A stretch of DNA of 64,000 nt from Candidatus Gastranaerophilales bacterium (lineage in GTDB: Bacteria; Cyanobacteriota; Vampirovibrionia; Gastranaerophilales; Gastranaerophilaceae): positions 1 to 64,000 of the forward strand of contig CALUYD010000010.1 in assembly GCA_944324915.1 (NCBI GenBank), written 5' to 3'. Of the stretch, positions 1 through 64,000 are shown piece by piece. The notes below the pieces were generated by a model. That model was not told the DNA's origin and made no database searches. It saw only the letters and a list, made by a program, of their open reading frames with translations. The translations under genes were made by a program, and so were the position numbers. The stretch's first letter is position 1. Every line of letters begins with the position of its first letter.

Positions 1-665
1 CAACAGGACAATGCAGTGCTTGTAATGATGGGTATGAATTGAAAAATGGAGTGTGTGAACAAGGAAGTAATGAATTACTGTTTACGTATACAGGAAGTTA
101 CTCTGAAATATACAATGCAGATGGCAAACAAAAGATATACTTAAAATCAGACGGAACTTTTACTGCGCTAAATACGCTAAAAGCTACATTATTTCTTGTT
201 GGTAGTGGAGGTAATGGTGGTAATGCAGCAAACAAACAAGGCTCTTGGGCTGCGGGTGGTGGCGGTGGCTATACAAATGAAACCCTATTTACATTTACAC
301 AAAATGCTCAATACGAAATAATAATAGGTAGTGGAGGTGGCAAAAAAACATCTTTTGCAAATATTACTGCCGATGGAGGTCAAAATGCTTCAGGCTCTAC
401 TCCAGGTAGCCCAAATGGTGGCAGGTCATGTGTCAAGGGAGGCGACGGAGTTCAATTTGATGGAGAATGGTATGCTGGTGGTGGAAGCGGAGGATGCGGC
501 GGTGGAGTTAGCGGATCACTTGGCGGCGGAGGAGCAGGTGCACCGGGTATACAAGATGGTAGAGCAGGAAAAGCTAATACCGGCGGTGGTGGTGGCGGCG
601 GCGGCGACTGGGGCGGACGAGGCGGTGCTGGCGGCTCAGGTATAATAATAATTCTTGCAAACTAA
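1..665 (+). CDS. Cys-rich / glycine-rich surface protein, 5' truncated
   Basis: The frame is open from the left edge of the window (first full codon at 3), so the gene starts upstream; the TTG at 39 is internal. The first visible residues, CSACNDGYELKNGVC, match the Cys-rich repeat style (CSACNSGYHISGGKC) of the prepilin-like protein at 34304. The remaining ~200 residues are a glycine-rich domain with long Gly runs and a hydrophobic GSGIIII end, as in glycine-rich domains of surface and tail-fibre-like proteins. I infer a secreted or surface-exposed protein, possibly also with an N-terminal prepilin signal, but that part is outside the window. A hairpin terminator follows. GC content rises in the Gly-rich part because of GGC/GGT codons. 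Confidence 0.75.
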   Translation, partial: TGQCSACNDGYELKNGVCEQGSNELLFTYTGSYSEIYNADGKQKIYLKSDGTFTALNTLKATLFLVGSGGNGGNAANKQGSWAAGGGGGYTNETLFTFTQNAQYEIIIGSGGGKKTSFANITADGGQNASGSTPGSPNGGRSCVKGGDGVQFDGEWYAGGGSGGCGGGVSGSLGGGGAGAPGIQDGRAGKANTGGGGGGGGDWGGRGGAGGSGIIIILAN

Positions 666-694
666 ATTTTTCATATTATTTTTTTAAACCATAC

Positions 695-719
695 AGGAGG
701 GATTTATCTCTCCTTTTTC
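695..719 (+). terminator. Rho-independent terminator after the Gly-rich protein gene
   Basis: AGGAGGGA and TCTCTCCT pair with one G-U wobble around a TTTA loop and are followed by TTTTTCTT. It lies 30 nt after the stop at 665 and abuts the convergent mnmA gene. Confidence 0.7.
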
Positions 720-1781
720 TTAATAAGAGCTTTTTATCGTACCACCGCCCAAAACAACATCTTCATCATACAAAACAACTGCTTGAGCTGGTGCAATAGA
801 TGAAATCTTATCTTTAAATTCTACTTTAATTTCACTATCTGATGGATAAACTACAACATCCACAGGATTTGATGCAGAGCGAATTTTGGCTTTCGCTTCA
901 AATGCTTCTTTTGGATTATCAAGAGCAACCCAATTAATATCTTTTGCAATTAGCCCCCTGCAATAAGTTTCATCTTTAACACCAACTATAACAGAATTTG
1001 TCGATGAATCTATTTCTAATACATACAATGGCTCACTATATGCTATTTTTAAACCTTTTCTTTGTCCTATTGTATAATTCCAAATGCCGTTATGATAGCC
1101 TAAAACATTGCCAAACCTATCTTTTAACTCTCCTATTTTAGGCTCAATATCAAATATTTCAGAATAATCGCCTTTATAAAAATCTTGGCTATCTTGTTTT
1201 TGTGCAACAGGGATTTTATTATCCAGTGCATATTTTCTAACATCCTCTTTGCGCATAGAGCCTAGCGGAAATAAAATATTTTTTAATTCATCTTGAGATA
1301 ACCTATATAAAAAATATGTTTGATCTTTTTTAGGGTTAATTCCTTTCTTTAGCTCCCAGCGACCACTTTTAGAATTATATTCATTTCTTGCATAATGACC
1401 TGTTGCAAATTTATCAAATTCAATTCCTAGTTTTTTAACAGCTTTTGGAAATGCGCCAAATTTAATCAATTTATTGCACATTACACAAGGATTAGGGGTT
1501 AATCCTGAAATATATTGATTTTTAAATTCGCTAAAAACAATATCATCAAAATCACGAGCTAAATCTACAACATAAAAATCACAACCAACATGATTGCAAT
1601 TTGCTCTAGCGTCTTTTTCTTCTTTAATTTTATCTGTTCCATAACAAGAATTTGCAATGGTTTTAATCTCACCATCATAAATTTTCATCATAGAGCCAAT
1701 AACATCATGACCTTGAGATTTTAATAAATGCAATGCAACAGCAGAATCAACTCCGCCTGATACTCCAACTAAAATTTTCAT
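720..1781 (-). CDS. mnmA: tRNA-specific 2-thiouridylase MnmA (variant cysteine set)
   Basis: Probable enzyme for 2-thiolation of the wobble uridine of Lys, Glu and Gln tRNAs in the cytoplasm. The PP-loop SGGVDS is at residues 8-13, followed by GHYAR near 129 and the conserved TIGQRKG segment; 353 residues is normal for the family. The cysteines are unusual: the first motif reads NPCVMCN (C99, C102) where E. coli has an Asp-x-x-Cys, and the second catalytic Cys region reads DSQDFYKGD, with Tyr202 where the Cys is expected. The gene faces the Gly-rich gene convergently. There is no Shine-Dalgarno; TATTAT ends 6 nt before the ATG with a possible TTGTAT -35, suggesting a leaderless mRNA. The assignment is firm at superfamily level; the exact substrate is less sure because of the motif change. 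Confidence 0.9.
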   Translation of the reverse strand: MKILVGVSGGVDSAVALHLLKSQGHDVIGSMMKIYDGEIKTIANSCYGTDKIKEEKDARANCNHVGCDFYVVDLARDFDDIVFSEFKNQYISGLTPNPCVMCNKLIKFGAFPKAVKKLGIEFDKFATGHYARNEYNSKSGRWELKKGINPKKDQTYFLYRLSQDELKNILFPLGSMRKEDVRKYALDNKIPVAQKQDSQDFYKGDYSEIFDIEPKIGELKDRFGNVLGYHNGIWNYTIGQRKGLKIAYSEPLYVLEIDSSTNSVIVGVKDETYCRGLIAKDINWVALDNPKEAFEAKAKIRSASNPVDVVVYPSDSEIKVEFKDKISSIAPAQAVVLYDEDVVLGGGTIKSSY

Positions 1782-1882
1782 AATAAAATAATATCATAAA
1801 TTAACAATTTAATACAAAAGCCTTGATTTTTTTTATTTACCAGCTATTATTAGAATAACAATACTTATGAAAGGATGTAGAA

Positions 1883-2074
1883 ATGTCAGTATATTGCGAA
1901 ATCTGTGGAAAAGGTTCACTAAAAGCAGCTAAGATTTCGTTCTCTCATAAACAAAATGTTCACAGACAATTACCTAATTTGCAATCAGTAAGAGTTAGAT
2001 TAGCAAATGGAACAGTTAAAAAAATGTCTGTTTGCACATCTTGTATCAGAGCAGGAAAATTCACTAAAGCTTAA
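1883..2074 (+). CDS. rpmB: 50S ribosomal protein L28
   Basis: A 63-residue basic protein with the bL28 pattern (CEICGKGS near the start, SHKQNVHRQ, and an ANGTVKKMSVCTSCIR block). CxxC pairs at both ends (C6/C9 and C51/C54) are those of the zinc-binding form of L28. It is a structural protein of the large ribosomal subunit. The start is supported by GAAAGGA upstream of the ATG. It is monocistronic, with a terminator directly downstream. Confidence 0.96.
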   Translation: MSVYCEICGKGSLKAAKISFSHKQNVHRQLPNLQSVRVRLANGTVKKMSVCTSCIRAGKFTKA

Positions 2075-2100
2075 GTGAAAATCTTAATAAACAAAAAATT

Positions 2101-2147
2101 AAAAGACGGTTGAGATTATTAATTAAATTTAATCATGCCGTCTTTTT
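2101..2147 (+). terminator. Rho-independent terminator of rpmB
   Basis: AAAAGACGG pairs with CCGTCTTTT across a loop that itself contains TTAA-rich complementary segments, and is followed by a T run. It ends about 20 nt before the next gene. Confidence 0.85.
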
Positions 2148-2168
2148 TAAATTAATGGGGAGAATTAA

Positions 2169-3353
2169 TTGAAAATAGGAATTTATTTAGGCGACATCAA
2201 AAAACCACAATCAGTAGGCGATTTGATTTTTGAATTATCATTTGTTGAAGAACTTTTAAAGCAAGATACAACTCATGAATTTGTGTTTTATTATTTTGGT
2301 GACAAATCATTATTTAAAAACCAAGAAAATGCTAAATTTGTAAATCTTAAATATTATAAAAAACCAAAAATCAGCATTAATCCGCCATCATTAAATTTCA
2401 TAAAAACACCGATTTACTCCCTAAATTACAGATTAAAAAAAGATAATATTAATGCAGTATTTTTCTTAGCACCATATTTACATGAGCATATAGAAATACC
2501 ATATTTTGCAGCCATTAGAGATGTTGCGCACAGAATTTTACCACATTTTCCGGAATATAGCGCAAACAGTATATTTGAAAAAATGGATAAAAAATTAAGC
2601 TCGTTTTTAAAAGGAGCAACAAGAGTTTTAACCTGTAATCAAGTTGCAAAAAATGACATCATAACCCTTTATAATATAATTGATGAAAATATCGAAGTAA
2701 TAAACTTGCCTTATCCTAATTGGATTGAAAAAACGTCCAAAGACGATAACATTTTAAAATGGAACAATCTAACTAAAAATAATTACATATTTTATCCTGC
2801 GCAATTTTGGACACATAAAAATCACATAAGATTAATTTTAGCAGCGCAAATCCTAAAAGAACAAAATATGAATTTAAAAGTCGTCTTTAGCGGTATGGAT
2901 AGGGGTAATAAATCTTATCTTTTAAAACAAGTTAAAAATTTAGACTTAGAAAATGAAGTTGTATTCTTGGACTACGTTAATCAAAAACAATTAGCTTCAC
3001 TATATAAAAACGCTTATGCTCTTGTTTATCCTTGTTTAGCGGGTCCTGATAGTATAGCAGCGCTTGAAGCATTGTATTTTAATTGTCCTGTATTAATTTC
3101 AGATCACATTGGCTACAATCAGCAACTTAAAAAAGCTGCTTTATATTTTAATCCATTGGATGAATCAGATATAGTATCAAAAATCGAAGAATTAAACGAC
3201 TTAGCAACAAAAGATGACTTAATTAATAAAGGACATGCAATAATAAAAGAAAATACAACACAAAAATACATAGATAAATTTTTAAATATAATGGATAGTT
3301 TTTATTTAACAAGACAATGCTGGTCATTGGAAGAAAGTTACAAAGGTAAATGA
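2169..3353 (+). CDS. Glycosyltransferase, GT4 family (GT-B fold)
   Basis: A 394-residue GT-B type glycosyltransferase. The C-terminal half has the retaining GT4 pattern: a strand then FWTHKNH (around residue 217), VVFSG, DYVNQKQLASLYKNA, then the donor-binding segment with P-x-SIAALEA and FNCPVLISD. It probably transfers a sugar from a nucleotide donor in envelope polysaccharide or glycolipid synthesis; acceptor and sugar cannot be told. The start is TTG, chosen because GGGGAG lies just upstream. It overlaps the next gene by 4 nt (ATGA), so the two are probably translationally coupled. Confidence 0.85.
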   Translation: MKIGIYLGDIKKPQSVGDLIFELSFVEELLKQDTTHEFVFYYFGDKSLFKNQENAKFVNLKYYKKPKISINPPSLNFIKTPIYSLNYRLKKDNINAVFFLAPYLHEHIEIPYFAAIRDVAHRILPHFPEYSANSIFEKMDKKLSSFLKGATRVLTCNQVAKNDIITLYNIIDENIEVINLPYPNWIEKTSKDDNILKWNNLTKNNYIFYPAQFWTHKNHIRLILAAQILKEQNMNLKVVFSGMDRGNKSYLLKQVKNLDLENEVVFLDYVNQKQLASLYKNAYALVYPCLAGPDSIAALEALYFNCPVLISDHIGYNQQLKKAALYFNPLDESDIVSKIEELNDLATKDDLINKGHAIIKENTTQKYIDKFLNIMDSFYLTRQCWSLEESYKGK

Positions 3354-4597
3354 ATATAATTTTTATAATTTTATTTATGAGCTTAATTATTGCAATAGCA
3401 ATAACATTATGGCTATTAAAAATTAATATTGAAAAAAGTGACAAATTTAAAACAATTCAAATTCTTAATGAAATGCTCGATAAAATGGGTTTTAATCCAA
3501 TCGAGATTATATATTGCAATAAACATCTTTCGCTTGCACTAAATAATAAAGAAACAAAACTTGCAATAATTGAAGATTTCAACCCAAACAACAGAAGCTA
3601 TTTTAAATATAAGGAAGTAGCGCTATCTTTCATAGAAAAAATAGAAAAATCAACATGTACAAAAATTCACTATCTTAAAAAGGGCGAAAAAAAAGTTTTA
3701 AATATTTATCCTATAAATAATGAAATTAATAATTTTATTCATAAAATTTACAGTTTGTCACTAATTAAAAAAATACAAACAAAATTTCCGCAACAAAAAT
3801 TTACTCTATTTGATTCAAGCGATTGGGAATGCAGTTATTTTTGGGCATATAGCGAGAAAGACAATAATTTTGCATATTTAAAAACAGGCTCAAATTTTCA
3901 ATTTGGAAAGATAAATTTAAGAAGAGAACACTTCACAATAGATACAAAATACAAATACTTTGAAGCTCCGATTTTTGGCATAAATCAACAATTATTTAAT
4001 TATAATAACGATTTTTTATTTGAATTATTTAATTCAATGCTTAGTTCAATAAAAGAAAAATATGGCGAAATTAAAGCAAACTCAATATATTATGATAATT
4101 ATAACAACATAATTTACCTTACAAACGCAATAAATTCAATGCAATCGGTAAATCTTGAAAAAGTATATGAAATAAATTACAAAGATAATAGAATTTCTTT
4201 TGAGCTTGAAGATAAAAGCACAACAATAAACTACATTGCAAAAAACCAACAGATTTTAGATTTTGAAGATTTTATAATTGATTACAACTTAAAAAAAATC
4301 GCAAATAGTTTCTGCTATAACATTGATAAACTTATTAATACAACAACTCATACAAAATTTATTATAGATTTTACAAGAGAAAGAATTATTTATTGTGCGA
4401 ATTTAAATAAAATCAATAGTTTTAATTATATGGTTATATCTTTCAATAATTTAAAAGATATTTGCATTAAAAAATCAAGCACAAAATATTTTGCAAGAAT
4501 AACTACAAAAGATAAAGAAACAATAGATATAACCTGCGACAAAAAAGAGATAGCTCAATATATAGAAGCGCAAATTTCAAAACATGTATTGAGATAG
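3350..4597 (+). CDS. Hypothetical membrane-anchored protein coupled to glycosyltransferase
   Basis: A 415-residue protein of unrecognised family. Residues 2-23 form one strongly hydrophobic helix (FIILFMSLIIAIAITLWLL) and the rest is soluble, rich in Asn, Lys, Ile and aromatic residues, with no motif I recognise. The arrangement suggests a single-pass protein with a large soluble domain. The start ATG overlaps the stop of the glycosyltransferase gene (ATGA), so a joint role in envelope glycan assembly is plausible but only inferred. The gene ends just before a bidirectional terminator. Confidence 0.75.
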   Translation: MNIIFIILFMSLIIAIAITLWLLKINIEKSDKFKTIQILNEMLDKMGFNPIEIIYCNKHLSLALNNKETKLAIIEDFNPNNRSYFKYKEVALSFIEKIEKSTCTKIHYLKKGEKKVLNIYPINNEINNFIHKIYSLSLIKKIQTKFPQQKFTLFDSSDWECSYFWAYSEKDNNFAYLKTGSNFQFGKINLRREHFTIDTKYKYFEAPIFGINQQLFNYNNDFLFELFNSMLSSIKEKYGEIKANSIYYDNYNNIIYLTNAINSMQSVNLEKVYEINYKDNRISFELEDKSTTINYIAKNQQILDFEDFIIDYNLKKIANSFCYNIDKLINTTTHTKFIIDFTRERIIYCANLNKINSFNYMVISFNNLKDICIKKSSTKYFARITTKDKETIDITCDKKEIAQYIEAQISKHVLR

Positions 4598-4603
4598 ACA
4601 CTA

Positions 4604-4629
4604 AAAAAAGAGCCATTAGGCTCTTTTTA
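4604..4629. terminator. Bidirectional terminator between the GT operon and tRNA-Pro
   Basis: AAAAAGAGCC-ATTA-GGCTCTTTTT is a near-perfect hairpin with an A run on the left and a T run on the right. It can end the + strand operon (stop at 4597) and the - strand tRNA transcript, whose 3' end is at 4632. Confidence 0.85.
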
Positions 4630-4631
4630 AA

Positions 4632-4708
4632 TGGTCGGGATGACAGGATTCGAACCTGCGACCCCCTCGTCCCAAGCGAGGTGCGCTACCAAGCTGCGCT
4701 ACATCCCG
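4632..4708 (-). tRNA. tRNA-Pro (UGG anticodon)
   Basis: On the - strand a 77-nt cloverleaf is readable: acceptor stem CGGGATG/CATCCCG, D arm with AGCTTGGTAGCGC, anticodon stem CCTCG/CGAGG around loop CTTGGGA (anticodon TGG), T arm with GGTTCGAATCC, discriminator A and encoded CCA. It decodes proline codons. A TATAAT sequence lies about 11 nt upstream of the 5' end on the - strand. Confidence 0.97.
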
Positions 4709-4852
4709 AAAATTTATTCAATTATATTTTATACCCTTAACTTGCTCGCTAAGCTATCGCTAAGCTCGCTTTACTCGCGTTCCGAAAATTTATTCAATTA
4801 TATTTATACCCTTAACTTGCTCGCTAAGCTATCGCTAAGCTCGCTTTACTCG
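4706..4852. repeat. Tandem duplication of the region upstream of tRNA-Pro
   Basis: Two adjacent copies, 4706-4777 (72 nt) and 4782-4852 (71 nt), 76 nt apart, are identical except for one missing T in the second. Each begins with the last bases of the tRNA 5' end (CCGA on the + strand), contains the tRNA -10 element (TATAAT on the - strand) and a GC-richer block with CGCTAAGCT twice. The duplication therefore copied the tRNA promoter. No protein-coding capacity is apparent. Confidence 0.9.
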
Positions 4853-4897
4853 GGTGCAAAATCTAATTTACCAACAACAAAACACAAAGTCAATAGA

Positions 4898-4931
4898 TTG
4901 ACTTAAAAAAATTAAAACAGATAATAAAAAT
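4898..4931 (+). promoter_or_regulatory. Promoter of the GT9 gene, probably giving a leaderless mRNA
   Basis: TTGACT at 4898-4903, a 16-nt spacer, then GATAAT at 4920-4925, 6 nt before the ATG at 4932. No Shine-Dalgarno is present, so transcription probably starts at or next to the start codon. Confidence 0.55.
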
Positions 4932-5942
4932 ATGAAAGAATACAAAAATATTTTATTTATAAATTACGGTGGAATTGGCGATGAGATATTATTCTTGCCC
5001 ACCATTGATACAATAAAAAAAGATTATCCTAGCGCAAAAATCACACTTGCACTTGAACCACGCTCTAAAAGTATTAAAAATTTAACAGATAAAATTAACG
5101 ATGTGATTTGCGTTGATATAAAAGCAAAAGGACTTAAAAAATATTTTAACGTTTTAAATTTTATTATCAATACATGGACTAAAAAATTCGATTGTGTAAT
5201 TTCAAGCGGAAAAAGTCCTCTTGTTGCAATAATTTTATTCTTAACAGGAATAAAAGAAAGAATCGGATATAATTCTAAGACAGATTTTTTATTAACAAAG
5301 AAAGTCGAATTAAATGAAAATCAATACGCAGCAAAAATGTATCATGATTTAGTTAAACCAATAACAAAATCAAACTATCAAAATCCAAATATAGAAATCA
5401 TTGGCGATTTTACCCTTGATGAAAAATTAATTAAAAATCAATATATCTGTATTCATCCCGGGGTATCAAAAATGTCTGTTTCAAAAAACATATTAAAATG
5501 CCCTAATTTAAATTTTTGGAAAAATCTGATACTAGGTTTACTGAGCAAGAACAAACAAATTGTGCTTTTAGGAACTAAAGACGATAAGGATTTAATTGAA
5601 GAAATATTAAAAATAAAAGAAATAAGCGAAAATGAAAATTTCATAAATTATTACAATAAAACAAAAAATATTATGGAAATGGCATTTTTAATGAAAAATT
5701 CCGGCTATACAATTTGTGTAGATAGCGCTCCAATGCATGTTGCAGTATGTGTCAAAACCAATCTTTTTGCCATATTTGGACCAACAAACGAACTAAAATT
5801 AGTACCAAATGAAGAAAATATCCACATTATAAAAAATGAAATTAATTGCAGACCATGCTTATGGCATAAGAGATTGTGCAACTGTCATACTTCAGAATGT
5901 TTAAATATTGATTATAATTTAATTTTAAATAAAATTAATTGA
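4932..5942 (+). CDS. Glycosyltransferase family 9 (heptosyltransferase-like)
   Basis: A 336-residue GT-B enzyme like ADP-heptose:LPS heptosyltransferases. It opens with NYGGIGDEILFLPTID, has IHPG at about residue 174, GTKDDKDL after a strand, and the nucleotide-sugar segment CVDSAPMHVA...FAIFGPTNE. The C-terminus has an extra Cys cluster (CRPC, LCNCH, EC) of unknown role. It probably adds a sugar to the lipopolysaccharide core or a similar glycolipid at the cytoplasmic face of the inner membrane, supporting a diderm envelope. The donor sugar is not certain. It may act with the glycosyltransferase at 2169. Confidence 0.88.
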   Translation: MKEYKNILFINYGGIGDEILFLPTIDTIKKDYPSAKITLALEPRSKSIKNLTDKINDVICVDIKAKGLKKYFNVLNFIINTWTKKFDCVISSGKSPLVAIILFLTGIKERIGYNSKTDFLLTKKVELNENQYAAKMYHDLVKPITKSNYQNPNIEIIGDFTLDEKLIKNQYICIHPGVSKMSVSKNILKCPNLNFWKNLILGLLSKNKQIVLLGTKDDKDLIEEILKIKEISENENFINYYNKTKNIMEMAFLMKNSGYTICVDSAPMHVAVCVKTNLFAIFGPTNELKLVPNEENIHIIKNEINCRPCLWHKRLCNCHTSECLNIDYNLILNKIN

Positions 5943-5958
5943 TTTTAATAGCTAATTA

Positions 5959-5983
5959 TTGTAATATTATCTTGTAATATTAT
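5959..5983. repeat. 12-bp direct repeat upstream of the SLH gene
   Basis: TTGTAATATTAT occurs at 5959-5970 and again at 5972-5983, a period of 13. It contains -10-like sequence and sits 29 nt before the SLH start codon, so it could be a regulator site or simply AT-rich promoter DNA. Confidence 0.6.
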
Positions 5984-6011
5984 TGTCAAAAGACCATTTA
6001 TGAGGTATTAA

Positions 6012-7316
6012 ATGAAAAAATTTCAAAAGCTGCTGGTTGCTATTTTAGCAATGTTATTAGTAAATATTGCTAATGCACTTGAAATAGTGGACGTTAGAAG
6101 TGATTATTGGGCTGGTCAAGAAATCGTAAGAGCAATCCAAAACGGATATATCTATGTAATTGACGGCAACAAATTTAAGCCCGAAGAAACAATGACAAGA
6201 AGTGATTTTGTTACTGCTTTATTAAAAGTCATACAAAGACAAAATGAAGAAGTTACACAAAATACAACCTTTAAAGATGTTGACAATCTAACACCAAACA
6301 AAAAAAGCATAGTTCTATCAGAACAAATCAGAATGGCTTTTGGCTATCCGGATAAAACATTTAAACCAAATCTTGCAATTAATCACAATGAAACAATGAG
6401 CTTTATTGCAAACATAACAAAAGATGATTATGTAGCTGGAGATATTACAGGCTTTAAAGACTATAAAGAAATTCCGCTATGGGCAAAAAGAGCTTGGATT
6501 AAAAACGTTGCAAACGGATTATATGTTAATCACCCTGATGTTTTAAGTTTTACACCAAACAAAGACTTAACAAGAGCAGAAGCTGCAGTTTTATTTGATA
6601 GAGTAGCAAATAATTTAGATAAATTTAAAGATATATATAGAGATTTATATAATTCTGCAATGAATGATGAAGGCGAAGATGATGGTTTTAGCTTTGATAA
6701 ATCAACATTTATAGCAGAAAATACTTTAGGACTTGTACCTTTTGCAACAAATAATAAAGTACAAATTTATGACAATAAAAAAGTAATTGAAACAGGTAAT
6801 ATATTAATAGGAACAGCCCTTAATGTTGTAGAAACAAGAAAAGATTTAGTTGGACATGAATATGTTTTCACTGCTCCAAATGATGTTTATACAAACGAAG
6901 GCACATTCTTATATCCAAAAGGAACAGAATTCTATGCAAGAGTTGATAAAATCGGATATAGTGCTTGGAGATCAAAAGCTGAACGCTCATCAATAGTATT
7001 CCATAAATATTCATTGCCATCAGGCGAAACTTATGATATGGCAGCTGTTCCATTCACTAAGGATGAAAAAATTGTTTACGTAAACGATGTTAAAAATCCT
7101 AAAAAAGTAAAAGCCCTAACAGCATCCAAAAAATCACAAAAAGAATATTTAATTGCTTGTGCTCATCAAATGATGCCTTTAACTGAATTCAATATTAAAA
7201 ATGGAAAAACTATATATATACTTTTAACAAGCGATATGGTTCTTCCGCAAAACGATTCATATCTTCAATTAAGAACAAGAAAAAGTCTTTTAGAAGAAAA
7301 AGACAACGATATGTAA
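6012..7316 (+). CDS. S-layer homology (SLH) domain protein, exported
   Basis: A 434-residue protein with an N-terminal signal peptide (KK, hydrophobic core LLVAILAMLLVNIANA, likely cleavage after residue 22). Three SLH-type repeats follow: about 28-75 (GNKFKPEETMTRSDF), 88-135 (GYPDKTFKPN) and 145-200 (NKDLTRAEAAVLFDR). The C-terminal ~200 residues are a beta-rich region I do not recognise (KGTEFYARVDKIGYSAWRS). SLH repeats bind cell-wall polymers, so it probably tethers the outer layer to peptidoglycan, as in cyanobacteria-related diderms. GAGGT precedes the ATG. It is monocistronic with a strong terminator. Confidence 0.9.
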   Translation: MKKFQKLLVAILAMLLVNIANALEIVDVRSDYWAGQEIVRAIQNGYIYVIDGNKFKPEETMTRSDFVTALLKVIQRQNEEVTQNTTFKDVDNLTPNKKSIVLSEQIRMAFGYPDKTFKPNLAINHNETMSFIANITKDDYVAGDITGFKDYKEIPLWAKRAWIKNVANGLYVNHPDVLSFTPNKDLTRAEAAVLFDRVANNLDKFKDIYRDLYNSAMNDEGEDDGFSFDKSTFIAENTLGLVPFATNNKVQIYDNKKVIETGNILIGTALNVVETRKDLVGHEYVFTAPNDVYTNEGTFLYPKGTEFYARVDKIGYSAWRSKAERSSIVFHKYSLPSGETYDMAAVPFTKDEKIVYVNDVKNPKKVKALTASKKSQKEYLIACAHQMMPLTEFNIKNGKTIYILLTSDMVLPQNDSYLQLRTRKSLLEEKDNDM

Positions 7317-7334
7317 AAACAAAATTTCAAACTA

Positions 7335-7363
7335 AAAACCCTTCTTCAAAAGAAGGGTTTTTA
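7335..7363 (+). terminator. Terminator of the SLH gene
   Basis: AAAACCCTTCTT and AAGAAGGGTTTT form a 12-bp stem with a short A-rich loop, followed by TTATT; the A run on the left may let it act on the - strand too. Confidence 0.88.
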
Positions 7364-7390
7364 TTGTGTTAGTTTATTTATTTTAGCTAT

Positions 7391-8122
7391 CTAATCAACA
7401 ATACCGGATGTCTTAGTTAATGCAACCGCTTCTGTTGCGGCAGCACTAGCTCCTATTGCAGTAGTTGCCAATTTAGCTCCGGTGGTTAAAGTTGTTGCAC
7501 CATCTGCAGCATTTTTTACTAAACCTAATTTTGATAATAATGTAGCACCTGCGCCTGTCACCTTAGCAGCACCACCTAAAATCCAACCGCCAAGACCCCA
7601 GAAAGCCAATGTACCAACTGCCATGCCTGCAAGCTCTAGCGCTCTATCTTTAAATGATACTTCATCACCTGCAACTTTTGCTAATGCTTCAGCTTCTGAT
7701 ACATCATTACAGAATAAGCCAAAGATTGGTATAGATTGTTTTAAACCTGTTAAGAATGAACCACAAGTATTTTTCTCAATAGAATCAACAATAGTAGAAC
7801 CTGTAATATTTTGATATGATGTATTCAAGATAGATTCAATTTCAGAATCAGTTAAAGAATAACGATAATTTCCTGTTGTTGTTTTAATATCATCAAACAA
7901 GCTTTCATATTTTTCAATCGCTTTATCGGTTTTTCCTTCTTCAAAATATTTTTGAATAATCTCCATATCTGCGGAATAACCAGAAGCAATGTTGTTTGAC
8001 ATTGTTCTAAAGTTAACTGAAGATGTTGCCCTTGTGTAACCTGTTGATGATGTACCTGTCACATTTGAACCATAAGTTCCATCACCGTAATAAGTCCCTG
8101 TACCAATGTTTAATAAACTCAT
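7391..8122 (-). CDS. Hypothetical protein with Gly/Ala-rich hydrophobic C-terminal half
   Basis: Family not recognised. I place the start at the ATG at 8122 (MSLLNIGTGTYYGDG), because GGGG lies 7-10 nt upstream; the in-frame GTG at 8134 is itself part of that site. The first ~110 residues are Ser/Thr/Tyr-rich then helical, with a segment (YFEEGKTDKAIEKYESLFDD) that resembles a single TPR-like helix pair. The last ~90 residues contain two or three hydrophobic Gly/Ala stretches (LAGMAVGTLAFWGLGGWILGG and following), suggesting membrane association. No classical signal peptide is present. Confidence 0.7.
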   Translation of the reverse strand: MSLLNIGTGTYYGDGTYGSNVTGTSSTGYTRATSSVNFRTMSNNIASGYSADMEIIQKYFEEGKTDKAIEKYESLFDDIKTTTGNYRYSLTDSEIESILNTSYQNITGSTIVDSIEKNTCGSFLTGLKQSIPIFGLFCNDVSEAEALAKVAGDEVSFKDRALELAGMAVGTLAFWGLGGWILGGAAKVTGAGATLLSKLGLVKNAADGATTLTTGAKLATTAIGASAAATEAVALTKTSGIVD

Positions 8123-8230
8123 AACTAACCCCACTAATTTAAATAAACTAACCTACATTTAAATAAAGTATTTTTAGCTCAATTAATTGCCAAGGTTATG
8201 TTATTTTGTTAACATTTCTTAATATTTATT

Positions 8231-10543
8231 TTATTTTTTAATAAAAATAAGGCTTGATTTAGCAGGTAGCGCAATTTTTGTTTTAATCTTTTGACCATAT
8301 TTATCACCGTAGCCAAAAATAGTTTTATTATTTTGACAAGTATTGGTTCCGCCATATTTTTTATTATTTGTATTTATTGCTTCCCGCCATTCACCGCATG
8401 GAAATTCTATTTCATAAACAGGATAGTCTAAATTAGAAAAATTAGATATAATAAACGCTTCGCTACCTGTTTTTTCATCCCTGCTATGAAGCGCTATTGT
8501 CGGATTTTGATTATGCTTTACGGTATCTTGCAACAAAATTTTACCCGATATTAAAGCCGGCGCTTCAGATTTTAATTTATTTAAATCATGAGTCAGTTTT
8601 TCGAACATGTTCATTCTATCTATACCATCTGCGCCATAATCAATGTTGCCTAATATTGATTCTTGATATGCTTTAAGACCGTACGGATAACCTTTTTCTG
8701 TATACAAATAACTTTCATCTTTAATAGAATCAAATTGTCTAAAGAAATTAAACTTTGTCATCTGTATATTTTCTTCGCCCTGAAAAGTCATAACAGGCCC
8801 AGGGGTAAAATATCTAAGAGTTTCAATTGCTTTATATATACTTGTAGCATCTTTAAAAGCTGAAACAACTTTCTTTGGCGTGATGAAAGATGTAGAAGAA
8901 ATACACAACTCAGGCAAAACATTTTTATTAAAATAGCTGTTTGAATTAGACATATTTTCAGTTATTTTATCTTGTTGAACCAACTGAGCAAGTTTCATTG
9001 AGACTTGTTGAACTTTTTGCGATTTAACTATATCAAGCGCAGTTTCAAAAGGAAAACCGCTACCTTTCATTTCCACATAATCATGCGCTCTTTGTATATC
9101 ATTATCATCAAGATACACATTTTCATTCAATTTAAGTAATGGTACCATATATTTTGCAATTGGTCTTGTACCATCCATATTTCCAATTTCATCATGACTT
9201 GCTGAATATTTTACCCTATTTGACGAATCAAAAATTGCACGCTCTAAAGCATCTAAATCAACCTCTCCATAGGCAATTTTAGATAATGTATGATAATAAT
9301 GAAAATCCCATTCAGAATCATAACCAAGACGAGCAAGAGTTACTTTGCCATTTTGTATATCATCTATCCTTTGATTGTGTACTTGTTCATTTTCACCCAT
9401 ACCAAACTCATGTGGTTTTAGAGGAATTGTAACCCTTTCATCATGCGGCTGCCACCAATCATGCCAATAGTCATCACCTCTAACTGAAACATTATTTCTG
9501 GCATCTTCTGCTATTAAAAATGCATTTGGAAAATGATAATTAACCTCTGCTGCAATTTGCTGCATAGTAGTATCAGAATTCATAAATTTAGTCATATCAA
9601 GTCTTAACCCATCGCAGTGATAATTATGCAACCAATTAAGCGCAGCATTCACTATAAAATCGCGAACGTATCTTGAATTTTCACCTTCATAATTAAAAGC
9701 ATCACCCCAAGGGGTATTACCACCATTATAAGGACCTGTTTTTCTAAATTGAGAACCGTCAACACCAATATGATTTGGAACCATATCCATGATAACATTT
9801 AAACCTGTTTTGTGCGCTTCATTGATTAAATCTTTTAGCTTATCTGCACCACCCATATATGTTGCAGGAGAAAATTTATCAACACCGTCATAACCCCAAT
9901 TAAAAGAATATGTATTTTCAACAGGCATAATTTCAATAGCATTAAATCCCAAATCTTTTATTCTTTTTAGCTCAGCTTTTGCAGCTTCAAAATTACCTTT
10001 TTTAGTTAATGTTGGAATATGTAATTCGTAAATTCTTGCTTGATTAATATTTAAATAAGAATTATTAGCAGAAGCAAGTCTTGAAATTCTATTTGGATTA
10101 TTTTTTGCTTGCCAATCAAAGTCACCCCATTTGTATGCACCTTGATTATAAGCTACACTTGGACCCAACAGAGTTGGTTGCATAAAGCTATATGGGTCTT
10201 TTACTTTTTCGATATTACCGTTTTTATCTTCAATAATGAATTGATATTTATCACCTGCTTTTATATCTCCTTTTTGAAGAGTTTTTTCAAAAATTCCATC
10301 AGGTTTTTTATCCAATTCAAAAACTTTTTTATTAGGCGTATCGCCATTTATTTCAATACTAACTTTTTTAGCGTCAGGAAAAGAAAATAATTTAACAGTA
10401 GGGTATTGCCCATCTACTCTAACACCCCAGCTTTGATGCTCTTCCCAGCTTCTTGCAAAGCTAATTTGGTTATTTCTTAAAGGGTTGGTCTTTACTTTGT
10501 TATTTCTATTTAATAAACTTATAGCTATATTATTTACTTTCAC
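8231..10543 (-). CDS. Glycoside hydrolase family 13 enzyme (branching enzyme / trehalohydrolase-like)
   Basis: A 770-residue alpha-amylase superfamily protein. An N-terminal CBM48-like beta domain precedes the barrel. Catalytic regions are visible: DMVPNH (region I), GLRLDMTKF with the nucleophile Asp near 316, LIAEDA with the acid/base Glu near 346, and SASHDEIGN with the transition-state Asp near 450. The EIMPVENTYSFNWGYDG segment is shared by glycogen branching enzymes and malto-oligosyltrehalose trehalohydrolases, so it acts on alpha-glucan; which reaction is unsure. I choose the GTG at 10543 because GAGGTG lies just upstream. The extra N-terminal ~30 residues (MKVNNIAISLLNRNNKV...) are Asn-rich and resemble the start of three other proteins in this window. 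Confidence 0.88.
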   Translation of the reverse strand: MKVNNIAISLLNRNNKVKTNPLRNNQISFARSWEEHQSWGVRVDGQYPTVKLFSFPDAKKVSIEINGDTPNKKVFELDKKPDGIFEKTLQKGDIKAGDKYQFIIEDKNGNIEKVKDPYSFMQPTLLGPSVAYNQGAYKWGDFDWQAKNNPNRISRLASANNSYLNINQARIYELHIPTLTKKGNFEAAKAELKRIKDLGFNAIEIMPVENTYSFNWGYDGVDKFSPATYMGGADKLKDLINEAHKTGLNVIMDMVPNHIGVDGSQFRKTGPYNGGNTPWGDAFNYEGENSRYVRDFIVNAALNWLHNYHCDGLRLDMTKFMNSDTTMQQIAAEVNYHFPNAFLIAEDARNNVSVRGDDYWHDWWQPHDERVTIPLKPHEFGMGENEQVHNQRIDDIQNGKVTLARLGYDSEWDFHYYHTLSKIAYGEVDLDALERAIFDSSNRVKYSASHDEIGNMDGTRPIAKYMVPLLKLNENVYLDDNDIQRAHDYVEMKGSGFPFETALDIVKSQKVQQVSMKLAQLVQQDKITENMSNSNSYFNKNVLPELCISSTSFITPKKVVSAFKDATSIYKAIETLRYFTPGPVMTFQGEENIQMTKFNFFRQFDSIKDESYLYTEKGYPYGLKAYQESILGNIDYGADGIDRMNMFEKLTHDLNKLKSEAPALISGKILLQDTVKHNQNPTIALHSRDEKTGSEAFIISNFSNLDYPVYEIEFPCGEWREAINTNNKKYGGTNTCQNNKTIFGYGDKYGQKIKTKIALPAKSSLIFIKK

Positions 10544-10655
10544 AACACACCTCAAATAAAACAACTAATTATATAAAACACCTAAAAAATATTTATGCTA
10601 TTTTAGAATAATTTCCTGTATTATATTTTACAACAAAAAAAGGCATGGTAAAAAT

Positions 10656-11237
10656 ATGAAAAAAATTTTATGTTTTGGAGATTCAAATACTTTCGGTTTT
10701 AATCCGAGCAATTTTAACAGATATTCAATATCTGAAAGATGGAGCGGTATTTTATCTCAAAAATATAACGTAGTAGAAAAAGGCTGCAACAATAGAACCT
10801 GCTTTAACAATAAAGCTGAACTAAATTCTCTTGAAACAATAACAAAATATATAGATAACAATATAACCGATTTAATTCTTCAAATCGGAATTAACGATTT
10901 ACAATTTCAATATAACATTACCCTTGAAAATTTTGAAATCGGACTAGAAAATTTAATTAAACTCATAAATCCAAAAATTAATATCGTGCTTTTATGCCCC
11001 AATGTAATTGATAGATGTATTTTAAGCAGTAATTTTTCAAGTTTATTTAACGAAAAATCTATTGAAAAATCCAAAAATTTAATTGAAATTTATAAAAAAA
11101 TATCAAAAAAATATAATTGCCACCTAATCAATCTGAATGACTATTTAACATTATCAAATCGAGATGGACTTCATTATGATATTGAAAACCACAAAATTCT
11201 TGCAAATTTACTAATTGAATATTTTGATAAAAATTAA
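10656..11237 (+). CDS. SGNH/GDSL-family hydrolase
   Basis: A 193-residue SGNH hydrolase (lipase/esterase family). Block I is FGDSNTFG at residues 7-14 with the catalytic Ser, block III is IGIND with the conserved Asn, and the catalytic Asp/His pair is in DGLHYD near residue 172. No signal peptide is visible, so it acts in the cytoplasm. The natural ester is unknown; relatives deacetylate sugars or cleave acyl esters. Its last 4 nt overlap the convergent degenerate-ATPase gene. Confidence 0.85.
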   Translation: MKKILCFGDSNTFGFNPSNFNRYSISERWSGILSQKYNVVEKGCNNRTCFNNKAELNSLETITKYIDNNITDLILQIGINDLQFQYNITLENFEIGLENLIKLINPKINIVLLCPNVIDRCILSSNFSSLFNEKSIEKSKNLIEIYKKISKKYNCHLINLNDYLTLSNRDGLHYDIENHKILANLLIEYFDKN

Positions 11238-12631
11238 ATTAAATATTTTTCTAAATCTTTTTTATCAAAAACTTCAATACTATCTTTGCTATGAATAAAA
11301 ATCAAACAACTTATTACGGATTTAAACATAGTAAATTCACTATATTCAAATTTTCGTCTTAAATCATCCATATTTTCTGCCATAAACTCAGTAATAAGAG
11401 TTTTATTTTTTAAAGTCAAAGAAGTAAAAAAGTCCAAGCCCTCTTTTGTTGTTATTCCTTCAAAATAAATAATATCAGGAGATTGGAATTCAATAAATCT
11501 CATTGCTTTATCTAAATTAAAACCGATATTTTCATTTAATTCACATTGCGCAACGCCTTTTAAGCGATATTTTGCAATGGATTCCAACGTCATAACATTT
11601 TTTGATTTAGAAATTAAATTAGACAATATTGAATATATCAAATGTGTTTTACCGGACAAAGAAGCACCACAAATCAACACAATTCCGGATTTTTCAAGAG
11701 ATTTTTTGATAAGCTCAATTTTATCTTGGGCAATATTTAATTTTTCAATTTCAAGCGGAGGATGATATATTTTAATTAAAATCCTCTCCCCGGCAATTGT
11801 AGGAAACGCGCTAACGCTGGCAGTTAATTCATTATTATCCACATTAAAATTCAATTTTCCTAATTGAGGTATTTCAAAAACATTAGGATCAAGATTAGAC
11901 ATTGATTTTAAAGATTGAATAAAAGAACTTGTTAAAAGACTTGGAATTGTTCCTGTTTGAATAATTTTATCAGGCTTTTTAAAATTAACGGTTAAGCCTT
12001 CTTGAGAATTTTCAAAATACAATTCATGGACATCTTGACTGATTGCTTGTTTTAAAATCGCTCTAAATAAAACTTGTATATGTTCAAAAGACAAATCATC
12101 ATTATGAAGTTCTTCTTGCCAATTATAGCTTTTAGAATTATCAATGTTTATATCTTCAACTTTTGCCTTTATATCATAATATTCATTAATTTTTTTTAGA
12201 ATGCTTTTTTCTGAAGCTATAACAGGGTCAATATTTTTCTTTGTAATTTGCATAATCTTATCAATAGAAAACAAATCCATAGGATCAGCCATAGCAACAG
12301 TTAAAGTATCTTCAATTATAAACAAAGGCAATATTTTAAAACGAATTGCATCTTGATAAGTTATAAAATCCAAACATTTTTTATCGATTGAATAATTCTC
12401 TAAATCGACACAAGGAGTATGCAGTTTTTCTTCCAAAAAACGCATTAGAACCGCTTCATCTATCATTTGAGTATTAATCAAAATCTGACCGATATTTGTA
12501 TTTTGCGCTATTGCAAGCTCACTTGCATGTTCTATATCATCATAAGTTACAAGCCCGTCACGCACTAAGTCATATTTTAATTTATCAATCGTTTTATTAT
12601 CAAGAGAACTGTTTTCGTTTAATAAATCCAT
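11234..12631 (-). CDS. Degenerate GspE/PilB-type secretion ATPase
   Basis: A 465-residue paralogue of the assembly ATPase at 54879. An N-terminal MshEN/T2SSE_N-like region covers about 15-155, followed by a RecA-like domain. Walker A is intact (GASLSGKT, 322-329), but the Walker B/GEIRD segment of active enzymes reads FEGITT here, the HLVLSTIHTN His box is replaced (KTLITEFMAEN), and the C-terminal tetracysteine zinc module is absent. It may therefore bind but not efficiently hydrolyse ATP. It is the third gene of an operon after a sensor kinase and a receiver protein (16-nt gap), suggesting a signalling or regulatory role on the pilus/secretion machine. AGGTG upstream supports the start. Confidence 0.82.
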   Translation of the reverse strand: MDLLNENSSLDNKTIDKLKYDLVRDGLVTYDDIEHASELAIAQNTNIGQILINTQMIDEAVLMRFLEEKLHTPCVDLENYSIDKKCLDFITYQDAIRFKILPLFIIEDTLTVAMADPMDLFSIDKIMQITKKNIDPVIASEKSILKKINEYYDIKAKVEDINIDNSKSYNWQEELHNDDLSFEHIQVLFRAILKQAISQDVHELYFENSQEGLTVNFKKPDKIIQTGTIPSLLTSSFIQSLKSMSNLDPNVFEIPQLGKLNFNVDNNELTASVSAFPTIAGERILIKIYHPPLEIEKLNIAQDKIELIKKSLEKSGIVLICGASLSGKTHLIYSILSNLISKSKNVMTLESIAKYRLKGVAQCELNENIGFNLDKAMRFIEFQSPDIIYFEGITTKEGLDFFTSLTLKNKTLITEFMAENMDDLRRKFEYSEFTMFKSVISCLIFIHSKDSIEVFDKKDLEKYLI

Positions 12632-12646
12632 TTTTAAACACCTAAT

Positions 12647-13009
12647 CTAAGCTAAATATTTATTAATTTTTTCTAACACTTCAGAAAATTCAAAAGGTTT
12701 TGTTATATATTCATTAGCTCCTGTTTCTTCGCCAATTATTTTATCTTCATCTTGGCTTCTAGCGGTTATCATAATTATTGGAATATCTTTATATTTGTTG
12801 TCAAATTTTAAAAGTCTGCATATCTTATAGCCATTTATTTTAGGCATCATAACATCTAATATAACTAAATCAGGACTAGCAGATTTTGCAAGAGATAATC
12901 CTTCTTCTCCATCATAAGCACAAATACATTCAAAACCTTTAGCTTTTAACATAAACGACAAGGTTTCTACTATATCTTTTTCATCATCTACTATTAAAAT
13001 TTTTTTCAT
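12647..13009 (-). CDS. Single-domain response regulator (receiver only)
   Basis: A 120-residue CheY-like receiver: acidic pocket DDE at 8-10, phospho-acceptor Asp52 in VILDVMMP, a Thr in IMITAR and the conserved Lys in TKPF. It has no output domain, so it probably signals by protein contact. It lies 7 nt downstream of the sensor kinase gene and 15 nt upstream of the degenerate ATPase gene on the same strand, making the kinase the likely phosphodonor and the ATPase a candidate partner. Confidence 0.93.
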   Translation of the reverse strand: MKKILIVDDEKDIVETLSFMLKAKGFECICAYDGEEGLSLAKSASPDLVILDVMMPKINGYKICRLLKFDNKYKDIPIIMITARSQDEDKIIGEETGANEYITKPFEFSEVLEKINKYLA

Positions 13010-13016
13010 ATTTCCC

Positions 13017-15053
13017 CTAATCCTTAGTTAAATTTTCCATAATTTTTAAGACATCAGAACCGTCTTTTGTACTATGCATCTTAGATAACATTATATCACA
13101 TTCATTTTGTTTTATCTTGTTGATATATTCTTCAATCGTACAACACAATGCTTCAAAAGATGCATAAGATATTTTTGGAACAAAAAGAAAATAATTTCTT
13201 ATGTCATCTTTATCAATAGTCAATTCTTTTGATATTTTAGTTATATTCAAAAGTTTATTTTCTTTTAATCCATCAACTAAATCTAATTTTTTATCATAAG
13301 AAAGTTTTAATATACCCACTTCATCAAAACTTACCAATGCGCTTGATAAATCCATTTCAAAAACTTTAATATCATCAATCAAAGGCAAATACACTATAAA
13401 TGTAGAACCGCATGTTTCTTGAGATAATACCTCAATAGCACCAAGATGCGAATCAATTAATTGTTTTGTAATTGTTAAACCTAATCCAACGCCGCCATTA
13501 TTTCTTTTTAGTGATGATTCGATTTGCGAAAACTTATCAAAAATCTTTGGTATATCTTCTTTTTTGATACCTATACCATTATCACAAACAGATATTCTGA
13601 TATATTTACCACTCAAAGGTGACGTTAAGGATACTAAATCATCTTTATTTATTTCACTAGAATCAACAATATCTGCAACAACATTAATTTCACCGTCGTT
13701 AGGTGTAAATTTTAGGGCATTTGATACAAGATTTGAAAAAATCTGCTCAATTCTTCTTATATCCGCATAAATTTCAGGTAATTTTTCTTTAATATCTAAT
13801 TTAATATTTATATTTTTTTCATTTGCAACTTGCAAAAATGTCTTTTGTAACAATTCTAGGGATGGAGTTATATCGCAAATTTTATATTTAAAATCCAATT
13901 TACCTGTTTGAATTCTTGATAAATCAAGTAAATCTTCAATAATACCTGATAATCTTTGTATGTTTCTTTTTGCCATTGAAATAAAATTCTTAGCTTCATC
14001 AGATATTGCACCCGCTTGCTCGCTTAACACAATTTCAAGCGAATTATTAATAGGAGTTAAAGGCGTTCTTAATTCGTGAGATACAATAGACACAAATTCA
14101 GACTTTAATTTTTCTAATTTTTCAAGTTTTTTATTTGTCTTTGAAATTTCTTCATACAATTTTGCGCTTCTTAAAGGCAATGCTACTTGATGAGTGATAG
14201 CTTGAAAACAAGTAACATCTTCTGCTAAAAACGGGTTTTGTCTAAATAATTCAACAACCCCGAAAAATTCATCACCTATTTTAATTGGTGCAAATAATGA
14301 ATCATAGCTTATTGTTTCAATACCATAAACCCTATTTGAGCGAGTTTGCTTGATATTTTGCTTAATTTCAATATTGTTAAAATCAAATACGGGCAATATA
14401 CCTTTTTTTAATTCATTTCTAAAATTCAATACAGAGCGAATTTTAAGAGCGTTAACCAAATTTTCGCTTGGCGTATGTATTGTATTTAAATTAAACTGAG
14501 GTTTTCCATCAGAATTTAAAATCAAAACACTTGATATATCAAAACTTAAAGTCTTTTCCATTGCTTCAATCATAATATCGTATAATCTTGAAGTATTTAA
14601 AGTCCCTGTAAATTGAGAACTTGTATTATAAAGAACATTCAATTGATACAGGCTTCTGGATAATTCTTTATTGTTTTCATATAGCCTATCTAGCGATTTT
14701 TTAATTTTAAAATGAGATTGCAAAGTAGAAATTAAAATTTCATTATTTAGTGGATATTCAATAAATCCGTCCGCTAAATTCATAAAACTACATTCTTCAT
14801 GTTTATTTAATAACAAGATTATTTGAGTATTTTGATTTTTAGAATTTGATTTTATCTGTCTTATTACAAACTCGCAATTTTCGTAACCATTTTCAATTAA
14901 AATTACATCAGCACAAAAATGATGTAATTGGGTTAATATATCTTCTATTTCACCATAAGCAGACATTAACTCTATATCGTCTTTTTCAAGCAATAGCGAA
15001 TTAATACGGTTTTTGGCATTTTCATCATTAAACAATAAAAAAACTTTATTCAT
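13017..15053 (-). CDS. Sensor histidine kinase with pseudo-receiver and GAF domains
   Basis: A 678-residue soluble kinase. Residues 1-125 look like a receiver domain, but the usual phospho-Asp position reads ILIENGYEN, so it is probably a pseudo-receiver. A linker coiled coil (about 115-145) leads to a GAF-like domain (about 145-300). The HisKA motif VSHELRTP has its His near 325. The ATPase domain shows NLVSNALKF (N box), DNGIGI (G1), FDKF and GGVGLGL (G2). A further ~110-residue C-terminal domain is unrecognised. No membrane segment is seen. TACAAT ends 6 nt before the ATG with TTGCCA 16 nt further up and no Shine-Dalgarno, suggesting a leaderless mRNA. Confidence 0.92.
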   Translation of the reverse strand: MNKVFLLFNDENAKNRINSLLLEKDDIELMSAYGEIEDILTQLHHFCADVILIENGYENCEFVIRQIKSNSKNQNTQIILLLNKHEECSFMNLADGFIEYPLNNEILISTLQSHFKIKKSLDRLYENNKELSRSLYQLNVLYNTSSQFTGTLNTSRLYDIMIEAMEKTLSFDISSVLILNSDGKPQFNLNTIHTPSENLVNALKIRSVLNFRNELKKGILPVFDFNNIEIKQNIKQTRSNRVYGIETISYDSLFAPIKIGDEFFGVVELFRQNPFLAEDVTCFQAITHQVALPLRSAKLYEEISKTNKKLEKLEKLKSEFVSIVSHELRTPLTPINNSLEIVLSEQAGAISDEAKNFISMAKRNIQRLSGIIEDLLDLSRIQTGKLDFKYKICDITPSLELLQKTFLQVANEKNINIKLDIKEKLPEIYADIRRIEQIFSNLVSNALKFTPNDGEINVVADIVDSSEINKDDLVSLTSPLSGKYIRISVCDNGIGIKKEDIPKIFDKFSQIESSLKRNNGGVGLGLTITKQLIDSHLGAIEVLSQETCGSTFIVYLPLIDDIKVFEMDLSSALVSFDEVGILKLSYDKKLDLVDGLKENKLLNITKISKELTIDKDDIRNYFLFVPKISYASFEALCCTIEEYINKIKQNECDIMLSKMHSTKDGSDVLKIMENLTKD

Positions 15054-15087
15054 ATAAAAATTGTACCAAAGCTATTTTTCATGGCAA
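15054..15087 (-). promoter_or_regulatory. Promoter of the sensor kinase operon, probably leaderless
   Basis: On the - strand TTGCCA (15087-15082), a 16-nt spacer and TACAAT (15065-15060) are followed by 6 nt and the ATG at 15053. The same TTGCCA occurs in the promoter at 39131. Confidence 0.5.
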
Positions 15088-15111
15088 TTTTTATAAAAAT
15101 TTTAATATTTA

Positions 15112-16452
15112 TTAATAAAGAACATCAATAATATCACCAGCTTCTTTTATATCAGCATCAAAAAGCAAATCAGCATTTGTTTTTCTTAATTTTAAAATCT
15201 TTAAAATCGGCTCTAGATAACTTCTTTCGTTTGTATTTAAATTTGCTTTTGAAATATTAAAAAGAATTGCTAAAACGCTCCACGCATCAATTTTATTATT
15301 AATTTTATAATCAAGACCGGATGAAATTATTTCTTTATTATATTTTTCAATATCATCTAATTTTAAAAATTTAATTTTTGATAAGGATTTTTTAATATCA
15401 CTATTTGATAATCCTTTATAAAACGCACATAAAGCAAGAGCCATTTTAATATCCTGACTGTCATGGTTTCTTATTTCGATATAATTTTTTAAACGTACAT
15501 CAGGAAAACACAAGCTGGAATGCGTAATATAATCATCCATAGTTGCTTGATAATCTAAATATCCGCTATTCATAAAATCTCTAAAAGTAATTTTACCTTC
15601 AAGAGGAATTAATTTATTATCACGCTCAATAAATATCATAGGAACGTCTAGAATTGCATTAATATAATTTTTAAAAATATTCCTAACCCTAAAAGGTGAC
15701 GAGAATATTTTTTTATAGAAAAAATTACATCTTTCTTTTCCTGTATAACGCCAAATATGAGCTCGATTAGAATATTTATCAGTCAATATATTATTTTCAA
15801 AAGGACTATTTGCACACAATCCCATCATAAAAGGCGAAATTAAATTAAAAAATTTTAATTTTAAATATGCATCTTTTTTATCTTTATAATCAATATTTAT
15901 TTGAATGCCGGCGCTTTGTCTCATCATTCTTTGAGATAGTTCACCATAATGTCTTTTTGGCAAAAATTTATTCATTAATTGATAGCGCCTTTTATTTAAT
16001 AAAGTTATATCATCAACACAAGTTACAGGGCTTATTCCATAACCTAAAAAAATAACATCATAAGCACTTGCTATTTTATCGAGCAGATTAATTATCTTAT
16101 TTGCCTCATAATCAATAAACAAAATTTCTTTTTTAGGGGAAAGACTAATTTCTAATTGACATCCGGGCTCTAGCGATATTGATGAACCGCTATCAGATTT
16201 TGCACCAATTATAGTTTTATCATCATAAATTAAATTCCAAGAAGTAATCTCACAAAAATGTTTGATAATTTTTTCCAATAGTTCATAAGAAGCATTTTTA
16301 AAAGTATTTTTATCTAAACTCAATCTTTCATATTCAAGACCGATTAAAGAATTATTTTGATTACTTAAATAATATTTTTCAATATCAGAAATTTTCAGCT
16401 TTTTTTGTTTTAAAGATTTGTTTTCTTGTTTTTTATCTAATAAATTTAACAT
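15112..16452 (-). CDS. gshA: Glutamate-cysteine ligase, GCS2 (plant/bacterial) type
   Basis: Probable first enzyme of glutathione synthesis (ATP-dependent joining of Glu and Cys), cytoplasmic. Family marks are GLEYER at the start of the domain, SLEPGCQLEISLSP, RMMRQSAGIQINIDY, the SPFENN loop and FPDVRLKNYIEIRNHDS. I choose the ATG at 16452 over the in-frame TTG at 16458: a -10-like TAAGAT ends 6 nt before this ATG and there is no Shine-Dalgarno for either. About 446 residues, normal for the class. No gshB is seen nearby, so the end product could be gamma-glutamylcysteine or glutathione made with a distant gene. It is divergent from rsmA. Confidence 0.87.
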   Translation of the reverse strand: MLNLLDKKQENKSLKQKKLKISDIEKYYLSNQNNSLIGLEYERLSLDKNTFKNASYELLEKIIKHFCEITSWNLIYDDKTIIGAKSDSGSSISLEPGCQLEISLSPKKEILFIDYEANKIINLLDKIASAYDVIFLGYGISPVTCVDDITLLNKRRYQLMNKFLPKRHYGELSQRMMRQSAGIQINIDYKDKKDAYLKLKFFNLISPFMMGLCANSPFENNILTDKYSNRAHIWRYTGKERCNFFYKKIFSSPFRVRNIFKNYINAILDVPMIFIERDNKLIPLEGKITFRDFMNSGYLDYQATMDDYITHSSLCFPDVRLKNYIEIRNHDSQDIKMALALCAFYKGLSNSDIKKSLSKIKFLKLDDIEKYNKEIISSGLDYKINNKIDAWSVLAILFNISKANLNTNERSYLEPILKILKLRKTNADLLFDADIKEAGDIIDVLY

Positions 16453-16530
16453 ATTCAAATCTTATCATAAATAATAATGAAAACTATTAGATAAATGACT
16501 AATTGAACATTTTTATGCTAATATAGCAAT

Positions 16531-17370
16531 ATGAGCTTAAATTACATACTTAGAGCAAAAAAATTCAAAGCAAAAAAATCGCTGGGACAAAATTTTCTAA
16601 TTGATGAAAATGTTATTTCGTTTATTGCAAATAACGCAAAAAAAGATGATGAAATCTTAGAAATTGGTCCGGGGCTTGGTTTTGTTACGGAACAATTAAT
16701 TGAAAATACTTCAAAAGTTGTCGCTCTTGAAATAGATAAAGATGCAATAAATATTTTAAATAAAAACCTTAAAAATAAAGAAAACTTTTGCCTAATCGAG
16801 CAAGATATTTTAAAAACAGACATTAATTCACTACCATTTACAAAAGATAAAATAAAAGTAATAGCAAATATTCCTTATTATATTACAAGCCCGATTTTAG
16901 TTCATTTACTAGGTGAAATTGATGAATTGACACACAAAAATCGAGATAGAATAAGCGAAATTATCTTAATGGTGCAATTAGAAGTAGCAAAAAGAATTAT
17001 AGCAAACGAAAACAGTAACAATAAAGAATATGGGCAATTATCGATTTTATCTCAAATGTATTGCGATACTGAAATTATTAAAATTGTACCTAAAAATTGC
17101 TTTATGCCATCACCCAAAGTCGATAGCGCATTAGTAAAATTCACAATCAATAGAGAACCAAAAGTAAAAATTACAAAATTACTCAAAAGAACAGTTAAAG
17201 CAATCTTTATGGCAAGAAGAAAAAATGTTAAAAATTCGCTTTTAAACGCAGGTTTTGTTAATGTTGAAAAAGCGCTCGAAAAGGCAAATATAGATAAAAC
17301 AGCAAGAGGCGAAAATCTTTCAATAGGACAAATCCAAAAATTATCAATTGCGCTTGAGGAATTTAATTAA
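16531..17370 (+). CDS. rsmA: 16S rRNA (adenine(1518)-N6/adenine(1519)-N6)-dimethyltransferase
   Basis: A 279-residue SAM-dependent RNA methyltransferase that dimethylates two adenines in helix 45 of 16S rRNA during small-subunit assembly. Motifs: SLGQNFLID at 18-26, SAM motif I EIGPGLGFVTEQL, and NIPYYITSPIL, the catalytic motif IV. The C-terminal basic helical domain is present (FMARRKNVKNSL). It overlaps ispE by one nucleotide (TAATG), a common pairing. An extended -10-like TGCTAATAT ends 6 nt before the ATG with no Shine-Dalgarno, suggesting leaderless initiation. Confidence 0.96.
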   Translation: MSLNYILRAKKFKAKKSLGQNFLIDENVISFIANNAKKDDEILEIGPGLGFVTEQLIENTSKVVALEIDKDAINILNKNLKNKENFCLIEQDILKTDINSLPFTKDKIKVIANIPYYITSPILVHLLGEIDELTHKNRDRISEIILMVQLEVAKRIIANENSNNKEYGQLSILSQMYCDTEIIKIVPKNCFMPSPKVDSALVKFTINREPKVKITKLLKRTVKAIFMARRKNVKNSLLNAGFVNVEKALEKANIDKTARGENLSIGQIQKLSIALEEFN

Positions 17371-18149
17371 TGAAAAAAATAAAAATACAATGTCCTGCAA
17401 AAATCAATTTAAACTTAAAAGTATTTAAAAAGGATGAATTAACAGGTTTTCACCCAATTAAAAGCATAATGCAAGCAATAAACCTTTTTGATTATATTAC
17501 AATTCAAATTTCAGACGGCGATGAAATAATACAAAAAGGAAACAGTCAAGAAATCCCATACAACGAAAATAATATTTGCTATAAAGCTGCAAAATTATTT
17601 TTAGAAACAATAAATAAAAAAGCTAAAGTTGAAATTGAAATTGAAAAAAACATCCCTGTTTGCGCAGGACTAGCAGGTGGCTCAACTGATGCAGCAGGTG
17701 TTTTATATGGATTAAACGAATTATTTTTAAAACCGTTAAATAAAAAACAAATCCATACACTAGCATCAAAACTAGGTTCTGACTTAAATTTTTGCCTTGA
17801 AGGCGGTACAAAATTATGTACAAACAGAGGCGAAAAACTTGAAAATATAGAATTTAGCGAGTTTGATATAACGCTTGTTAAACCAAAAAATCTTCAAATA
17901 TCAGCAAAAGAAGCATATTTGGCATTTGATGACTTATCAACATTATCAGATATGGAAAACGATTTAGAATTTGCTTTGATTAATAAATACAATGAGCTAA
18001 AATACTTAAACTCACTAAAAGGACAAATGTCAGGTTCAGGCCCTACATACTTTTTTAAAACACCAAAATTAAACTTTAATTTAGATGAAAATTATCTTGT
18101 TATAGAAAATCTAAAAACAATTAATTACGGCATAAAAGAAATAAACTAA
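17370..18149 (+). CDS. ispE: 4-diphosphocytidyl-2-C-methyl-D-erythritol kinase
   Basis: A GHMP-family kinase (259 residues) of the MEP isoprenoid pathway, phosphorylating CDP-methylerythritol. It shows CPAKINLNLKV at the N-terminus, the ATP-binding PVCAGLAGGSTDAAG near residue 95 and the C-terminal GSGPTYF motif. Slightly short of the usual 280-300. The ATG overlaps the rsmA stop (TAATG), so expression is coupled. The gene is 3'-overlapping with the convergent gene at 18146 by 4 nt. Confidence 0.93.
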   Translation: MKKIKIQCPAKINLNLKVFKKDELTGFHPIKSIMQAINLFDYITIQISDGDEIIQKGNSQEIPYNENNICYKAAKLFLETINKKAKVEIEIEKNIPVCAGLAGGSTDAAGVLYGLNELFLKPLNKKQIHTLASKLGSDLNFCLEGGTKLCTNRGEKLENIEFSEFDITLVKPKNLQISAKEAYLAFDDLSTLSDMENDLEFALINKYNELKYLNSLKGQMSGSGPTYFFKTPKLNFNLDENYLVIENLKTINYGIKEIN

Positions 18150-19258
18150 TTTTTCTTTAACCTTACTTTTGGACCATTATATTTTTTATATAAAGCCAAG
18201 GCTTCAGATGAAAGCTCTTTATCTAATAAAAGATTAGCATAAGTTTCAGCAATGAACTCCGGAGCTCCCAAACAAGCGTAAGGTAGAACTTCATGCGCAG
18301 CTTTTAAACCTTTTTCGTTTTCAAGCCATTCGAGCATTTTTGGATTGTAATCTTTTGGAGAATTAAAATAACAAACTAAAGGAGTTGAAACAAATCGATA
18401 ATTTTGTAAATGTCCCAGCTCATGGAAAATTGTCTTAAATTTAAATATGTCAAAATCAAAATTCAAATCAACGTTATCTTTATTTTTAAATAATTTCAAT
18501 AAACTTGGGAAATTTTTATTTGTTTCTAAATCAATTTTAAATTTTTCAATTTCATCTTGACTGAATTCCCCATAACAACCAGCTTTAACCATTCTTAAAA
18601 TCAAATCCTTTGGATAGCGATTTAAAATAGAGGTTTTTTCATATAAGACCCTAAACCTATGATAAATATCCAATTTTTCATCAAGAGTTCTGGCACAAGA
18701 AATATTTGAATAATCATCCATTAATTCAGCAAAAAATTCATCTGTTTTTTCACTAGAAATAACAGGATTAACACTAAAGCTATCACCAATTATAATTACA
18801 TCATTGTCGATTAATTCTTCAAATATTCTATCTATTTCATCTGTAATATATTCATTTGTATAAATATGGTCGTTTACTTCCAAAATACCGCCATTTGTAT
18901 ACGCCATAGACATCTGAACGTTATCCAAATCCCTTAGAAAAATGTATTTTGGCATTTTCAGTGGAGTTTTTGAAAGCTGTTTTGCTTGATATAAACCTTC
19001 ATTGATAAAATTAGCACTATCCACTTGATTTTCATCAAAACCATAATAATCAACTATACCTAATTCTTTATAGCCAAATTTAAATGCTTCATCTAGTGTT
19101 TGAGCTTTTTTAAACTCAGGGTTTTTAGCTTTTGTGCTAAAAGAAACACTGTCAAACCCCAAAGATTTAAAAGCTAATTGAGGTTTAATAATATTTTTTG
19201 ATTGATTTATTTTATATGCAAAATTACAAGGGGAAATTTTCATACCAAAATAAAACAT
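18146..19258 (-). CDS. Hypothetical putative zinc metallopeptidase (HExxH)
   Basis: A protein of unknown family carrying FHELGHLQN near residue 285, a zincin-type HExxH motif, with a downstream Glu-containing helix (GAPEFIAETYANLL) that could supply the third zinc ligand. No signal peptide or membrane segment is visible. Two starts are possible: ATG 19258, 6 nt after a weak TATATC, or ATG 19243, which would give an N-terminus MKISPCNFAYKIN like that of three other proteins in this window; neither has a Shine-Dalgarno. Protease function is inferred from the motif only. Confidence 0.72.
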   Translation of the reverse strand: MFYFGMKISPCNFAYKINQSKNIIKPQLAFKSLGFDSVSFSTKAKNPEFKKAQTLDEAFKFGYKELGIVDYYGFDENQVDSANFINEGLYQAKQLSKTPLKMPKYIFLRDLDNVQMSMAYTNGGILEVNDHIYTNEYITDEIDRIFEELIDNDVIIIGDSFSVNPVISSEKTDEFFAELMDDYSNISCARTLDEKLDIYHRFRVLYEKTSILNRYPKDLILRMVKAGCYGEFSQDEIEKFKIDLETNKNFPSLLKLFKNKDNVDLNFDFDIFKFKTIFHELGHLQNYRFVSTPLVCYFNSPKDYNPKMLEWLENEKGLKAAHEVLPYACLGAPEFIAETYANLLLDKELSSEALALYKKYNGPKVRLKKN

Positions 19259-19348
19259 CTAAACGATATAAATTGCCAAAATAATATTGTAGATTAAAAC
19301 CAAAAATGATATAATAGCCATAATACAAGAATAGAGGATGTTTAGATT

Positions 19349-22300
19349 ATGTTGCAATCCGTGCCATCGGTTATTAAAAACGCATTTAGAGGAAGTTTTA
19401 TAAAGAAAATTTGTAATTATCTGCACGACTGCGTTAGAGAAGAAGTTAAATCATCAACCTTTAGAAATCTAAAAGGAGATAAAGAAAATAAATGGGCATT
19501 TTTAGACGGTCAAGAACAAGTTTTTTCAAAATTTGCAGAACCTTTATTATTAGATGGCACAAATAGCTATCTTACAGAATTAATGATTCAATCAGAAATG
19601 AATCAAAAAGACAAATATTTAATATACGGATACCTTTTTTTAGTTGGCAAAAACGGTAAATCAAGAAAAAATAACGAATTTTTAACTCCGTTATTATATG
19701 CTCCGGCTAAATTAGAGCGTGTCGGAATAAATCTTCAATTAACAATTCAAGAGGACACATTATCCCTAAACACAGGCGCTATTGCTCAATTAATACAAAG
19801 AGAAGATGAGCAAGAAACAGATGCTATGCTAATGGGTCTATTAGATGTTGTTCCGCAATTACCACTAAAAGAAGAAGATTTAAACATATTTTTAACAACA
19901 TTAAAATCACTTGTTCCAAATATTGAAATAAAATTAAATATAGGTGCAACATCTGATATAAAACAGGATGAAAATGATTTTTACAATAGACAAACAACTA
20001 TTGAAGATATTGAAAACGGTAACTTTGACTTTGATTCAATAGAAAATATACAAACTGCTCCTAAGGTAAACGTAGATACGTTATCTTTAGAACGCACCCA
20101 AGCAGTAATTTTAACCACTAGACCAACAGTAACCGCAGGTGTTTTACATGAATTAATGCAAATAGCAGAAAAACCATCAGGAGTACATAGAGAAACCGTA
20201 TTAAATGTAATAAATCAAGAATTTCTTGAATCAAGCGGACAAAGCGAAGTTAAAATCGAAAACAAAGATTTATCAGACTTTTTCCCTGTAACACCATTAA
20301 GTTTATCTGATTCACAAGAAGACGTTATAAGAAACATTGAAGAACACGACTTTTTAGCAGTATACGGCCCTCCGGGTACAGGCAAAAGCCAAACTATTGT
20401 AAATGTTGCAGCTCATTTAATTGCAACAGGAAAAACCGTATTAGTTGCAAGCAGAATGGATAAAGCAGTTGATGTTGTAGCTGAAAGATTAAACCAATTA
20501 AACGCTCCGTATTTAGCTCTAAGAGCAGGCAGAGCAAACTATCAAAGACAATTAAGCCTTGAATTGCAAGAGCTTTTATCAAATAAAATTGAACTAAATA
20601 ACGGCTTTGATGATAATATGGTTGCCGATGTATCCGATATGAAAGAACTTTTAAAAGATATTAAAAGGCTTGAAGATACAGCTTTATCAATACTATCATT
20701 AGAAAAAAAATATACTGAAATATATGATGAATACGATCAAATTAAAGATACAGTTGCAGATTTGAGTTTAATTGTTGATAAAATCAAATACCAGCAATTA
20801 GAAGAAGCAAAAAAAATATTTAACACTATTGAAGATTTAGAAAATAAATACAAAAAAAGTTTATTAGATAAAATCAAATTATTTTTTGATTATCGAAAAA
20901 TCAAAAAACTTTTAAATCTACACAAAGCACTAAATGAAGAAATTTTGAAAAAATTACCTTATGAATTAAACGTGGCCCTTGAAAAAGCAAAACTTCAACA
21001 AGTTGAAGACGAGATTTTCTCATTGGGCAATTTACACCAAATTTTAAGAAGAATTAAAACTCTAAAATCAAAACAAAAAAAATTAGCGATTGATATATTA
21101 AAAAACAAAAGAAGAACTGCGCTAAAAAATATCCTCTGCGATGCAATCAAAAGAAGAAGATTGACGGTTCATGCAAAATCTTTAACTTCAAGAAAAACCA
21201 ACTTGCAAAATAAAATTCTTGAACGTGAAGATTTTAAACCCTTGCTTGCGGCTTTTCCTTGCTGGTGCACTACAACTTATGCTATTTCAAACAGTTTGCC
21301 GCTAAAACCAGCTATGTTTGATGTTGCAATTATTGATGAAGCATCACAATGTGATATAGCCTCTTGTATACCTGTATTATTCAGAGCAAAAAAAGCAATA
21401 ATTGTGGGCGATGACAAGCAATTACCGCATTTATCATTCCTTGAAAAATCAAAAGAACAAAGTTTCTTATCTCAATATAACATTGATGAAAGATACCAAT
21501 TAACTTGGCGCTTTAGAGATAACTCAATGTTTGATTTAGCAAACTATTATTCTACAACACCTGTATTATTAGATGAACATTTCCGCTCACCTGCTCCGAT
21601 TATTGATTTTTCAAGCAAAGAGTTTTATGGCGGAAAAATCAAAATAATGAGCCCAAATATAAACACAGGTGAAATTGTAGAGCTTAGAATTGTAAAAGAC
21701 GGAAAAGTAGACCACGACGCTACAAGAAACGTTCCAGAGTGTGAAGAAATAATCAAAACTATCCAAGAATTAATTATAAAAGATAGAGATGAAAACAAAG
21801 ATGAACCTATCTCAATTGGTGTTATTTCGCCATTTAGAGCTCAAGTTGATTTAATTAAAAAAGCTATTTTAAAAGTTTTTGACGGAGATACAATCTTAAA
21901 ACATAAACTTGATGTAGGTACAGCGCACACTTTCCAAGGGGATGAAAGGGATGTAATGCTTTTATCATGGACATTTGCGCCCAACTCTCATTCTCAAAGT
22001 TTGATATTTGCTCAAAAACCAAATTTATTTAATGTTGCTATAACAAGAGCAAGACACAAACTTGTTAATTTTATTTCAAGAGATATAAATGAGCTTCCTG
22101 AAGGATTATTAAGAAATTATCTTGAATATGTTAGAAAAACAAATCAAAATAAAACAAAAAACATATTCAAAAATGATTTTGAAAAAGAAGTATTTAATGA
22201 AATAATTGAAGAATTTCCAACTCTAAATTCACAAAATAAAATTATGGCAGGGGTTGAAATGGGTTCTGTTAGCGCCGATATTTTAATTGATAAAACTGTT

Positions 22301-22468
22301 GTTGAAATAGATGGCGTTGAAGACAATATAAAACCTAAATATAACGATATGAAAAAACAAGCCATAATAGAGCGTTGTGGTTTTAGTGTTATAAGAGTCA
22401 CAAAAAGAGAATGGCAACTATCAAAAAGCGCTTGCCTAGATAGAATTCGCCAAGCAATAAATCAATAA
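19349..22468 (+). CDS. Superfamily 1 helicase with C-terminal nuclease-like domain
   Basis: A 1039-residue protein. The N-terminal ~310 residues are unrecognised. An Upf1-like SF1 helicase core follows: Walker A GPPGTGKSQT near 340, a long coiled-coil insertion (about 430-620), motif II DEASQCD near 663, motif III GDDKQLP, motif V TAHTFQGDERDV and motif VI VAITRARHKL. The final ~100 residues (EKEVFNEIIEEF, VSADILID, VVEIDG, IERCGFSVIRV) resemble the Vsr/REase-like endonuclease domains fused to such helicases. Single-gene helicase-nuclease fusions of this type are known or suspected phage defence proteins; repair is the alternative. GAGG supports the start. It is not in an operon. Confidence 0.85.
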   Translation: MLQSVPSVIKNAFRGSFIKKICNYLHDCVREEVKSSTFRNLKGDKENKWAFLDGQEQVFSKFAEPLLLDGTNSYLTELMIQSEMNQKDKYLIYGYLFLVGKNGKSRKNNEFLTPLLYAPAKLERVGINLQLTIQEDTLSLNTGAIAQLIQREDEQETDAMLMGLLDVVPQLPLKEEDLNIFLTTLKSLVPNIEIKLNIGATSDIKQDENDFYNRQTTIEDIENGNFDFDSIENIQTAPKVNVDTLSLERTQAVILTTRPTVTAGVLHELMQIAEKPSGVHRETVLNVINQEFLESSGQSEVKIENKDLSDFFPVTPLSLSDSQEDVIRNIEEHDFLAVYGPPGTGKSQTIVNVAAHLIATGKTVLVASRMDKAVDVVAERLNQLNAPYLALRAGRANYQRQLSLELQELLSNKIELNNGFDDNMVADVSDMKELLKDIKRLEDTALSILSLEKKYTEIYDEYDQIKDTVADLSLIVDKIKYQQLEEAKKIFNTIEDLENKYKKSLLDKIKLFFDYRKIKKLLNLHKALNEEILKKLPYELNVALEKAKLQQVEDEIFSLGNLHQILRRIKTLKSKQKKLAIDILKNKRRTALKNILCDAIKRRRLTVHAKSLTSRKTNLQNKILEREDFKPLLAAFPCWCTTTYAISNSLPLKPAMFDVAIIDEASQCDIASCIPVLFRAKKAIIVGDDKQLPHLSFLEKSKEQSFLSQYNIDERYQLTWRFRDNSMFDLANYYSTTPVLLDEHFRSPAPIIDFSSKEFYGGKIKIMSPNINTGEIVELRIVKDGKVDHDATRNVPECEEIIKTIQELIIKDRDENKDEPISIGVISPFRAQVDLIKKAILKVFDGDTILKHKLDVGTAHTFQGDERDVMLLSWTFAPNSHSQSLIFAQKPNLFNVAITRARHKLVNFISRDINELPEGLLRNYLEYVRKTNQNKTKNIFKNDFEKEVFNEIIEEFPTLNSQNKIMAGVEMGSVSADILIDKTVVEIDGVEDNIKPKYNDMKKQAIIERCGFSVIRVTKREWQLSKSACLDRIRQAINQ

Positions 22469-22499
22469 TATAAATTTATTTTTTTGATACAATGTCGTT

Positions 22500-24860
22500 A
22501 TGGATGATAAATTTAAAAACCTAAACGACCATCACATAGCGCTTGAATTTGATAAAGTATTATTGAATTTATCAAAATACGCAAATTCCAAATTGGGTGC
22601 TAATGCGTGCTTAAATTTAGAAATATACTCAAATAAAGCTCAAATTGAATATGAGCTTAATTTAGTTGATGAAGCCAAAAAAATTATAGATGATAACAAT
22701 CAATCAGCACCAATAGATGATTTTATTGATATAGATGAAATTTTTAAACAAAATTTTCTAACTGCAATTGAAATTATTGAGCTTGCTAAAAACCTTAAAA
22801 ATTCAAGGCTAACAAAAAATTTTATCTCAAAATGCGAAAATGCAAAATCACTAAATGAAATAATTAAGAATTTTTATATAGATAAAACATTTGAAGATGA
22901 AGTGTTTTCAACATTTGATAGAGAACTAAACGTTGTTGATAGCGCTTCTGATACGCTAAAATCCTTGAGAAATTCATATAAAGATAACAAAGAAAATCTA
23001 AAAATTGCAATAAACAATCTTTTGCAAAATCATTCATTTGTTGATAATCTTCAAGACACAGTTGTAACAATAAGAGATAACAGACCTGTTTTTCAAGTAA
23101 AAGCAAGTTGCAAAAATAAAATTCAAGGTATAATCCATGATATTTCATCAACAAATTTAACTTATTTTATTGAACCAAGCAGTTTAGTTCCAATTTCAAA
23201 TAAACTAAGACAAATTGAAATAGAAATAAAAGCTGAAATAGATAGAATTTTAATGGTTTTATCTAATCGATTTAAAGATATTAAAAAAGAGCTTAAACAA
23301 AATCAAAATATAATCGTAAAATTAGATACTATTTTTGCAAAAGCAAAATATTCAATTCATTTGCATGGATTAAGCGCTGAAATTACAGATGAAAAAATAA
23401 TTGATATTCAAAAAATGAAACATCCTTTGTTAATTGAAGTTAAAGAAGATGTTGTTGCAAACGATTTTATTTTAGGAAAAGATTACAACTGTTTATTAAT
23501 TACAGGCTCAAATACAGGCGGTAAGACAGTTTGTCTTAAATGTGCCGGTTTAATGATATTAATGACAAAAGCCGGCATGCATATTCCATCGCTTGGAGCT
23601 AAAATTTATCCTTATTCAAATATTTATTGCGATATTTCAAAAGAACAAAGTTTAGAACAAGGTTTTTCAACATTTTCTGCTCATATAAAAAATATAGCTG
23701 ATATTTTAGATAAAATTAATGAAAAAGACTTAATTTTACTTGATGAATTAGGTTCAGGAACTGACCCTATTGAAGGAAGCTCCTTATCTAGAGCAATACT
23801 AGAATATATTAAAGAAAAACAAGTTGCAGGAATAATTACAACTCATTTAGGAGAATTAAAATCACTAAAATACGAAGATAGTTATTTTGAAAATGCAACA
23901 GTATTATTTGACATTGCAACTCTAAAACCAAAATATAATTTAATAGTTGGAATGTCTGGAACATCAAATGCGATAGATATTTCAAGCCAGTTGGGATTAA
24001 ATGAAAATATTATCAAAAGAGCAAAAGAAATTCTAACAGATGAAAACAATGGGAATTCTAAAATTTTTATTGAAATAGAAAAAACAAACCAAAATTTAAT
24101 TAAAAAAGAACAAGAAGCAACCAAAAACTTAGATGTTGCAAAACAAACAAAAGAAGAATTTGACACAAAATTAAAAGAATTAAAACAAAACAAGAAAAAA
24201 TCACTTGAAAATTTCAAAAAGAAATTTCAAAATCAACTTGATAGCGCAAGAGATGAAATAAAAGAAATAGTAGATGAAATAAGAAAAGAAAAATCTCTTA
24301 AAGTTGCAATGCGCTCATATAACAGGCTAAACAAAATCGAATCTCAAATTAGAGAAGAATTTAGCGCAAATGATGACAAATTGGCAGAAAAATTCATTGA
24401 ATTAAACCCACAAGAATTAAAAATAGGGCAAAATGTTTTAGTTAAAAAACTTGAGCAAGTAGTTATTTTGGATTCACTTCCCGATAAAAAAGGTAATGTA
24501 GAAATTAGAATTGGCAACATTAAATCAAAAATCCATTTATCAAAACTAGCTAAAACAGATAAAAAAGTGGCGCCTCATTTAAAAAAAGTGCAAGTTAATT
24601 TTGATAATACAGATAATCTATTATCAAGATTAGATTTAAGAGGAATGAGAGTTTTAGAAGCTATTGAGTATTTAGATGAAAAACTTGATAAAGCAAGCCT
24701 TAGAGGCTTAAATCAAGTAACTGTTATCCATGGATATGGAACAGGGGCGTTAAAAAGCGCTGTAAATGATTATCTCAAAAATTCACCCTACGTTGCAAAA
24801 TTTCATTACGGCGATGAAACACAAGGTAGAGATGGAGTTGTAATAATAGATTTATTATGA
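22500..24860 (+). CDS. mutS2: MutS2 / Smr-domain ATPase (RqcU-like)
   Basis: A 786-residue MutS2: core and clamp helices, then Walker A TGSNTGGKT near 343, Walker B LLDELGSGTDP near 415, a coiled coil (about 510-620), a KOW-like segment and a C-terminal Smr domain (LDLRGMRVLEA, VIHGYGTGALK). MutS2 family members suppress homologous recombination and, in some bacteria, split collided ribosomes. Start: TACAAT ends 6 nt before the ATG with no Shine-Dalgarno, suggesting leaderless translation. The stop overlaps the following AlkD-like gene by 4 nt. Confidence 0.95.
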   Translation: MDDKFKNLNDHHIALEFDKVLLNLSKYANSKLGANACLNLEIYSNKAQIEYELNLVDEAKKIIDDNNQSAPIDDFIDIDEIFKQNFLTAIEIIELAKNLKNSRLTKNFISKCENAKSLNEIIKNFYIDKTFEDEVFSTFDRELNVVDSASDTLKSLRNSYKDNKENLKIAINNLLQNHSFVDNLQDTVVTIRDNRPVFQVKASCKNKIQGIIHDISSTNLTYFIEPSSLVPISNKLRQIEIEIKAEIDRILMVLSNRFKDIKKELKQNQNIIVKLDTIFAKAKYSIHLHGLSAEITDEKIIDIQKMKHPLLIEVKEDVVANDFILGKDYNCLLITGSNTGGKTVCLKCAGLMILMTKAGMHIPSLGAKIYPYSNIYCDISKEQSLEQGFSTFSAHIKNIADILDKINEKDLILLDELGSGTDPIEGSSLSRAILEYIKEKQVAGIITTHLGELKSLKYEDSYFENATVLFDIATLKPKYNLIVGMSGTSNAIDISSQLGLNENIIKRAKEILTDENNGNSKIFIEIEKTNQNLIKKEQEATKNLDVAKQTKEEFDTKLKELKQNKKKSLENFKKKFQNQLDSARDEIKEIVDEIRKEKSLKVAMRSYNRLNKIESQIREEFSANDDKLAEKFIELNPQELKIGQNVLVKKLEQVVILDSLPDKKGNVEIRIGNIKSKIHLSKLAKTDKKVAPHLKKVQVNFDNTDNLLSRLDLRGMRVLEAIEYLDEKLDKASLRGLNQVTVIHGYGTGALKSAVNDYLKNSPYVAKFHYGDETQGRDGVVIIDLL

Positions 24861-25528
24861 TAAATGAAATCAAAAAAGAATTAAAAAATCTATCAGATGA
24901 AGAATATAAACTTTTTTCGCAAAAATTAAACCCGAATATAAATAATATTCTTGGCGTACGCTTGCCGATTTTAAGAAAAATTGCTAAAAAAATTGCAAAA
25001 AATGACTATAAAACTTTCTTTTTAGAAAATGACGACGAATTTATGGAGCTTACCATGCTTGAAGGAATGGTAATTGGAAATCTTAAAAAAGAAGAGCAAA
25101 TTAATTATATTGAAAATTTTATTCCTAAAATTAATAATTGGGCGGTTTGTGATACATTTTGCACAGGGCTAAAATTCTTTAAAAAAGATAAACACAAAGA
25201 AATTATTGAAAAATATCTAAATTCAAAAAAAGAATATGAGCTAAGATTTGCATTCGTTATTTTATTAAATTATTTCATTGATGATGAATATAATTATGTT
25301 TTAGATAAAATTTCAAAATTTAATAATGAACAATATTACGCTAAAATGGCAGCTGCTTGGTGTTTATCATATTGTTTAATTAAAAACTATGAACAATGTA
25401 TTAAAGATATTCAAAAAATCAAAATACATCCTTGGACTTTAAAAAAAGGTATCACAAAAGCAATAGAATCACTAAAACTGACAAAAATTCAAAAAGATGA
25501 GCTAAGAAAAATAAGACAATCTAATTAA
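24857..25528 (+). CDS. DNA alkylation repair protein, AlkD-like HEAT-repeat glycosylase
   Basis: A 223-residue all-helical protein with the AlkD-family pattern: GVRLPILRKIAKKI, ELTMLEGMVIG, and NNWAVCDTFCTGLKFF (the Trp/Asp segment that contacts damaged DNA), then the EYELRFAFVILLNYF helix. It probably removes alkylated bases. It overlaps the mutS2 stop (ATGA), so it is cotranscribed and coupled with mutS2, forming a DNA-maintenance pair. Confidence 0.85.
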   Translation: MINEIKKELKNLSDEEYKLFSQKLNPNINNILGVRLPILRKIAKKIAKNDYKTFFLENDDEFMELTMLEGMVIGNLKKEEQINYIENFIPKINNWAVCDTFCTGLKFFKKDKHKEIIEKYLNSKKEYELRFAFVILLNYFIDDEYNYVLDKISKFNNEQYYAKMAAAWCLSYCLIKNYEQCIKDIQKIKIHPWTLKKGITKAIESLKLTKIQKDELRKIRQSN

Positions 25529-25586
25529 AATGTATTATTTTTAAAGTCAAAACAATAGTATATAATTAATCTCAAAGGAGATTAAT

Positions 25587-26009
25587 ATGTGGCAAATTAT
25601 TTTAGGTGTTGGAATTATTTTTTTACTATTGGAAATCTTTGCTCCAAGTATGTTTTTTCTTAATTTTGCGCTATCTGCGCTAATTTGCGCAATAGTATCA
25701 ATATTTTTTGATAATATCGTATTTTTAATAGTATTATTCTGCGTTTTATCAGTAATTTTCATCTTGAGTTTAAGACCAATATTTTTAAAAAATATCTATA
25801 AAAAAGATGAAAAAACAGGTATAGAAGAAAAATATATAGGTAAAACCGCAAAAGTAATAGAAAATACAGATAAAAACTACGGAATAATTTCAATTTATGA
25901 CGAGCGCTGGCAAGCAAGAAATATTGAAGATTCCACAATTGAAGCAGGCCAAATCGTTGAAATTGTAGGAATAGATAGTATTATTATGAAAGTAAAAAAA
26001 GTAAATTAG
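25587..26009 (+). CDS. NfeD-family membrane protein
   Basis: A 140-residue protein with three hydrophobic segments in the first ~65 residues (IILGVGIIFLLLEIF, LSALICAIVSIFF, IVLFCVLSVIFIL), then a small beta-barrel OB-like domain (YIGKTAKVIEN, GIISIYDERW). This is the short NfeD form, which works with stomatin-type SPFH proteins in membrane quality control. The SPFH gene starts 19 nt downstream. AAAGGAG precedes the ATG. Confidence 0.9.
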   Translation: MWQIILGVGIIFLLLEIFAPSMFFLNFALSALICAIVSIFFDNIVFLIVLFCVLSVIFILSLRPIFLKNIYKKDEKTGIEEKYIGKTAKVIENTDKNYGIISIYDERWQARNIEDSTIEAGQIVEIVGIDSIIMKVKKVN

Positions 26010-26028
26010 TTTATAAAAGGAGTATTAA

Positions 26029-26997
26029 ATGTCATTTTTCTTGATTTTATTGCTAGTTTTAGCAATAGCATTTACAGCTAAAGGTATTATCATTGTTCAA
26101 CAAGCAGAAGTTGTTATAGTTGAAAGACTTGGAAAATACCACAAAACCTTGCAAGCGGGATTAAATTTTATAGTCCCTATTATAGATACCCCAAGAGGAG
26201 TTTCTTGGAAAGTTAGCCACAAAAGCGTTGATGGCTCAACATATTATTATATAAAAGAAAAATCAAAAATTGATTTAAGAGAAGCAGTTTACGATTTTCC
26301 AAGACAATCAGTTATCACAAAAGATAATGCAACAATAAGCATTAATGCGCTATTGTATTTTCAAATAATGGATCCAAAATCAGCAGTATATGAAGTTCAA
26401 AATTTACCTGAAGCAATTGAAAAATTAACTCAAACTACCCTAAGAAATCTTGTTGGTCAACTTGATTTAGATGAAACACTTGTTTCAAGAGATAAAATCA
26501 ACGTTGAGCTTCGCTCTATTTTAGATGAAGCAACAAACAAATGGGGCGTAAAAGTAAACAGGGTTGAATTGCAAGATATTATTCCTCCTGTTGATATTCA
26601 GACATCAATGGAAAAACAAATGAAAGCAGAACGTGATAGACGTGCAGCAATTTTAGAAGCTGAAGGTCTAAAACGCTCCGCAATCTTAAAAGCAGAAGGC
26701 GAAAAAGAAGCAGCAATCAATAAAGCAGAAGGTCTAAAACAAGCAGAAATTCTAAGAGCAGAAGGTATGGCACAAGCTCGTCTTGTTGAAGCAGAAGCAG
26801 AAAAAGAAGCAATAAGAAGAATAACAGACGCATTCAACAATCAAGGTCAACCTGATAAATATTTAATTGCAATGAAATATCTTGAATCTCTAGAAGCAAT
26901 GGCAAAAGGTCAAGATAATAAATTTGTTTATATGCCTTATGAAGCGACAGGAATACTATCATCAATCGATGGCATTAAACAAATGCTTACAAAATAA
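26029..26997 (+). CDS. SPFH/band 7 protein, paraslipin (QmcA/stomatin-like)
   Basis: A 322-residue membrane-anchored SPFH protein: a single N-terminal hydrophobic helix (2-24), the SPFH domain starting QQAEVVIVERLGKYHKTLQAG, and a long Glu/Ala/Lys-rich coiled coil of repeated AEGxKxAxI units (about 205-270) that builds large rings. It organises membrane microdomains and proteases with its NfeD partner immediately upstream. AAAAGGAG supports the ATG. A terminator follows. Confidence 0.94.
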   Translation: MSFFLILLLVLAIAFTAKGIIIVQQAEVVIVERLGKYHKTLQAGLNFIVPIIDTPRGVSWKVSHKSVDGSTYYYIKEKSKIDLREAVYDFPRQSVITKDNATISINALLYFQIMDPKSAVYEVQNLPEAIEKLTQTTLRNLVGQLDLDETLVSRDKINVELRSILDEATNKWGVKVNRVELQDIIPPVDIQTSMEKQMKAERDRRAAILEAEGLKRSAILKAEGEKEAAINKAEGLKQAEILRAEGMAQARLVEAEAEKEAIRRITDAFNNQGQPDKYLIAMKYLESLEAMAKGQDNKFVYMPYEATGILSSIDGIKQMLTK

Positions 26998-27011
26998 AAA
27001 AATAAGATATA

Positions 27012-27043
27012 AAAAATACCCTCTTTAAAAGAGGGTATTTTTA
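27012..27043. terminator. Bidirectional terminator between SPFH and GGGtGRT genes
   Basis: AAAAATACCCTC and GAGGGTATTTTT form a 12-bp stem with a TTTAAAA loop; flanked by A and T runs, it serves both convergent genes. Confidence 0.9.
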
Positions 27044-27060
27044 ATTACAAATATTAGCAA

Positions 27061-28062
27061 TTATTTTGTCATTGCATTTTGTACAGCAACAGCAACTGCA
27101 ACAGTAGCACCTACCATTGGATTGTTACCCATACCGATAACACCCATCATTTCAACGTGAGCAGGAACTGAAGAAGAACCAGCAAATTGAGCATCACTGT
27201 GCATTCTTCCCATAGTATCTGTCATACCATAAGAAGCTGGACCAGCTGCAACGTTATCAGGGTGAAGTGTTCTACCTGTACCACCACCTGAAGCTACTGA
27301 GAAGTATTTTCTACCGTTTTCAATTGCCCATTTTTTGTATGTACCAGCAACAGGATGTTGGAAACGAGTTGGATTTGTTGAGTTACCTGTGATAGATACG
27401 TCAACGCCTTCTTTAATCATAATTGCAACACCTTCGGATACATCATCAGCGCCATAGCATCTTACTTTTGCTCTTTCGCCATCAGAAAATGGTGTTTCTT
27501 TTTTAATTTTTAATTCGCCTGTTTTATAGTCATATTCTGTTTCAACAGAAGTAAAACCGTTAATTCTAGAAATAATATGAGCTGCGTCTTTTCCAAGACC
27601 ATTCAAAATAACTCTTAAAGGCTCTTTTCTAACTTTGTTAGCATTTCTTGCAATACCAATAGCGCCTTCTGCAGCAGCAAATGATTCATGACCTGCTAAG
27701 AAACAGAAGCATTTTGTTTCTTCTCTTAAAAGCATTGCACCTAAATTACCATGACCAAGTCCTACTTTTCTTGTGTCACCAACTGAACCTGGTACAGCAA
27801 ATGCTTGTAAGCCGATACCAATAGCTTCAGCTGCGTCAGCTGCATTTTTAATTCCTTTTTTAATAGCAATAGCACAACCTAAAGTATAAGCCCATGAAGC
27901 ATTATCAAATGCGATAGGTTGAATGCCTTTTACGATTTCATCTACATTTATACCTTTTGATAAACATAATTCATTTGCTTCATCTAAAGTTTTAAAACCA
28001 TATTCTTTAAGAACTTTATCGATTGAATCTTTACGTCTATCTTGTCCTTCAAATTTTGCCAT
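27061..28062 (-). CDS. GGGtGRT family protein
   Basis: A 333-residue protein of the uncharacterised GGGtGRT family, recognised by VASGGGTGRTLHPDN near residue 257, with other glycine-rich blocks (GLGHGNLGAML, GVIGMGNNPMVGA). No catalytic function is established to my knowledge. It sits 28 nt downstream of a NifU-like scaffold gene on the same strand, a partnership I know from Clostridia and other anaerobes, so a role connected with iron-sulfur or metal-cofactor handling is plausible but inferred. A Shine-Dalgarno (AAGGAAAA) is weakly present upstream of the ATG. Confidence 0.88.
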   Translation of the reverse strand: MAKFEGQDRRKDSIDKVLKEYGFKTLDEANELCLSKGINVDEIVKGIQPIAFDNASWAYTLGCAIAIKKGIKNAADAAEAIGIGLQAFAVPGSVGDTRKVGLGHGNLGAMLLREETKCFCFLAGHESFAAAEGAIGIARNANKVRKEPLRVILNGLGKDAAHIISRINGFTSVETEYDYKTGELKIKKETPFSDGERAKVRCYGADDVSEGVAIMIKEGVDVSITGNSTNPTRFQHPVAGTYKKWAIENGRKYFSVASGGGTGRTLHPDNVAAGPASYGMTDTMGRMHSDAQFAGSSSVPAHVEMMGVIGMGNNPMVGATVAVAVAVQNAMTK

Positions 28063-28090
28063 ATTTTATTTTCCTTATAATTAAATTCTA

Positions 28091-28792
28091 CTACGCTTCT
28101 CTAGGGTCGATAACTTTAACAGCTTCTGCAAAACGACCATAAGTTCCGATATTTTTTTCGTAAGCTTCTTTAGCATCAACGCCTTTTTTAATAGCGTCCA
28201 TAACTTTACCAAGATTTACAAATTTATATCCAATAACTTCATCATTTTTATCAAGACCCATTTCTAAAATATAGCCTTCAGTTAATGAAAGATATCTAAC
28301 ACCTTTTTGTTTAGTTGAGTGAATTGTACCTGTCATAGAGCACAAGCCTTTACCTAAGTCTTCTAAGCCTGCACCAACAGGAAGTCCGTTTTCAGAAAAC
28401 GCAGTTTGAGTTCTACCGTAAACAACTTGTAAGAATAATTCTCTCATAGCAACGTTAATAGCATCACAAACAAGGTCAGTATTTAATGCTTCTAAAAGAG
28501 TTTTACCGGGAAGGATTTCACCAGCCATAGCAGCAGAATGTGTCATACCAGAGCAACCGATTGTTTCAACAAGTGCTTCTTGGATGATACCTTCTTTAAT
28601 GTTTAAAGTTAATTTACAAGTACCTTGTTGAGGAGCACAGCAACCGCAACCATGAGTTAAACCAGAAATATCTTTAATTTCTTTAGCTTTTGTCCAAAGA
28701 CCTTCTTGAGGAATTGGAGCAGGTTCACCCTTTATGCCACGTGCAACACAACATTTTTCTTCAATTTCTGAAGTAAGTTCAATACGAGCCAT
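28091..28792 (-). CDS. NifU-like iron-sulfur scaffold protein
   Basis: A 233-residue protein of the IscU/NifU N-terminal superfamily that is paired with GGGtGRT proteins. Cysteine clusters are seen at CC (14-15), GCGCC near 49-53, and the scaffold-type ETIGCSGMTHSA near 78, followed by LEALNTDLVCDAI. It is longer than a plain IscU and has an extra C-terminal ~80 residues. It may hold or transfer an Fe-S cluster in the cytoplasm. AGGAGG lies upstream of the ATG. It is first in a two-gene operon and divergent from metY. Confidence 0.87.
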   Translation of the reverse strand: MARIELTSEIEEKCCVARGIKGEPAPIPQEGLWTKAKEIKDISGLTHGCGCCAPQQGTCKLTLNIKEGIIQEALVETIGCSGMTHSAAMAGEILPGKTLLEALNTDLVCDAINVAMRELFLQVVYGRTQTAFSENGLPVGAGLEDLGKGLCSMTGTIHSTKQKGVRYLSLTEGYILEMGLDKNDEVIGYKFVNLGKVMDAIKKGVDAKEAYEKNIGTYGRFAEAVKVIDPREA

Positions 28793-28900
28793 TTGACCTC
28801 CTTATATACTAACAAAATTTATAAATTAATTTTATTACAAACAAAATATAAATGCTATCAAAAATATGGTATAATCACATAAAAAATAAGGAGAATAAAT

Positions 28901-30160
28901 ATGAAAGATGAAACAAAATGCCTTCATAGCGGATATAAGCCTGAAAACGGCGGCCCTGGGGTTATGCCGATATATCAAAGCACAACATTTAGATTTAACT
29001 CAACACAAGAAATTGCAGCAGTTTTTGATGACCCTACTAAAGCTCATATTTATTCAAGATTTACAAATCCTACTGTTGATTGCGTAGAAAAGAAAATTGC
29101 AGATTTAGAAGGTGGTGTTGCTGCAATGTGCACTACATCAGGACAAGCTGCAAGTTTAATTTCAATTTTAAATCTTGCAAGTGCAGGAGATAGAGTACTT
29201 TCAACAAGCGCTATTTATGGCGGAACAGTAAATCTTTTTGCAGTAACCATGAAAAAATTTGGTATCACGGTTGATTTTATTGATGTAGATGCAACAGAAG
29301 AAGAAATTCAAAAGATGATAACACCAAAAACTAAAGCAATATTTGGTGAAACATTAACAAATCCCAGCTTACAAATATTAGACATTGAAAAATTTGCCAA
29401 TATTGCACACAAAAACGGCATACCATTAATTATAGATAACACTTTTGCAACTCCAATTTTATGCAAACCTATTGAATTTGGAGCAGACATTGTAATTCAT
29501 TCGACAACAAAATACATGGATGGACATGCCCTTCAAGTTGGTGGTGTTATTGTGGATTCCGGAAAATTTAACTATGCGAACGGTAATTTTCCTGATTTTA
29601 CAGAGCCTGATGAATCTTATCATGGAACAATATATGTAAAAGATTATCCAAATTGCCCTTATATAATTAAAGCAAGAGCCCAATTGATGAGAGATTTTGG
29701 CTGCTATCCATCAGGAATGAGCGGATTTTTACTAAATTTAGGTTTAGAAACACTAGCCCTTAGAATGGAAAGATACTGCGAAAACGGTCTAAAATTAGCA
29801 AAATTTTTCGAAAATCATCCAAAAATCGAATCTATAAATTATCCTAATCTAGAAAACGATAAATATTATAAATTAGCTCAAAAATATCTGCCAAAAGGAA
29901 CATCCGGAGTAATGAGCATTACAATCAAAGGCGGAAAACAAGAAGCAATTAAATTTATGGATAAACTAAAATTAGCTTCAAAAGAAGTCCATGTTGCAGA
30001 CATAAGAACTTGCGTATTACATCCGGCAAGTGCTACACACAGGCAATTAACAGATGAACAACTTATAAACTGCGGAATAAACCCTGGCATGGTAAGGGTT
30101 TCTGTTGGGCTTGAAAACATAGAAGATATAATTAAAGACTTTGAACAAGCTCTTAGCTAA
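28901..30160 (+). CDS. metY: O-acetylhomoserine sulfhydrylase (Cys/Met metabolism PLP enzyme)
   Basis: A 419-residue PLP enzyme of the Cys/Met metabolism family. Motifs: YSRFTNPTVDCVEKKIA, the TTSGQAASL cofactor-phosphate region, DNTFATP, and the PLP lysine in HSTTKYMDGH near residue 206. The insertion containing DESYHG and the length fit O-acetylhomoserine sulfhydrylase better than cystathionine gamma-synthase; methionine gamma-lyase is the main alternative. It would make homocysteine from acetylhomoserine and sulfide. TATAAT and AAGGAG precede the ATG, so this is a conventional leadered gene. Its 3' end overlaps the convergent prepilin peptidase by 8 nt. Confidence 0.85.
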   Translation: MKDETKCLHSGYKPENGGPGVMPIYQSTTFRFNSTQEIAAVFDDPTKAHIYSRFTNPTVDCVEKKIADLEGGVAAMCTTSGQAASLISILNLASAGDRVLSTSAIYGGTVNLFAVTMKKFGITVDFIDVDATEEEIQKMITPKTKAIFGETLTNPSLQILDIEKFANIAHKNGIPLIIDNTFATPILCKPIEFGADIVIHSTTKYMDGHALQVGGVIVDSGKFNYANGNFPDFTEPDESYHGTIYVKDYPNCPYIIKARAQLMRDFGCYPSGMSGFLLNLGLETLALRMERYCENGLKLAKFFENHPKIESINYPNLENDKYYKLAQKYLPKGTSGVMSITIKGGKQEAIKFMDKLKLASKEVHVADIRTCVLHPASATHRQLTDEQLINCGINPGMVRVSVGLENIEDIIKDFEQALS

Positions 30161-31157
30161 AATGACTTAAAATATAACTTTTAATTTGAGGAAGATAAAA
30201 TATACAAGCAACTGAAGCAATAATCATTGCAGGCCCAAAAGGCAATAAGTTGAATTTTTCTTCCTCAACTACTTTTATTTCTTCTTTTTTGCGTTTAATT
30301 TCTTCTAAGATAGTAATCAAATTAGAAATTAAAATAGATGAAATTACAAGCAAAGAGCATATATACATAAATTGATTTTCGATTGGTTTAAAATAGTCAA
30401 TCAAAAATAAAATTATAATAAAAGCAAATGCCGATAAATATGCATAAGAAAGATTTTTTTTATATTCAGTACATGCTTTATAAGAAAGCATAGGTAGTGC
30501 ACATAAAGATTGAATTAACATACTAAGAGCAAGAACTATAAAAAATGTCTTATATCCAAAAATAGCCCCTAAGCCTAGCGCTATAAGGCTATCGCCCTCA
30601 CCAAACATTCTTTGAGCACAAAAAAGTTTTCCAAAATTGGCTAATATTTCCATTGAAATAAAACCAACAAGAGCACCGATTAACGAGTGAATTATATCGA
30701 CATCTCCAAGATTTAAATAAGAGTACAAAATACCAACCGCACACAAAATATAAGCATGTGTATCAATTATAACCATTTCTTTAATATCAGTTGCGCTCAT
30801 TGCGATAAATAAGAAAAATATAACCCATAAAAATAAAGTCTTTAGGGTTAATCCAAAAGTTAAATAAATAATTAAAAAAGAAATACCACAAATTAGCTCA
30901 ACAATTGGATATTGAATTGAAATTTTTGTCTTACAAAAAGCACACTTTCCTTTTAAAAAAATATAAGAAATTAAAGGTATATTCATATACCACTTTAATT
31001 GATTTAGGCATTTTGGACATCTTGAGCGAGAAAAAATAAATTCTTCTCCGGATAGTCCTCTTAAGATAACTACATTTAAAAAAGACCCTACACACAGTCC
31101 TAAAATAAAGACATAAGAAGCAATAAAACCGACAGGCAAAAGCTCCAAACTATTCAT
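30153..31157 (-). CDS. Prepilin peptidase / N-methyltransferase (PilD/GspO)
   Basis: A 334-residue integral membrane aspartic protease that removes the leader from type IV prepilins and pseudopilins and N-methylates the new end. Visible: GSFLNVVI in the first helix, two CxxC pairs of the cytoplasmic zinc loop (CPKC, CAFC), and the two catalytic Asp motifs SATDIKEM near 123 and FGEGDSLIALG near 188. At least seven hydrophobic segments. It overlaps the upstream sigma factor gene by 8 nt, so the two are cotranscribed. The C-terminus has an unusual Lys/Glu-rich insertion (about 285-305) before a last membrane helix. Confidence 0.93.
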   Translation of the reverse strand: MNSLELLPVGFIASYVFILGLCVGSFLNVVILRGLSGEEFIFSRSRCPKCLNQLKWYMNIPLISYIFLKGKCAFCKTKISIQYPIVELICGISFLIIYLTFGLTLKTLFLWVIFFLFIAMSATDIKEMVIIDTHAYILCAVGILYSYLNLGDVDIIHSLIGALVGFISMEILANFGKLFCAQRMFGEGDSLIALGLGAIFGYKTFFIVLALSMLIQSLCALPMLSYKACTEYKKNLSYAYLSAFAFIIILFLIDYFKPIENQFMYICSLLVISSILISNLITILEEIKRKKEEIKVVEEEKFNLLPFGPAMIIASVACIFYLPQIKSYILSHFS

Positions 31158-31944
31158 ATTTATGTAAGCCTTTTTTAGTAATTATCTCAAAAAGTTTTGA
31201 AATAGCTTTTTTTAGTTTTCTTGAAACCTGCATTTGAGAAATATTTAACTTTTCAGAAATTTCTCTTTGATTTAGACCTTCGTAATAATTCAAGATAACA
31301 AGTTCTTGCTCTAAAGGTTCTAATCTTTTAATTGCATCATCAAGAATAATTCTATTTTCGTAACTGTTAAAAGCCTCTTTTTGACTTTCATCTTCAATTT
31401 TTTCAACAAGTGAAAGAGAATTTTCATCTCCACCTATTATCTGATCAATTGAAATTGTTGTAGTACGTCTATCAAGATTGTTGCATTCTTCGACTTTTTC
31501 TTGAGGCATTTGTAGAGCTTCCGCAATATCTTTGTCGGTAGGAGTTTTACCCAATTTTTCGGTTAACTCCATAGTCAACTTATGAACTCTAAAAGACAAC
31601 TCCTTAATTTCTCTTGGAGCACGAATTATTGTAGTCTTGTCACGAAGATAATGTCTTATCTCTCCTGTTATAAGATAAGTTGCATAAGATTTAAAATTTT
31701 TGGATATTTCAGGATTATATAAATCAACAGCTTTAATTAACCCCAAAGAGCCAACTTGAGTAATGTCTTCAACAGGGTCGGTAGAACGACGAGCCAAGGA
31801 GCGAGCAACTTTTTTTACAATAGGCATACAAGCCAAAATTACAAGCTCTTTTAGTTTCTTTTTCGTTTTTTCATCCTGTGATGAATGATACTCATCAAGC
31901 CAAATATTAACATCTTCTATTGATAAGGCATTTTCTTCTTGCAT
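31150..31944 (-). CDS. RNA polymerase sigma factor, SigF/SigB-like (group 3)
   Basis: A 264-residue sigma-70 family factor with regions 2, 3 and 4: EDITQVGSLGLIKAVDLY (region 2), FKSYATYLITGEIRHYLRD (2.3-2.4), a region 3 helix (GKTPTDKDIAEAL) and the region 4 helix-turn-helix QREISEKLNISQMQVSR. It resembles the SigF/SigB/SigG class, which in cyanobacteria includes the SigF that drives pilus genes. Its 3' end overlaps the prepilin peptidase gene, so linked control of pilus functions is a reasonable inference. It lies 9 nt after ilvC on the same strand. Confidence 0.93.
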   Translation of the reverse strand: MQEENALSIEDVNIWLDEYHSSQDEKTKKKLKELVILACMPIVKKVARSLARRSTDPVEDITQVGSLGLIKAVDLYNPEISKNFKSYATYLITGEIRHYLRDKTTIIRAPREIKELSFRVHKLTMELTEKLGKTPTDKDIAEALQMPQEKVEECNNLDRRTTTISIDQIIGGDENSLSLVEKIEDESQKEAFNSYENRIILDDAIKRLEPLEQELVILNYYEGLNQREISEKLNISQMQVSRKLKKAISKLFEIITKKGLHKYE

Positions 31945-31953
31945 TTTTTATCC

Positions 31954-32985
<1,032 letters not shown>

Positions 32986-33058
32986 TTAGTCTGTTAATGA
33001 TTTTTGGTCAACAAATTAATACGCAATTTTTATTTTTTTTAGTTTTTATATAAGAGCT

Positions 33059-34036
33059 ATGAAAATAAACCTGATAAGAAACAATTGTTCAATACCAAAA
33101 CTCTCAAAAAATAGTGCTAAAAATACACTATCGACAAAAAATAATATTAACTACAATTATGTGGTTAATTACAATAGTGCAATTTCAATGAGAGGTGTTT
33201 TAGATAAAAAAAATAAAAGCGAAGAACAATTTTGCAAAGACTTTATGTCTAAACAAGGAAAAACTACGCCCGAAGAATGTAAAGATATCATAGAAAATCA
33301 TCCTTTCACTTTGACGCAATGCCATAATATCTGCGATGCGGAAAATGAATTATATTTAAGACCAATAGACCTTGCACAAATGGCAATAGGACTTAAAAAT
33401 TACTACGATAATCTATATGATAAAAATTACACAATTGTATCAATAGGAAGAAGCCCGGCACTCATTAGCGAAGTAATGCAAAATTTGGGTGCAAAAGTAA
33501 TATTTTTACCTATAAGCAATTTAAGAAGCATGGGAGATATTAGTCATCACCCGATGAGAAACATATATCCAACATACGCATCTCGTTTTGAAAATATTGA
33601 TACCTTAATGAAATATGCCACAAAAAAAGGTATAGCTAAAAAAGATGCAGGTAAAATCTTGATTTTAGATTATACCCACACCGGTATGTCACTCGATATA
33701 ATGAAAAAAGTGCTAGAAGAAAGAGGGGATATACCAAAAGAAAATATTATTAAGCGCTCATTAGCAGACGATGTCGAAAAAGCAAGATGGAATAATTGTG
33801 CAAATATTAGTGCTGGTGCAATACATGCTCTCAAAAAAGACTTAATGCTATCTAATCTTGCAGCATTATGTAATGTTCCATTTTTTGATTACGATGAAGA
33901 TTTTATGGACTTTAGATGTCATACCCACAACGAAATTATGAAAAAATTTGATAACTATTCAACTTGTTTAGGAAGGGCATGGGCGCTTTGGATTACAAGT
34001 GAAGCCCTAAGATTACAAAACTTGCAAACAAAATAA
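33059..34036 (+). CDS. Hypothetical protein, phosphoribosyltransferase-like
   Basis: A 325-residue protein of unrecognised family. Near residue 200 the segment ILILDYTHTGMSLDIM resembles the PRPP-binding loop of type I phosphoribosyltransferases (hydrophobic strand, D-x(3)-TG-x-S/T), and an earlier VSIGRSPALISEV fits the first strand-loop of that fold. This suggests a PRTase-like domain; enzymatic activity is not established. The N-terminal ~45 residues are Asn-rich and unstructured-looking (MKINLIRNNCSIPKLSKN...), like those of other proteins in this window. TATATA ends 6 nt before the ATG without Shine-Dalgarno, a leaderless arrangement. Confidence 0.75.
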   Translation: MKINLIRNNCSIPKLSKNSAKNTLSTKNNINYNYVVNYNSAISMRGVLDKKNKSEEQFCKDFMSKQGKTTPEECKDIIENHPFTLTQCHNICDAENELYLRPIDLAQMAIGLKNYYDNLYDKNYTIVSIGRSPALISEVMQNLGAKVIFLPISNLRSMGDISHHPMRNIYPTYASRFENIDTLMKYATKKGIAKKDAGKILILDYTHTGMSLDIMKKVLEERGDIPKENIIKRSLADDVEKARWNNCANISAGAIHALKKDLMLSNLAALCNVPFFDYDEDFMDFRCHTHNEIMKKFDNYSTCLGRAWALWITSEALRLQNLQTK

Positions 34037-34125
34037 AAAAAATCCGCAAAAAGCGGATTAATGCTATAAAATCTGCATATGGAGGAAGGAGTGGAAAAGA
34101 GAACAACTTGTACATAATTAATACC
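34035..34125 (-). ncRNA. Candidate small RNA with CU-rich body and terminator hairpin
   Basis: On the - strand a GC hairpin (AATCCGC-TTTTT-GCGGATT, 34059-34041) is followed by eight T residues, a good intrinsic terminator, but no - strand gene precedes it. Upstream of it is an unpaired CU-rich stretch (CTTTTCCACTCCTTCCTCC, around 34105-34081) and a possible TATATT -10 near 34130. This could encode a ~90-nt RNA with an anti-Shine-Dalgarno-like segment. In the + direction the hairpin lacks a T run. Alternatively the hairpin just ends the + strand gene at 34036 inefficiently. Confidence 0.3.
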
Positions 34126-34158
34126 CAATATAAAATGTATATAACTTTTATATACCAA

Positions 34159-34182
34159 TTGTAAATTTTTATAAATTTACAA
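34159..34182. repeat. Perfect 10-bp inverted repeat upstream of the Cys-rich prepilin-like gene
   Basis: TTGTAAATTT and AAATTTACAA flank a 4-nt centre (TTAT). It lies about 120 nt before the start at 34304 and could be an operator or a weak hairpin; no T run follows. Confidence 0.6.
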
Positions 34183-34303
34183 TCTAAATCAAAAACTGTA
34201 AATGACTTAACAATATTGCATAAAATTCCGCTTATGTGGTACTATAAATAAGTATGGATACATTAGTTATATCAATTGTATATTATAATAAATAGGATAT
34301 TTA

Positions 34304-35641
34304 ATGAATAAAGAAGAGAAAAATAGTAAAAAGATACTTTTTTTTAAAAGTGCTTTTTCATTGGTTGAATTAATGATAAGCCTTATAACAATTTCTGTTG
34401 TTGTATCGGCACTTGCCCCCATAATAACCAAAAAACTTGGCGGAAAAAATGGTGTCTCTATAATGGAAGACAACCTTACAACATATTGTGAAAAAAAATT
34501 TACAAGCGATTGCAAACTATGTGATGGTAACAAAAGATGCGTAGTATGCGAAAAAAGCTGCCCATCAGGAAAAGATGATGATAAATGTGAATGCTTTATA
34601 TGCACAGATGATGATTTTTTACCAAATTGCATGCAATGTAACAAAGAAAAATGTTTCAAATGTGAAGGCGGATATGGTCTAGGAAATAGGGACTGTACTT
34701 TATGTCCAATAGGCAAATATTCAGATGGAACATTTGAATGTAGAGAATGTTCACAAGGATACTATACTGCTACTGCAGGAAGCACAACTTGTACATTGTG
34801 CGAAGTCGGTAACAAATGTAACGATGGTATCAAAACACAATGTCTACCGGGAAGCTATCAAAATAACTCTGGTCAAACAACTTGTAATACTTGTCCAGCT
34901 GGAACATGTCAACCAAATCAAGGACAATCAACTTGTACAAATTGTTCTACCGGATATTATCAAGACCAAACAGGTCAAACTCTCTGCAAAACCTGCTCAA
35001 GCAAAACTCTAAATTGTGCAGAATGTGTTGCAACAAACGGAACTTGTACAAGATGTAATAGCGGATATTATTTAGCAGCAAATAAAACTTGTCAACCTTG
35101 TCCTGCAAACGGTCAATGCACAAACGGAAACACTATTTCATGCAATGCGGGATATTATTTAAGCGGTACAACATGCATAATATGCCCGAACGGAAAATAC
35201 TCGACAGGCGGAGCAACTTCATGCTTAACGTCAACAGTAATTTCGCAATGTGTGACATATAGCAAAACTTCAAATGCTTGTAGCGCTTGCAATAGCGGTT
35301 ATCACATATCAGGTGGTAAATGCGTTTCAGACTGCACATGTTCAAACGGAACTTGCACAGCATCATCAGGTTCAAGTTGTGGTTCATGTAACGCCGGATA
35401 TTATTTAAGCAATGGCAGTTGCGTTAGATGTCCAGCAGGTTCTGCATGTTCAGGCGGCACGGCAGGCAAAAAATCCTGCGGCGGCCTAACTTGGTCTGGA
35501 GCTGGTGCAACAAGTTGTAGCTGGTGTTGGATAGGTAACTGTAACGCGGGTATCTGTACAGAAGTAAACCACACATCTGGAACTTGCAAAAAATGTCTTG
35601 GTTGCTATTATTTATCAGGCGAAGGTTGCAGACAAAAATAA
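34304..35641 (+). CDS. Prepilin-like protein with Cys-rich GCC2/GCC3-type repeats
   Basis: A 445-residue protein. The N-terminus is a type IV prepilin signal: basic leader, then A17 followed by FSLVE with Glu at +5 and a hydrophobic helix (18-42). From about residue 60 to the end it is a chain of Cys-rich repeats such as CPIGKYSDGTFECREC, CSQGYYTATAGSTTC and CNSGYYLAANKTC, close in style to GCC2/GCC3 ephrin-receptor-like and furin-like repeats that are mostly known from eukaryotic surface proteins. The likely product is a processed, surface-displayed pseudopilin or minor pilin with a disulfide-rich stalk; prepilin peptidase is at 30153. AGGA precedes the ATG. The partial gene at the left edge shares the repeat type. 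Confidence 0.85.
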   Translation: MNKEEKNSKKILFFKSAFSLVELMISLITISVVVSALAPIITKKLGGKNGVSIMEDNLTTYCEKKFTSDCKLCDGNKRCVVCEKSCPSGKDDDKCECFICTDDDFLPNCMQCNKEKCFKCEGGYGLGNRDCTLCPIGKYSDGTFECRECSQGYYTATAGSTTCTLCEVGNKCNDGIKTQCLPGSYQNNSGQTTCNTCPAGTCQPNQGQSTCTNCSTGYYQDQTGQTLCKTCSSKTLNCAECVATNGTCTRCNSGYYLAANKTCQPCPANGQCTNGNTISCNAGYYLSGTTCIICPNGKYSTGGATSCLTSTVISQCVTYSKTSNACSACNSGYHISGGKCVSDCTCSNGTCTASSGSSCGSCNAGYYLSNGSCVRCPAGSACSGGTAGKKSCGGLTWSGAGATSCSWCWIGNCNAGICTEVNHTSGTCKKCLGCYYLSGEGCRQK

Positions 35642-35705
35642 AAAAACCCTCCATAAAAAAGGAGGGGTAGCAATCAGAAGAGTTGAGGATTTACCTTAAT
35701 AATGA
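35642..35705 (-). ncRNA. Second candidate small RNA, antisense strand, ending in a terminator hairpin
   Basis: On the - strand CCCTCC-TTTTTTAT-GGAGGG followed by seven T residues (35668-35641) is a strong terminator with no gene upstream of it on that strand. The preceding ~40 nt are CU-rich (CCTCAACTCTTC) and a TATCAT -10-like element lies near 35710. On the + strand the same hairpin has no T run. The layout matches the candidate at 34035, so the two flank the prepilin-like gene. Expression is unproven. Confidence 0.3.
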
Positions 35706-35793
35706 TATATTTTTTCTTGCATAAATTAATTAGAGCAAAATCTAATTTAAAACTGTAAATTGTGCTAATATAAATAAAAAAGCGAGGAAAAAT

Positions 35794-36489
35794 ATGAGAG
35801 TAGACGGAAGAAAAAACAATGAATTAAGGCAAATCAAATTCACAAGAAACTATACAAAGCACTCACTAGGTTCAGTTTTAGTTGAATTTGGTGATACAAA
35901 GGTTTTAGTTTGCGCTAATTTCGAAAATACTATTCCAAAATGGATGGATAAAGATTCTACCGAAGGCTGGTTGACTGCTGAATATTCGCTTTTACCAACA
36001 AGCACAGAAACAAGATGCCAAAGAGAAAGAACAAAATTATCAGGCAGAACACAAGAAATTCAAAGACTGATAGGACGTTCCTTAAGAGCTTGTCTTAATC
36101 TAGAAAAAATACAAGGTAAAACCTTTATTATAGACGCTGATGTATTGCAAGCTGATGGTGGCACAAGAACCGCATCAATATGCGGAGCTTACGTTGCACT
36201 TAAAGATATGGTAGAAAAACTGCTTAGTGAAAAAATAATAGAAGAAAACCCCATAATTGAAGCAATTGGAGCAATTTCAGCAGGAATAGTAAATGACGAA
36301 GTTATGGTAGATTTGTGCTATCAAGAAGATTCAAATGCTCAAGTTGATTCTAATATAGTTTTAACATCGAGCGGAAAAATTATTGAATTTCAAACAACAG
36401 CAGAAGGTTTACCTTTCAATAAAGCACAAATGGATGAAATTTTTACCCTTGCAAAAAATTCAATTAACGAAATTATAAAAATGTACTAA
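35794..36489 (+). CDS. rph: Ribonuclease PH
   Basis: A 231-residue phosphorolytic 3'-5' exoribonuclease that trims tRNA 3' ends. It starts MRVDGRKNNELRQIKF, has GWLTAEYSLLPTST, SGRTQEIQRLIGRSLRA (the RPH signature with phosphate-binding Arg residues) and DADVLQADGGTRTA. GCGAGGAAA precedes the ATG. It shares a bidirectional terminator with the sigma factor gene downstream. Confidence 0.97.
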   Translation: MRVDGRKNNELRQIKFTRNYTKHSLGSVLVEFGDTKVLVCANFENTIPKWMDKDSTEGWLTAEYSLLPTSTETRCQRERTKLSGRTQEIQRLIGRSLRACLNLEKIQGKTFIIDADVLQADGGTRTASICGAYVALKDMVEKLLSEKIIEENPIIEAIGAISAGIVNDEVMVDLCYQEDSNAQVDSNIVLTSSGKIIEFQTTAEGLPFNKAQMDEIFTLAKNSINEIIKMY

Positions 36490-36519
36490 AAAAAGCGATG
36501 TTAAACTACATCGCTTTTT
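36490..36519. terminator. Bidirectional terminator between rph and sigma factor gene
   Basis: AAAAGCGATGT-TAAACT-ACATCGCTTTT is a perfect stem with flanking A and T runs. It overlaps the last codons of the - strand sigma factor gene. Confidence 0.88.
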
Positions 36520-37121
36520 AATAATTCGTCTTTAACTTTATCTAATCCGCTCTTTATAATTCGAGATATTCTACTTGGCGAAATTGAAAATTCATCAGAT
36601 AATTCTTGAAGTTTTTTTTCAGAATAAAATTTAGATTCAATTAATTCTCGCTCACGTCTTGGAAGAGAAGTAATAGCAGCTTTTATTGCATTTGCCATCA
36701 TAGAAAATTCACAATTTTCTTCAGGTGTTTTTCTTATATCTTTAACTTCAAATGTTTTTTCACTATCATACATCTCGTCAGTAGAAAGAATAGATTTATA
36801 AATTGCATCACGAAGTTCGTTGTGTTCTTCTTCTGTTAATTCTCTATTTTGTCTTACACCATACCAACGATAACGACTTCTTAGTTCGTTTCTTATGGCC
36901 CATTTAATAGCAGTTGAGATGTAACTTTCTGTGTAAGTAGAAAAATTTGACTGACCAAGCAATATATTTATAGTTTGAAAACCAATATTCACGAGTTCAT
37001 CAAACTCAATCAAATGATGCATAGCCAATGTTTTATATTCAACCTTGGCAATTTTGTTTATAAGCTCTGAATATTTACGTAAATGTGAATCTTTTAATAC
37101 TTTTTCTTTAGTTTTTAGCAT
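36501..37121 (-). CDS. RNA polymerase sigma factor, sigma-70 family (regions 2 and 4)
   Basis: A short sigma factor of about 206 residues: region 2 in FDELVNIGFQTINILLGQ and STAIKWAIRNELRSRYRW, a linker, and region 4 in TSLPRRERELIESKFYSEKKLQELSDEFSISPSRISR. Region 3 and region 1.1 are missing. I use the ATG at 37121; the longer frame to a TTG at 37187 would add a hydrophobic segment, but a promoter-like TTGGAT-16 nt-TATAAA falls inside it. The promoter class it reads is unknown. It is monocistronic and faces rph. Confidence 0.85.
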   Translation of the reverse strand: MLKTKEKVLKDSHLRKYSELINKIAKVEYKTLAMHHLIEFDELVNIGFQTINILLGQSNFSTYTESYISTAIKWAIRNELRSRYRWYGVRQNRELTEEEHNELRDAIYKSILSTDEMYDSEKTFEVKDIRKTPEENCEFSMMANAIKAAITSLPRRERELIESKFYSEKKLQELSDEFSISPSRISRIIKSGLDKVKDELLKSDVV

Positions 37122-37293
37122 ATACAATTCTTCAATAGGACATAATTTATACCATATAAATATTAAAATCCAAGCAAAAAAGCCCAAATATTAATTTTTG
37201 TATAGTATACACATATTCGACAAGATAAAAAAAATGTCTAAAAAATATAATTGCCAATTTTATACATAATATTAACTTTTGTTAAGAATTTTA

Positions 37294-37321
37294 TTGACAA
37301 AAATACTTGATAATATATTAT
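37294..37321 (+). promoter_or_regulatory. Promoter of rplJ-rplL
   Basis: Consensus TTGACA at 37294-37299, a 16-nt spacer and TATTAT at 37316-37321. It lies ~175 nt before rplJ, leaving room for the L10 leader. Confidence 0.75.
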
Positions 37322-37324
37322 AAA

Positions 37325-37382
37325 TACAGTACCAAAGACAGTTGGTGGCTTGTCCTTAATTTCCAACCTAGGTTCAAAAGTT
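37325..37382 (+). promoter_or_regulatory. Ribosomal protein L10 leader (autoregulatory element)
   Basis: The segment ACCAAAGACAGTTGGTGGC, then CCTTAATTTCC and AACCTAGGT, has the sequence pattern of the L10 leader: an AGACAG kink-turn and TTAAT beside a stem closed by GGTT/AACC. This element binds the L10(L7/L12) complex to repress rplJL when free protein is in excess. Confidence 0.8.
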
Positions 37383-37410
37383 AATAAAATCCTTTATTTA
37401 AACTTATGAG

Positions 37411-37447
37411 CTGTTTTGCGTACTATACTCGCAAAACTTTCTTGTTA
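37411..37447 (+). terminator. Possible attenuator hairpin between L10 leader and rplJ
   Basis: GTTTTGCG-TACTATACT-CGCAAAAC forms an 8-bp stem followed by TTTCTTGTT. With the L10 leader directly upstream it may be the terminator through which L10 binding stops transcription. Confidence 0.55.
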
Positions 37448-37497
37448 TTAGAAGAAATTTTTAGCGAAGTCTTAAAGAAAGGAGAAAAACGCAAAAA

Positions 37498-38019
37498 ATG
37501 GCAACTAAACAATTCAAAAACGAAAAACTTGAATATTACAAAAAACAATTTGAAAATGCTAAAGTTGCTGTTGTAGCTGATTATCGTGGTCTTAGCGTTG
37601 AAGAAATCACCGAATTAAGACGTGAACTTCAAAAAAATGACGCCGATTTAACAGTTACAAAAAACACTTTATGCAAAGTTGCAGTTCAAGGTAGCCAATT
37701 TGAAGCAATCAGCGAATTAATGCAAGGTCCAACCGCTGTTGCATTTGGTTATGGCGACGAAGTTGCTGCTGCAAAAGTTTTAGCAAAATTCATTAAAGAA
37801 AACAAAAAAGGAGAAATCACAGGCGCAGTTCTTGAAGGTAAAGTTCTAAATGCTGACGAAGCTAAAAAACTTGCTTCTATGCCATCAAAAGAAGAACTTT
37901 ATGCAAAAATTCTTGGCTCAATCAACTCTCCTGCAAGCGGCATAGTATTTGGTATCAATGGCGTTATGGCAGCTTTAACAAGAGCAATTGCTGCTGTTCG
38001 TGACCAAAAAAGTGCATAA
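37498..38019 (+). CDS. rplJ: 50S ribosomal protein L10
   Basis: A 173-residue uL10 that forms the base of the ribosomal stalk and binds L7/L12 dimers through its C-terminal helix. ADYRGLSVEEITELRRELQ, LTVTKNTLCKVA and MQGPTAVAFGYGD are typical. AAAGGAG lies about 13 nt before the ATG, longer than usual spacing. No rplK/rplA precede it here; it is expressed from its own promoter with an L10 leader. Confidence 0.97.
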   Translation: MATKQFKNEKLEYYKKQFENAKVAVVADYRGLSVEEITELRRELQKNDADLTVTKNTLCKVAVQGSQFEAISELMQGPTAVAFGYGDEVAAAKVLAKFIKENKKGEITGAVLEGKVLNADEAKKLASMPSKEELYAKILGSINSPASGIVFGINGVMAALTRAIAAVRDQKSA

Positions 38020-38061
38020 ATATAAGTAGTACAAAATATAATTTATGAAAGGTATATTACA

Positions 38062-38436
38062 ATGAGTAACGTAGAAACAATTTTAGAATCAATTGAAAAA
38101 TTAACATTATTAGAAGCAGCTGAATTAGTAAAAGCTATGGAAGAAAAATTCGGCGTATCTGCTGCTGCTCCTGTTGCAGTTGCTGCTGCTCCTGCTGCTG
38201 GTGCTGAAGCTGCAAGCGAAGCTCCATCAGAAGTTAACGTAATCCTAGCTGACGCTGGCGCTAACAAAATCCCTGTATTAAAACTAGTTCGTGAAATCAC
38301 AGGTTTAGGCTTAAAAGAAGCTAAAGATTTAGTTGATGGCGCTCCAAAAGCTATTAAAGAAGGCGTAAAAGTTGAAGAAGCTAACCAAATCAAAGCTCAA
38401 TTAGAAGAAGCTGGCGCTAAAGTTGAAATCAAATAG
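38062..38436 (+). CDS. rplL: 50S ribosomal protein L7/L12
   Basis: A 124-residue bL12 stalk protein: N-terminal dimerisation helices ([20 protein letters not shown]), an Ala-rich hinge (about 35-53), and the C-terminal factor-binding domain ([20 protein letters not shown]). It recruits translation GTPases. It follows rplJ by 42 nt and GAAAGG precedes the ATG. A strong terminator ends the operon. Confidence 0.97.
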
Positions 38437-38459
38437 TTTGATTTTAATTTAAAATAATT

Positions 38460-38492
38460 AAAACCCTTTGTCACAAGACAAAGGGTTTTTTA
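38460..38492 (+). terminator. Terminator of rplJ-rplL
   Basis: AAAACCCTTTGTC-ACAA-GACAAAGGGTTTTTT, a perfect 13-bp stem with a T run. Confidence 0.93.
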
Positions 38493-38507
38493 AATAGTAT
38501 CTTTTAG

Positions 38508-39101
38508 CTATTTTCTTGCTAATTCATGAATATAATCAGTTAACTTAGCAAAAGCTGTATCATCAGATACTAATTTAGATATCCACGTATTTATAATTGT
38601 TGATGAATCTCTTTCTGAGATTTTTTGTAATTCTTCTACTGTGAATTCTTGTTCTAACGCTAATAAGCCATCAACAACTTTTCTATTACCATTATCAAAT
38701 TTGCATATTCTATATAATTGACTATCATTTAAAGCAGAAATTGTTTCTTGTTTTAAAGATGACAAAGCATAGAGAATTTCTTTTGATACATCTGATTTTA
38801 AATCTAAATATCCGCATCTATCCATATCTTTAAGTCTTGTGTAGATATTTCCGCTGCGGGTCCTTGCAACCTGTTGCTTAGTAATTAATTTTTGATATTC
38901 AATTGATTTTAGCTCTTTTTGGATGTCTGTCATTCCGGTTTCATTTTCAATTTCAGAATTAGTCCTGCCAAAAATAGCAAACGTTATTCCATCATTAACA
39001 GAAGATGAATTTATATTTTCTTCGATTAAAATAGGGGTTTTTGCATGAACTTTTTTATTTATTGAGCTAAAATTTGGTGAATTCAAAAAGTTAATTTTCA
39101 T
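38508..39101 (-). CDS. Hypothetical protein with Asn-rich N-terminus
   Basis: A ~198-residue protein of unrecognised family, mostly predicted helical and charged in its C-terminal two thirds (DIQKELKSIEYQKLITKQQ, SSLKQETISALNDS). The first ~50 residues are Asn/Ser-rich with MKINFLNSPNFSS and FAIFGRTN, resembling the leader of the GH13 protein and others here. The start is uncertain: ATG 39101 fits that leader, ATG 39107 (MD-MKIN) is equally possible, and neither has a Shine-Dalgarno. No signal peptide or membrane segment is seen. It is divergent from the DUF2229 gene, with a very short promoter region. Confidence 0.65.
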   Translation of the reverse strand: MKINFLNSPNFSSINKKVHAKTPILIEENINSSSVNDGITFAIFGRTNSEIENETGMTDIQKELKSIEYQKLITKQQVARTRSGNIYTRLKDMDRCGYLDLKSDVSKEILYALSSLKQETISALNDSQLYRICKFDNGNRKVVDGLLALEQEFTVEELQKISERDSSTIINTWISKLVSDDTAFAKLTDYIHELARK

Positions 39102-39130
39102 ATCCATAAAAAACACAAAAATAATATTTT

Positions 39131-39163
39131 TTGCCAGAATTTTATTTGTTGTATAATAGACCT
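39131..39163 (+). promoter_or_regulatory. Promoter of the DUF2229 gene, probably leaderless
   Basis: TTGCCA at 39131-39136, a 15-nt spacer and consensus TATAAT at 39152-39157, 6 nt before the ATG at 39164. There is no Shine-Dalgarno. A TTG start at 39131 would place the promoter inside the coding region and is therefore unlikely. Confidence 0.65.
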
Positions 39164-40303
39164 ATGAAAAAAGAAACAAACGCAAAAAAGAAAGTTGCTT
39201 TCCCTCACATGGGAACAATATATGTAGCTTGGGAGATGGCACTCAAGACAATAGGAGTTGAACCATACATACCTCCTTACACAAGCAAAAAAACTCTTTC
39301 AATGGGTACAAAAAATTCACCCGAAGCAATATGTCTACCTTACAAATTGATTTTAGGCAATTTCATGGAAGCGCTTGATAATGGTGTAGATTATGTATCA
39401 ATGATAGCTTCTCCTGGCATTTGCAGATTGGGCGAATACGGAAGAAACATAGAGCAAGTCTTAAAAGAATTAGGATACCACACAAACTACATTGAGCTAA
39501 ATTTATATGACGGCATCAAGGGTATGTTTGATTACCTCACAAAAATCAGCGGCTGCAAAAATTATTTTAAAATAATGAATGCAATTTATCTTGCGATTAG
39601 AACAGTTTTTGCACTTGATGAATTACAAAATTTCCTATCATATTATAGGGCAAGAGAAATCAAAAAAGGCGAAAGTGAAAAACTATACAATAAAGCAATT
39701 AAACTTTTAAGGACATCAACAAACCCTAAAGAACTTGCAAAAAATTTAAAACAAGGTCTGAAAGAAATTTCAAGCGTTGAAATAGATAAAAAAAGAGATA
39801 TTCTTCATGTTGATTTGACAGGCGAAATTTATATAGTTAATGACGAATTTTCAAATCAATATATGGAGCGAGAATTAGGTGCAATGGGCGTTCAAGTAAG
39901 ACGTTCTCTTACGGTTTCATCGTTTTTAAAAGATGCAATCATTCCAAAAATGTTTAAAAAAGGAGAAACACACCTGGAGCGTGCATACAGATTAGCAAAG
40001 CCATATCTTATGAGAGATATTGGTGGAGATGCTCTTGAATGTGTTTCGGATGTACTTTATGCAAAAGAAAGAAATGTAGATGGACTAATCCATGTATCTC
40101 CATTTACTTGTATGCCTGAAATTATGAGCCAAAATATTTTTCCAAAAATGAGAGAGGATGTAAATTTACCGATTTTATCTTTAATTATGGATGAACAAAC
40201 AGGTAGGGCAGGCTATATTACAAGACTTGAGGCTTTCGTTGATTTAATGAGAAGAAAAAAAATGAAAGCAAAAATCGAAGAAAATAAACTAGCTAAAGTA
40301 TAA
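39164..40303 (+). CDS. DUF2229 / 2-hydroxyacyl-CoA dehydratase activase-related protein
   Basis: About 379 residues of the family related to subunits and activators of 2-hydroxyglutaryl-CoA dehydratase (DUF2229, CoA protein activase). Family marks: FPHMGTIYVAWEMALKTIG at the N-terminus, SPEAICLPYKLILGN with a conserved Cys, SPGICRLGEYGR with a second, and HVSPFTCMPEIM with a third, consistent with Fe-S cluster binding. The real substrate is unknown for stand-alone members. No ATPase (BcrAD-type) or dehydratase subunit gene is adjacent, so it is an orphan. The ATG at 39164 is chosen from the promoter. Confidence 0.82.
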   Translation: MKKETNAKKKVAFPHMGTIYVAWEMALKTIGVEPYIPPYTSKKTLSMGTKNSPEAICLPYKLILGNFMEALDNGVDYVSMIASPGICRLGEYGRNIEQVLKELGYHTNYIELNLYDGIKGMFDYLTKISGCKNYFKIMNAIYLAIRTVFALDELQNFLSYYRAREIKKGESEKLYNKAIKLLRTSTNPKELAKNLKQGLKEISSVEIDKKRDILHVDLTGEIYIVNDEFSNQYMERELGAMGVQVRRSLTVSSFLKDAIIPKMFKKGETHLERAYRLAKPYLMRDIGGDALECVSDVLYAKERNVDGLIHVSPFTCMPEIMSQNIFPKMREDVNLPILSLIMDEQTGRAGYITRLEAFVDLMRRKKMKAKIEENKLAKV

Positions 40304-40330
40304 TGTTAAATATTTATAATATGTTATAAT

Positions 40331-40359
40331 CCCTATATAAAAGTTTATAGGGATTTTTT
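40331..40359 (+). terminator. Hairpin with T run just before the ABC ATPase start
   Basis: CCCTATA-8 nt-TATAGGG followed by ATTTTTT forms an intrinsic terminator. It ends the DUF2229 transcript, but a TATAAT (40325-40330) lies directly upstream and the GTG start of the next gene is at 40361, so it may also act as an attenuator and hide the AGGGA ribosome site. Confidence 0.6.
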
Positions 40360-40360
40360 A

Positions 40361-41290
40361 GTGGATAACATATTAGAAATTAAAAATTTAAATGTCGGTT
40401 TTGATATAGAAGATAATTTTTATTTTGCACTAAACGACATAAATTTAACCTTTGAAAAAGGAAAAATTCACGCCATAGCAGGCGAATCAGGATGCGGCAA
40501 AAGCGTTCTTATTAACACAATTTTAAGGTTACTGCCAAAAAATAGCAGAATAAAATCAGGCGAAATTTTATTCAAAGACCAAGATTTATTAAAATTAAAA
40601 GAAAAAGAAATAAGAAAAATAAGAGGAAATTCAATATCATTAATACCTCAAGACCCTTTTATGTCCTTAAATCCGCTTTATACAATAGAAAATCAATTGC
40701 TCGAAGTTCCCTCAATAAAAGATAGAGAAAATAAAATTAACATTATAAAAGGTGCGCTTGAAGAAGTTAAAATCAAAAACATTGATACCGTTTTAAAATC
40801 ATATCCGCACGAATTATCAGGCGGAATGAAGCAAAGAGTAATTATTGCGATGGCGCTAATTTCTAAATCTGATTTAATTTTAGCGGACGAACCAACCACA
40901 GCGCTTGATGTTACAGTTTCAAATTCGATTTTAAATCTACTTTTAGAACTTAAAAACAAAGGAAAAACAATAATTCTAATAACTCATGATTTATCAATAG
41001 TTTCAAATTATTGTGATACAACAACGATAATGTATTTAGGAGATATTGTTGAAATAAATTCAAGCGACAAACTTTTTAAAAACCCGCTCCACCCATACAC
41101 AAAAGCTCTAATTGGGGCACTTCCAACTTCAAGAGGCAAAAAACTTGAAAATATAAAAGGACAAATATCACCAATAACAGAAAAAATTAAAGGCTGCAAA
41201 TTTCATCCAAGGTGCAATTTTGCAATGGAAAAATGTTGCTGTATAAAACCAAAATTAATAAATAATGTAGCATGTCATTTATATAACTAG
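40361..41290 (+). CDS. Oligopeptide/dipeptide-type ABC transporter ATP-binding protein, orphan
   Basis: A 309-residue ATPase of the OppD/DppD class: Walker A GESGCGKSV near 40, Q-loop LIPQDPFMSLNPLY, signature ELSGGMKQR near 152, Walker B LILADEPTTALD, H-loop ITHD, and the C-terminal extension of this class (HPYTKALIGALP, and a Cys-rich GCKFHPRCNFAMEKC). It would energise peptide or nickel uptake, but no permease, binding protein or OppF partner is adjacent. The start is GTG, with a hairpin directly upstream. Confidence 0.9.
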   Translation: MDNILEIKNLNVGFDIEDNFYFALNDINLTFEKGKIHAIAGESGCGKSVLINTILRLLPKNSRIKSGEILFKDQDLLKLKEKEIRKIRGNSISLIPQDPFMSLNPLYTIENQLLEVPSIKDRENKINIIKGALEEVKIKNIDTVLKSYPHELSGGMKQRVIIAMALISKSDLILADEPTTALDVTVSNSILNLLLELKNKGKTIILITHDLSIVSNYCDTTTIMYLGDIVEINSSDKLFKNPLHPYTKALIGALPTSRGKKLENIKGQISPITEKIKGCKFHPRCNFAMEKCCCIKPKLINNVACHLYN

Positions 41291-41350
41291 TAGCTTAGTT
41301 GCAATTGCAATTTATAGATATTATAATTTTATAAATAGCGGAAGTTTAAT

Positions 41351-42937
41351 ATGGAAACAAAAGTAAGAGATATTCTATCAAATTCATATATTGATTGCAC
41401 AGATTTGCAATTAAAAGAAAAATATGAACAAATTAAATCAAGCAACAATAATACAAAAACAAACGAAGCTCTAATAATTGCAATCGAAGCAATTAAAAGG
41501 GTTTATGATTATAATATCACTAATGAAGACCTTGAAAAACTTGATATGTTTATAAATAAAACAAGTTTAAATATATCAAATAGCGAGGCCTTTTATCCGT
41601 TTTTATTATATACAATTACTAAAGAAATAGAAAACAAATATTTACATGCATTATTTATAGACGATTTTCTTGCAAGAAAATATTTTATACAATCGGAGCC
41701 TTTTTACGAATTTCTAGGCATAAAAGCGTCATTTAATTTTATAAACGAAAGCAATTCAACCATTAAACCAAACATATTTAGCGCAAATATTATTTTTTCA
41801 GATTGGAAAAGAATAATTTGGGAACATATTTATAATTTAAACATCCAAAAAGTTGTAGATAAAATTAATCTTAAATTTGATTGCGCATTTATTTTTGATA
41901 TGGATAGAATAATTTATGATTATGAAAAATTTACAATTAAATTCAACTCAAATGATTTAAATCCAAATGAAATAAAAGTAAAAAAATTTTTCAAATTATA
42001 CAAAGAAATAATTGGCGTGTCTCCTTGCTTATTTCTTGAGGGCAAAAAAATTGAAAAAAATTACAATATAAAAACACAAAACACACTAAATAATAAAGAC
42101 ATATTAAGCAAAATAAAAAATGCTAGTGAAAAATTTTACAAAAGCAGATTAGATAAGATTAGGTCTTTATCAAAAGAAATTGAACTATTAAACAACAATC
42201 AAGAAACAGTAATTATTGATATAGATGATAATGAGGACTTTGAACTTTTATGCGAATTTTTAAAATTTAAAAATATCAGGTTTTCAACAATAGATGAAAA
42301 CACCGATATTTTTGATAATGATATATTAACAATTCTAACACCAAACAAAATAAGTATAATAAGAAATATGCTCAACGCAAGCATTGAATCTAAGCTGGGC
42401 GGCGACTATAAAGAAATTGCAAAAATTAACACATACATGACAAACGCTGATGTTGGCACAAATTTCTACAATAAAAAACTCAAACAAGAACTTAAAGAAC
42501 AAAAAGAAATACAAGAAAAAAACAAAGAAATTATCCAAAATAAAGGCGGTATAAATCTCATTTTTGCAAGTCATTATACAGAATTAAAATCCGAATACGC
42601 AATAATAAAAAATTACTATTGCACACCTATTAAAAATTTAACCTTTTATAATTGCTCTGAAGATACCGTATACAAAGAATTCAAACTAAACAAATTAAAC
42701 ATCTTTAACAAACAGGATACGCAAGAAAACAAAATTTTGTTTGATATTTTTGCTAAATTTGTTTTTTATTTCAAAAAATTTGCCATAAACAGAATGATTA
42801 GGCAAACTGATGATTGTCTTGTATTAAATGTACAGAAAAATGAATTTCCAAACAATTCTTATAAAGAAAAAGTTGGAAGAAACGACCCCTGCCCTTGCGG
42901 AAGCGGGAAAAAATACAAAAATTGTTGCGGAGGTTAA
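41351..42937 (+). CDS. Hypothetical protein with C-terminal SEC-C zinc motif
   Basis: A 528-residue protein with no domain I recognise except at the extreme C-terminus, where GRNDPCPCGSGKKYKNCC is a canonical SEC-C motif that binds one zinc through CxCx(8)CC. A coiled-coil-like stretch rich in Lys/Glu/Gln lies near 380-400. SEC-C tails are adaptor elements on SecA and many unrelated proteins. It is the first gene of a likely four-gene operon: the next gene begins 2 nt after its stop and its ribosome site (GGAGG) lies inside the SEC-C codons. GGAAG precedes its own ATG. Confidence 0.82.
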   Translation: METKVRDILSNSYIDCTDLQLKEKYEQIKSSNNNTKTNEALIIAIEAIKRVYDYNITNEDLEKLDMFINKTSLNISNSEAFYPFLLYTITKEIENKYLHALFIDDFLARKYFIQSEPFYEFLGIKASFNFINESNSTIKPNIFSANIIFSDWKRIIWEHIYNLNIQKVVDKINLKFDCAFIFDMDRIIYDYEKFTIKFNSNDLNPNEIKVKKFFKLYKEIIGVSPCLFLEGKKIEKNYNIKTQNTLNNKDILSKIKNASEKFYKSRLDKIRSLSKEIELLNNNQETVIIDIDDNEDFELLCEFLKFKNIRFSTIDENTDIFDNDILTILTPNKISIIRNMLNASIESKLGGDYKEIAKINTYMTNADVGTNFYNKKLKQELKEQKEIQEKNKEIIQNKGGINLIFASHYTELKSEYAIIKNYYCTPIKNLTFYNCSEDTVYKEFKLNKLNIFNKQDTQENKILFDIFAKFVFYFKKFAINRMIRQTDDCLVLNVQKNEFPNNSYKEKVGRNDPCPCGSGKKYKNCCGG

Positions 42938-42939
42938 TT

Positions 42940-43911
42940 TTGGACAAAAACAAAATATTTAAATATGGAAAAGATATTGTTTGGTCACTGCCAATATTAT
43001 TTCAATACGAACCTGTATGGCGAGTAATTTATAACACAGCAAAAGAATATGGAATAGAATTGCCTAACGCTAATGGCTTTGGATGCCCAGGGATGGCTTG
43101 GTATGGCGGCAGATTACCAAATATAAAAGAAGAGGTTGAACCAAGAATACTCTTTAAAATCTTCAATTATTGCAGAGAAATGAATATAACGCCTGCATTA
43201 ACATTCAATAGAATACAAATCGACAAAGATGATCTTAAAGATAAATATGCAAATTATATTTTAGATATGGCACTTGAAACAAAATGTCATTTTATAGTTT
43301 GTTCAGATTTATTAAAAAATTATATAAAAGAAAAAGACCCTAATGCGCATATTACAGCGTCTATCATACAAACACAAATAAAATTTCAAGGAGAAAACGC
43401 AAAAAATTGGTCAATTGAAAACGAAACAAATCATTATAACAATCTATTAAAAGAATATGATATGGTTGTTGTAAGACCGGAATATTCAATGGATGTACTA
43501 ACTAAAAATCCTGATTTTATTGATGATATATCAAAAATAGAAATACTTGTAAATCAAAGATGTATCAAAAACTGTCCAAAGGTTCACGAGCATTATTTAA
43601 TAATTGAAAAATACGACCCTGATAAAAATTTCAAATGTATAATAGAAACAAGTTCAGACAGAAAATGGGTATACGATAATTGCGTTTCACATGACGAAAA
43701 AACAATACAAAAGCTCGTAGACAATGGAATAAAACACATAAAACTTCAAGGTAGAGGTATTGGGCTATCTAATTTAGGACTTGCAATGATGTTATTTGCG
43801 CGCATATTTGATCAAGGTGGCGGAAATCATCATATACTTGAGAGAATATTAGTCGGTTCGATAGATCAAGAAACTTATAACTTTGCACAATGGTTAAATA
43901 AACAATTTTAA
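42940..43911 (+). CDS. Tandem paralogue 1 of an uncharacterised family, possibly U32-like
   Basis: A 323-residue protein, first of three tandem paralogues. The start is TTG at 42940, directly after GGAGGTTAATT. The pattern of alternating strands and helices suggests a TIM barrel. CxxxC in NQRCIKNCPKVHEHY near 210 plus a third Cys (FKCIIE) and the late segment HIKLQGRG recall Fe-S U32 peptidase-family proteins (conserved Cys set and a K-x-x-GR motif), but this is only a resemblance. YGGRLP near 55 and VVVRPEYS near 180 are conserved in the family copies. Function unknown. Confidence 0.75.
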   Translation: MDKNKIFKYGKDIVWSLPILFQYEPVWRVIYNTAKEYGIELPNANGFGCPGMAWYGGRLPNIKEEVEPRILFKIFNYCREMNITPALTFNRIQIDKDDLKDKYANYILDMALETKCHFIVCSDLLKNYIKEKDPNAHITASIIQTQIKFQGENAKNWSIENETNHYNNLLKEYDMVVVRPEYSMDVLTKNPDFIDDISKIEILVNQRCIKNCPKVHEHYLIIEKYDPDKNFKCIIETSSDRKWVYDNCVSHDEKTIQKLVDNGIKHIKLQGRGIGLSNLGLAMMLFARIFDQGGGNHHILERILVGSIDQETYNFAQWLNKQF

Positions 43912-43932
43912 TTAAAGAAGAAACAGGAAAAA

Positions 43933-44904
43933 ATGATAAATAATATATTTAAATTCAAAAACCAAGAATGGGTATTGCCTTTATTATTTCAATACGATGC
44001 AATATGGGCAACCATACATAATACACTTAAAGATTTTAGTGTGGAATTACCAAAAGCAAGTTTATTCGGTTCACCGTCAATTTTGTGGGCGGGCGGAAGA
44101 GTTCCAAGATTATACGGCAAATTCAACAGAAAATTTTTCACAAATTGGTTTTCATACGTAGTTGAGCACAATGCTACACCAACGCTTACTTTTACATCCA
44201 CAAAAATAACAAAAGAAGATTTAAAAGACGAATATGCAAATTTTATATTGGATATAGCGCTTGAATTTAACTGTAATTTTATAGTTTACTCGGATATATT
44301 AAAAGATTATATTAAAGAAAAAAAACCAGAAGCTAAAATTACAGCCTCTGTAATTAAAGCAAATTGCAGATTTCAAGGTCCAAATAGAATTGAAGAACCA
44401 ACAATTGAAAATGAAACAAATTACTATAATAAGCTATTAAAAGAATATGATATTGTAGTTGTAAGACCGGAATACTCAGAAAAAACTTTAGCAGAAAATC
44501 CTAATTTAATAGATGACTTATCAAGAATTGAAGTATTAATAAATCAGCCATGTATCAGAAATTGCCCTAAAATGCCGGAACATTACCATTATTTGCAAAA
44601 CTACAACACCATGCCAAATTACGGAGATAGCTTCAGATGCATAAGAATGGATATGGAATCAAGTGTTTTATACAAAAATAATTTAATACATGAAAAAGAA
44701 ACAGTTGAAAAACTTATTGAAAATGGTATCAATATACTCAAGCTGCAAGGAAGGGGAACAGCTATAAGTACTTTAGATTTGTTATTAATTTTAATGGATA
44801 ATATTTTTATAAAGGACGGAAACAATCAAATTATCTTGAACTCAATAACCGATAATTTAGAATACGAAATAAACAATCTAAATCAAACAATAAACAGACA
44901 ATAA
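43933..44904 (+). CDS. Tandem paralogue 2 of the uncharacterised, possibly U32-like family
   Basis: A 323-residue protein 21 nt downstream of copy 1, with AGGAAA before the ATG. It keeps the shared features: WVLPLLFQYDAIW near the start, AGGRVP, VVVRPEYS, NQPCIRNCPKMPEHY with CxxxC, a third Cys in SFRC, and the LQGRG motif. A 110-nt stretch (44368-44477) is almost identical to copy 3. Function unknown; retention of all motifs suggests it is active. Confidence 0.75.
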   Translation: MINNIFKFKNQEWVLPLLFQYDAIWATIHNTLKDFSVELPKASLFGSPSILWAGGRVPRLYGKFNRKFFTNWFSYVVEHNATPTLTFTSTKITKEDLKDEYANFILDIALEFNCNFIVYSDILKDYIKEKKPEAKITASVIKANCRFQGPNRIEEPTIENETNYYNKLLKEYDIVVVRPEYSEKTLAENPNLIDDLSRIEVLINQPCIRNCPKMPEHYHYLQNYNTMPNYGDSFRCIRMDMESSVLYKNNLIHEKETVEKLIENGINILKLQGRGTAISTLDLLLILMDNIFIKDGNNQIILNSITDNLEYEINNLNQTINRQ

Positions 44905-44913
44905 GGAAAAGCA

Positions 44914-45894
44914 ATGACAGACATCAACAAATATAAAAACATTACTTGGAATTTACCGCTGCTATTTCAGGCAGATATAATATGGGGAGCTATATACAAT
45001 AAGATTAAATCATACAATTTGGAACCTCCTAAAGTAAATCTATATGGCACACCTGCACAAAGATGGATAGGCGGCACAATACCGAGGGTAAAAGAAAAAT
45101 TACAAAAAAATGTATTATATGAACATTTTAAATATGTCAAAGAAATGGAAGCAACACCTATATTAGATTTTACTTCGACAAGAATTACAGAAGAAGATTT
45201 AAAAGACGAATATGCAAATTACATTTTAGATATAGCCCTTGAATTTGACTGTAATTTTATGGTACATAGCGATTTTTTAAAAGACTATATTAAAGAAAAA
45301 AAACCTAGCGTAAAAATAATATCATCACACACAAAACCCGTATACAGATTTCAAGGTCCAAATAGAATTGAAGAACCAACAATAGAAAATGAAACAAATT
45401 ATTATAATAAGCTATTAAAAGAATATGATATTGTAGTTGTAAGACCGGAATACTCCAAATATACCCTCCTTAAGAATTCAAATTTAATAGATGACATCTC
45501 AAGAATAGAAGTATTAATAAATCAACCTTGCACAATAAATTGTCCGAAAATGCCGGAACATTTCATGCATCTGGAAAATATCAGTAAAATTCCAAATTAT
45601 TGTGTAAATTTTGAATGCACAAGATCAAATATGCCACCGGCGGTATTATATGAAAACAATCTTATACACAACGACAAAACAATAAACAGTCTTATTAATA
45701 TCGGCGTTAAAAACTTAATGCAAATTTCAAGACAAATAGACGCACCTCCGATAACCGCAAGTGAAACCATCCAAAATATGTTTAACACGGACGGAAGCAA
45801 TCATTTACTACTAACCGAGACAATACCTCATGCTATACAAGATGAAATTGCAAAATACAATCAAAGAATAAATAAAATTTTAAATCCGAATTAA
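44914..45894 (+). CDS. Tandem paralogue 3 of the uncharacterised, possibly U32-like family (diverged motifs)
   Basis: A 326-residue protein 9 nt downstream of copy 2; AAGGAAAA precedes the ATG. It keeps the CxxxC (NQPCTINCPKMPEHF) and third Cys (NFEC), but the GGR block reads IGGTIP and the LQGRG motif is replaced by MQISRQIDA, so two positions conserved in copies 1 and 2 are lost. It may be a non-catalytic partner or a specialised paralogue. The last 15 nt overlap the convergent maf gene. Confidence 0.75.
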   Translation: MTDINKYKNITWNLPLLFQADIIWGAIYNKIKSYNLEPPKVNLYGTPAQRWIGGTIPRVKEKLQKNVLYEHFKYVKEMEATPILDFTSTRITEEDLKDEYANYILDIALEFDCNFMVHSDFLKDYIKEKKPSVKIISSHTKPVYRFQGPNRIEEPTIENETNYYNKLLKEYDIVVVRPEYSKYTLLKNSNLIDDISRIEVLINQPCTINCPKMPEHFMHLENISKIPNYCVNFECTRSNMPPAVLYENNLIHNDKTINSLINIGVKNLMQISRQIDAPPITASETIQNMFNTDGSNHLLLTETIPHAIQDEIAKYNQRINKILNPN

Positions 45895-46440
45895 ATCCAG
45901 CATATTTTTAAACAATATAATCGGAAAACCGATTACATTATCGATGTTGCCATCAATTTTTTGTGCAAAATCAAAACCTTCATCTTGTATTCCATAACTT
46001 CCTGCTTTATCAAGCGGATTTTTAGAATTAATATAATTTATAATTTCCTCATTTGATAACTTTCTAAAGGTAACAAAAGTTTTTTCAATATCATTTAAAA
46101 CTTTATTTTTATACAAAATACAAACAGCCGTTGCAACAAAATGAGTATCGTTAGACAATTCTAAAAGCATATTTTTGGCTTCAGTAAAATCTTTAGGCTT
46201 TCCTAGAATAATATTATCGTGCACAACAACAGTGTCAGCTGAAATAATTGCACAATCATCACCAAATCTATCTTTAACATCTAAAGCTTTTTGATAAGCA
46301 CAATTTATAACTAATTCATCGCTATATTTAAGCCCATTAATTTTTTCATCAAACAAAGAAGGGACTATATCAAATTCATAGCCATTATTTTTTAATATTT
46401 CTTTTCTTCTTGGAGATGCTGAAGCTAAAATAAATTTCAT
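45880..46440 (-). CDS. maf: Maf nucleoside-triphosphate pyrophosphatase
   Basis: A 186-residue Maf/HAM1-like pyrophosphatase that hydrolyses non-canonical or canonical nucleoside triphosphates and is linked to septum formation control. Motifs: FILASASPRRKEIL at the start, the catalytic SADTVVV near 69, LGKPKDFTEA and the C-terminal DKAGSYGIQ and GNIDNVIGFP. I choose the ATG at 46440: TATAAT ends exactly 6 nt upstream and no Shine-Dalgarno is present, a leaderless arrangement. The upstream -35-like TTTTGT lies in the tsf terminator. Confidence 0.94.
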   Translation of the reverse strand: MKFILASASPRRKEILKNNGYEFDIVPSLFDEKINGLKYSDELVINCAYQKALDVKDRFGDDCAIISADTVVVHDNIILGKPKDFTEAKNMLLELSNDTHFVATAVCILYKNKVLNDIEKTFVTFRKLSNEEIINYINSKNPLDKAGSYGIQDEGFDFAQKIDGNIDNVIGFPIILFKNMLDLIRI

Positions 46441-46456
46441 AAATAAATTATATAAC

Positions 46457-46487
46457 AAAAAAGAGCCGACAAAAGCCGACTCTTTTT
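46457..46487 (-). terminator. Terminator of rpsB-tsf
   Basis: Read on the - strand, GAGTCGGC-TTTT-GTCGGCTC pairs fully with two G-U pairs and is followed by TTTTTT. On the + strand the same bases give mismatches, so it is oriented for tsf. Confidence 0.8.
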
Positions 46488-46502
46488 ATATAAAGATAAT
46501 TA

Positions 46503-47375
46503 TTAACCTTTAATTTGGCTCATAACTTCTTGTGCAAAATTGTCTTGTCTTTTTTCAAGACCTTCGCCAAGAACATATCTGTCAAATTTAACAATTTGGC
46601 ATTTGCCTTCGATTAATTGAGAAATTGTTAAATCAGGGTTTTTAACAAATGGTTGTTCTAAAAGACATCTTTGAGCCATTAATTTGTTAACTCTGCCTTC
46701 AACAATTTTTTCTCTAATTTGTTCAGGTTTATTTGCTAAATCTTCTTTACCCATTTCAATACGTTTTTCTTCTGCAATAACTTCAGCAGGAATTTCTTCT
46801 CTTGAAACGAATTCAGGAGCATTTGAAGCAATATGTAGACAAATATCTTTAGTTAATGTTTCATCAGGTGTACCTGTAACTTCAAGCATTACACCAATTT
46901 TACCATTGTGAATATAAGTGTTTACACTGCCTGCAACATCGTATCTAACAAATCTTCTGATAGTGATTTTTTCTCCGATTTTTGCAATTTTTTCTTTAAT
47001 AACTTCTTCAATTGGTTTTTTGCAAACAGGGCAATCTTTTGAAAGTAATTCTTCAACAGAAGCAGGATTTAGCGCCAATACTGCTTTTGCCATCATGTTT
47101 GCAAATTCTTTGAAGTCTTCATTTTTTGCAACGAAGTCAGTTTCGCAATTAACTTCAACCATAGCGCCATTTTTACCTTCAACGTATGAAGCAACAACAC
47201 CTTCAGCAGCAATTCTGCCCATTTTTTTATCAGCAGAAGCCATACCTTTTTGTCTTAAAAGTTCAATTGCTTTATCCATATCACCATCGGTTTCAACAAG
47301 AGCTTTTTTAGCGTCCATCATACCGGCGCCTGTTTTATCTCTTAGTTCTTTTACCATAGATGCTTTAATTTCCAT
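46503..47375 (-). CDS. tsf: Elongation factor Ts
   Basis: A 290-residue guanine-nucleotide exchange factor for EF-Tu. It has the N-terminal UBA-like domain (VKELRDKTGAGMMDAKKAL), the TDFVAKNEDFKEFA core and two dimerisation subdomains. A CPVC pair (residues ~111-114) sits where most EF-Ts proteins lack cysteines, possibly a metal site or a chance pair. It follows rpsB by 27 nt, the standard order. Confidence 0.97.
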   Translation of the reverse strand: MEIKASMVKELRDKTGAGMMDAKKALVETDGDMDKAIELLRQKGMASADKKMGRIAAEGVVASYVEGKNGAMVEVNCETDFVAKNEDFKEFANMMAKAVLALNPASVEELLSKDCPVCKKPIEEVIKEKIAKIGEKITIRRFVRYDVAGSVNTYIHNGKIGVMLEVTGTPDETLTKDICLHIASNAPEFVSREEIPAEVIAEEKRIEMGKEDLANKPEQIREKIVEGRVNKLMAQRCLLEQPFVKNPDLTISQLIEGKCQIVKFDRYVLGEGLEKRQDNFAQEVMSQIKG

Positions 47376-47402
47376 AGTTTATTCTCCTAATTCTAATCTA
47401 AA

Positions 47403-48158
47403 TTACGCTTCAATAGCATTTGCATCAGCTGCAGTTACTTTTTCAATTTTACCTGTTGTTTTTGCATTATTTGCTCTTAATTCTTTACCCTCCAAAACAG
47501 CGTCAGCTAATTTTGAAGCAATTAATTTAATAGAACGAAGAGCATCATCGTTACCAGGAATAATGTAATCGATACCATCAGTATCAGCATTAGTATCAGC
47601 TAAACATACAACAGGAATACCTAATTTGTTTGCTTCTTTAATTGCAATTAATTCTTTCTTTTGGTCAACTACAACTAAAATATCAGGCATACCTTTCATT
47701 TCTTTGATACCGCCTAAAGTTTTTGATAATTTAGCAAGTTGTCTGTTTAATTGAGCAACTTCTTTTTTAGGTAATTTATTTGCAGCACCTGATTCTAAGA
47801 AAGATTCAAGTTCTCTTAATTTGTTAACTCTGCCTCTGATTGTTTCAAAGTTAGTCATCATACCACCCAACCAACGACGGTTGATATAGTATCCGCCACA
47901 ACGAGTTGCTTCTTGAGCAATTACATCAACTGCTTGTTTTTTTGTACCAACAAATAAAACATTTTTACCTTGTGAAGCAAATTTTCTAACTACATCATAA
48001 GCCTTATCCAATAAATCAGATGTTTTTCTTAAATCGATAATGTAGATACCATTTTTTGCACCAAAAATATATTGTTTCATTTTTGGATTCCATTTTTGTG
48101 TTTGGTGACCAAAGTGTACACCAGCGTCTAATAATTCTACTAAAGTAGCTACTGCCAT
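47403..48158 (-). CDS. rpsB: 30S ribosomal protein S2
   Basis: A 251-residue uS2: [25 protein letters not shown] at the start, [29 protein letters not shown] and [27 protein letters not shown]. It is part of the 30S platform and is first in the rpsB-tsf operon. AAAGGA precedes the ATG. A structured leader lies upstream. Confidence 0.98.
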
Positions 48159-48246
48159 AGTTTCTTATCCTTTCTTTTTTCGGTTTAATCCTGACCCCTT
48201 GGCTCGGGCTGGCTAAAATACCATTTGGAAATAATAACCGAAAAGG
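48159..48246 (-). promoter_or_regulatory. Structured 5' leader of rpsB, candidate S2 autoregulatory element
   Basis: On the - strand CTTTTCGGTT (48246-48236 region) pairs with AACCGAAAA (near 48180) around a ~50-nt GC-richer segment containing GCCAGCCCGAGCC and AGGGGTCAGG, which can form an inner imperfect stem. GC-rich leader sequence is rare in this AT-rich DNA, and rpsB leaders are autoregulated by S2 in several bacteria. No known Rfam model is recognised by eye. Confidence 0.5.
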
Positions 48247-48334
48247 TAATCTAATAACAAAATTATCATATATAAAACATATTTCAAAAGCAAGAAAGAG
48301 TTAAAACTACGTATACAAAATTTAATCTTACATA

Positions 48335-48363
48335 TTGACTTTTTGTAAGGTTTACCTTACTAT
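48335..48363 (+). promoter_or_regulatory. Promoter with palindromic operator for the DtxR-family gene
   Basis: TTGACT (48335-48340), 17-nt spacer, TACTAT (48358-48363). The spacer and -10 hold the palindrome GTAAGGT-TT-ACCTTAC (48345-48360), so a bound repressor would block polymerase. GTAAGG occurs again in the ribosome site just downstream (GTAAGGAG). Confidence 0.75.
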
Positions 48364-48387
48364 ATAAAAAGTAAGGAGTACCTAACA

Positions 48388-48774
48388 ATGATAAGCGCAA
48401 GTCTTGAAGATTATCTAGAATTTATACACAATACAATCCTTGAAAAAAAAGAAATAAAAGCAATTGATATTTCAAAAGCATTCAATATCTCAAGACCATC
48501 AGTATCTGAAGCATTAATTCGTCTTGCTGATATGGATTTAATAATCTATGAAGGAAGAAAAGGCATAAAAATAACAAAAAAAGGAATAGAGCAAGCCAAA
48601 AAAACAGTTAAAAAACATCAAATTCTATCAGATTTTTTTGTTGAAATTCTTATGATTGATAAACAAACAGCAGAAAAAAACGCCTGCAAAATAGAGCATG
48701 TTATTGACGATGAAATAATTGAAAAAATGAAAAAATACAAAGAAAGTAAACTAAAAAACAATGAACAATCTTAA
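48388..48774 (+). CDS. DtxR/MntR-family metal-dependent transcription regulator
   Basis: A 128-residue regulator: an N-terminal winged helix (LEDYLEFIHNTI, AIDISKAFNISRPSVSEALIRLADMDLI, then wing IYEGRKGIKITKKG) and a helical metal-binding/dimerisation domain (HQILSDFFVEIL, ACKIEHVIDDEI) with the typical His, Glu and Cys ligands. It lacks the SH3-like domain, as MntR does. It probably senses Mn or Fe and represses its own operon through the palindrome upstream. AAGGAG precedes the ATG. The downstream membrane protein gene overlaps it by 14 nt, so that protein is under the same control. Confidence 0.93.
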   Translation: MISASLEDYLEFIHNTILEKKEIKAIDISKAFNISRPSVSEALIRLADMDLIIYEGRKGIKITKKGIEQAKKTVKKHQILSDFFVEILMIDKQTAEKNACKIEHVIDDEIIEKMKKYKESKLKNNEQS

Positions 48775-49747
48775 AATCTTTGGGAAATTTCTTGACCAGC
48801 CGATATTAATAACAAAATTAAACAAATCAATGCCAAAAATAATGGCTTGCGGGGCAGGTATTATTTTAGCAAATGACGCTATTGACATTTTTAAAAAAAA
48901 TGATGAAGATAAAAATTTTAAAAAAGATTTATTTAAAAAAGCAATTATCTTAACTTTTGCAATATCAAGCGCGCTTTTAGCTCCTAAAATTGCATCTAAA
49001 ATAACAAAAAGAACACCAATTGAAACGCTTGATGAAATTCGCAATAAAAATGAAAAATTAATTAATGATTTTCTTAAAAATAATAATCTTGAAGAACCAG
49101 CAAAAAATCTACTCAATAAAGCAAAAAATGAAATTTTAACTCTTGGTGAAATAAAAAAACTTGCTGAGAATTTATCCAATAATAATGATGGAGAAAAACT
49201 TTTTAATGAATTAATACCTGACCCAGAAAATATCCAAGCAAAAGATATTTTTTCTGAAATCGGTTATCTTTCAATTTATGGGTTAGTTCCTGTTATAGGA
49301 GGAATAATAGGAGGAATTTTCGCCGACAAAGCAGTAAAAGAAAGCAATAAGGAAAAAATAACAGACAAAATCAACGAAGGAATATATCAATATTTAGCTA
49401 ATATTTTTATGTGTAATATAGGTGCCGGAATTTCCCTATCTATCTTAGAGAGCATGAAAATAACATCAAAAACAGCAAGAGCAATAGGCATGACAACAGG
49501 AATAATACTAACAGGAGTCATAGGAGGATCGAAAATTGCCAACTTTATTTCTAAAAAAATAGTTCAGCCTATGATTTGTCCTAACAGAGAACAAAAAGAA
49601 AGAAAACCTGAGCTTGTAGATATTGGATTACATACTGACGATATTGCAACAGTGTCTTTATTATCCGGATTAAAATGGATAGAACCCGTTTTACCTGTTT
49701 TATACAGTGTATCAGGATATAAAGCAGGAATAGGTTACAGGAATTAA
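48761..49747 (+). CDS. Hypothetical membrane protein coupled to the metal regulator
   Basis: A 328-residue protein of no family I recognise. It has several hydrophobic segments: about 25-40, 65-85 (ILTFAISSALLAPKIA), 170-190 (GLVPVIGGIIGGIFA), 215-235 and 240-260 (IGMTTGIILTGVIGG), separated by charged Lys-rich stretches. Start and frame are supported by the 14-nt overlap with the regulator gene and coupling. Being in a metal-regulator operon makes a transport or metal-homeostasis role plausible, but no metal-binding motif is seen. Confidence 0.72.
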   Translation: MNNLKIFGKFLDQPILITKLNKSMPKIMACGAGIILANDAIDIFKKNDEDKNFKKDLFKKAIILTFAISSALLAPKIASKITKRTPIETLDEIRNKNEKLINDFLKNNNLEEPAKNLLNKAKNEILTLGEIKKLAENLSNNNDGEKLFNELIPDPENIQAKDIFSEIGYLSIYGLVPVIGGIIGGIFADKAVKESNKEKITDKINEGIYQYLANIFMCNIGAGISLSILESMKITSKTARAIGMTTGIILTGVIGGSKIANFISKKIVQPMICPNREQKERKPELVDIGLHTDDIATVSLLSGLKWIEPVLPVLYSVSGYKAGIGYRN

Positions 49748-49778
49748 GACAACTATAAAATAAAGTTTTATTAATTTT

Positions 49779-49814
49779 TTGATATTTTAAAAAACAAAAA
49801 TATAAAATATTAAT
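49779..49814 (+). promoter_or_regulatory. Promoter of the gene at 49815, probably leaderless
   Basis: TTGATA at 49779-49784, 18-nt spacer, TAAAAT at 49803-49808, then 6 nt to the ATG at 49815 without a Shine-Dalgarno. Confidence 0.45.
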
Positions 49815-50378
49815 ATGGATTATATTTTACAAGCGGAAAAATTATATAAATATTTTGAATTTAATCTTGAACTTGAATCAATGCAAAAAGTTCTTGAAAT
49901 TAAGAAAAAATTCAACAATGATTTTAATTTAATAGGTTGTTATATAAAAGATTTTCTTACAATCGAAAACAATGGAAAAATCTCTGATGATGAAAATGTA
50001 TATCATGATTTTGTTTTGTGTTTTGAAAATCAAAAAAACAGTTTTAAAACAGATGAATTTATTAACAAACTATCAGTATATTCAAATTATTATTTAACAT
50101 TAGTTTTTGAAGATACAAAAGATAGAGTTTTGCTTAACACCATTGTAAGCGTAAATTCATGCTTTAATATGGAATATTATCCATTTTTAATGGAATTAAT
50201 GGATAAATATATTAATAAAAAGATTGATAGCATTTCTTATGCTCTGATGTTACAATTTATAACAGATACCACTTTTAAGTTTTTCGAAAATTCAAAAGAA
50301 AATAAAGTTACACTGACTGAATTAAGAAACAAACTTAGCTCGATAACATCACTCCAAAAGGAAAGAATAGCAATATAA
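49815..50378 (+). CDS. Hypothetical protein coupled to obg
   Basis: A 187-residue soluble, acidic-to-neutral helical protein without recognised motif (MDYILQAEKLYKYFEFNLE..., with aromatic-rich segments). Its stop overlaps the obg start (TAATG), so it is translated with obg. A role near ribosome maturation could be guessed from context only. It has its own leaderless-type promoter. Confidence 0.7.
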   Translation: MDYILQAEKLYKYFEFNLELESMQKVLEIKKKFNNDFNLIGCYIKDFLTIENNGKISDDENVYHDFVLCFENQKNSFKTDEFINKLSVYSNYYLTLVFEDTKDRVLLNTIVSVNSCFNMEYYPFLMELMDKYINKKIDSISYALMLQFITDTTFKFFENSKENKVTLTELRNKLSSITSLQKERIAI

Positions 50379-51667
50379 TGACATCATTTATTGATAAAGC
50401 CAAAATAAAAGTTATTTCCGGTGCCGGCGGCAACGGTGCTACTGCTTGGAGAAGAGAAAAATATGTTGATAAAGGAGGTCCCGCAGGAGGAGATGGCGGC
50501 AATGGCGGAGATGTATATTTTATTGCAACATCAGACATGTCAACGTTATTAGATTTTACACACAAATCAGTATATAAAGCAGAACGTGGAGAAAACGGAC
50601 AAAACAAAAATTGCCATGGTAAAAACGGTAAAGATTTATACATAAAAATGCCCGTGGGTGTTGTAGTTAGAGATTTAAAAAATAATAAACTTATAGCTGA
50701 TTTAGATAAAGATGGAAAAACTGTTTTAATTGCAAAAGGCGGAAGAGGCGGAAGAGGAAACGCTCGCTTTGCAACTGCTCAAAAAAGAGCACCTCAATTT
50801 TGCGAACCCGGTGAACCATCAATAGAAAGAGAATTAGAGCTGGAACTTAAACTTTTAGCAGATGTTGGCTTGCTTGGCATGCCTAATGCCGGAAAATCAA
50901 GTTTAATTTCAGCAATAAGCGCTGCAAAACCAAAAATAGCTGATTACCCTTTTACAACTTTAATTCCTAACTTGGGAGTTGTTAAAAAACCACATGGCGA
51001 CGGTTTTGTTATAGCTGATATCCCCGGACTTATAGAAGGGGCTTCAGAGGGCCTAGGCTTAGGGCATGAATTCTTACGCCATGTTCAAAGATGTAAACTT
51101 TTATTACATGTTATAGATATTTCAAAAGAAGAAAGTTTTGAAAATTACGAAAAAATAAACAAAGAACTTCAAAAATTTGACGAAGAATTATCAAAACGCG
51201 AACAAATAATAGTTCTAAATAAATCTGACATAGTTGATTTAGAGCATGCCGAAGAAATAAAAAACTTTTTTAAAGAAAAAATTAAACCAAAAAATAAAAT
51301 TTTCATTATTTCAGCAGCAACAAAGCATGGTCTAAAAGAGTTATTAAACTATATTTATATCAAACTAGAAGAAATTGAAGATATAAAAATAAAACTTGAT
51401 ATTGAAGAAGATTTAGACTCATTTAATAATGATGATTCAGAATTTGAAATTGAAAAACTTAACAAAAATACATATAATATTACAGGGGGCAAATTAAAAA
51501 GATTAGCCTCTGTAACAGATATCAGAAACACACAACAAATTAAAAGATTTACAAATATATTAGATTCTATGGGGGTTTACGATAAACTAAGAGAATGCAA
51601 AATACAAAATGGAGACACAATTATAGTTGCAGGAATAGAACTTATGTACGATGAAGATTATTACTAA
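50378..51667 (+). CDS. obg: GTPase Obg/CgtA
   Basis: A 429-residue large-ribosomal-subunit assembly GTPase. The N-terminal Obg fold is glycine-rich (GAGGNGATAWRREKYVDKGG and GGNGGDVYF), the G domain shows GMPNAGKSSL (G1 near 168), DIPGLIEGA (G3) and NKSD (G4), and a C-terminal OCT domain (YNITGGKLKRLASVTDIRN, about 365-425) is present. It links growth and ribosome maturation. The start overlaps the preceding stop (TAATG). Confidence 0.97.
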   Translation: MTSFIDKAKIKVISGAGGNGATAWRREKYVDKGGPAGGDGGNGGDVYFIATSDMSTLLDFTHKSVYKAERGENGQNKNCHGKNGKDLYIKMPVGVVVRDLKNNKLIADLDKDGKTVLIAKGGRGGRGNARFATAQKRAPQFCEPGEPSIERELELELKLLADVGLLGMPNAGKSSLISAISAAKPKIADYPFTTLIPNLGVVKKPHGDGFVIADIPGLIEGASEGLGLGHEFLRHVQRCKLLLHVIDISKEESFENYEKINKELQKFDEELSKREQIIVLNKSDIVDLEHAEEIKNFFKEKIKPKNKIFIISAATKHGLKELLNYIYIKLEEIEDIKIKLDIEEDLDSFNNDDSEFEIEKLNKNTYNITGGKLKRLASVTDIRNTQQIKRFTNILDSMGVYDKLRECKIQNGDTIIVAGIELMYDEDYY

Positions 51668-51768
51668 ATTGTTAAGTTTTGACAAAAGTAAAAATCATAG
51701 TACACTTAAATTAGATTTTAGTAAGGCGCATTAGCCTAAGATAGTATTAGAATAAGAGTTTAACATTA

Positions 51769-52947
51769 ATGTTTTTTGAGGATGAAAAAGATATAATTAA
51801 AGAGGGTACCGATATACGTATAGATGAAGACGGTACAGTAACTTGGGAAGATGTTTTAAACAACGAAGAAGACATCGCCGGCATGCCAAATATAGAGCAT
51901 GAAGGGAAAACCGTAGATTTAGGCGATGAATTAGAGCTCGTTGACGATACAGAAAAAGAAGTCAATGACCAAGAATTACTTGAAATACTTAACGGTGTTC
52001 AAGCTAATTCTTCACAAGCCAACGATACACAAAATCAAAATAAAGAAGAAGATTTTGATATTGACGAACAACTAGCAAATGTTGTCATGGAACAAAATCA
52101 AAGTCAAAATCAAGATCAAAATCAAGAAGAATATATTCCAAGAAAACAAGAGAAAAAACAAACTTCAAGTACTTCACCTTTGCTAATAATTATATTAATA
52201 GGGGTGTTAATTGCAAGCGGCATATATTATGGTTTGCAATATTTTCAAGAAAATCAAATGCTAAATGAAATTTCTCAAAAAGAAATTGCTCCAAAACCGT
52301 CAGTACAAGAAGAAATGAATAATCTCACACAAGAAGACCTTACTCAACGTCAAGAAGAAAATATTCCTGTAATAAACGAAGAAGAGGTTAACGAAGTAAA
52401 ACCCGAAGAGGCAAAACCGGAAGTTGAGAAAAAACAAGTTATAAACGTTATTCCAACAGGAAGAAGCAACCCTTTTATGCCTATTGCAAAATATGCTAAA
52501 ACAACAATTCCTGACACAAGCGTATTGTATGATAAAGTTGGTGTTCCAAAACCGCCTGAAACATACGGAATACAACAAGAAGAAACAATGCAAATGATGA
52601 CAATTGCAGTTTCTGGCATAATGTATGACGAAGTTAAACCATCAGCAATAATTACATACAATGATAACGATTATTTTGTACAAAAAGGCGATAGATTAGA
52701 TAACTACAAAATAATAGATATAGCAAGAAATCACGTTACAATTGCTCTTGGAAACAATACATACAGAGCAAATGTTGGAGAAGAATTTAAAATCACATCC
52801 AAATTCAATGGAAGTGCTCAATTTATTCCTTCGCAACAAGGAGGAGGAAAACAATATTACTCTGTTACAAAAGAGGAAAGTCAAAGTAAAAAAAGTTCTG
52901 ACACAAGATATGTCTCAGAAGAAGATATTACAATTAACACAAAATAA
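51769..52947 (+). CDS. Pilus/secretion inner-membrane protein, PilP/GspC-like
   Basis: A 392-residue single-pass protein. An acidic, Gln/Asn-rich cytoplasmic N-terminal part (about 1-135) leads to one membrane helix (LLIIILIGVLIASGIYYGL, about 140-160). The periplasmic region carries GRSNPFMPIAKY and a C-terminal beta domain (GIMYDEVKPSAIITYNDNDYFVQKGDRLDNYKIIDI) that resembles the HR domain of PilP and GspC, which contacts the secretin. It is directly upstream of the secretin gene (24 nt). The ATG lacks a clear Shine-Dalgarno. Confidence 0.82.
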   Translation: MFFEDEKDIIKEGTDIRIDEDGTVTWEDVLNNEEDIAGMPNIEHEGKTVDLGDELELVDDTEKEVNDQELLEILNGVQANSSQANDTQNQNKEEDFDIDEQLANVVMEQNQSQNQDQNQEEYIPRKQEKKQTSSTSPLLIIILIGVLIASGIYYGLQYFQENQMLNEISQKEIAPKPSVQEEMNNLTQEDLTQRQEENIPVINEEEVNEVKPEEAKPEVEKKQVINVIPTGRSNPFMPIAKYAKTTIPDTSVLYDKVGVPKPPETYGIQQEETMQMMTIAVSGIMYDEVKPSAIITYNDNDYFVQKGDRLDNYKIIDIARNHVTIALGNNTYRANVGEEFKITSKFNGSAQFIPSQQGGGKQYYSVTKEESQSKKSSDTRYVSEEDITINTK

Positions 52948-52971
52948 CTAAAATTTGGGAGAAGATAAAAA

Positions 52972-54861
52972 ATGCAAAAAATTAGACCGTATAGTGCAGG
53001 TAAAGTGTGTTTAGCTCTTTTGAGCTTAACATTGTTAACGCAAACGGTTTTTGGGTATGACAAAGATAGAGTTACTTATTTAGATAGCGTTGCAGGGTCT
53101 TATATGTATAATCAGCAAGACTCTTCGCCAAGTATACTAAATATGAATTCTATGGACGCCAGAGGGATAGAAGCAACACTTAAACTTGATTCACTACCTA
53201 CAATCAGCAATTCTAAAGCAAAAGTCAATCTTTCTCTTAGAGATTCTGATATAAAACAAGCACTTAGAATGATTGCAGATAAGGGCGGTTTAAATATAGT
53301 TTTTGACAAATCTGTAGATGGAAAGATAACTCTTGATTTAAATAACGTAACAGTTAACGATGCTTTTATGATTATATTTAAATCATCACAACTCACATAT
53401 ACAATGGACGGCAACACAATTACCGTCATGACAATTGAAGCATCCAAAAATCTTGCATACACTCAGCAAAACATGACAGTATTACCCATTAAATATGTAA
53501 ATGCTGAAAATGTTGCAAACTTTTTAAATGCAAATTTATTTAATTCAAAAATATTTGGACTATCCAACAAGCAAATAGTTACTTCAAACCCTGCTACAAA
53601 CCAAATAATCGTATTTGGTACAATGGCAGACGTAAATGCTATCAAAAGAGTTTTACCAATGATAGATACAAAACCAATGGTAAACAGTTTCAAAGTTAAC
53701 CACACAACTCCCGAAGAAATGGCTAACCTGCTTTGCGAAGCGTTATTTTATAACCAAGGTAACGGCTCGATGGCTTCTCAAACTTCTTCAACAAGCAGCA
53801 GCTCATCAGATGAAAGAATTTCATTAGGTGAAGGCAAAATTGCTTGCAGATTTAGCGGACAAGAAGTTCCATCCAGCGAGGTATCGCCTTTTGCTAATAC
53901 ACCTTTAACTATTGCTTATTTTCCGGAGCTGGGAAAAATTAACTCTTATGGCGGTTCAGTAGAGCAAGTTGAAATCATAAAAGAGTTCATCAAAGAACAC
54001 GATAAAAAACAATTAATGGCTTATATCGAGCTATCAGTTATAGAATTAAATGAACAAGGTTCAAAAGAATTTTCAAATACTTGGAATTTATGGACACCGT
54101 TTATCTCGCTTGGCTTCGACCAATCAAACGGTTTAACAACGTTATCACCATTCTTTATATGGGGAAATAACTATACAACATCAGTAACAGATAGCGTAAC
54201 AGGTGATGACGGCTCAACAAGTACTACAACAACACCAACTACAATTTCAAAATCAAACAACTCAGCTTTAGTTTATCAATTAAAATACTTAATTGAAAAC
54301 AACAACGGCAGAGTATTAACCAATCCAAAAATTATGGTTACAAACGGCAAAACCGCAATTATTGATATGACATCAGACTATGTAAAATCAGTTACAAGCC
54401 AAATTTTACAAGGTTCAGACACTGTAACAAGCGCAACACAAAGAACTTATGATATTGGTTCTGATGAAGGTTTATTAATTGAAATAATACCATTTATTTC
54501 ACCTGATGGATATGTTTCAATGAATATATCACCTGAATTTGCAACAATCAAAAGCCAAGTTTACACAACAAACGAAGCCGGTCAACAAGAGCTTGCGGCA
54601 ACATTATTGCAAAGACGTGACTTAGAACTTAAAAATATAAGAATAAAAGACGGTGAAACACTTGTTTTAGCTGGTTTAATCAAAGAAAATGAAACACAAA
54701 CAACAAGCAAAATGCCTCTATTATCAGATCTACCATTTATTGGAGCATTCTTCAGAGGAAGCAATTCAATGAAAAGCCGTGAAGAGTTAGTTATTGTTGT
54801 AACACCTCACATTGTTAAAGATGGACAAGACATACCTGAAGATCAAATATACGACTTATAG
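52972..54861 (+). CDS. Secretin of a type IV pilus / type II secretion system
   Basis: A 629-residue outer-membrane secretin. It has a signal peptide (basic start, LALLSLTLLTQTVFG, cleavage near 29), an STN/N0 domain (LSLRDSDIKQALRMIADKGGLNIVF), N1-like domains (IKYVNAENVANFLNANL, NSFKVNHTTPEEMANLLCEAL), a Ser-rich linker and the secretin core (ALVYQLKYLIENNNGRVLTNPKI, then PLLSDLPFIGAFF and REELVIVVTPHIV). Secretin rings of 12-15 subunits let pili or folded proteins cross the outer membrane. GGGAG precedes the ATG. The following assembly ATPase gene starts 17 nt after its stop. Confidence 0.95.
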   Translation: MQKIRPYSAGKVCLALLSLTLLTQTVFGYDKDRVTYLDSVAGSYMYNQQDSSPSILNMNSMDARGIEATLKLDSLPTISNSKAKVNLSLRDSDIKQALRMIADKGGLNIVFDKSVDGKITLDLNNVTVNDAFMIIFKSSQLTYTMDGNTITVMTIEASKNLAYTQQNMTVLPIKYVNAENVANFLNANLFNSKIFGLSNKQIVTSNPATNQIIVFGTMADVNAIKRVLPMIDTKPMVNSFKVNHTTPEEMANLLCEALFYNQGNGSMASQTSSTSSSSSDERISLGEGKIACRFSGQEVPSSEVSPFANTPLTIAYFPELGKINSYGGSVEQVEIIKEFIKEHDKKQLMAYIELSVIELNEQGSKEFSNTWNLWTPFISLGFDQSNGLTTLSPFFIWGNNYTTSVTDSVTGDDGSTSTTTTPTTISKSNNSALVYQLKYLIENNNGRVLTNPKIMVTNGKTAIIDMTSDYVKSVTSQILQGSDTVTSATQRTYDIGSDEGLLIEIIPFISPDGYVSMNISPEFATIKSQVYTTNEAGQQELAATLLQRRDLELKNIRIKDGETLVLAGLIKENETQTTSKMPLLSDLPFIGAFFRGSNSMKSREELVIVVTPHIVKDGQDIPEDQIYDL

Positions 54862-54878
54862 AGATTAATAAATAAAAA

Positions 54879-57263
54879 ATGGATAACAGTACAATCACAA
54901 AATTAATAAAAAAAATAGATTTCGATCTAGCAAACAACTTTGAATTATCGGTTACAAAAGAACTTTCTTTTGTGCCGATAAGTATGCAAAAAAACACAGC
55001 AACAGGAGAAGATGTGTTTTTTGTTGCGGTTTGCAAAGATTCTGACCAGACAAAAATCAAAGAATATATAGCAAAATCTATAAACAATACTGTTAACTTT
55101 ATAAAAATGTCACCAAATGATTTTAGTGTATTGTATGACACATTTTTAAAAAAATTCTCAGAATTTCATGGTGGCGAACTTCCTCCTGTTATAAAAAACA
55201 ATGTTGAATCAAATTTAATCGACTTAGATGATGATACAAATCTTGAGATAACAGATGAAGACTTAAGTATTGATGAAGATTTTGACATAACAGATGACAA
55301 TATTCTTTCATCAGAAGAAGAATATGACGATGACGATGACGACGATGATGAATATGATAATGAAATTGAAACATTACCAGATGATGATGACAAACTCGAA
55401 GATTTTGATAAAACAGACAACGAAGACGATATTATAAATAATGACGATGATACATTACAAAAAGATAATTCATCTGCTGATGAAGAATATGGACTTGACG
55501 GAAAACCAAAAGCAGATATTTCAAAAGTAAAAGCTCCAAGAACAAAAAGACTTGGTGAAATTTTAATAGAAGAAAATTTAATAAACGAAGAACAGCTGGA
55601 AATTGCATTGGCAGAAAGCAAATCACAAGGAATACCATTAGGTTCGGTATTAGTTAAACTAGGATTTGTAACAATTAAAGATTTAAAAGAAGCGCTTGGC
55701 GCGCAAATGGGCTTAAAATATGCAACAGCAGAGCAGCTAAAAGCTCTACCAACAGCAATTTCAATTTTGCCTGAAGACTTTATAAAATTAAATAAGGTTG
55801 TGCCGTTAAGCATGACAGATAAATCATTAGTTGTTGGTATGGTAAACCCCAACGATACAAAAGTTATCAATGAAATTGTTTATCAAACAGGCTTAAAACC
55901 AACAGTAATGCTTGTAACTCATGTTGAATTTGAGAACTTTATAAATACATATTACAGTGCAGATAAGCAAGAAACAAATGAACTATTACAACAAATCAAT
56001 GAAGATGAATCACTCGTTTCTAACGCAGGAGAGCTTTGGGATCAAGTAGAACAAGAAATTCAAGATTCAGATGGTGCAGTATCGCAATTAGCTAACAAAA
56101 TCATAACAATGGCAATTGATAGACGCGCATCAGATATTCACATAGAGCCACTAAATGTAGGCTACAGAGTTAGATTAAGAATTGACGGTTCATTGCAAGA
56201 AGCACTGAAAATTCCTGCAAAAGTTGATAGCGCCGTAATTTCAAGATTTAAAGTATTATCTAAAATGAATATCGCAGAGCATAGACGTGCGCAAGATGGT
56301 TCGTTTACGCTAAAATACAAAAATAAAGCTCAAGATTTCCGTGTAAATACACTACCTGTTGCGGGCAGAGAAAAAATGGTAATCCGTGTTCTTGCACCAC
56401 AACTAGATTCAAAACAAGCAAAAGCTGATAAAATCGAAATAAACGGAGCTTCAGAAGAAGATTTAAAGAAAATAAGATATTTAGTTTCATCTCCAAACGG
56501 AATTGTTTTAACATCAGGTCCGACAGGTTCAGGTAAAACAACTACTCTATACGCCCTTTTGAGATATATGAATTCAGATGACATTAATATCACAACAATC
56601 GAAGATCCGGTTGAAATCAAGTTAGAAGGTATAAATCAATCTTCAATCAATCCAAAAGCAGGTATTACTTTTGCAAATTCACTTCGTGCAATATTAAGAC
56701 AAGACCCTGATACAATATTGATAGGTGAAATCCGTGACTACGAAACTCTTGAAGTTGCTATTTCAGCTTCTTTAACAGGTCACCTTGTATTATCAACAAT
56801 TCACACAAATTCGGCAGCAGCAACAATTACTCGTTTAATAGAAATGGGTGCAAAAGATTACTTAATTTCTTCTACTATTTCAGGCATTATCGCACAACGT
56901 TTGGTTAAAAAACTCTGCCCTAACTGCAAAGAAGCATATTTTCCAACAGTAGAAGAAGCAAGAAAAATTTTAACAGACCCTGTTGAAATACAAAAACTTA
57001 CAAAAACAAAACTATACAAACCGCACGGATGCCCAAACTGTAAAAACTCAGGATATTTAGGACGTCTTGCAGTACTAGAAATTCTTGTAATCAACAATGA
57101 AATCAGAAAAATGATAGCTCAACGTGCACATGATGTTGAATTAGAAGATTATGCAATAAGACAAGGAATGAAAACTCTTAAAATGTCTTGCTTAAGACAC
57201 ATTTTAGAAGGTAATACTTCAATAGAAGAACAAGTAAGAATACTCGGTTTAGCAGGTGAATAA
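54879..57263 (+). CDS. Pilus/secretion assembly ATPase (PilB/GspE) with acidic N-terminal linker
   Basis: A 794-residue hexameric motor. Residues 1-120 are unrecognised; about 110-205 is a very acidic linker with runs of Asp/Glu. An MshEN-type domain (KRLGEILIEENLINEEQL, GSVLVKLGFV; about 222-330) could bind c-di-GMP. The ATPase has Walker A SGPTGSGKTTT near 545, the Asp box TTIEDPVE, Walker B IGEIRD, the His box STIHTN, and a C-terminal tetracysteine zinc module (CPNCKEAY and CPNCKNSG). All catalytic elements are intact, unlike the paralogue at 11234. It is followed by the platform protein gene at 1 nt. Confidence 0.95.
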   Translation: MDNSTITKLIKKIDFDLANNFELSVTKELSFVPISMQKNTATGEDVFFVAVCKDSDQTKIKEYIAKSINNTVNFIKMSPNDFSVLYDTFLKKFSEFHGGELPPVIKNNVESNLIDLDDDTNLEITDEDLSIDEDFDITDDNILSSEEEYDDDDDDDDEYDNEIETLPDDDDKLEDFDKTDNEDDIINNDDDTLQKDNSSADEEYGLDGKPKADISKVKAPRTKRLGEILIEENLINEEQLEIALAESKSQGIPLGSVLVKLGFVTIKDLKEALGAQMGLKYATAEQLKALPTAISILPEDFIKLNKVVPLSMTDKSLVVGMVNPNDTKVINEIVYQTGLKPTVMLVTHVEFENFINTYYSADKQETNELLQQINEDESLVSNAGELWDQVEQEIQDSDGAVSQLANKIITMAIDRRASDIHIEPLNVGYRVRLRIDGSLQEALKIPAKVDSAVISRFKVLSKMNIAEHRRAQDGSFTLKYKNKAQDFRVNTLPVAGREKMVIRVLAPQLDSKQAKADKIEINGASEEDLKKIRYLVSSPNGIVLTSGPTGSGKTTTLYALLRYMNSDDINITTIEDPVEIKLEGINQSSINPKAGITFANSLRAILRQDPDTILIGEIRDYETLEVAISASLTGHLVLSTIHTNSAAATITRLIEMGAKDYLISSTISGIIAQRLVKKLCPNCKEAYFPTVEEARKILTDPVEIQKLTKTKLYKPHGCPNCKNSGYLGRLAVLEILVINNEIRKMIAQRAHDVELEDYAIRQGMKTLKMSCLRHILEGNTSIEEQVRILGLAGE

Positions 57264-57264
57264 C

Positions 57265-58488
57265 ATGGCAATATTCACATACACAGCTTTAAAAGACAAT
57301 AAAATAACTGTCACAGGCAGAATTGAAGCTCGTGACATAGCAGAAGCTCGCAGAAAAATTCGTCAAATGAATCTATTGCCCACTTCTATTATGGATATAG
57401 AAGCAGCAGACAATAAAAAAGGCGGTTTATCGTCTTTAAAAAATGTAGGCAAAATTACAGCCCTTAGTTTAAAAGAAAAAATTGATTTCACTTCAACTTT
57501 GGAAATGTTAACTTCAACAGGCATTCCTATTATCGAAGCTCTATTATTTATCGAACAAAACTCTGACTCATCCAGAGTAAGAACAATGACTCACAGCTTT
57601 AGAAAAGAAATCATAGGCGGTACAACACTAGGTGAAACCCTTGAAAAATACAGAGATATTTTTGGAAGGGTATATATTGGCCTTGTTAAAGCCGGTGAAG
57701 ACTCTGGGGAACTTGATAAAACCCTAACTCGTATGTTGGAACTATTAAAAAAACAAGATGCAGTAAAAGGTAAAGTTATAGGGGCATTAGTATATCCTAC
57801 AATCGTAGTTCTATTAGCAATTGTTGCCGTTCTTATAATGTTGATATTCGTATTTCCGGCATTCCAAGAAATGTTTAACAATTTAGGCAAAGAGCTACCT
57901 CCAATAACACAATTTTGTATGAATGCTGGAACATTTATGAAAGAATATTGGATTGCTTGTTTATTAGGAACAGCAATTACAATATTTATTTTAACAACAT
58001 TATACAAGCAGCCTTCTATCAGAAACAGAATTGATGCGCTTGTTTTACACATCCCAATTCTTTCAAAAATGTTAAAATATTCAAACTTTTCGAACTTTAT
58101 AGCAGTATTACAAGTATCCTATGAAGCCGGTATTCCAATTGTCGACTGTTTATTTTTAGCAAATTTAACCATGGATAATTATCTGCTTAAAACAACAATT
58201 ATGGACGCAGCAACGAAAGTGCAGCAAGGTATGCATTTATCTACTGCTCTAAAAAATGCAAATCAGGTACCCACAATGATGACTTTTATGATAGCAACAG
58301 GTGAGCAATCAGGTAGATTAGGTGATTCACTATATCATTGTGTAACATATATTGATAAAGAATTAGATGCAACAATAGATAATTTTACTAAATTAATTGA
58401 ACCTATGCTTATGGTGGGTATTGGTATATTGGTTGCAATATTAGGTTTAGCGTTGTACTTACCGTTATTCCAGGCATATCAACAATAA
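57265..58488 (+). CDS. Pilus/secretion platform protein (PilC/GspF)
   Basis: A polytopic inner-membrane protein of about 407 residues that couples the assembly ATPase to pilin polymerisation. Two GspF/PilC repeats are visible: LKEKIDFTSTLEMLTSTGIPIIEAL and the parallel YSNFSNFIAVLQVSYEAGIPIVDCL, with EDSGELDKTL and EQSGRLGDSL motifs. Three membrane spans lie near 175-200, 225-245 and 375-400. I choose ATG 57265 because AGGTGA is 5 nt upstream; an upstream in-frame GTG lies inside the preceding gene. It ends the secretion operon. Confidence 0.95.
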   Translation: MAIFTYTALKDNKITVTGRIEARDIAEARRKIRQMNLLPTSIMDIEAADNKKGGLSSLKNVGKITALSLKEKIDFTSTLEMLTSTGIPIIEALLFIEQNSDSSRVRTMTHSFRKEIIGGTTLGETLEKYRDIFGRVYIGLVKAGEDSGELDKTLTRMLELLKKQDAVKGKVIGALVYPTIVVLLAIVAVLIMLIFVFPAFQEMFNNLGKELPPITQFCMNAGTFMKEYWIACLLGTAITIFILTTLYKQPSIRNRIDALVLHIPILSKMLKYSNFSNFIAVLQVSYEAGIPIVDCLFLANLTMDNYLLKTTIMDAATKVQQGMHLSTALKNANQVPTMMTFMIATGEQSGRLGDSLYHCVTYIDKELDATIDNFTKLIEPMLMVGIGILVAILGLALYLPLFQAYQQ

Positions 58489-58558
58489 AAAAGCTAATTA
58501 GTTATTTGGTTTTAATTGTTAAAATAACTTGCTTCATAGATTAATTTAACCATACAAG

Positions 58559-58579
58559 ACGTTTTATATAATAAAACGT
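58559..58579 (+). repeat. Inverted repeat after the platform gene
   Basis: ACGTTTTAT-ATA-ATAAAACGT, a perfect 9-bp inverted repeat 70 nt after the stop, followed by TTCTTA; possibly a weak terminator of the secretion operon. Confidence 0.55.
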
Positions 58580-58645
58580 TCTTAAATATGCCATAAGATA
58601 TTAAATAGGTTAGATAAAAAGAATACGATATAGTTGAGCAATTAT

Positions 58646-58681
58646 TAAAAAAGTCTCGCATTTATTGCAAGACTTTTTTAA
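58646..58681. terminator. Bidirectional terminator between secretion operon and TpsB gene
   Basis: AAAAAAGTCT-c-GCA-TTTAT-TGC-a-AGACTTTTTT forms a long stem with one mismatch and A/T runs on both sides. Confidence 0.85.
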
Positions 58682-58698
58682 TATATGTAATCTATATA

Positions 58699-60474
58699 TT
58701 ATAAAATATTTGATGTAATCATAAAGTGAACTCTTAAACTAGAAGCATCATCAGGTCTATTTACTATAGGAACACCAATATATACGTTACCTGACAAATA
58801 TCTAGTCATTTTTAATACAAGGCCACCACCGACACTCATTACAAAATCAGAGCCAACACCTCTTGCATAATCACCAAACCAACCGGCATCGCAGAATGCT
58901 GCAAGTCTGATTGAATCATCAATAAATTTCAATTTTCCTGGTAATTTATTTAAGAACGGAACAGGAGCTCTGAGTTCTAGTGAAGCTGTTGCACCATAAT
59001 CTCTTAGGAAGTAACCTTCTTCAAAACCTCTAACAGAAGAAATACCACCTATTTGCATTTTATCGGAATACCAAACATTTCTGTTTGTCCATTGACCATT
59101 TGCGGTAAATATACCCATCATTCTCCAAGGTAGTACTTGTAAACGAGCAACAGATGCTTGTAATTTTACCATTTTATTTGTTGGTGTATGTCTATCATAA
59201 ACACCTAAATAATCATTTGTTGCACCAAATACATCTATACCTTTTGCAACGCCGATATTAGCAAACCATTTTCCATAAAAATCATCTTTAACGTTTGTTA
59301 AATTAAATTTTATAGAACGAGTTCTATATCCGTATAACTCAACGCCGCGCAATGTGCTTTCAGTATTTCTCATATCGAAAGCAATATCACCATATAATTT
59401 ATAGTTTTCTGTTTTTACCAAACGTCTTGACAAATCAACATAAAAACTGTGTGATTTACCTTCAATATCAAAATCTTTCAAAGGTCCTGTATCTAATTCG
59501 GTACCTGAGTATGAATAACCGATATTCAATTTTGTTTCATGTCGTCCAATCGGAACAGAATAGAACACACCTTGACCGATTGAACTTCTGGCAATTGAAG
59601 TTGTAGATAATAACTGGTCGCCAAAACCTGTCAAGTTACTCATACCTGCAAAAATAACAAAACGATTTAAACCAACCGAGCTTCTGCCTTGGTTATCAAA
59701 ACGGAAGTCAAAGTCGATTGGAAATCTGTCTTTAACATTCAAAGTTAAATCTGTATATTGTTCTGAATCTTCATTATCTTGAAGAGCTACTGCGCCTTTA
59801 ATATAATCGGTAGCATTTAACTCACGCAAAGATTCTTGAATATCGGCTACATTTAAAACTTTATCTTCTTGAATATTTTTATCTTTTAAGAAAGTTGCAC
59901 TTAAGTATTTTTTTCTTGCCCATTTATTACCTTCAATGGTAATGTTGCCGTATTTACCTTCCATAACAACAATTTCGACATTTCCGTCTTCAACTTTTTG
60001 TGGAGGAAGATATGCAGTCGTAGAAATATAACCGTTACGTTGGTAAAATTCGGTAATAGCATTCGCCATACCGATTAAATCATTAATTGTAACTTCGTCA
60101 CCAACCTTTTGGCAAACAAGATTCATTAATTGTTCTTCTGTATATTCAGTATTACCTGTAATATGAATAGAATTCAACTTAAAACTAACTTCCTTATTTG
60201 GAAGGTCTTGCATTTTGTCTTTCATTTCGCGATTCATCTCGATATCTTGTTCAAGATGCTCTTCTTCGCGATCGTCTCTAATTCTTTGTTCGTAATCTTT
60301 AATTTGACGTAAATTTGTTTGATCAATTACACCTGCGTCAAAATTACCGAAGGTTGGAGTAATTCCGAATCCGCCTTCAGGACCCGCATAAGCATTACCT
60401 ATTCCGATAAACATACAAGTTGCAAAAACAATAGAACCAAATTTGAACTTGTTAACTTTGCTCTTACTATGCAC
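58699..60474 (-). CDS. TpsB-type outer-membrane transporter (ShlB/FhaC/HecB family)
   Basis: A 591-residue two-partner secretion transporter. Signal peptide (KFGSIVFATCMFIGIGNAYA, cleavage near 30), a charged Glu/Arg-rich linker (about 60-95), two POTRA domains (FKLNSIHITGNTEYTEEQL near 98 and VVMEGKYGNITIEGN near 165), then a 16-strand-type barrel with the conserved motif IGGISSVRGFEEGYF near 475. The C-terminal residue is Leu rather than the usual aromatic. It translocates its TpsA partner, encoded divergently at 60843. The start is GTG at 60474, with AAGGA about 11 nt upstream. Confidence 0.94.
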   Translation of the reverse strand: MHSKSKVNKFKFGSIVFATCMFIGIGNAYAGPEGGFGITPTFGNFDAGVIDQTNLRQIKDYEQRIRDDREEEHLEQDIEMNREMKDKMQDLPNKEVSFKLNSIHITGNTEYTEEQLMNLVCQKVGDEVTINDLIGMANAITEFYQRNGYISTTAYLPPQKVEDGNVEIVVMEGKYGNITIEGNKWARKKYLSATFLKDKNIQEDKVLNVADIQESLRELNATDYIKGAVALQDNEDSEQYTDLTLNVKDRFPIDFDFRFDNQGRSSVGLNRFVIFAGMSNLTGFGDQLLSTTSIARSSIGQGVFYSVPIGRHETKLNIGYSYSGTELDTGPLKDFDIEGKSHSFYVDLSRRLVKTENYKLYGDIAFDMRNTESTLRGVELYGYRTRSIKFNLTNVKDDFYGKWFANIGVAKGIDVFGATNDYLGVYDRHTPTNKMVKLQASVARLQVLPWRMMGIFTANGQWTNRNVWYSDKMQIGGISSVRGFEEGYFLRDYGATASLELRAPVPFLNKLPGKLKFIDDSIRLAAFCDAGWFGDYARGVGSDFVMSVGGGLVLKMTRYLSGNVYIGVPIVNRPDDASSLRVHFMITSNIL

Positions 60475-60842
60475 TTTTCTTAAATTCCTTTATATTAACC
60501 TATGGAACTATGCACTTATACTAGTGTGCAATACTATCATATAACATGTAATATTATATAACAATAAATTATATTGATGATTTTTATATTACTACAAAAA
60601 GAACGTAATAATTTTTTTTTGCATCATTGTTAAATTTTATTAATTTTGTACATAATTATGTATATATTTTATATATCATTACGTAAATTATTTTTTTTAT
60701 CTGATAAAATAAAGAAAAGAATAGAAATATGTAAATTTTTGTTAAGTTGAGTATAGTTTATGCAAAAATTTAGCTTGCATGTGGTTTTTATTACATGTAT
60801 AAGCATATGGATAAAACATAATTTATGAAAGGGAACCATATA
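60475..60842. promoter_or_regulatory. Divergent intergenic region of the two-partner secretion pair
   Basis: A 368-nt, strongly AT-rich stretch. For the tpsA side, TTGCAT (60775-60780), 17-nt spacer and TATAAG (60798-60803) form a promoter whose spacer ends carry an inverted repeat CATGT-N10-ACATG (60778-60797). GGGA ahead of the ATG serves as ribosome site. No gene or RNA is seen in the rest. Confidence 0.55.
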
Positions 60843-63800
60843 ATGAGTCAATTTAAGAAAAAATTAACAGCATTTACTGCTATGTTAGCTTTTCTGTCAT
60901 TGTCTGGTGCAGCCTTAGCTGTTTCAGCAGGTGATGTTATTGGCAATACAGGTAATGTAGGTATTTCAGGCGGTGGCAACAGACTTGATGTAGATATCAT
61001 AGGTGGCGGAAACGGAGCAGTAGGTCAGGTTGATTGGAATGACTTCAATGTAGGCAAAGATCAACAAGTAGATTTCGGCTTTTCAGGATTATCGCAAACA
61101 ATAATTAATCGTGTTTTAGGCGGTAACGAATCACAAATTCTTGGTAAGTTAACAAACTCTTGTGCAGGCGGCGGAGATTGTACTTCATTTGCAGCAACAA
61201 GCAAAGTCATACTTATTAACCCCGCAGGTATTATGTTTGGTCAAGGTTCACAAGTTGACTTAAACTCTTTCACTGCTTCAACATTTGATATTAAAGGCGC
61301 TAAAAATATTGGCGGCATGTCAGATGCTGAATTAGAACAATATCAAGCAGGTGTATTAAATAAATTCTCGCCTGTTGCAAGTGTTAATGGGGAAAACAGA
61401 GATTACGGCAAAATTTACTTCGATTCTCATTACACGCAAGAATTCGATAAAGCCGGGATTAAAGTGACTCCTGGTGAATCTCAAATTGTTTTAGACGGTA
61501 CAACATTTGCTCACTTTGATAAAGATGGAAATATCTCTGATGTAAACCCAAATAAATCAGTAGCAATTGTTGCTGATAATATTAAATACAAAGATTCATT
61601 AATTAAAACAGGCCAAAACTTCAACTATGTAACACCAAATAACAACTACTCATTATCTAATGTAAGATTAATTACTGCAGATGGTGTTTCATTTGCATAT
61701 TTGGCAAACGGATATGCTGATACATACGAAGTCGCTGAAAATGTAAGCGATGTTGATAGAACAATTGAAATGGATAACTCAGGACTTGCAAAAGATCAAG
61801 CTGCAATTGAATCCGGTGATGTTCATATTGTTAACGCTGCAAAATCAGCAAATTCAAATGTTAAAATCAGCAACTCAGTAATTAAAGGTACTAAACTTGT
61901 TAACAAAGAAAATGGCGACATCATGATTGTTGCACCCGGAGATGTTTCTCTTGACAACACTCGTCTTGAAACAGTTAACACAAGCATTGAAAAAGACGGC
62001 ATAGTATATAACACCGAAAAACAAAACGGTGGCGAAGTTCTTCTAAGTGCAGGTAAAAACGTAAATATTAAGGATTCGCTAATCCATACAGCAGGTGCTA
62101 AAGCAGGAACTCCGAATGACACTAATGCAGGCTCAGTAAGAATCTATGCAAATGATAAAATAAATATTGACAACACAACAGCAATAGCACAAGGTAATGC
62201 CGATATTCAATCAGGCGAAGGTATTACTTTAAATAATTCATTAGTTAAAGCAGAAAATGCCCTTGATTCTTCAAAAATTAAAAATACAAGTTTAGTTTCA
62301 TCAGGAGATATTAATTCTCATAATTCAATAATTGTTGCTTCAGGCGATGTTGATGTTAAATCAATATATTCAGATAACAGCCTAGCAGGCAACATTGTTA
62401 TCTCAAGCGACTTAGATGAAAATGGTCAAAATCAATCATTAGTTCTTGCAGGCGACAAATTATCAATTCAAGGTTCAAATACAAAAATTGATAATGCCGG
62501 TCTTGCATATCAAGATATTAAATTTTATAACGATGGCACAACAGGCATAAACAATGTAACAATTGCAAACAATACAACCTTCTCTCCAATGAAAGATGGT
62601 TCTGTATCAAAAGATGTGACACTTGAAACAAACGGCGATTTCACAATGGATAATGCCACAATGAAAGTTGCCGCATATTCATTAAAATTTGACAGAAATG
62701 CAGACGGTACTCTTAAAGATGACGGCACAGTTGATGGTATTAAATACAATTTAAGTTTCAATACTGCAAATGCTGACAATTTAGACGTTAAATCAACAGA
62801 AGGCAATGTTAACGCAATCAATAAATCAAACGTTGTAGCAAATAAAAATATTACATTAACTTCAGACAAAAAAGATGTTAATGTTAACAATTCAAGCCTA
62901 AAAACATCAAAAGAAAATATTAATATTACAGCTTCAAAAGGTTCTGTAAATATTAAGGACAGCTCAAATGTAATTGCTGGAAAAGACTTAAATGTTACAG
63001 CATACGAAACAATTACATTTGGAAAACAAGGCGCTGAAAATGTTAATATAGATAATTCTTCAACATTATCAGCAGGCGAAAATATGAATGTTGTTTCTCT
63101 TGCAGGCGATATTAATGCAGAAAAGACTACAATGCCAACTTTATCATACGGCGACAGATTAACATTTAACGCTGCAGGCAGCAACAATTTCACTAGTGAG
63201 GATTCACTAAAAGCTGTAAATGTAGACTTTATCGCAGGCAAAGCAAATAACTTTACAACAAAAGGCGATATTCAATTCGTTAATTCTTCACTTGAATCTA
63301 AAAATAATAACATCACAACAACACAAGAAGGTGGCGATGTTATTATGAATAACTTAACAATAAAATCAGCAACTGAAAAAGCTGAAGATACAGTTACAAA
63401 AATTAATGCAAAAGGTAATGTAACAACAAAAGATGTAACAGGCACAGCAAAACAAGATGTTGCAAATGAAGTTAAAACATTCCCTCAAAGCGTTAATTAC
63501 GAAGGTTCAGTAACTGATAAAACAACTCCTGACACTGTTTTAGATGTTAACCAAACAAAACTTATTGTTAATACACAAGTTAACAAAACAACTCCAACAA
63601 ATAATGACAACGGTAGCATCACATTAACAGTTAAAAACGCAGATAATGAAAATGCAGGCGTTGAATTAGTTGCTAAAAATGAAGTTTGGGATGAACAAAT
63701 TGATAAAGGCGAAGGACCTGAAGTTCATCTTCATGCTCAAGACGGTAAAGTTGCAATCACAAACATCTATACTGATAAATTAACATTAACAGAAAGCAAT

Positions 63801-64000
63801 CAATTTATCGCGGGTAAAGACACTCCAGATGGCGGTCTACCTACAATTACAGTTAAAGACCAAGGCGGATTTAACCTAGATCCAAATAAAGGTTATGATC
63901 CAGATCCTGATGGTTTTGAATATATTAAAAATTATGATTCAACTTCAACAGTAATTGATAAAGATGTTCAAACAGATGTTGATGTTGATGTTGATGTTGA
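60843..64000 (+). CDS. TpsA-type filamentous haemagglutinin-family exoprotein, 3' truncated by window end
   Basis: The frame is open from ATG 60843 to the last base (at least 1052 residues). A signal peptide (KKKLTAFTAMLAFLSLSGAALA, cleavage near 26) is followed by the TPS secretion domain: QVDWNDFNVGKDQQVDF, NRVLGGNESQILG, and the hallmark ILINPAGIMFGQGSQVD near 130-145, then NSFTAST. The rest is a long repetitive beta-helix-like region of NNS/D-x-I-x-A-GD units. The visible end is an Asp-Val alternating tract. It is probably secreted by the TpsB protein encoded divergently and acts as an adhesin or surface filament. No cysteine-rich region appears beyond the TPS domain. Confidence 0.92.
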   Translation, partial: MSQFKKKLTAFTAMLAFLSLSGAALAVSAGDVIGNTGNVGISGGGNRLDVDIIGGGNGAVGQVDWNDFNVGKDQQVDFGFSGLSQTIINRVLGGNESQILGKLTNSCAGGGDCTSFAATSKVILINPAGIMFGQGSQVDLNSFTASTFDIKGAKNIGGMSDAELEQYQAGVLNKFSPVASVNGENRDYGKIYFDSHYTQEFDKAGIKVTPGESQIVLDGTTFAHFDKDGNISDVNPNKSVAIVADNIKYKDSLIKTGQNFNYVTPNNNYSLSNVRLITADGVSFAYLANGYADTYEVAENVSDVDRTIEMDNSGLAKDQAAIESGDVHIVNAAKSANSNVKISNSVIKGTKLVNKENGDIMIVAPGDVSLDNTRLETVNTSIEKDGIVYNTEKQNGGEVLLSAGKNVNIKDSLIHTAGAKAGTPNDTNAGSVRIYANDKINIDNTTAIAQGNADIQSGEGITLNNSLVKAENALDSSKIKNTSLVSSGDINSHNSIIVASGDVDVKSIYSDNSLAGNIVISSDLDENGQNQSLVLAGDKLSIQGSNTKIDNAGLAYQDIKFYNDGTTGINNVTIANNTTFSPMKDGSVSKDVTLETNGDFTMDNATMKVAAYSLKFDRNADGTLKDDGTVDGIKYNLSFNTANADNLDVKSTEGNVNAINKSNVVANKNITLTSDKKDVNVNNSSLKTSKENINITASKGSVNIKDSSNVIAGKDLNVTAYETITFGKQGAENVNIDNSSTLSAGENMNVVSLAGDINAEKTTMPTLSYGDRLTFNAAGSNNFTSEDSLKAVNVDFIAGKANNFTTKGDIQFVNSSLESKNNNITTTQEGGDVIMNNLTIKSATEKAEDTVTKINAKGNVTTKDVTGTAKQDVANEVKTFPQSVNYEGSVTDKTTPDTVLDVNQTKLIVNTQVNKTTPTNNDNGSITLTVKNADNENAGVELVAKNEVWDEQIDKGEGPEVHLHAQDGKVAITNIYTDKLTLTESNQFIAGKDTPDGGLPTITVKDQGGFNLDPNKGYDPDPDGFEYIKNYDSTSTVIDKDVQTDVDVDVDV

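Follow-up and report, generated by a model that had tools for sequence, protein, structure and literature searches.

On balance, the intact open reading frame at positions 34304-35641 (+ strand, 445 residues) in DNA of Candidatus Gastranaerophilales bacterium, a gut bacterium from an order of cyanobacteria that do not photosynthesize, is best explained as belonging to a multi-copy and genus-specific family of modular minor type IV pilins: Proteins in which a disulfide-bonded stalk would carry exchangeable binding tips. We refer to the whole stretch of 64,000 nucleotides that was analyzed as the window and to this reading frame as the window gene. The initial annotation had placed a type IV prepilin cleavage site after A17 and eukaryote-like, Cys-rich repeats behind it; both the cleavage site and the coordinates proved right, and the gene can be divided as follows.

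34304..35641, + strand: prepilin/Cys-rich stalk protein (ORF of 445 residues; syntenic orthologue; dN/dS ~0.17)
34304..34354, + strand: 17-residue leader whose last residue, Ala, precedes the predicted PilD cut (sequence; A or G there in 49/49 members)
34355..34438, + strand: pilin-type hydrophobic helix, mature residues 1-28, with Glu5 and Pro22 (Glu5 in 49/49, Pro22 in 48/49; helix in a low-confidence single-sequence model)
34487..34705, + strand: N-terminal Cys module spanning residues 62-134, better conserved across the family than any other part (invariant cysteines in alignments; profile search)
34706..35458, + strand: Ephrin_rec_like/TNFR-like Cys-rich stalk repeats (PF07699 above cut-off; PDB relatives Mst1 and ELAPOR1)
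35477..35638, + strand: C-terminal Trp/Cys tail, residues 392-445, a candidate tip (conserved in the G011 orthologue; no Pfam match)

The protein has the type IV prepilin signature, that is, a short basic leader, a small residue at -1, and a hydrophobic helix with Glu5. Residues 1-44 read MNKEEKNSKKILFFKSA up to the predicted cleavage point and FSLVELMISLITISVVVSALAPIITKK after it; the site KSA/FSLVE puts Ala at position -1 and Phe+1, Glu+5, and Pro+22 into the mature protein. The N_methyl model (PF07963) remained under its cut-off of 21.2 bits in the protein scan (17.5 bits, E=0.003) and exceeded it in a six-frame search at the same gene (21.8 bits). Beyond the N-terminus no pilin domain model was matched, and the Cys-rich module starts ~44 residues into the mature protein. 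All 60 cysteines are located within residues 62-442, with CxxC spacing in 21 of the 59 gaps between them. The likeness of the repeats to eukaryotic sequences is borne out by Ephrin_rec_like (PF07699), which scores 31.7 bits against a cut-off of 23.1; no ordinary bacterial family reached its own cut-off over the repeats. A Pfam scan recognized no tip or binding domain. The single-sequence AlphaFold model of the protein is poor (mean pLDDT 44.9). The gene lies outside any pilin operon, its neighbors being rph and an unrelated ORF.

Another species, G011 (L017/L046), possesses a syntenic orthologue with 59-61% identity, and the gene order L10 - sigma factor - rph - gene - hypothetical - ilvC is shared by both species. 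The prepilin helix and the Trp/Cys tail at the C-terminus are retained in the orthologue, as is the first Cys module, and the two proteins are best conserved in their first 60 and last 60 residues. Since this synteny is accompanied by a dN/dS of ~0.17 (at a dS near saturation), the window gene is real and under purifying selection, which rules out a chance ORF or an assembly artefact.

We then turn from the single gene to its relatives. The window protein as query finds matches in 26 of 97 related genomes, the matching ones belonging to three genera, and when the N-terminal module was used as a profile, an order-wide set of 335 was headed by 24 genomes from the genus of the window genome. Because nearly all genomes of the genus score far better than anything outside it, where E-values reach only ~1e-8 to 1e-11, the family of Cys-rich stalk pilins is, as judged from profile scores, essentially genus-specific; G004 and G027, though in the genus, also match weakly. 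The same profile gave no relative in a scan of viral contigs, and a phage origin of the family was rejected on this basis. A similar combination of prepilin end and Cys-rich sequence occurs elsewhere in the order: G067, from another family, encodes a prepilin-type protein of 1587 residues and 96 cysteines (L085, G067:C6, 2475-7235), the C-terminal part of which is rich in D/N motifs. The initial annotation had proposed to look for the same fusion across related genomes, where it turned out to be conserved: No homologue without the prepilin motif came to light, as A or G at position -1 together with Glu5 was present in 49 of the 49 relatives read, and Pro22 in 48, the exception being the G067 outgroup. 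A motif pattern served to pick out these members, but no ORF whose 5' end is intact was excluded because it lacked the prepilin motif.

Behind the prepilin helix, family members are composed of a module with invariant cysteines, a stalk of variable length, and a tip. When assigned by simple sequence rules, the tips of 43 complete members from the genus comprise 21 that are Lcl_C-like, 11 that are Gly-rich, 9 that stay Cys-rich to the end, and 2 others; the window gene belongs to the nine, which come from several species. A Pfam scan of 42 members (E up to 0.01) identified Ephrin_rec_like in 31, Lcl_C (PF07603, which we take to be the domain formerly named DUF1566) in 13, and Gly_rich_2 in 4. 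In paralogues with one of the latter two tips, a pilin N-terminus and a separate candidate ligand-binding module are thereby found in one protein at the sequence level. The stalk cysteines are probably disulfide-bonded, which fits both the presence of a VKOR oxidase in 30 of 30 genomes tested and the counts of extracytoplasmic cysteines, which are even for 36 of 44 members.

The family is present in several copies in the window genome itself (G000; 1.8 Mb, 36 contigs, 99.98% complete). Six members were detected by profile, on contigs C10, C12, C6, C2, C3, and C14, and ~11 family N-termini if contig-edge fragments are included, copy numbers at the contig ends of draft assemblies being estimates. 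Contigs C18, C7, C10, and C2 (both ends) break off within the same first codons of a family gene, as would be expected if several near-identical 5' ends had broken the assembly; the members on C3 and C6 share 93.5% DNA identity across 694 bases at their 5' ends. Short-read assembly consequently hides both copies and tips. The contig of the window, C10, starts and finishes inside family members (window 1-665; G000:C10:71009-71047), the first of which is a second member in the window:

3..665, + strand: 3' part of a family member truncated at the contig start, with stalk end and Gly_rich_2 tip (translation; PF21722, E=1.9e-7)

Prepilin-type starts of all kinds amount to ~25 in this genome, besides short contig-edge fragments.

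The window also contains the prepilin peptidase and the secretin operon that had been noted initially, both now identified by Pfam matches.

30153..31157, - strand: prepilin peptidase of the PilD type, the expected leader processor (PF06750 and PF01478)
51769..52947, + strand: gene upstream of the secretin, with one hydrophobic segment (no Pfam match)
52972..54861, + strand: secretin (PF00263, E=5.6e-38)
54879..57263, + strand: PilB/GspE-type assembly ATPase with MshEN domain (PF00437, E=7.1e-126)
57256..58488, + strand: PilC/GspF-type inner-membrane platform protein (PF00482, E=3.5e-41)

The position of 51769..52947 suggests that its product is a PilP/GspC-like part. Two PilT retraction ATPases are encoded elsewhere in the window genome; PilM was not found there by Pfam, so the inner-membrane complex is either divergent or incomplete. 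Several further window genes may be recorded here. A second, divergent MshEN/T2SSE ATPase (11234-12631, - strand) is encoded separately from the secretin operon, and upstream of it lie a histidine kinase and a response regulator. An ShlB/FhaC-type transporter (58699-60474, - strand) diverges from a large filamentous-haemagglutinin-like ORF (60825-63998, + strand) that runs off the window, the two probably forming a two-partner secretion pair, and three tandem related ORFs of 323-338 residues (42895-45894, + strand) apparently arose by local triplication.

From these components the following mechanism can be proposed, in which cleavage, filament assembly, disulfide bonding, and ligand binding of the family proteins are predictions from sequence. 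PilD (30153-31157) would cleave after Ala17, and the helix Phe18-Lys44 would then serve as an assembly-competent pilin alpha1-N that is taken into the filament by the type IV pilus machine. The Cys-rich stalk, oxidized and disulfide-bonded in the periplasm, would substitute for the globular pilin domain, and its end would display a paralogue-specific tip away from the filament, where the tip could bind a surface ligand. Many of the tips in sister species are Lcl_C domains (C-type-lectin type) rewritten by a diversity-generating retroelement (DGR); those of the window genome are fixed, either Gly-rich or, in the window gene, a Trp/Cys tail as the candidate tip. Glu5 and Pro22 of pilins matter for filament assembly, beyond mere anchoring. 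Their retention in 49/49 and 48/49 members, respectively, together with PilD, secretin, PilB, and PilC in the window and the two PilT proteins, supports assembly into a pilus. Points that weigh against this reading are the place of the window gene outside a pilin operon, its lack of a recognized binding domain, the negative Pfam search for PilM, and, as set out below, a genome with neither reverse transcriptase nor Lcl_C match and a DGR target in G004 that lacks the stalk.

The same components permit another interpretation, to which we assign a minor share of probability: PilD would process an inner-membrane or periplasmic protein, for instance a pseudopilin-like accessory to a type II-like system, whose helix is solely a cleavable anchor and whose Cys-rich part remains in the periplasm. 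Packing into a filament is uncertain for a protein in which no globular pilin domain is recognized, the set of secretin, ATPase, and PilC could serve a type II-like system, and PilM was missing from the Pfam matches. The conservation of Glu5 and Pro22 and the two retraction ATPases, however, speak against a mere anchor, as do the tips of the sister species.

Reverse transcriptases (RVT_1) are encoded in 12 of 28 genomes of the genus. Those of G004, G016, G019, and G025 carry the motif IGNLTSQ, which we take to be typical of DGR enzymes, and not QGxxxSP; in each case the gene adjoins an A-rich repeat of ~215 bases that matches the tip-coding parts of family members. The differences between template and variable repeats concentrate at adenines: In G025, ten variable repeats in seven genes have 218 of 564 template A changed versus 79 of 1490 other bases, and in G019, eleven repeats in nine genes have 222 of 636 changed versus 71 of 1602. 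The clearest of three repeats in G016 shows 24/59 versus 0/153, and the single repeat in G004 19/56 versus 1/161. Per repeat, the adenine bias is significant with P ~1e-4 or better (Fisher test) for all but one, a G019 repeat with P 0.01. Wherever the 5' end of a variable-repeat ORF can be seen, it codes for the prepilin motif. Members in these four sister species are thus DGR targets. The target in G004 (L140, G004:C22, 2517-4172) has the prepilin end and lacks the Cys-rich stalk, which means that stalk and DGR are separable; its variable repeat is internal, with a Gly-rich part behind it. Another repeat beside the G025 reverse transcriptase has no adenine bias, and G018 has variable-repeat-like tips with no reverse transcriptase detected.

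Three further genomes were set aside as cases of this kind. In G009, the repeat next to the DGR-type reverse transcriptase differs at T rather than A positions: Between it and the variable repeat of a prepilin/Cys-rich member (G009:C3, L139; 4318-4530 and 6457-6669), 12 of 16 differences fall on T, and it is not A-rich, nor do other related repeats in this genome show a clean adenine bias. The DGR-like loci of G015 and G026 have targets that do not belong to this family; L142 (G015:C1) combines a reverse transcriptase with repeats of a different kind, and L141 (G026:C121) has adenine-only mismatches (8/8) in a phage-like target.

In the window genome, searches for an RVT_1 reverse transcriptase, an Lcl_C match, and a match to a DGR template were all negative. 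The window gene is consequently not a DGR target itself, and the DGR argument reaches it by homology to its sister-species paralogues. Through this homology it bears on the interior location just considered: C-type-lectin-type tips diversified by a DGR are sensible only outside the cell, and the partners bound by most cellular DGR targets are believed to be extracellular (PMC8144416). The stalked adhesin envisaged in the initial annotation, with its putative location on a pilus, is strengthened by the exchangeable tips as well as by tip mutagenesis in sister species.

An extracellular protein need not be part of a filament, and the leader could be processed for export through the secretin of the window, leaving the stalk free or bound to the cell without any pilus. 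The resemblance of the stalk to extracellular rod proteins such as the mastigoneme protein Mst1 would suit this arrangement. Nevertheless we consider it improbable, as the hydrophobic pilin helix would have to leave the membrane other than by filament assembly, and we know of no such route. More improbable still is a relic or sequence reservoir: The window gene would then have been left without its tip and be kept as donor for recombination among paralogues. It has no recognized tip domain, and paralogues have in common the near-identical 5' ends at which the assembly broke, but the G011 orthologue has the same locus, the same Trp/Cys tail, and a dN/dS of ~0.17, and nine members in several species likewise end in Cys-rich sequence.

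With the modular minor pilin as the preferred reading, a wider and more tentative proposal is that the genus runs a bacterial display repertoire, in which many type IV pilins per genome use disulfide stalks as a common scaffold for recombined or DGR-hypermutated tips. Tips might be exchanged by recombination in some species, and in others a single DGR might act on many dispersed genes. If this were the case, tip change could serve to keep up with a variety of glycans, hosts, or phages. The finding joins modular type IV pilins with diversity-generating retroelements and offers a testable genome-wide case, in a little-studied gut lineage, of pilins that anchor exchangeable and in some species hypermutated tips. 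It also provides a natural series of species having the same scaffold with and without the mutagenesis machine.

How does this family compare with known systems? The literature we covered, with most subscription journals and preprints outside its scope, does not describe the family or its Cys-rich stalks and reports no DGRs for this lineage or for Melainabacteria; in a termite-gut relative, type IV pilus genes have been recorded (PMC5877343). The solved structures closest by sequence are the mastigoneme protein Mst1 and ELAPOR1 (PDB 8tx1 and 9vql; E 1.8e-11 and 5.9e-5, repeats only). Ephrin_rec_like Cys-rich repeats of this class are present in both, and those of Mst1 are part of an extracellular hair, but the two proteins are eukaryotic and have no pilin part; the likeness is limited to the repeats and does not imply common descent.

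Among DGR targets, DUF1566 is reported to be the commonest Pfam domain, and putative pilin structures have been mentioned together with it (PMC6642488). The sister-species members resemble these targets in that the variable repeat ends a C-type-lectin-type domain and mutagenesis is adenine-specific. They differ in that as many as 11 variable repeats in ~9 dispersed genes share a single template and in that the repeats sit on pilin-anchored Cys-rich stalks; furthermore, no DGR was detected in the window genome itself. A gut bacterium with DGR-diversified pilus tips is also known from Bacteroides, where the tips are those of type V pili, as cited in a review (PMC12632263). Those pili, however, derive from lipoproteins and not from type IV prepilins, and the review text describes no Cys-rich stalk.

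The closest parallel in design is provided by the modular pilins PilB and PilC of Streptococcus sanguinis, which likewise combine a class III signal peptide, a pilin helix, and a binding module, the latter being proposed to reside at the pilus tip (PMC8179133, PMC9934059). Modular type IV pilins are widespread, with 264 architectures detected in InterPro (PMC8179133), which makes the fusion itself less unusual than initially thought. Unlike PilB and PilC, the window family has no recognized globular pilin module, adds a long Cys-rich stalk, and exchanges its tips on this shared stalk. What is new is precisely this: a Cys-rich stalk apparently in place of the globular pilin domain and an exchange of tips throughout the family.
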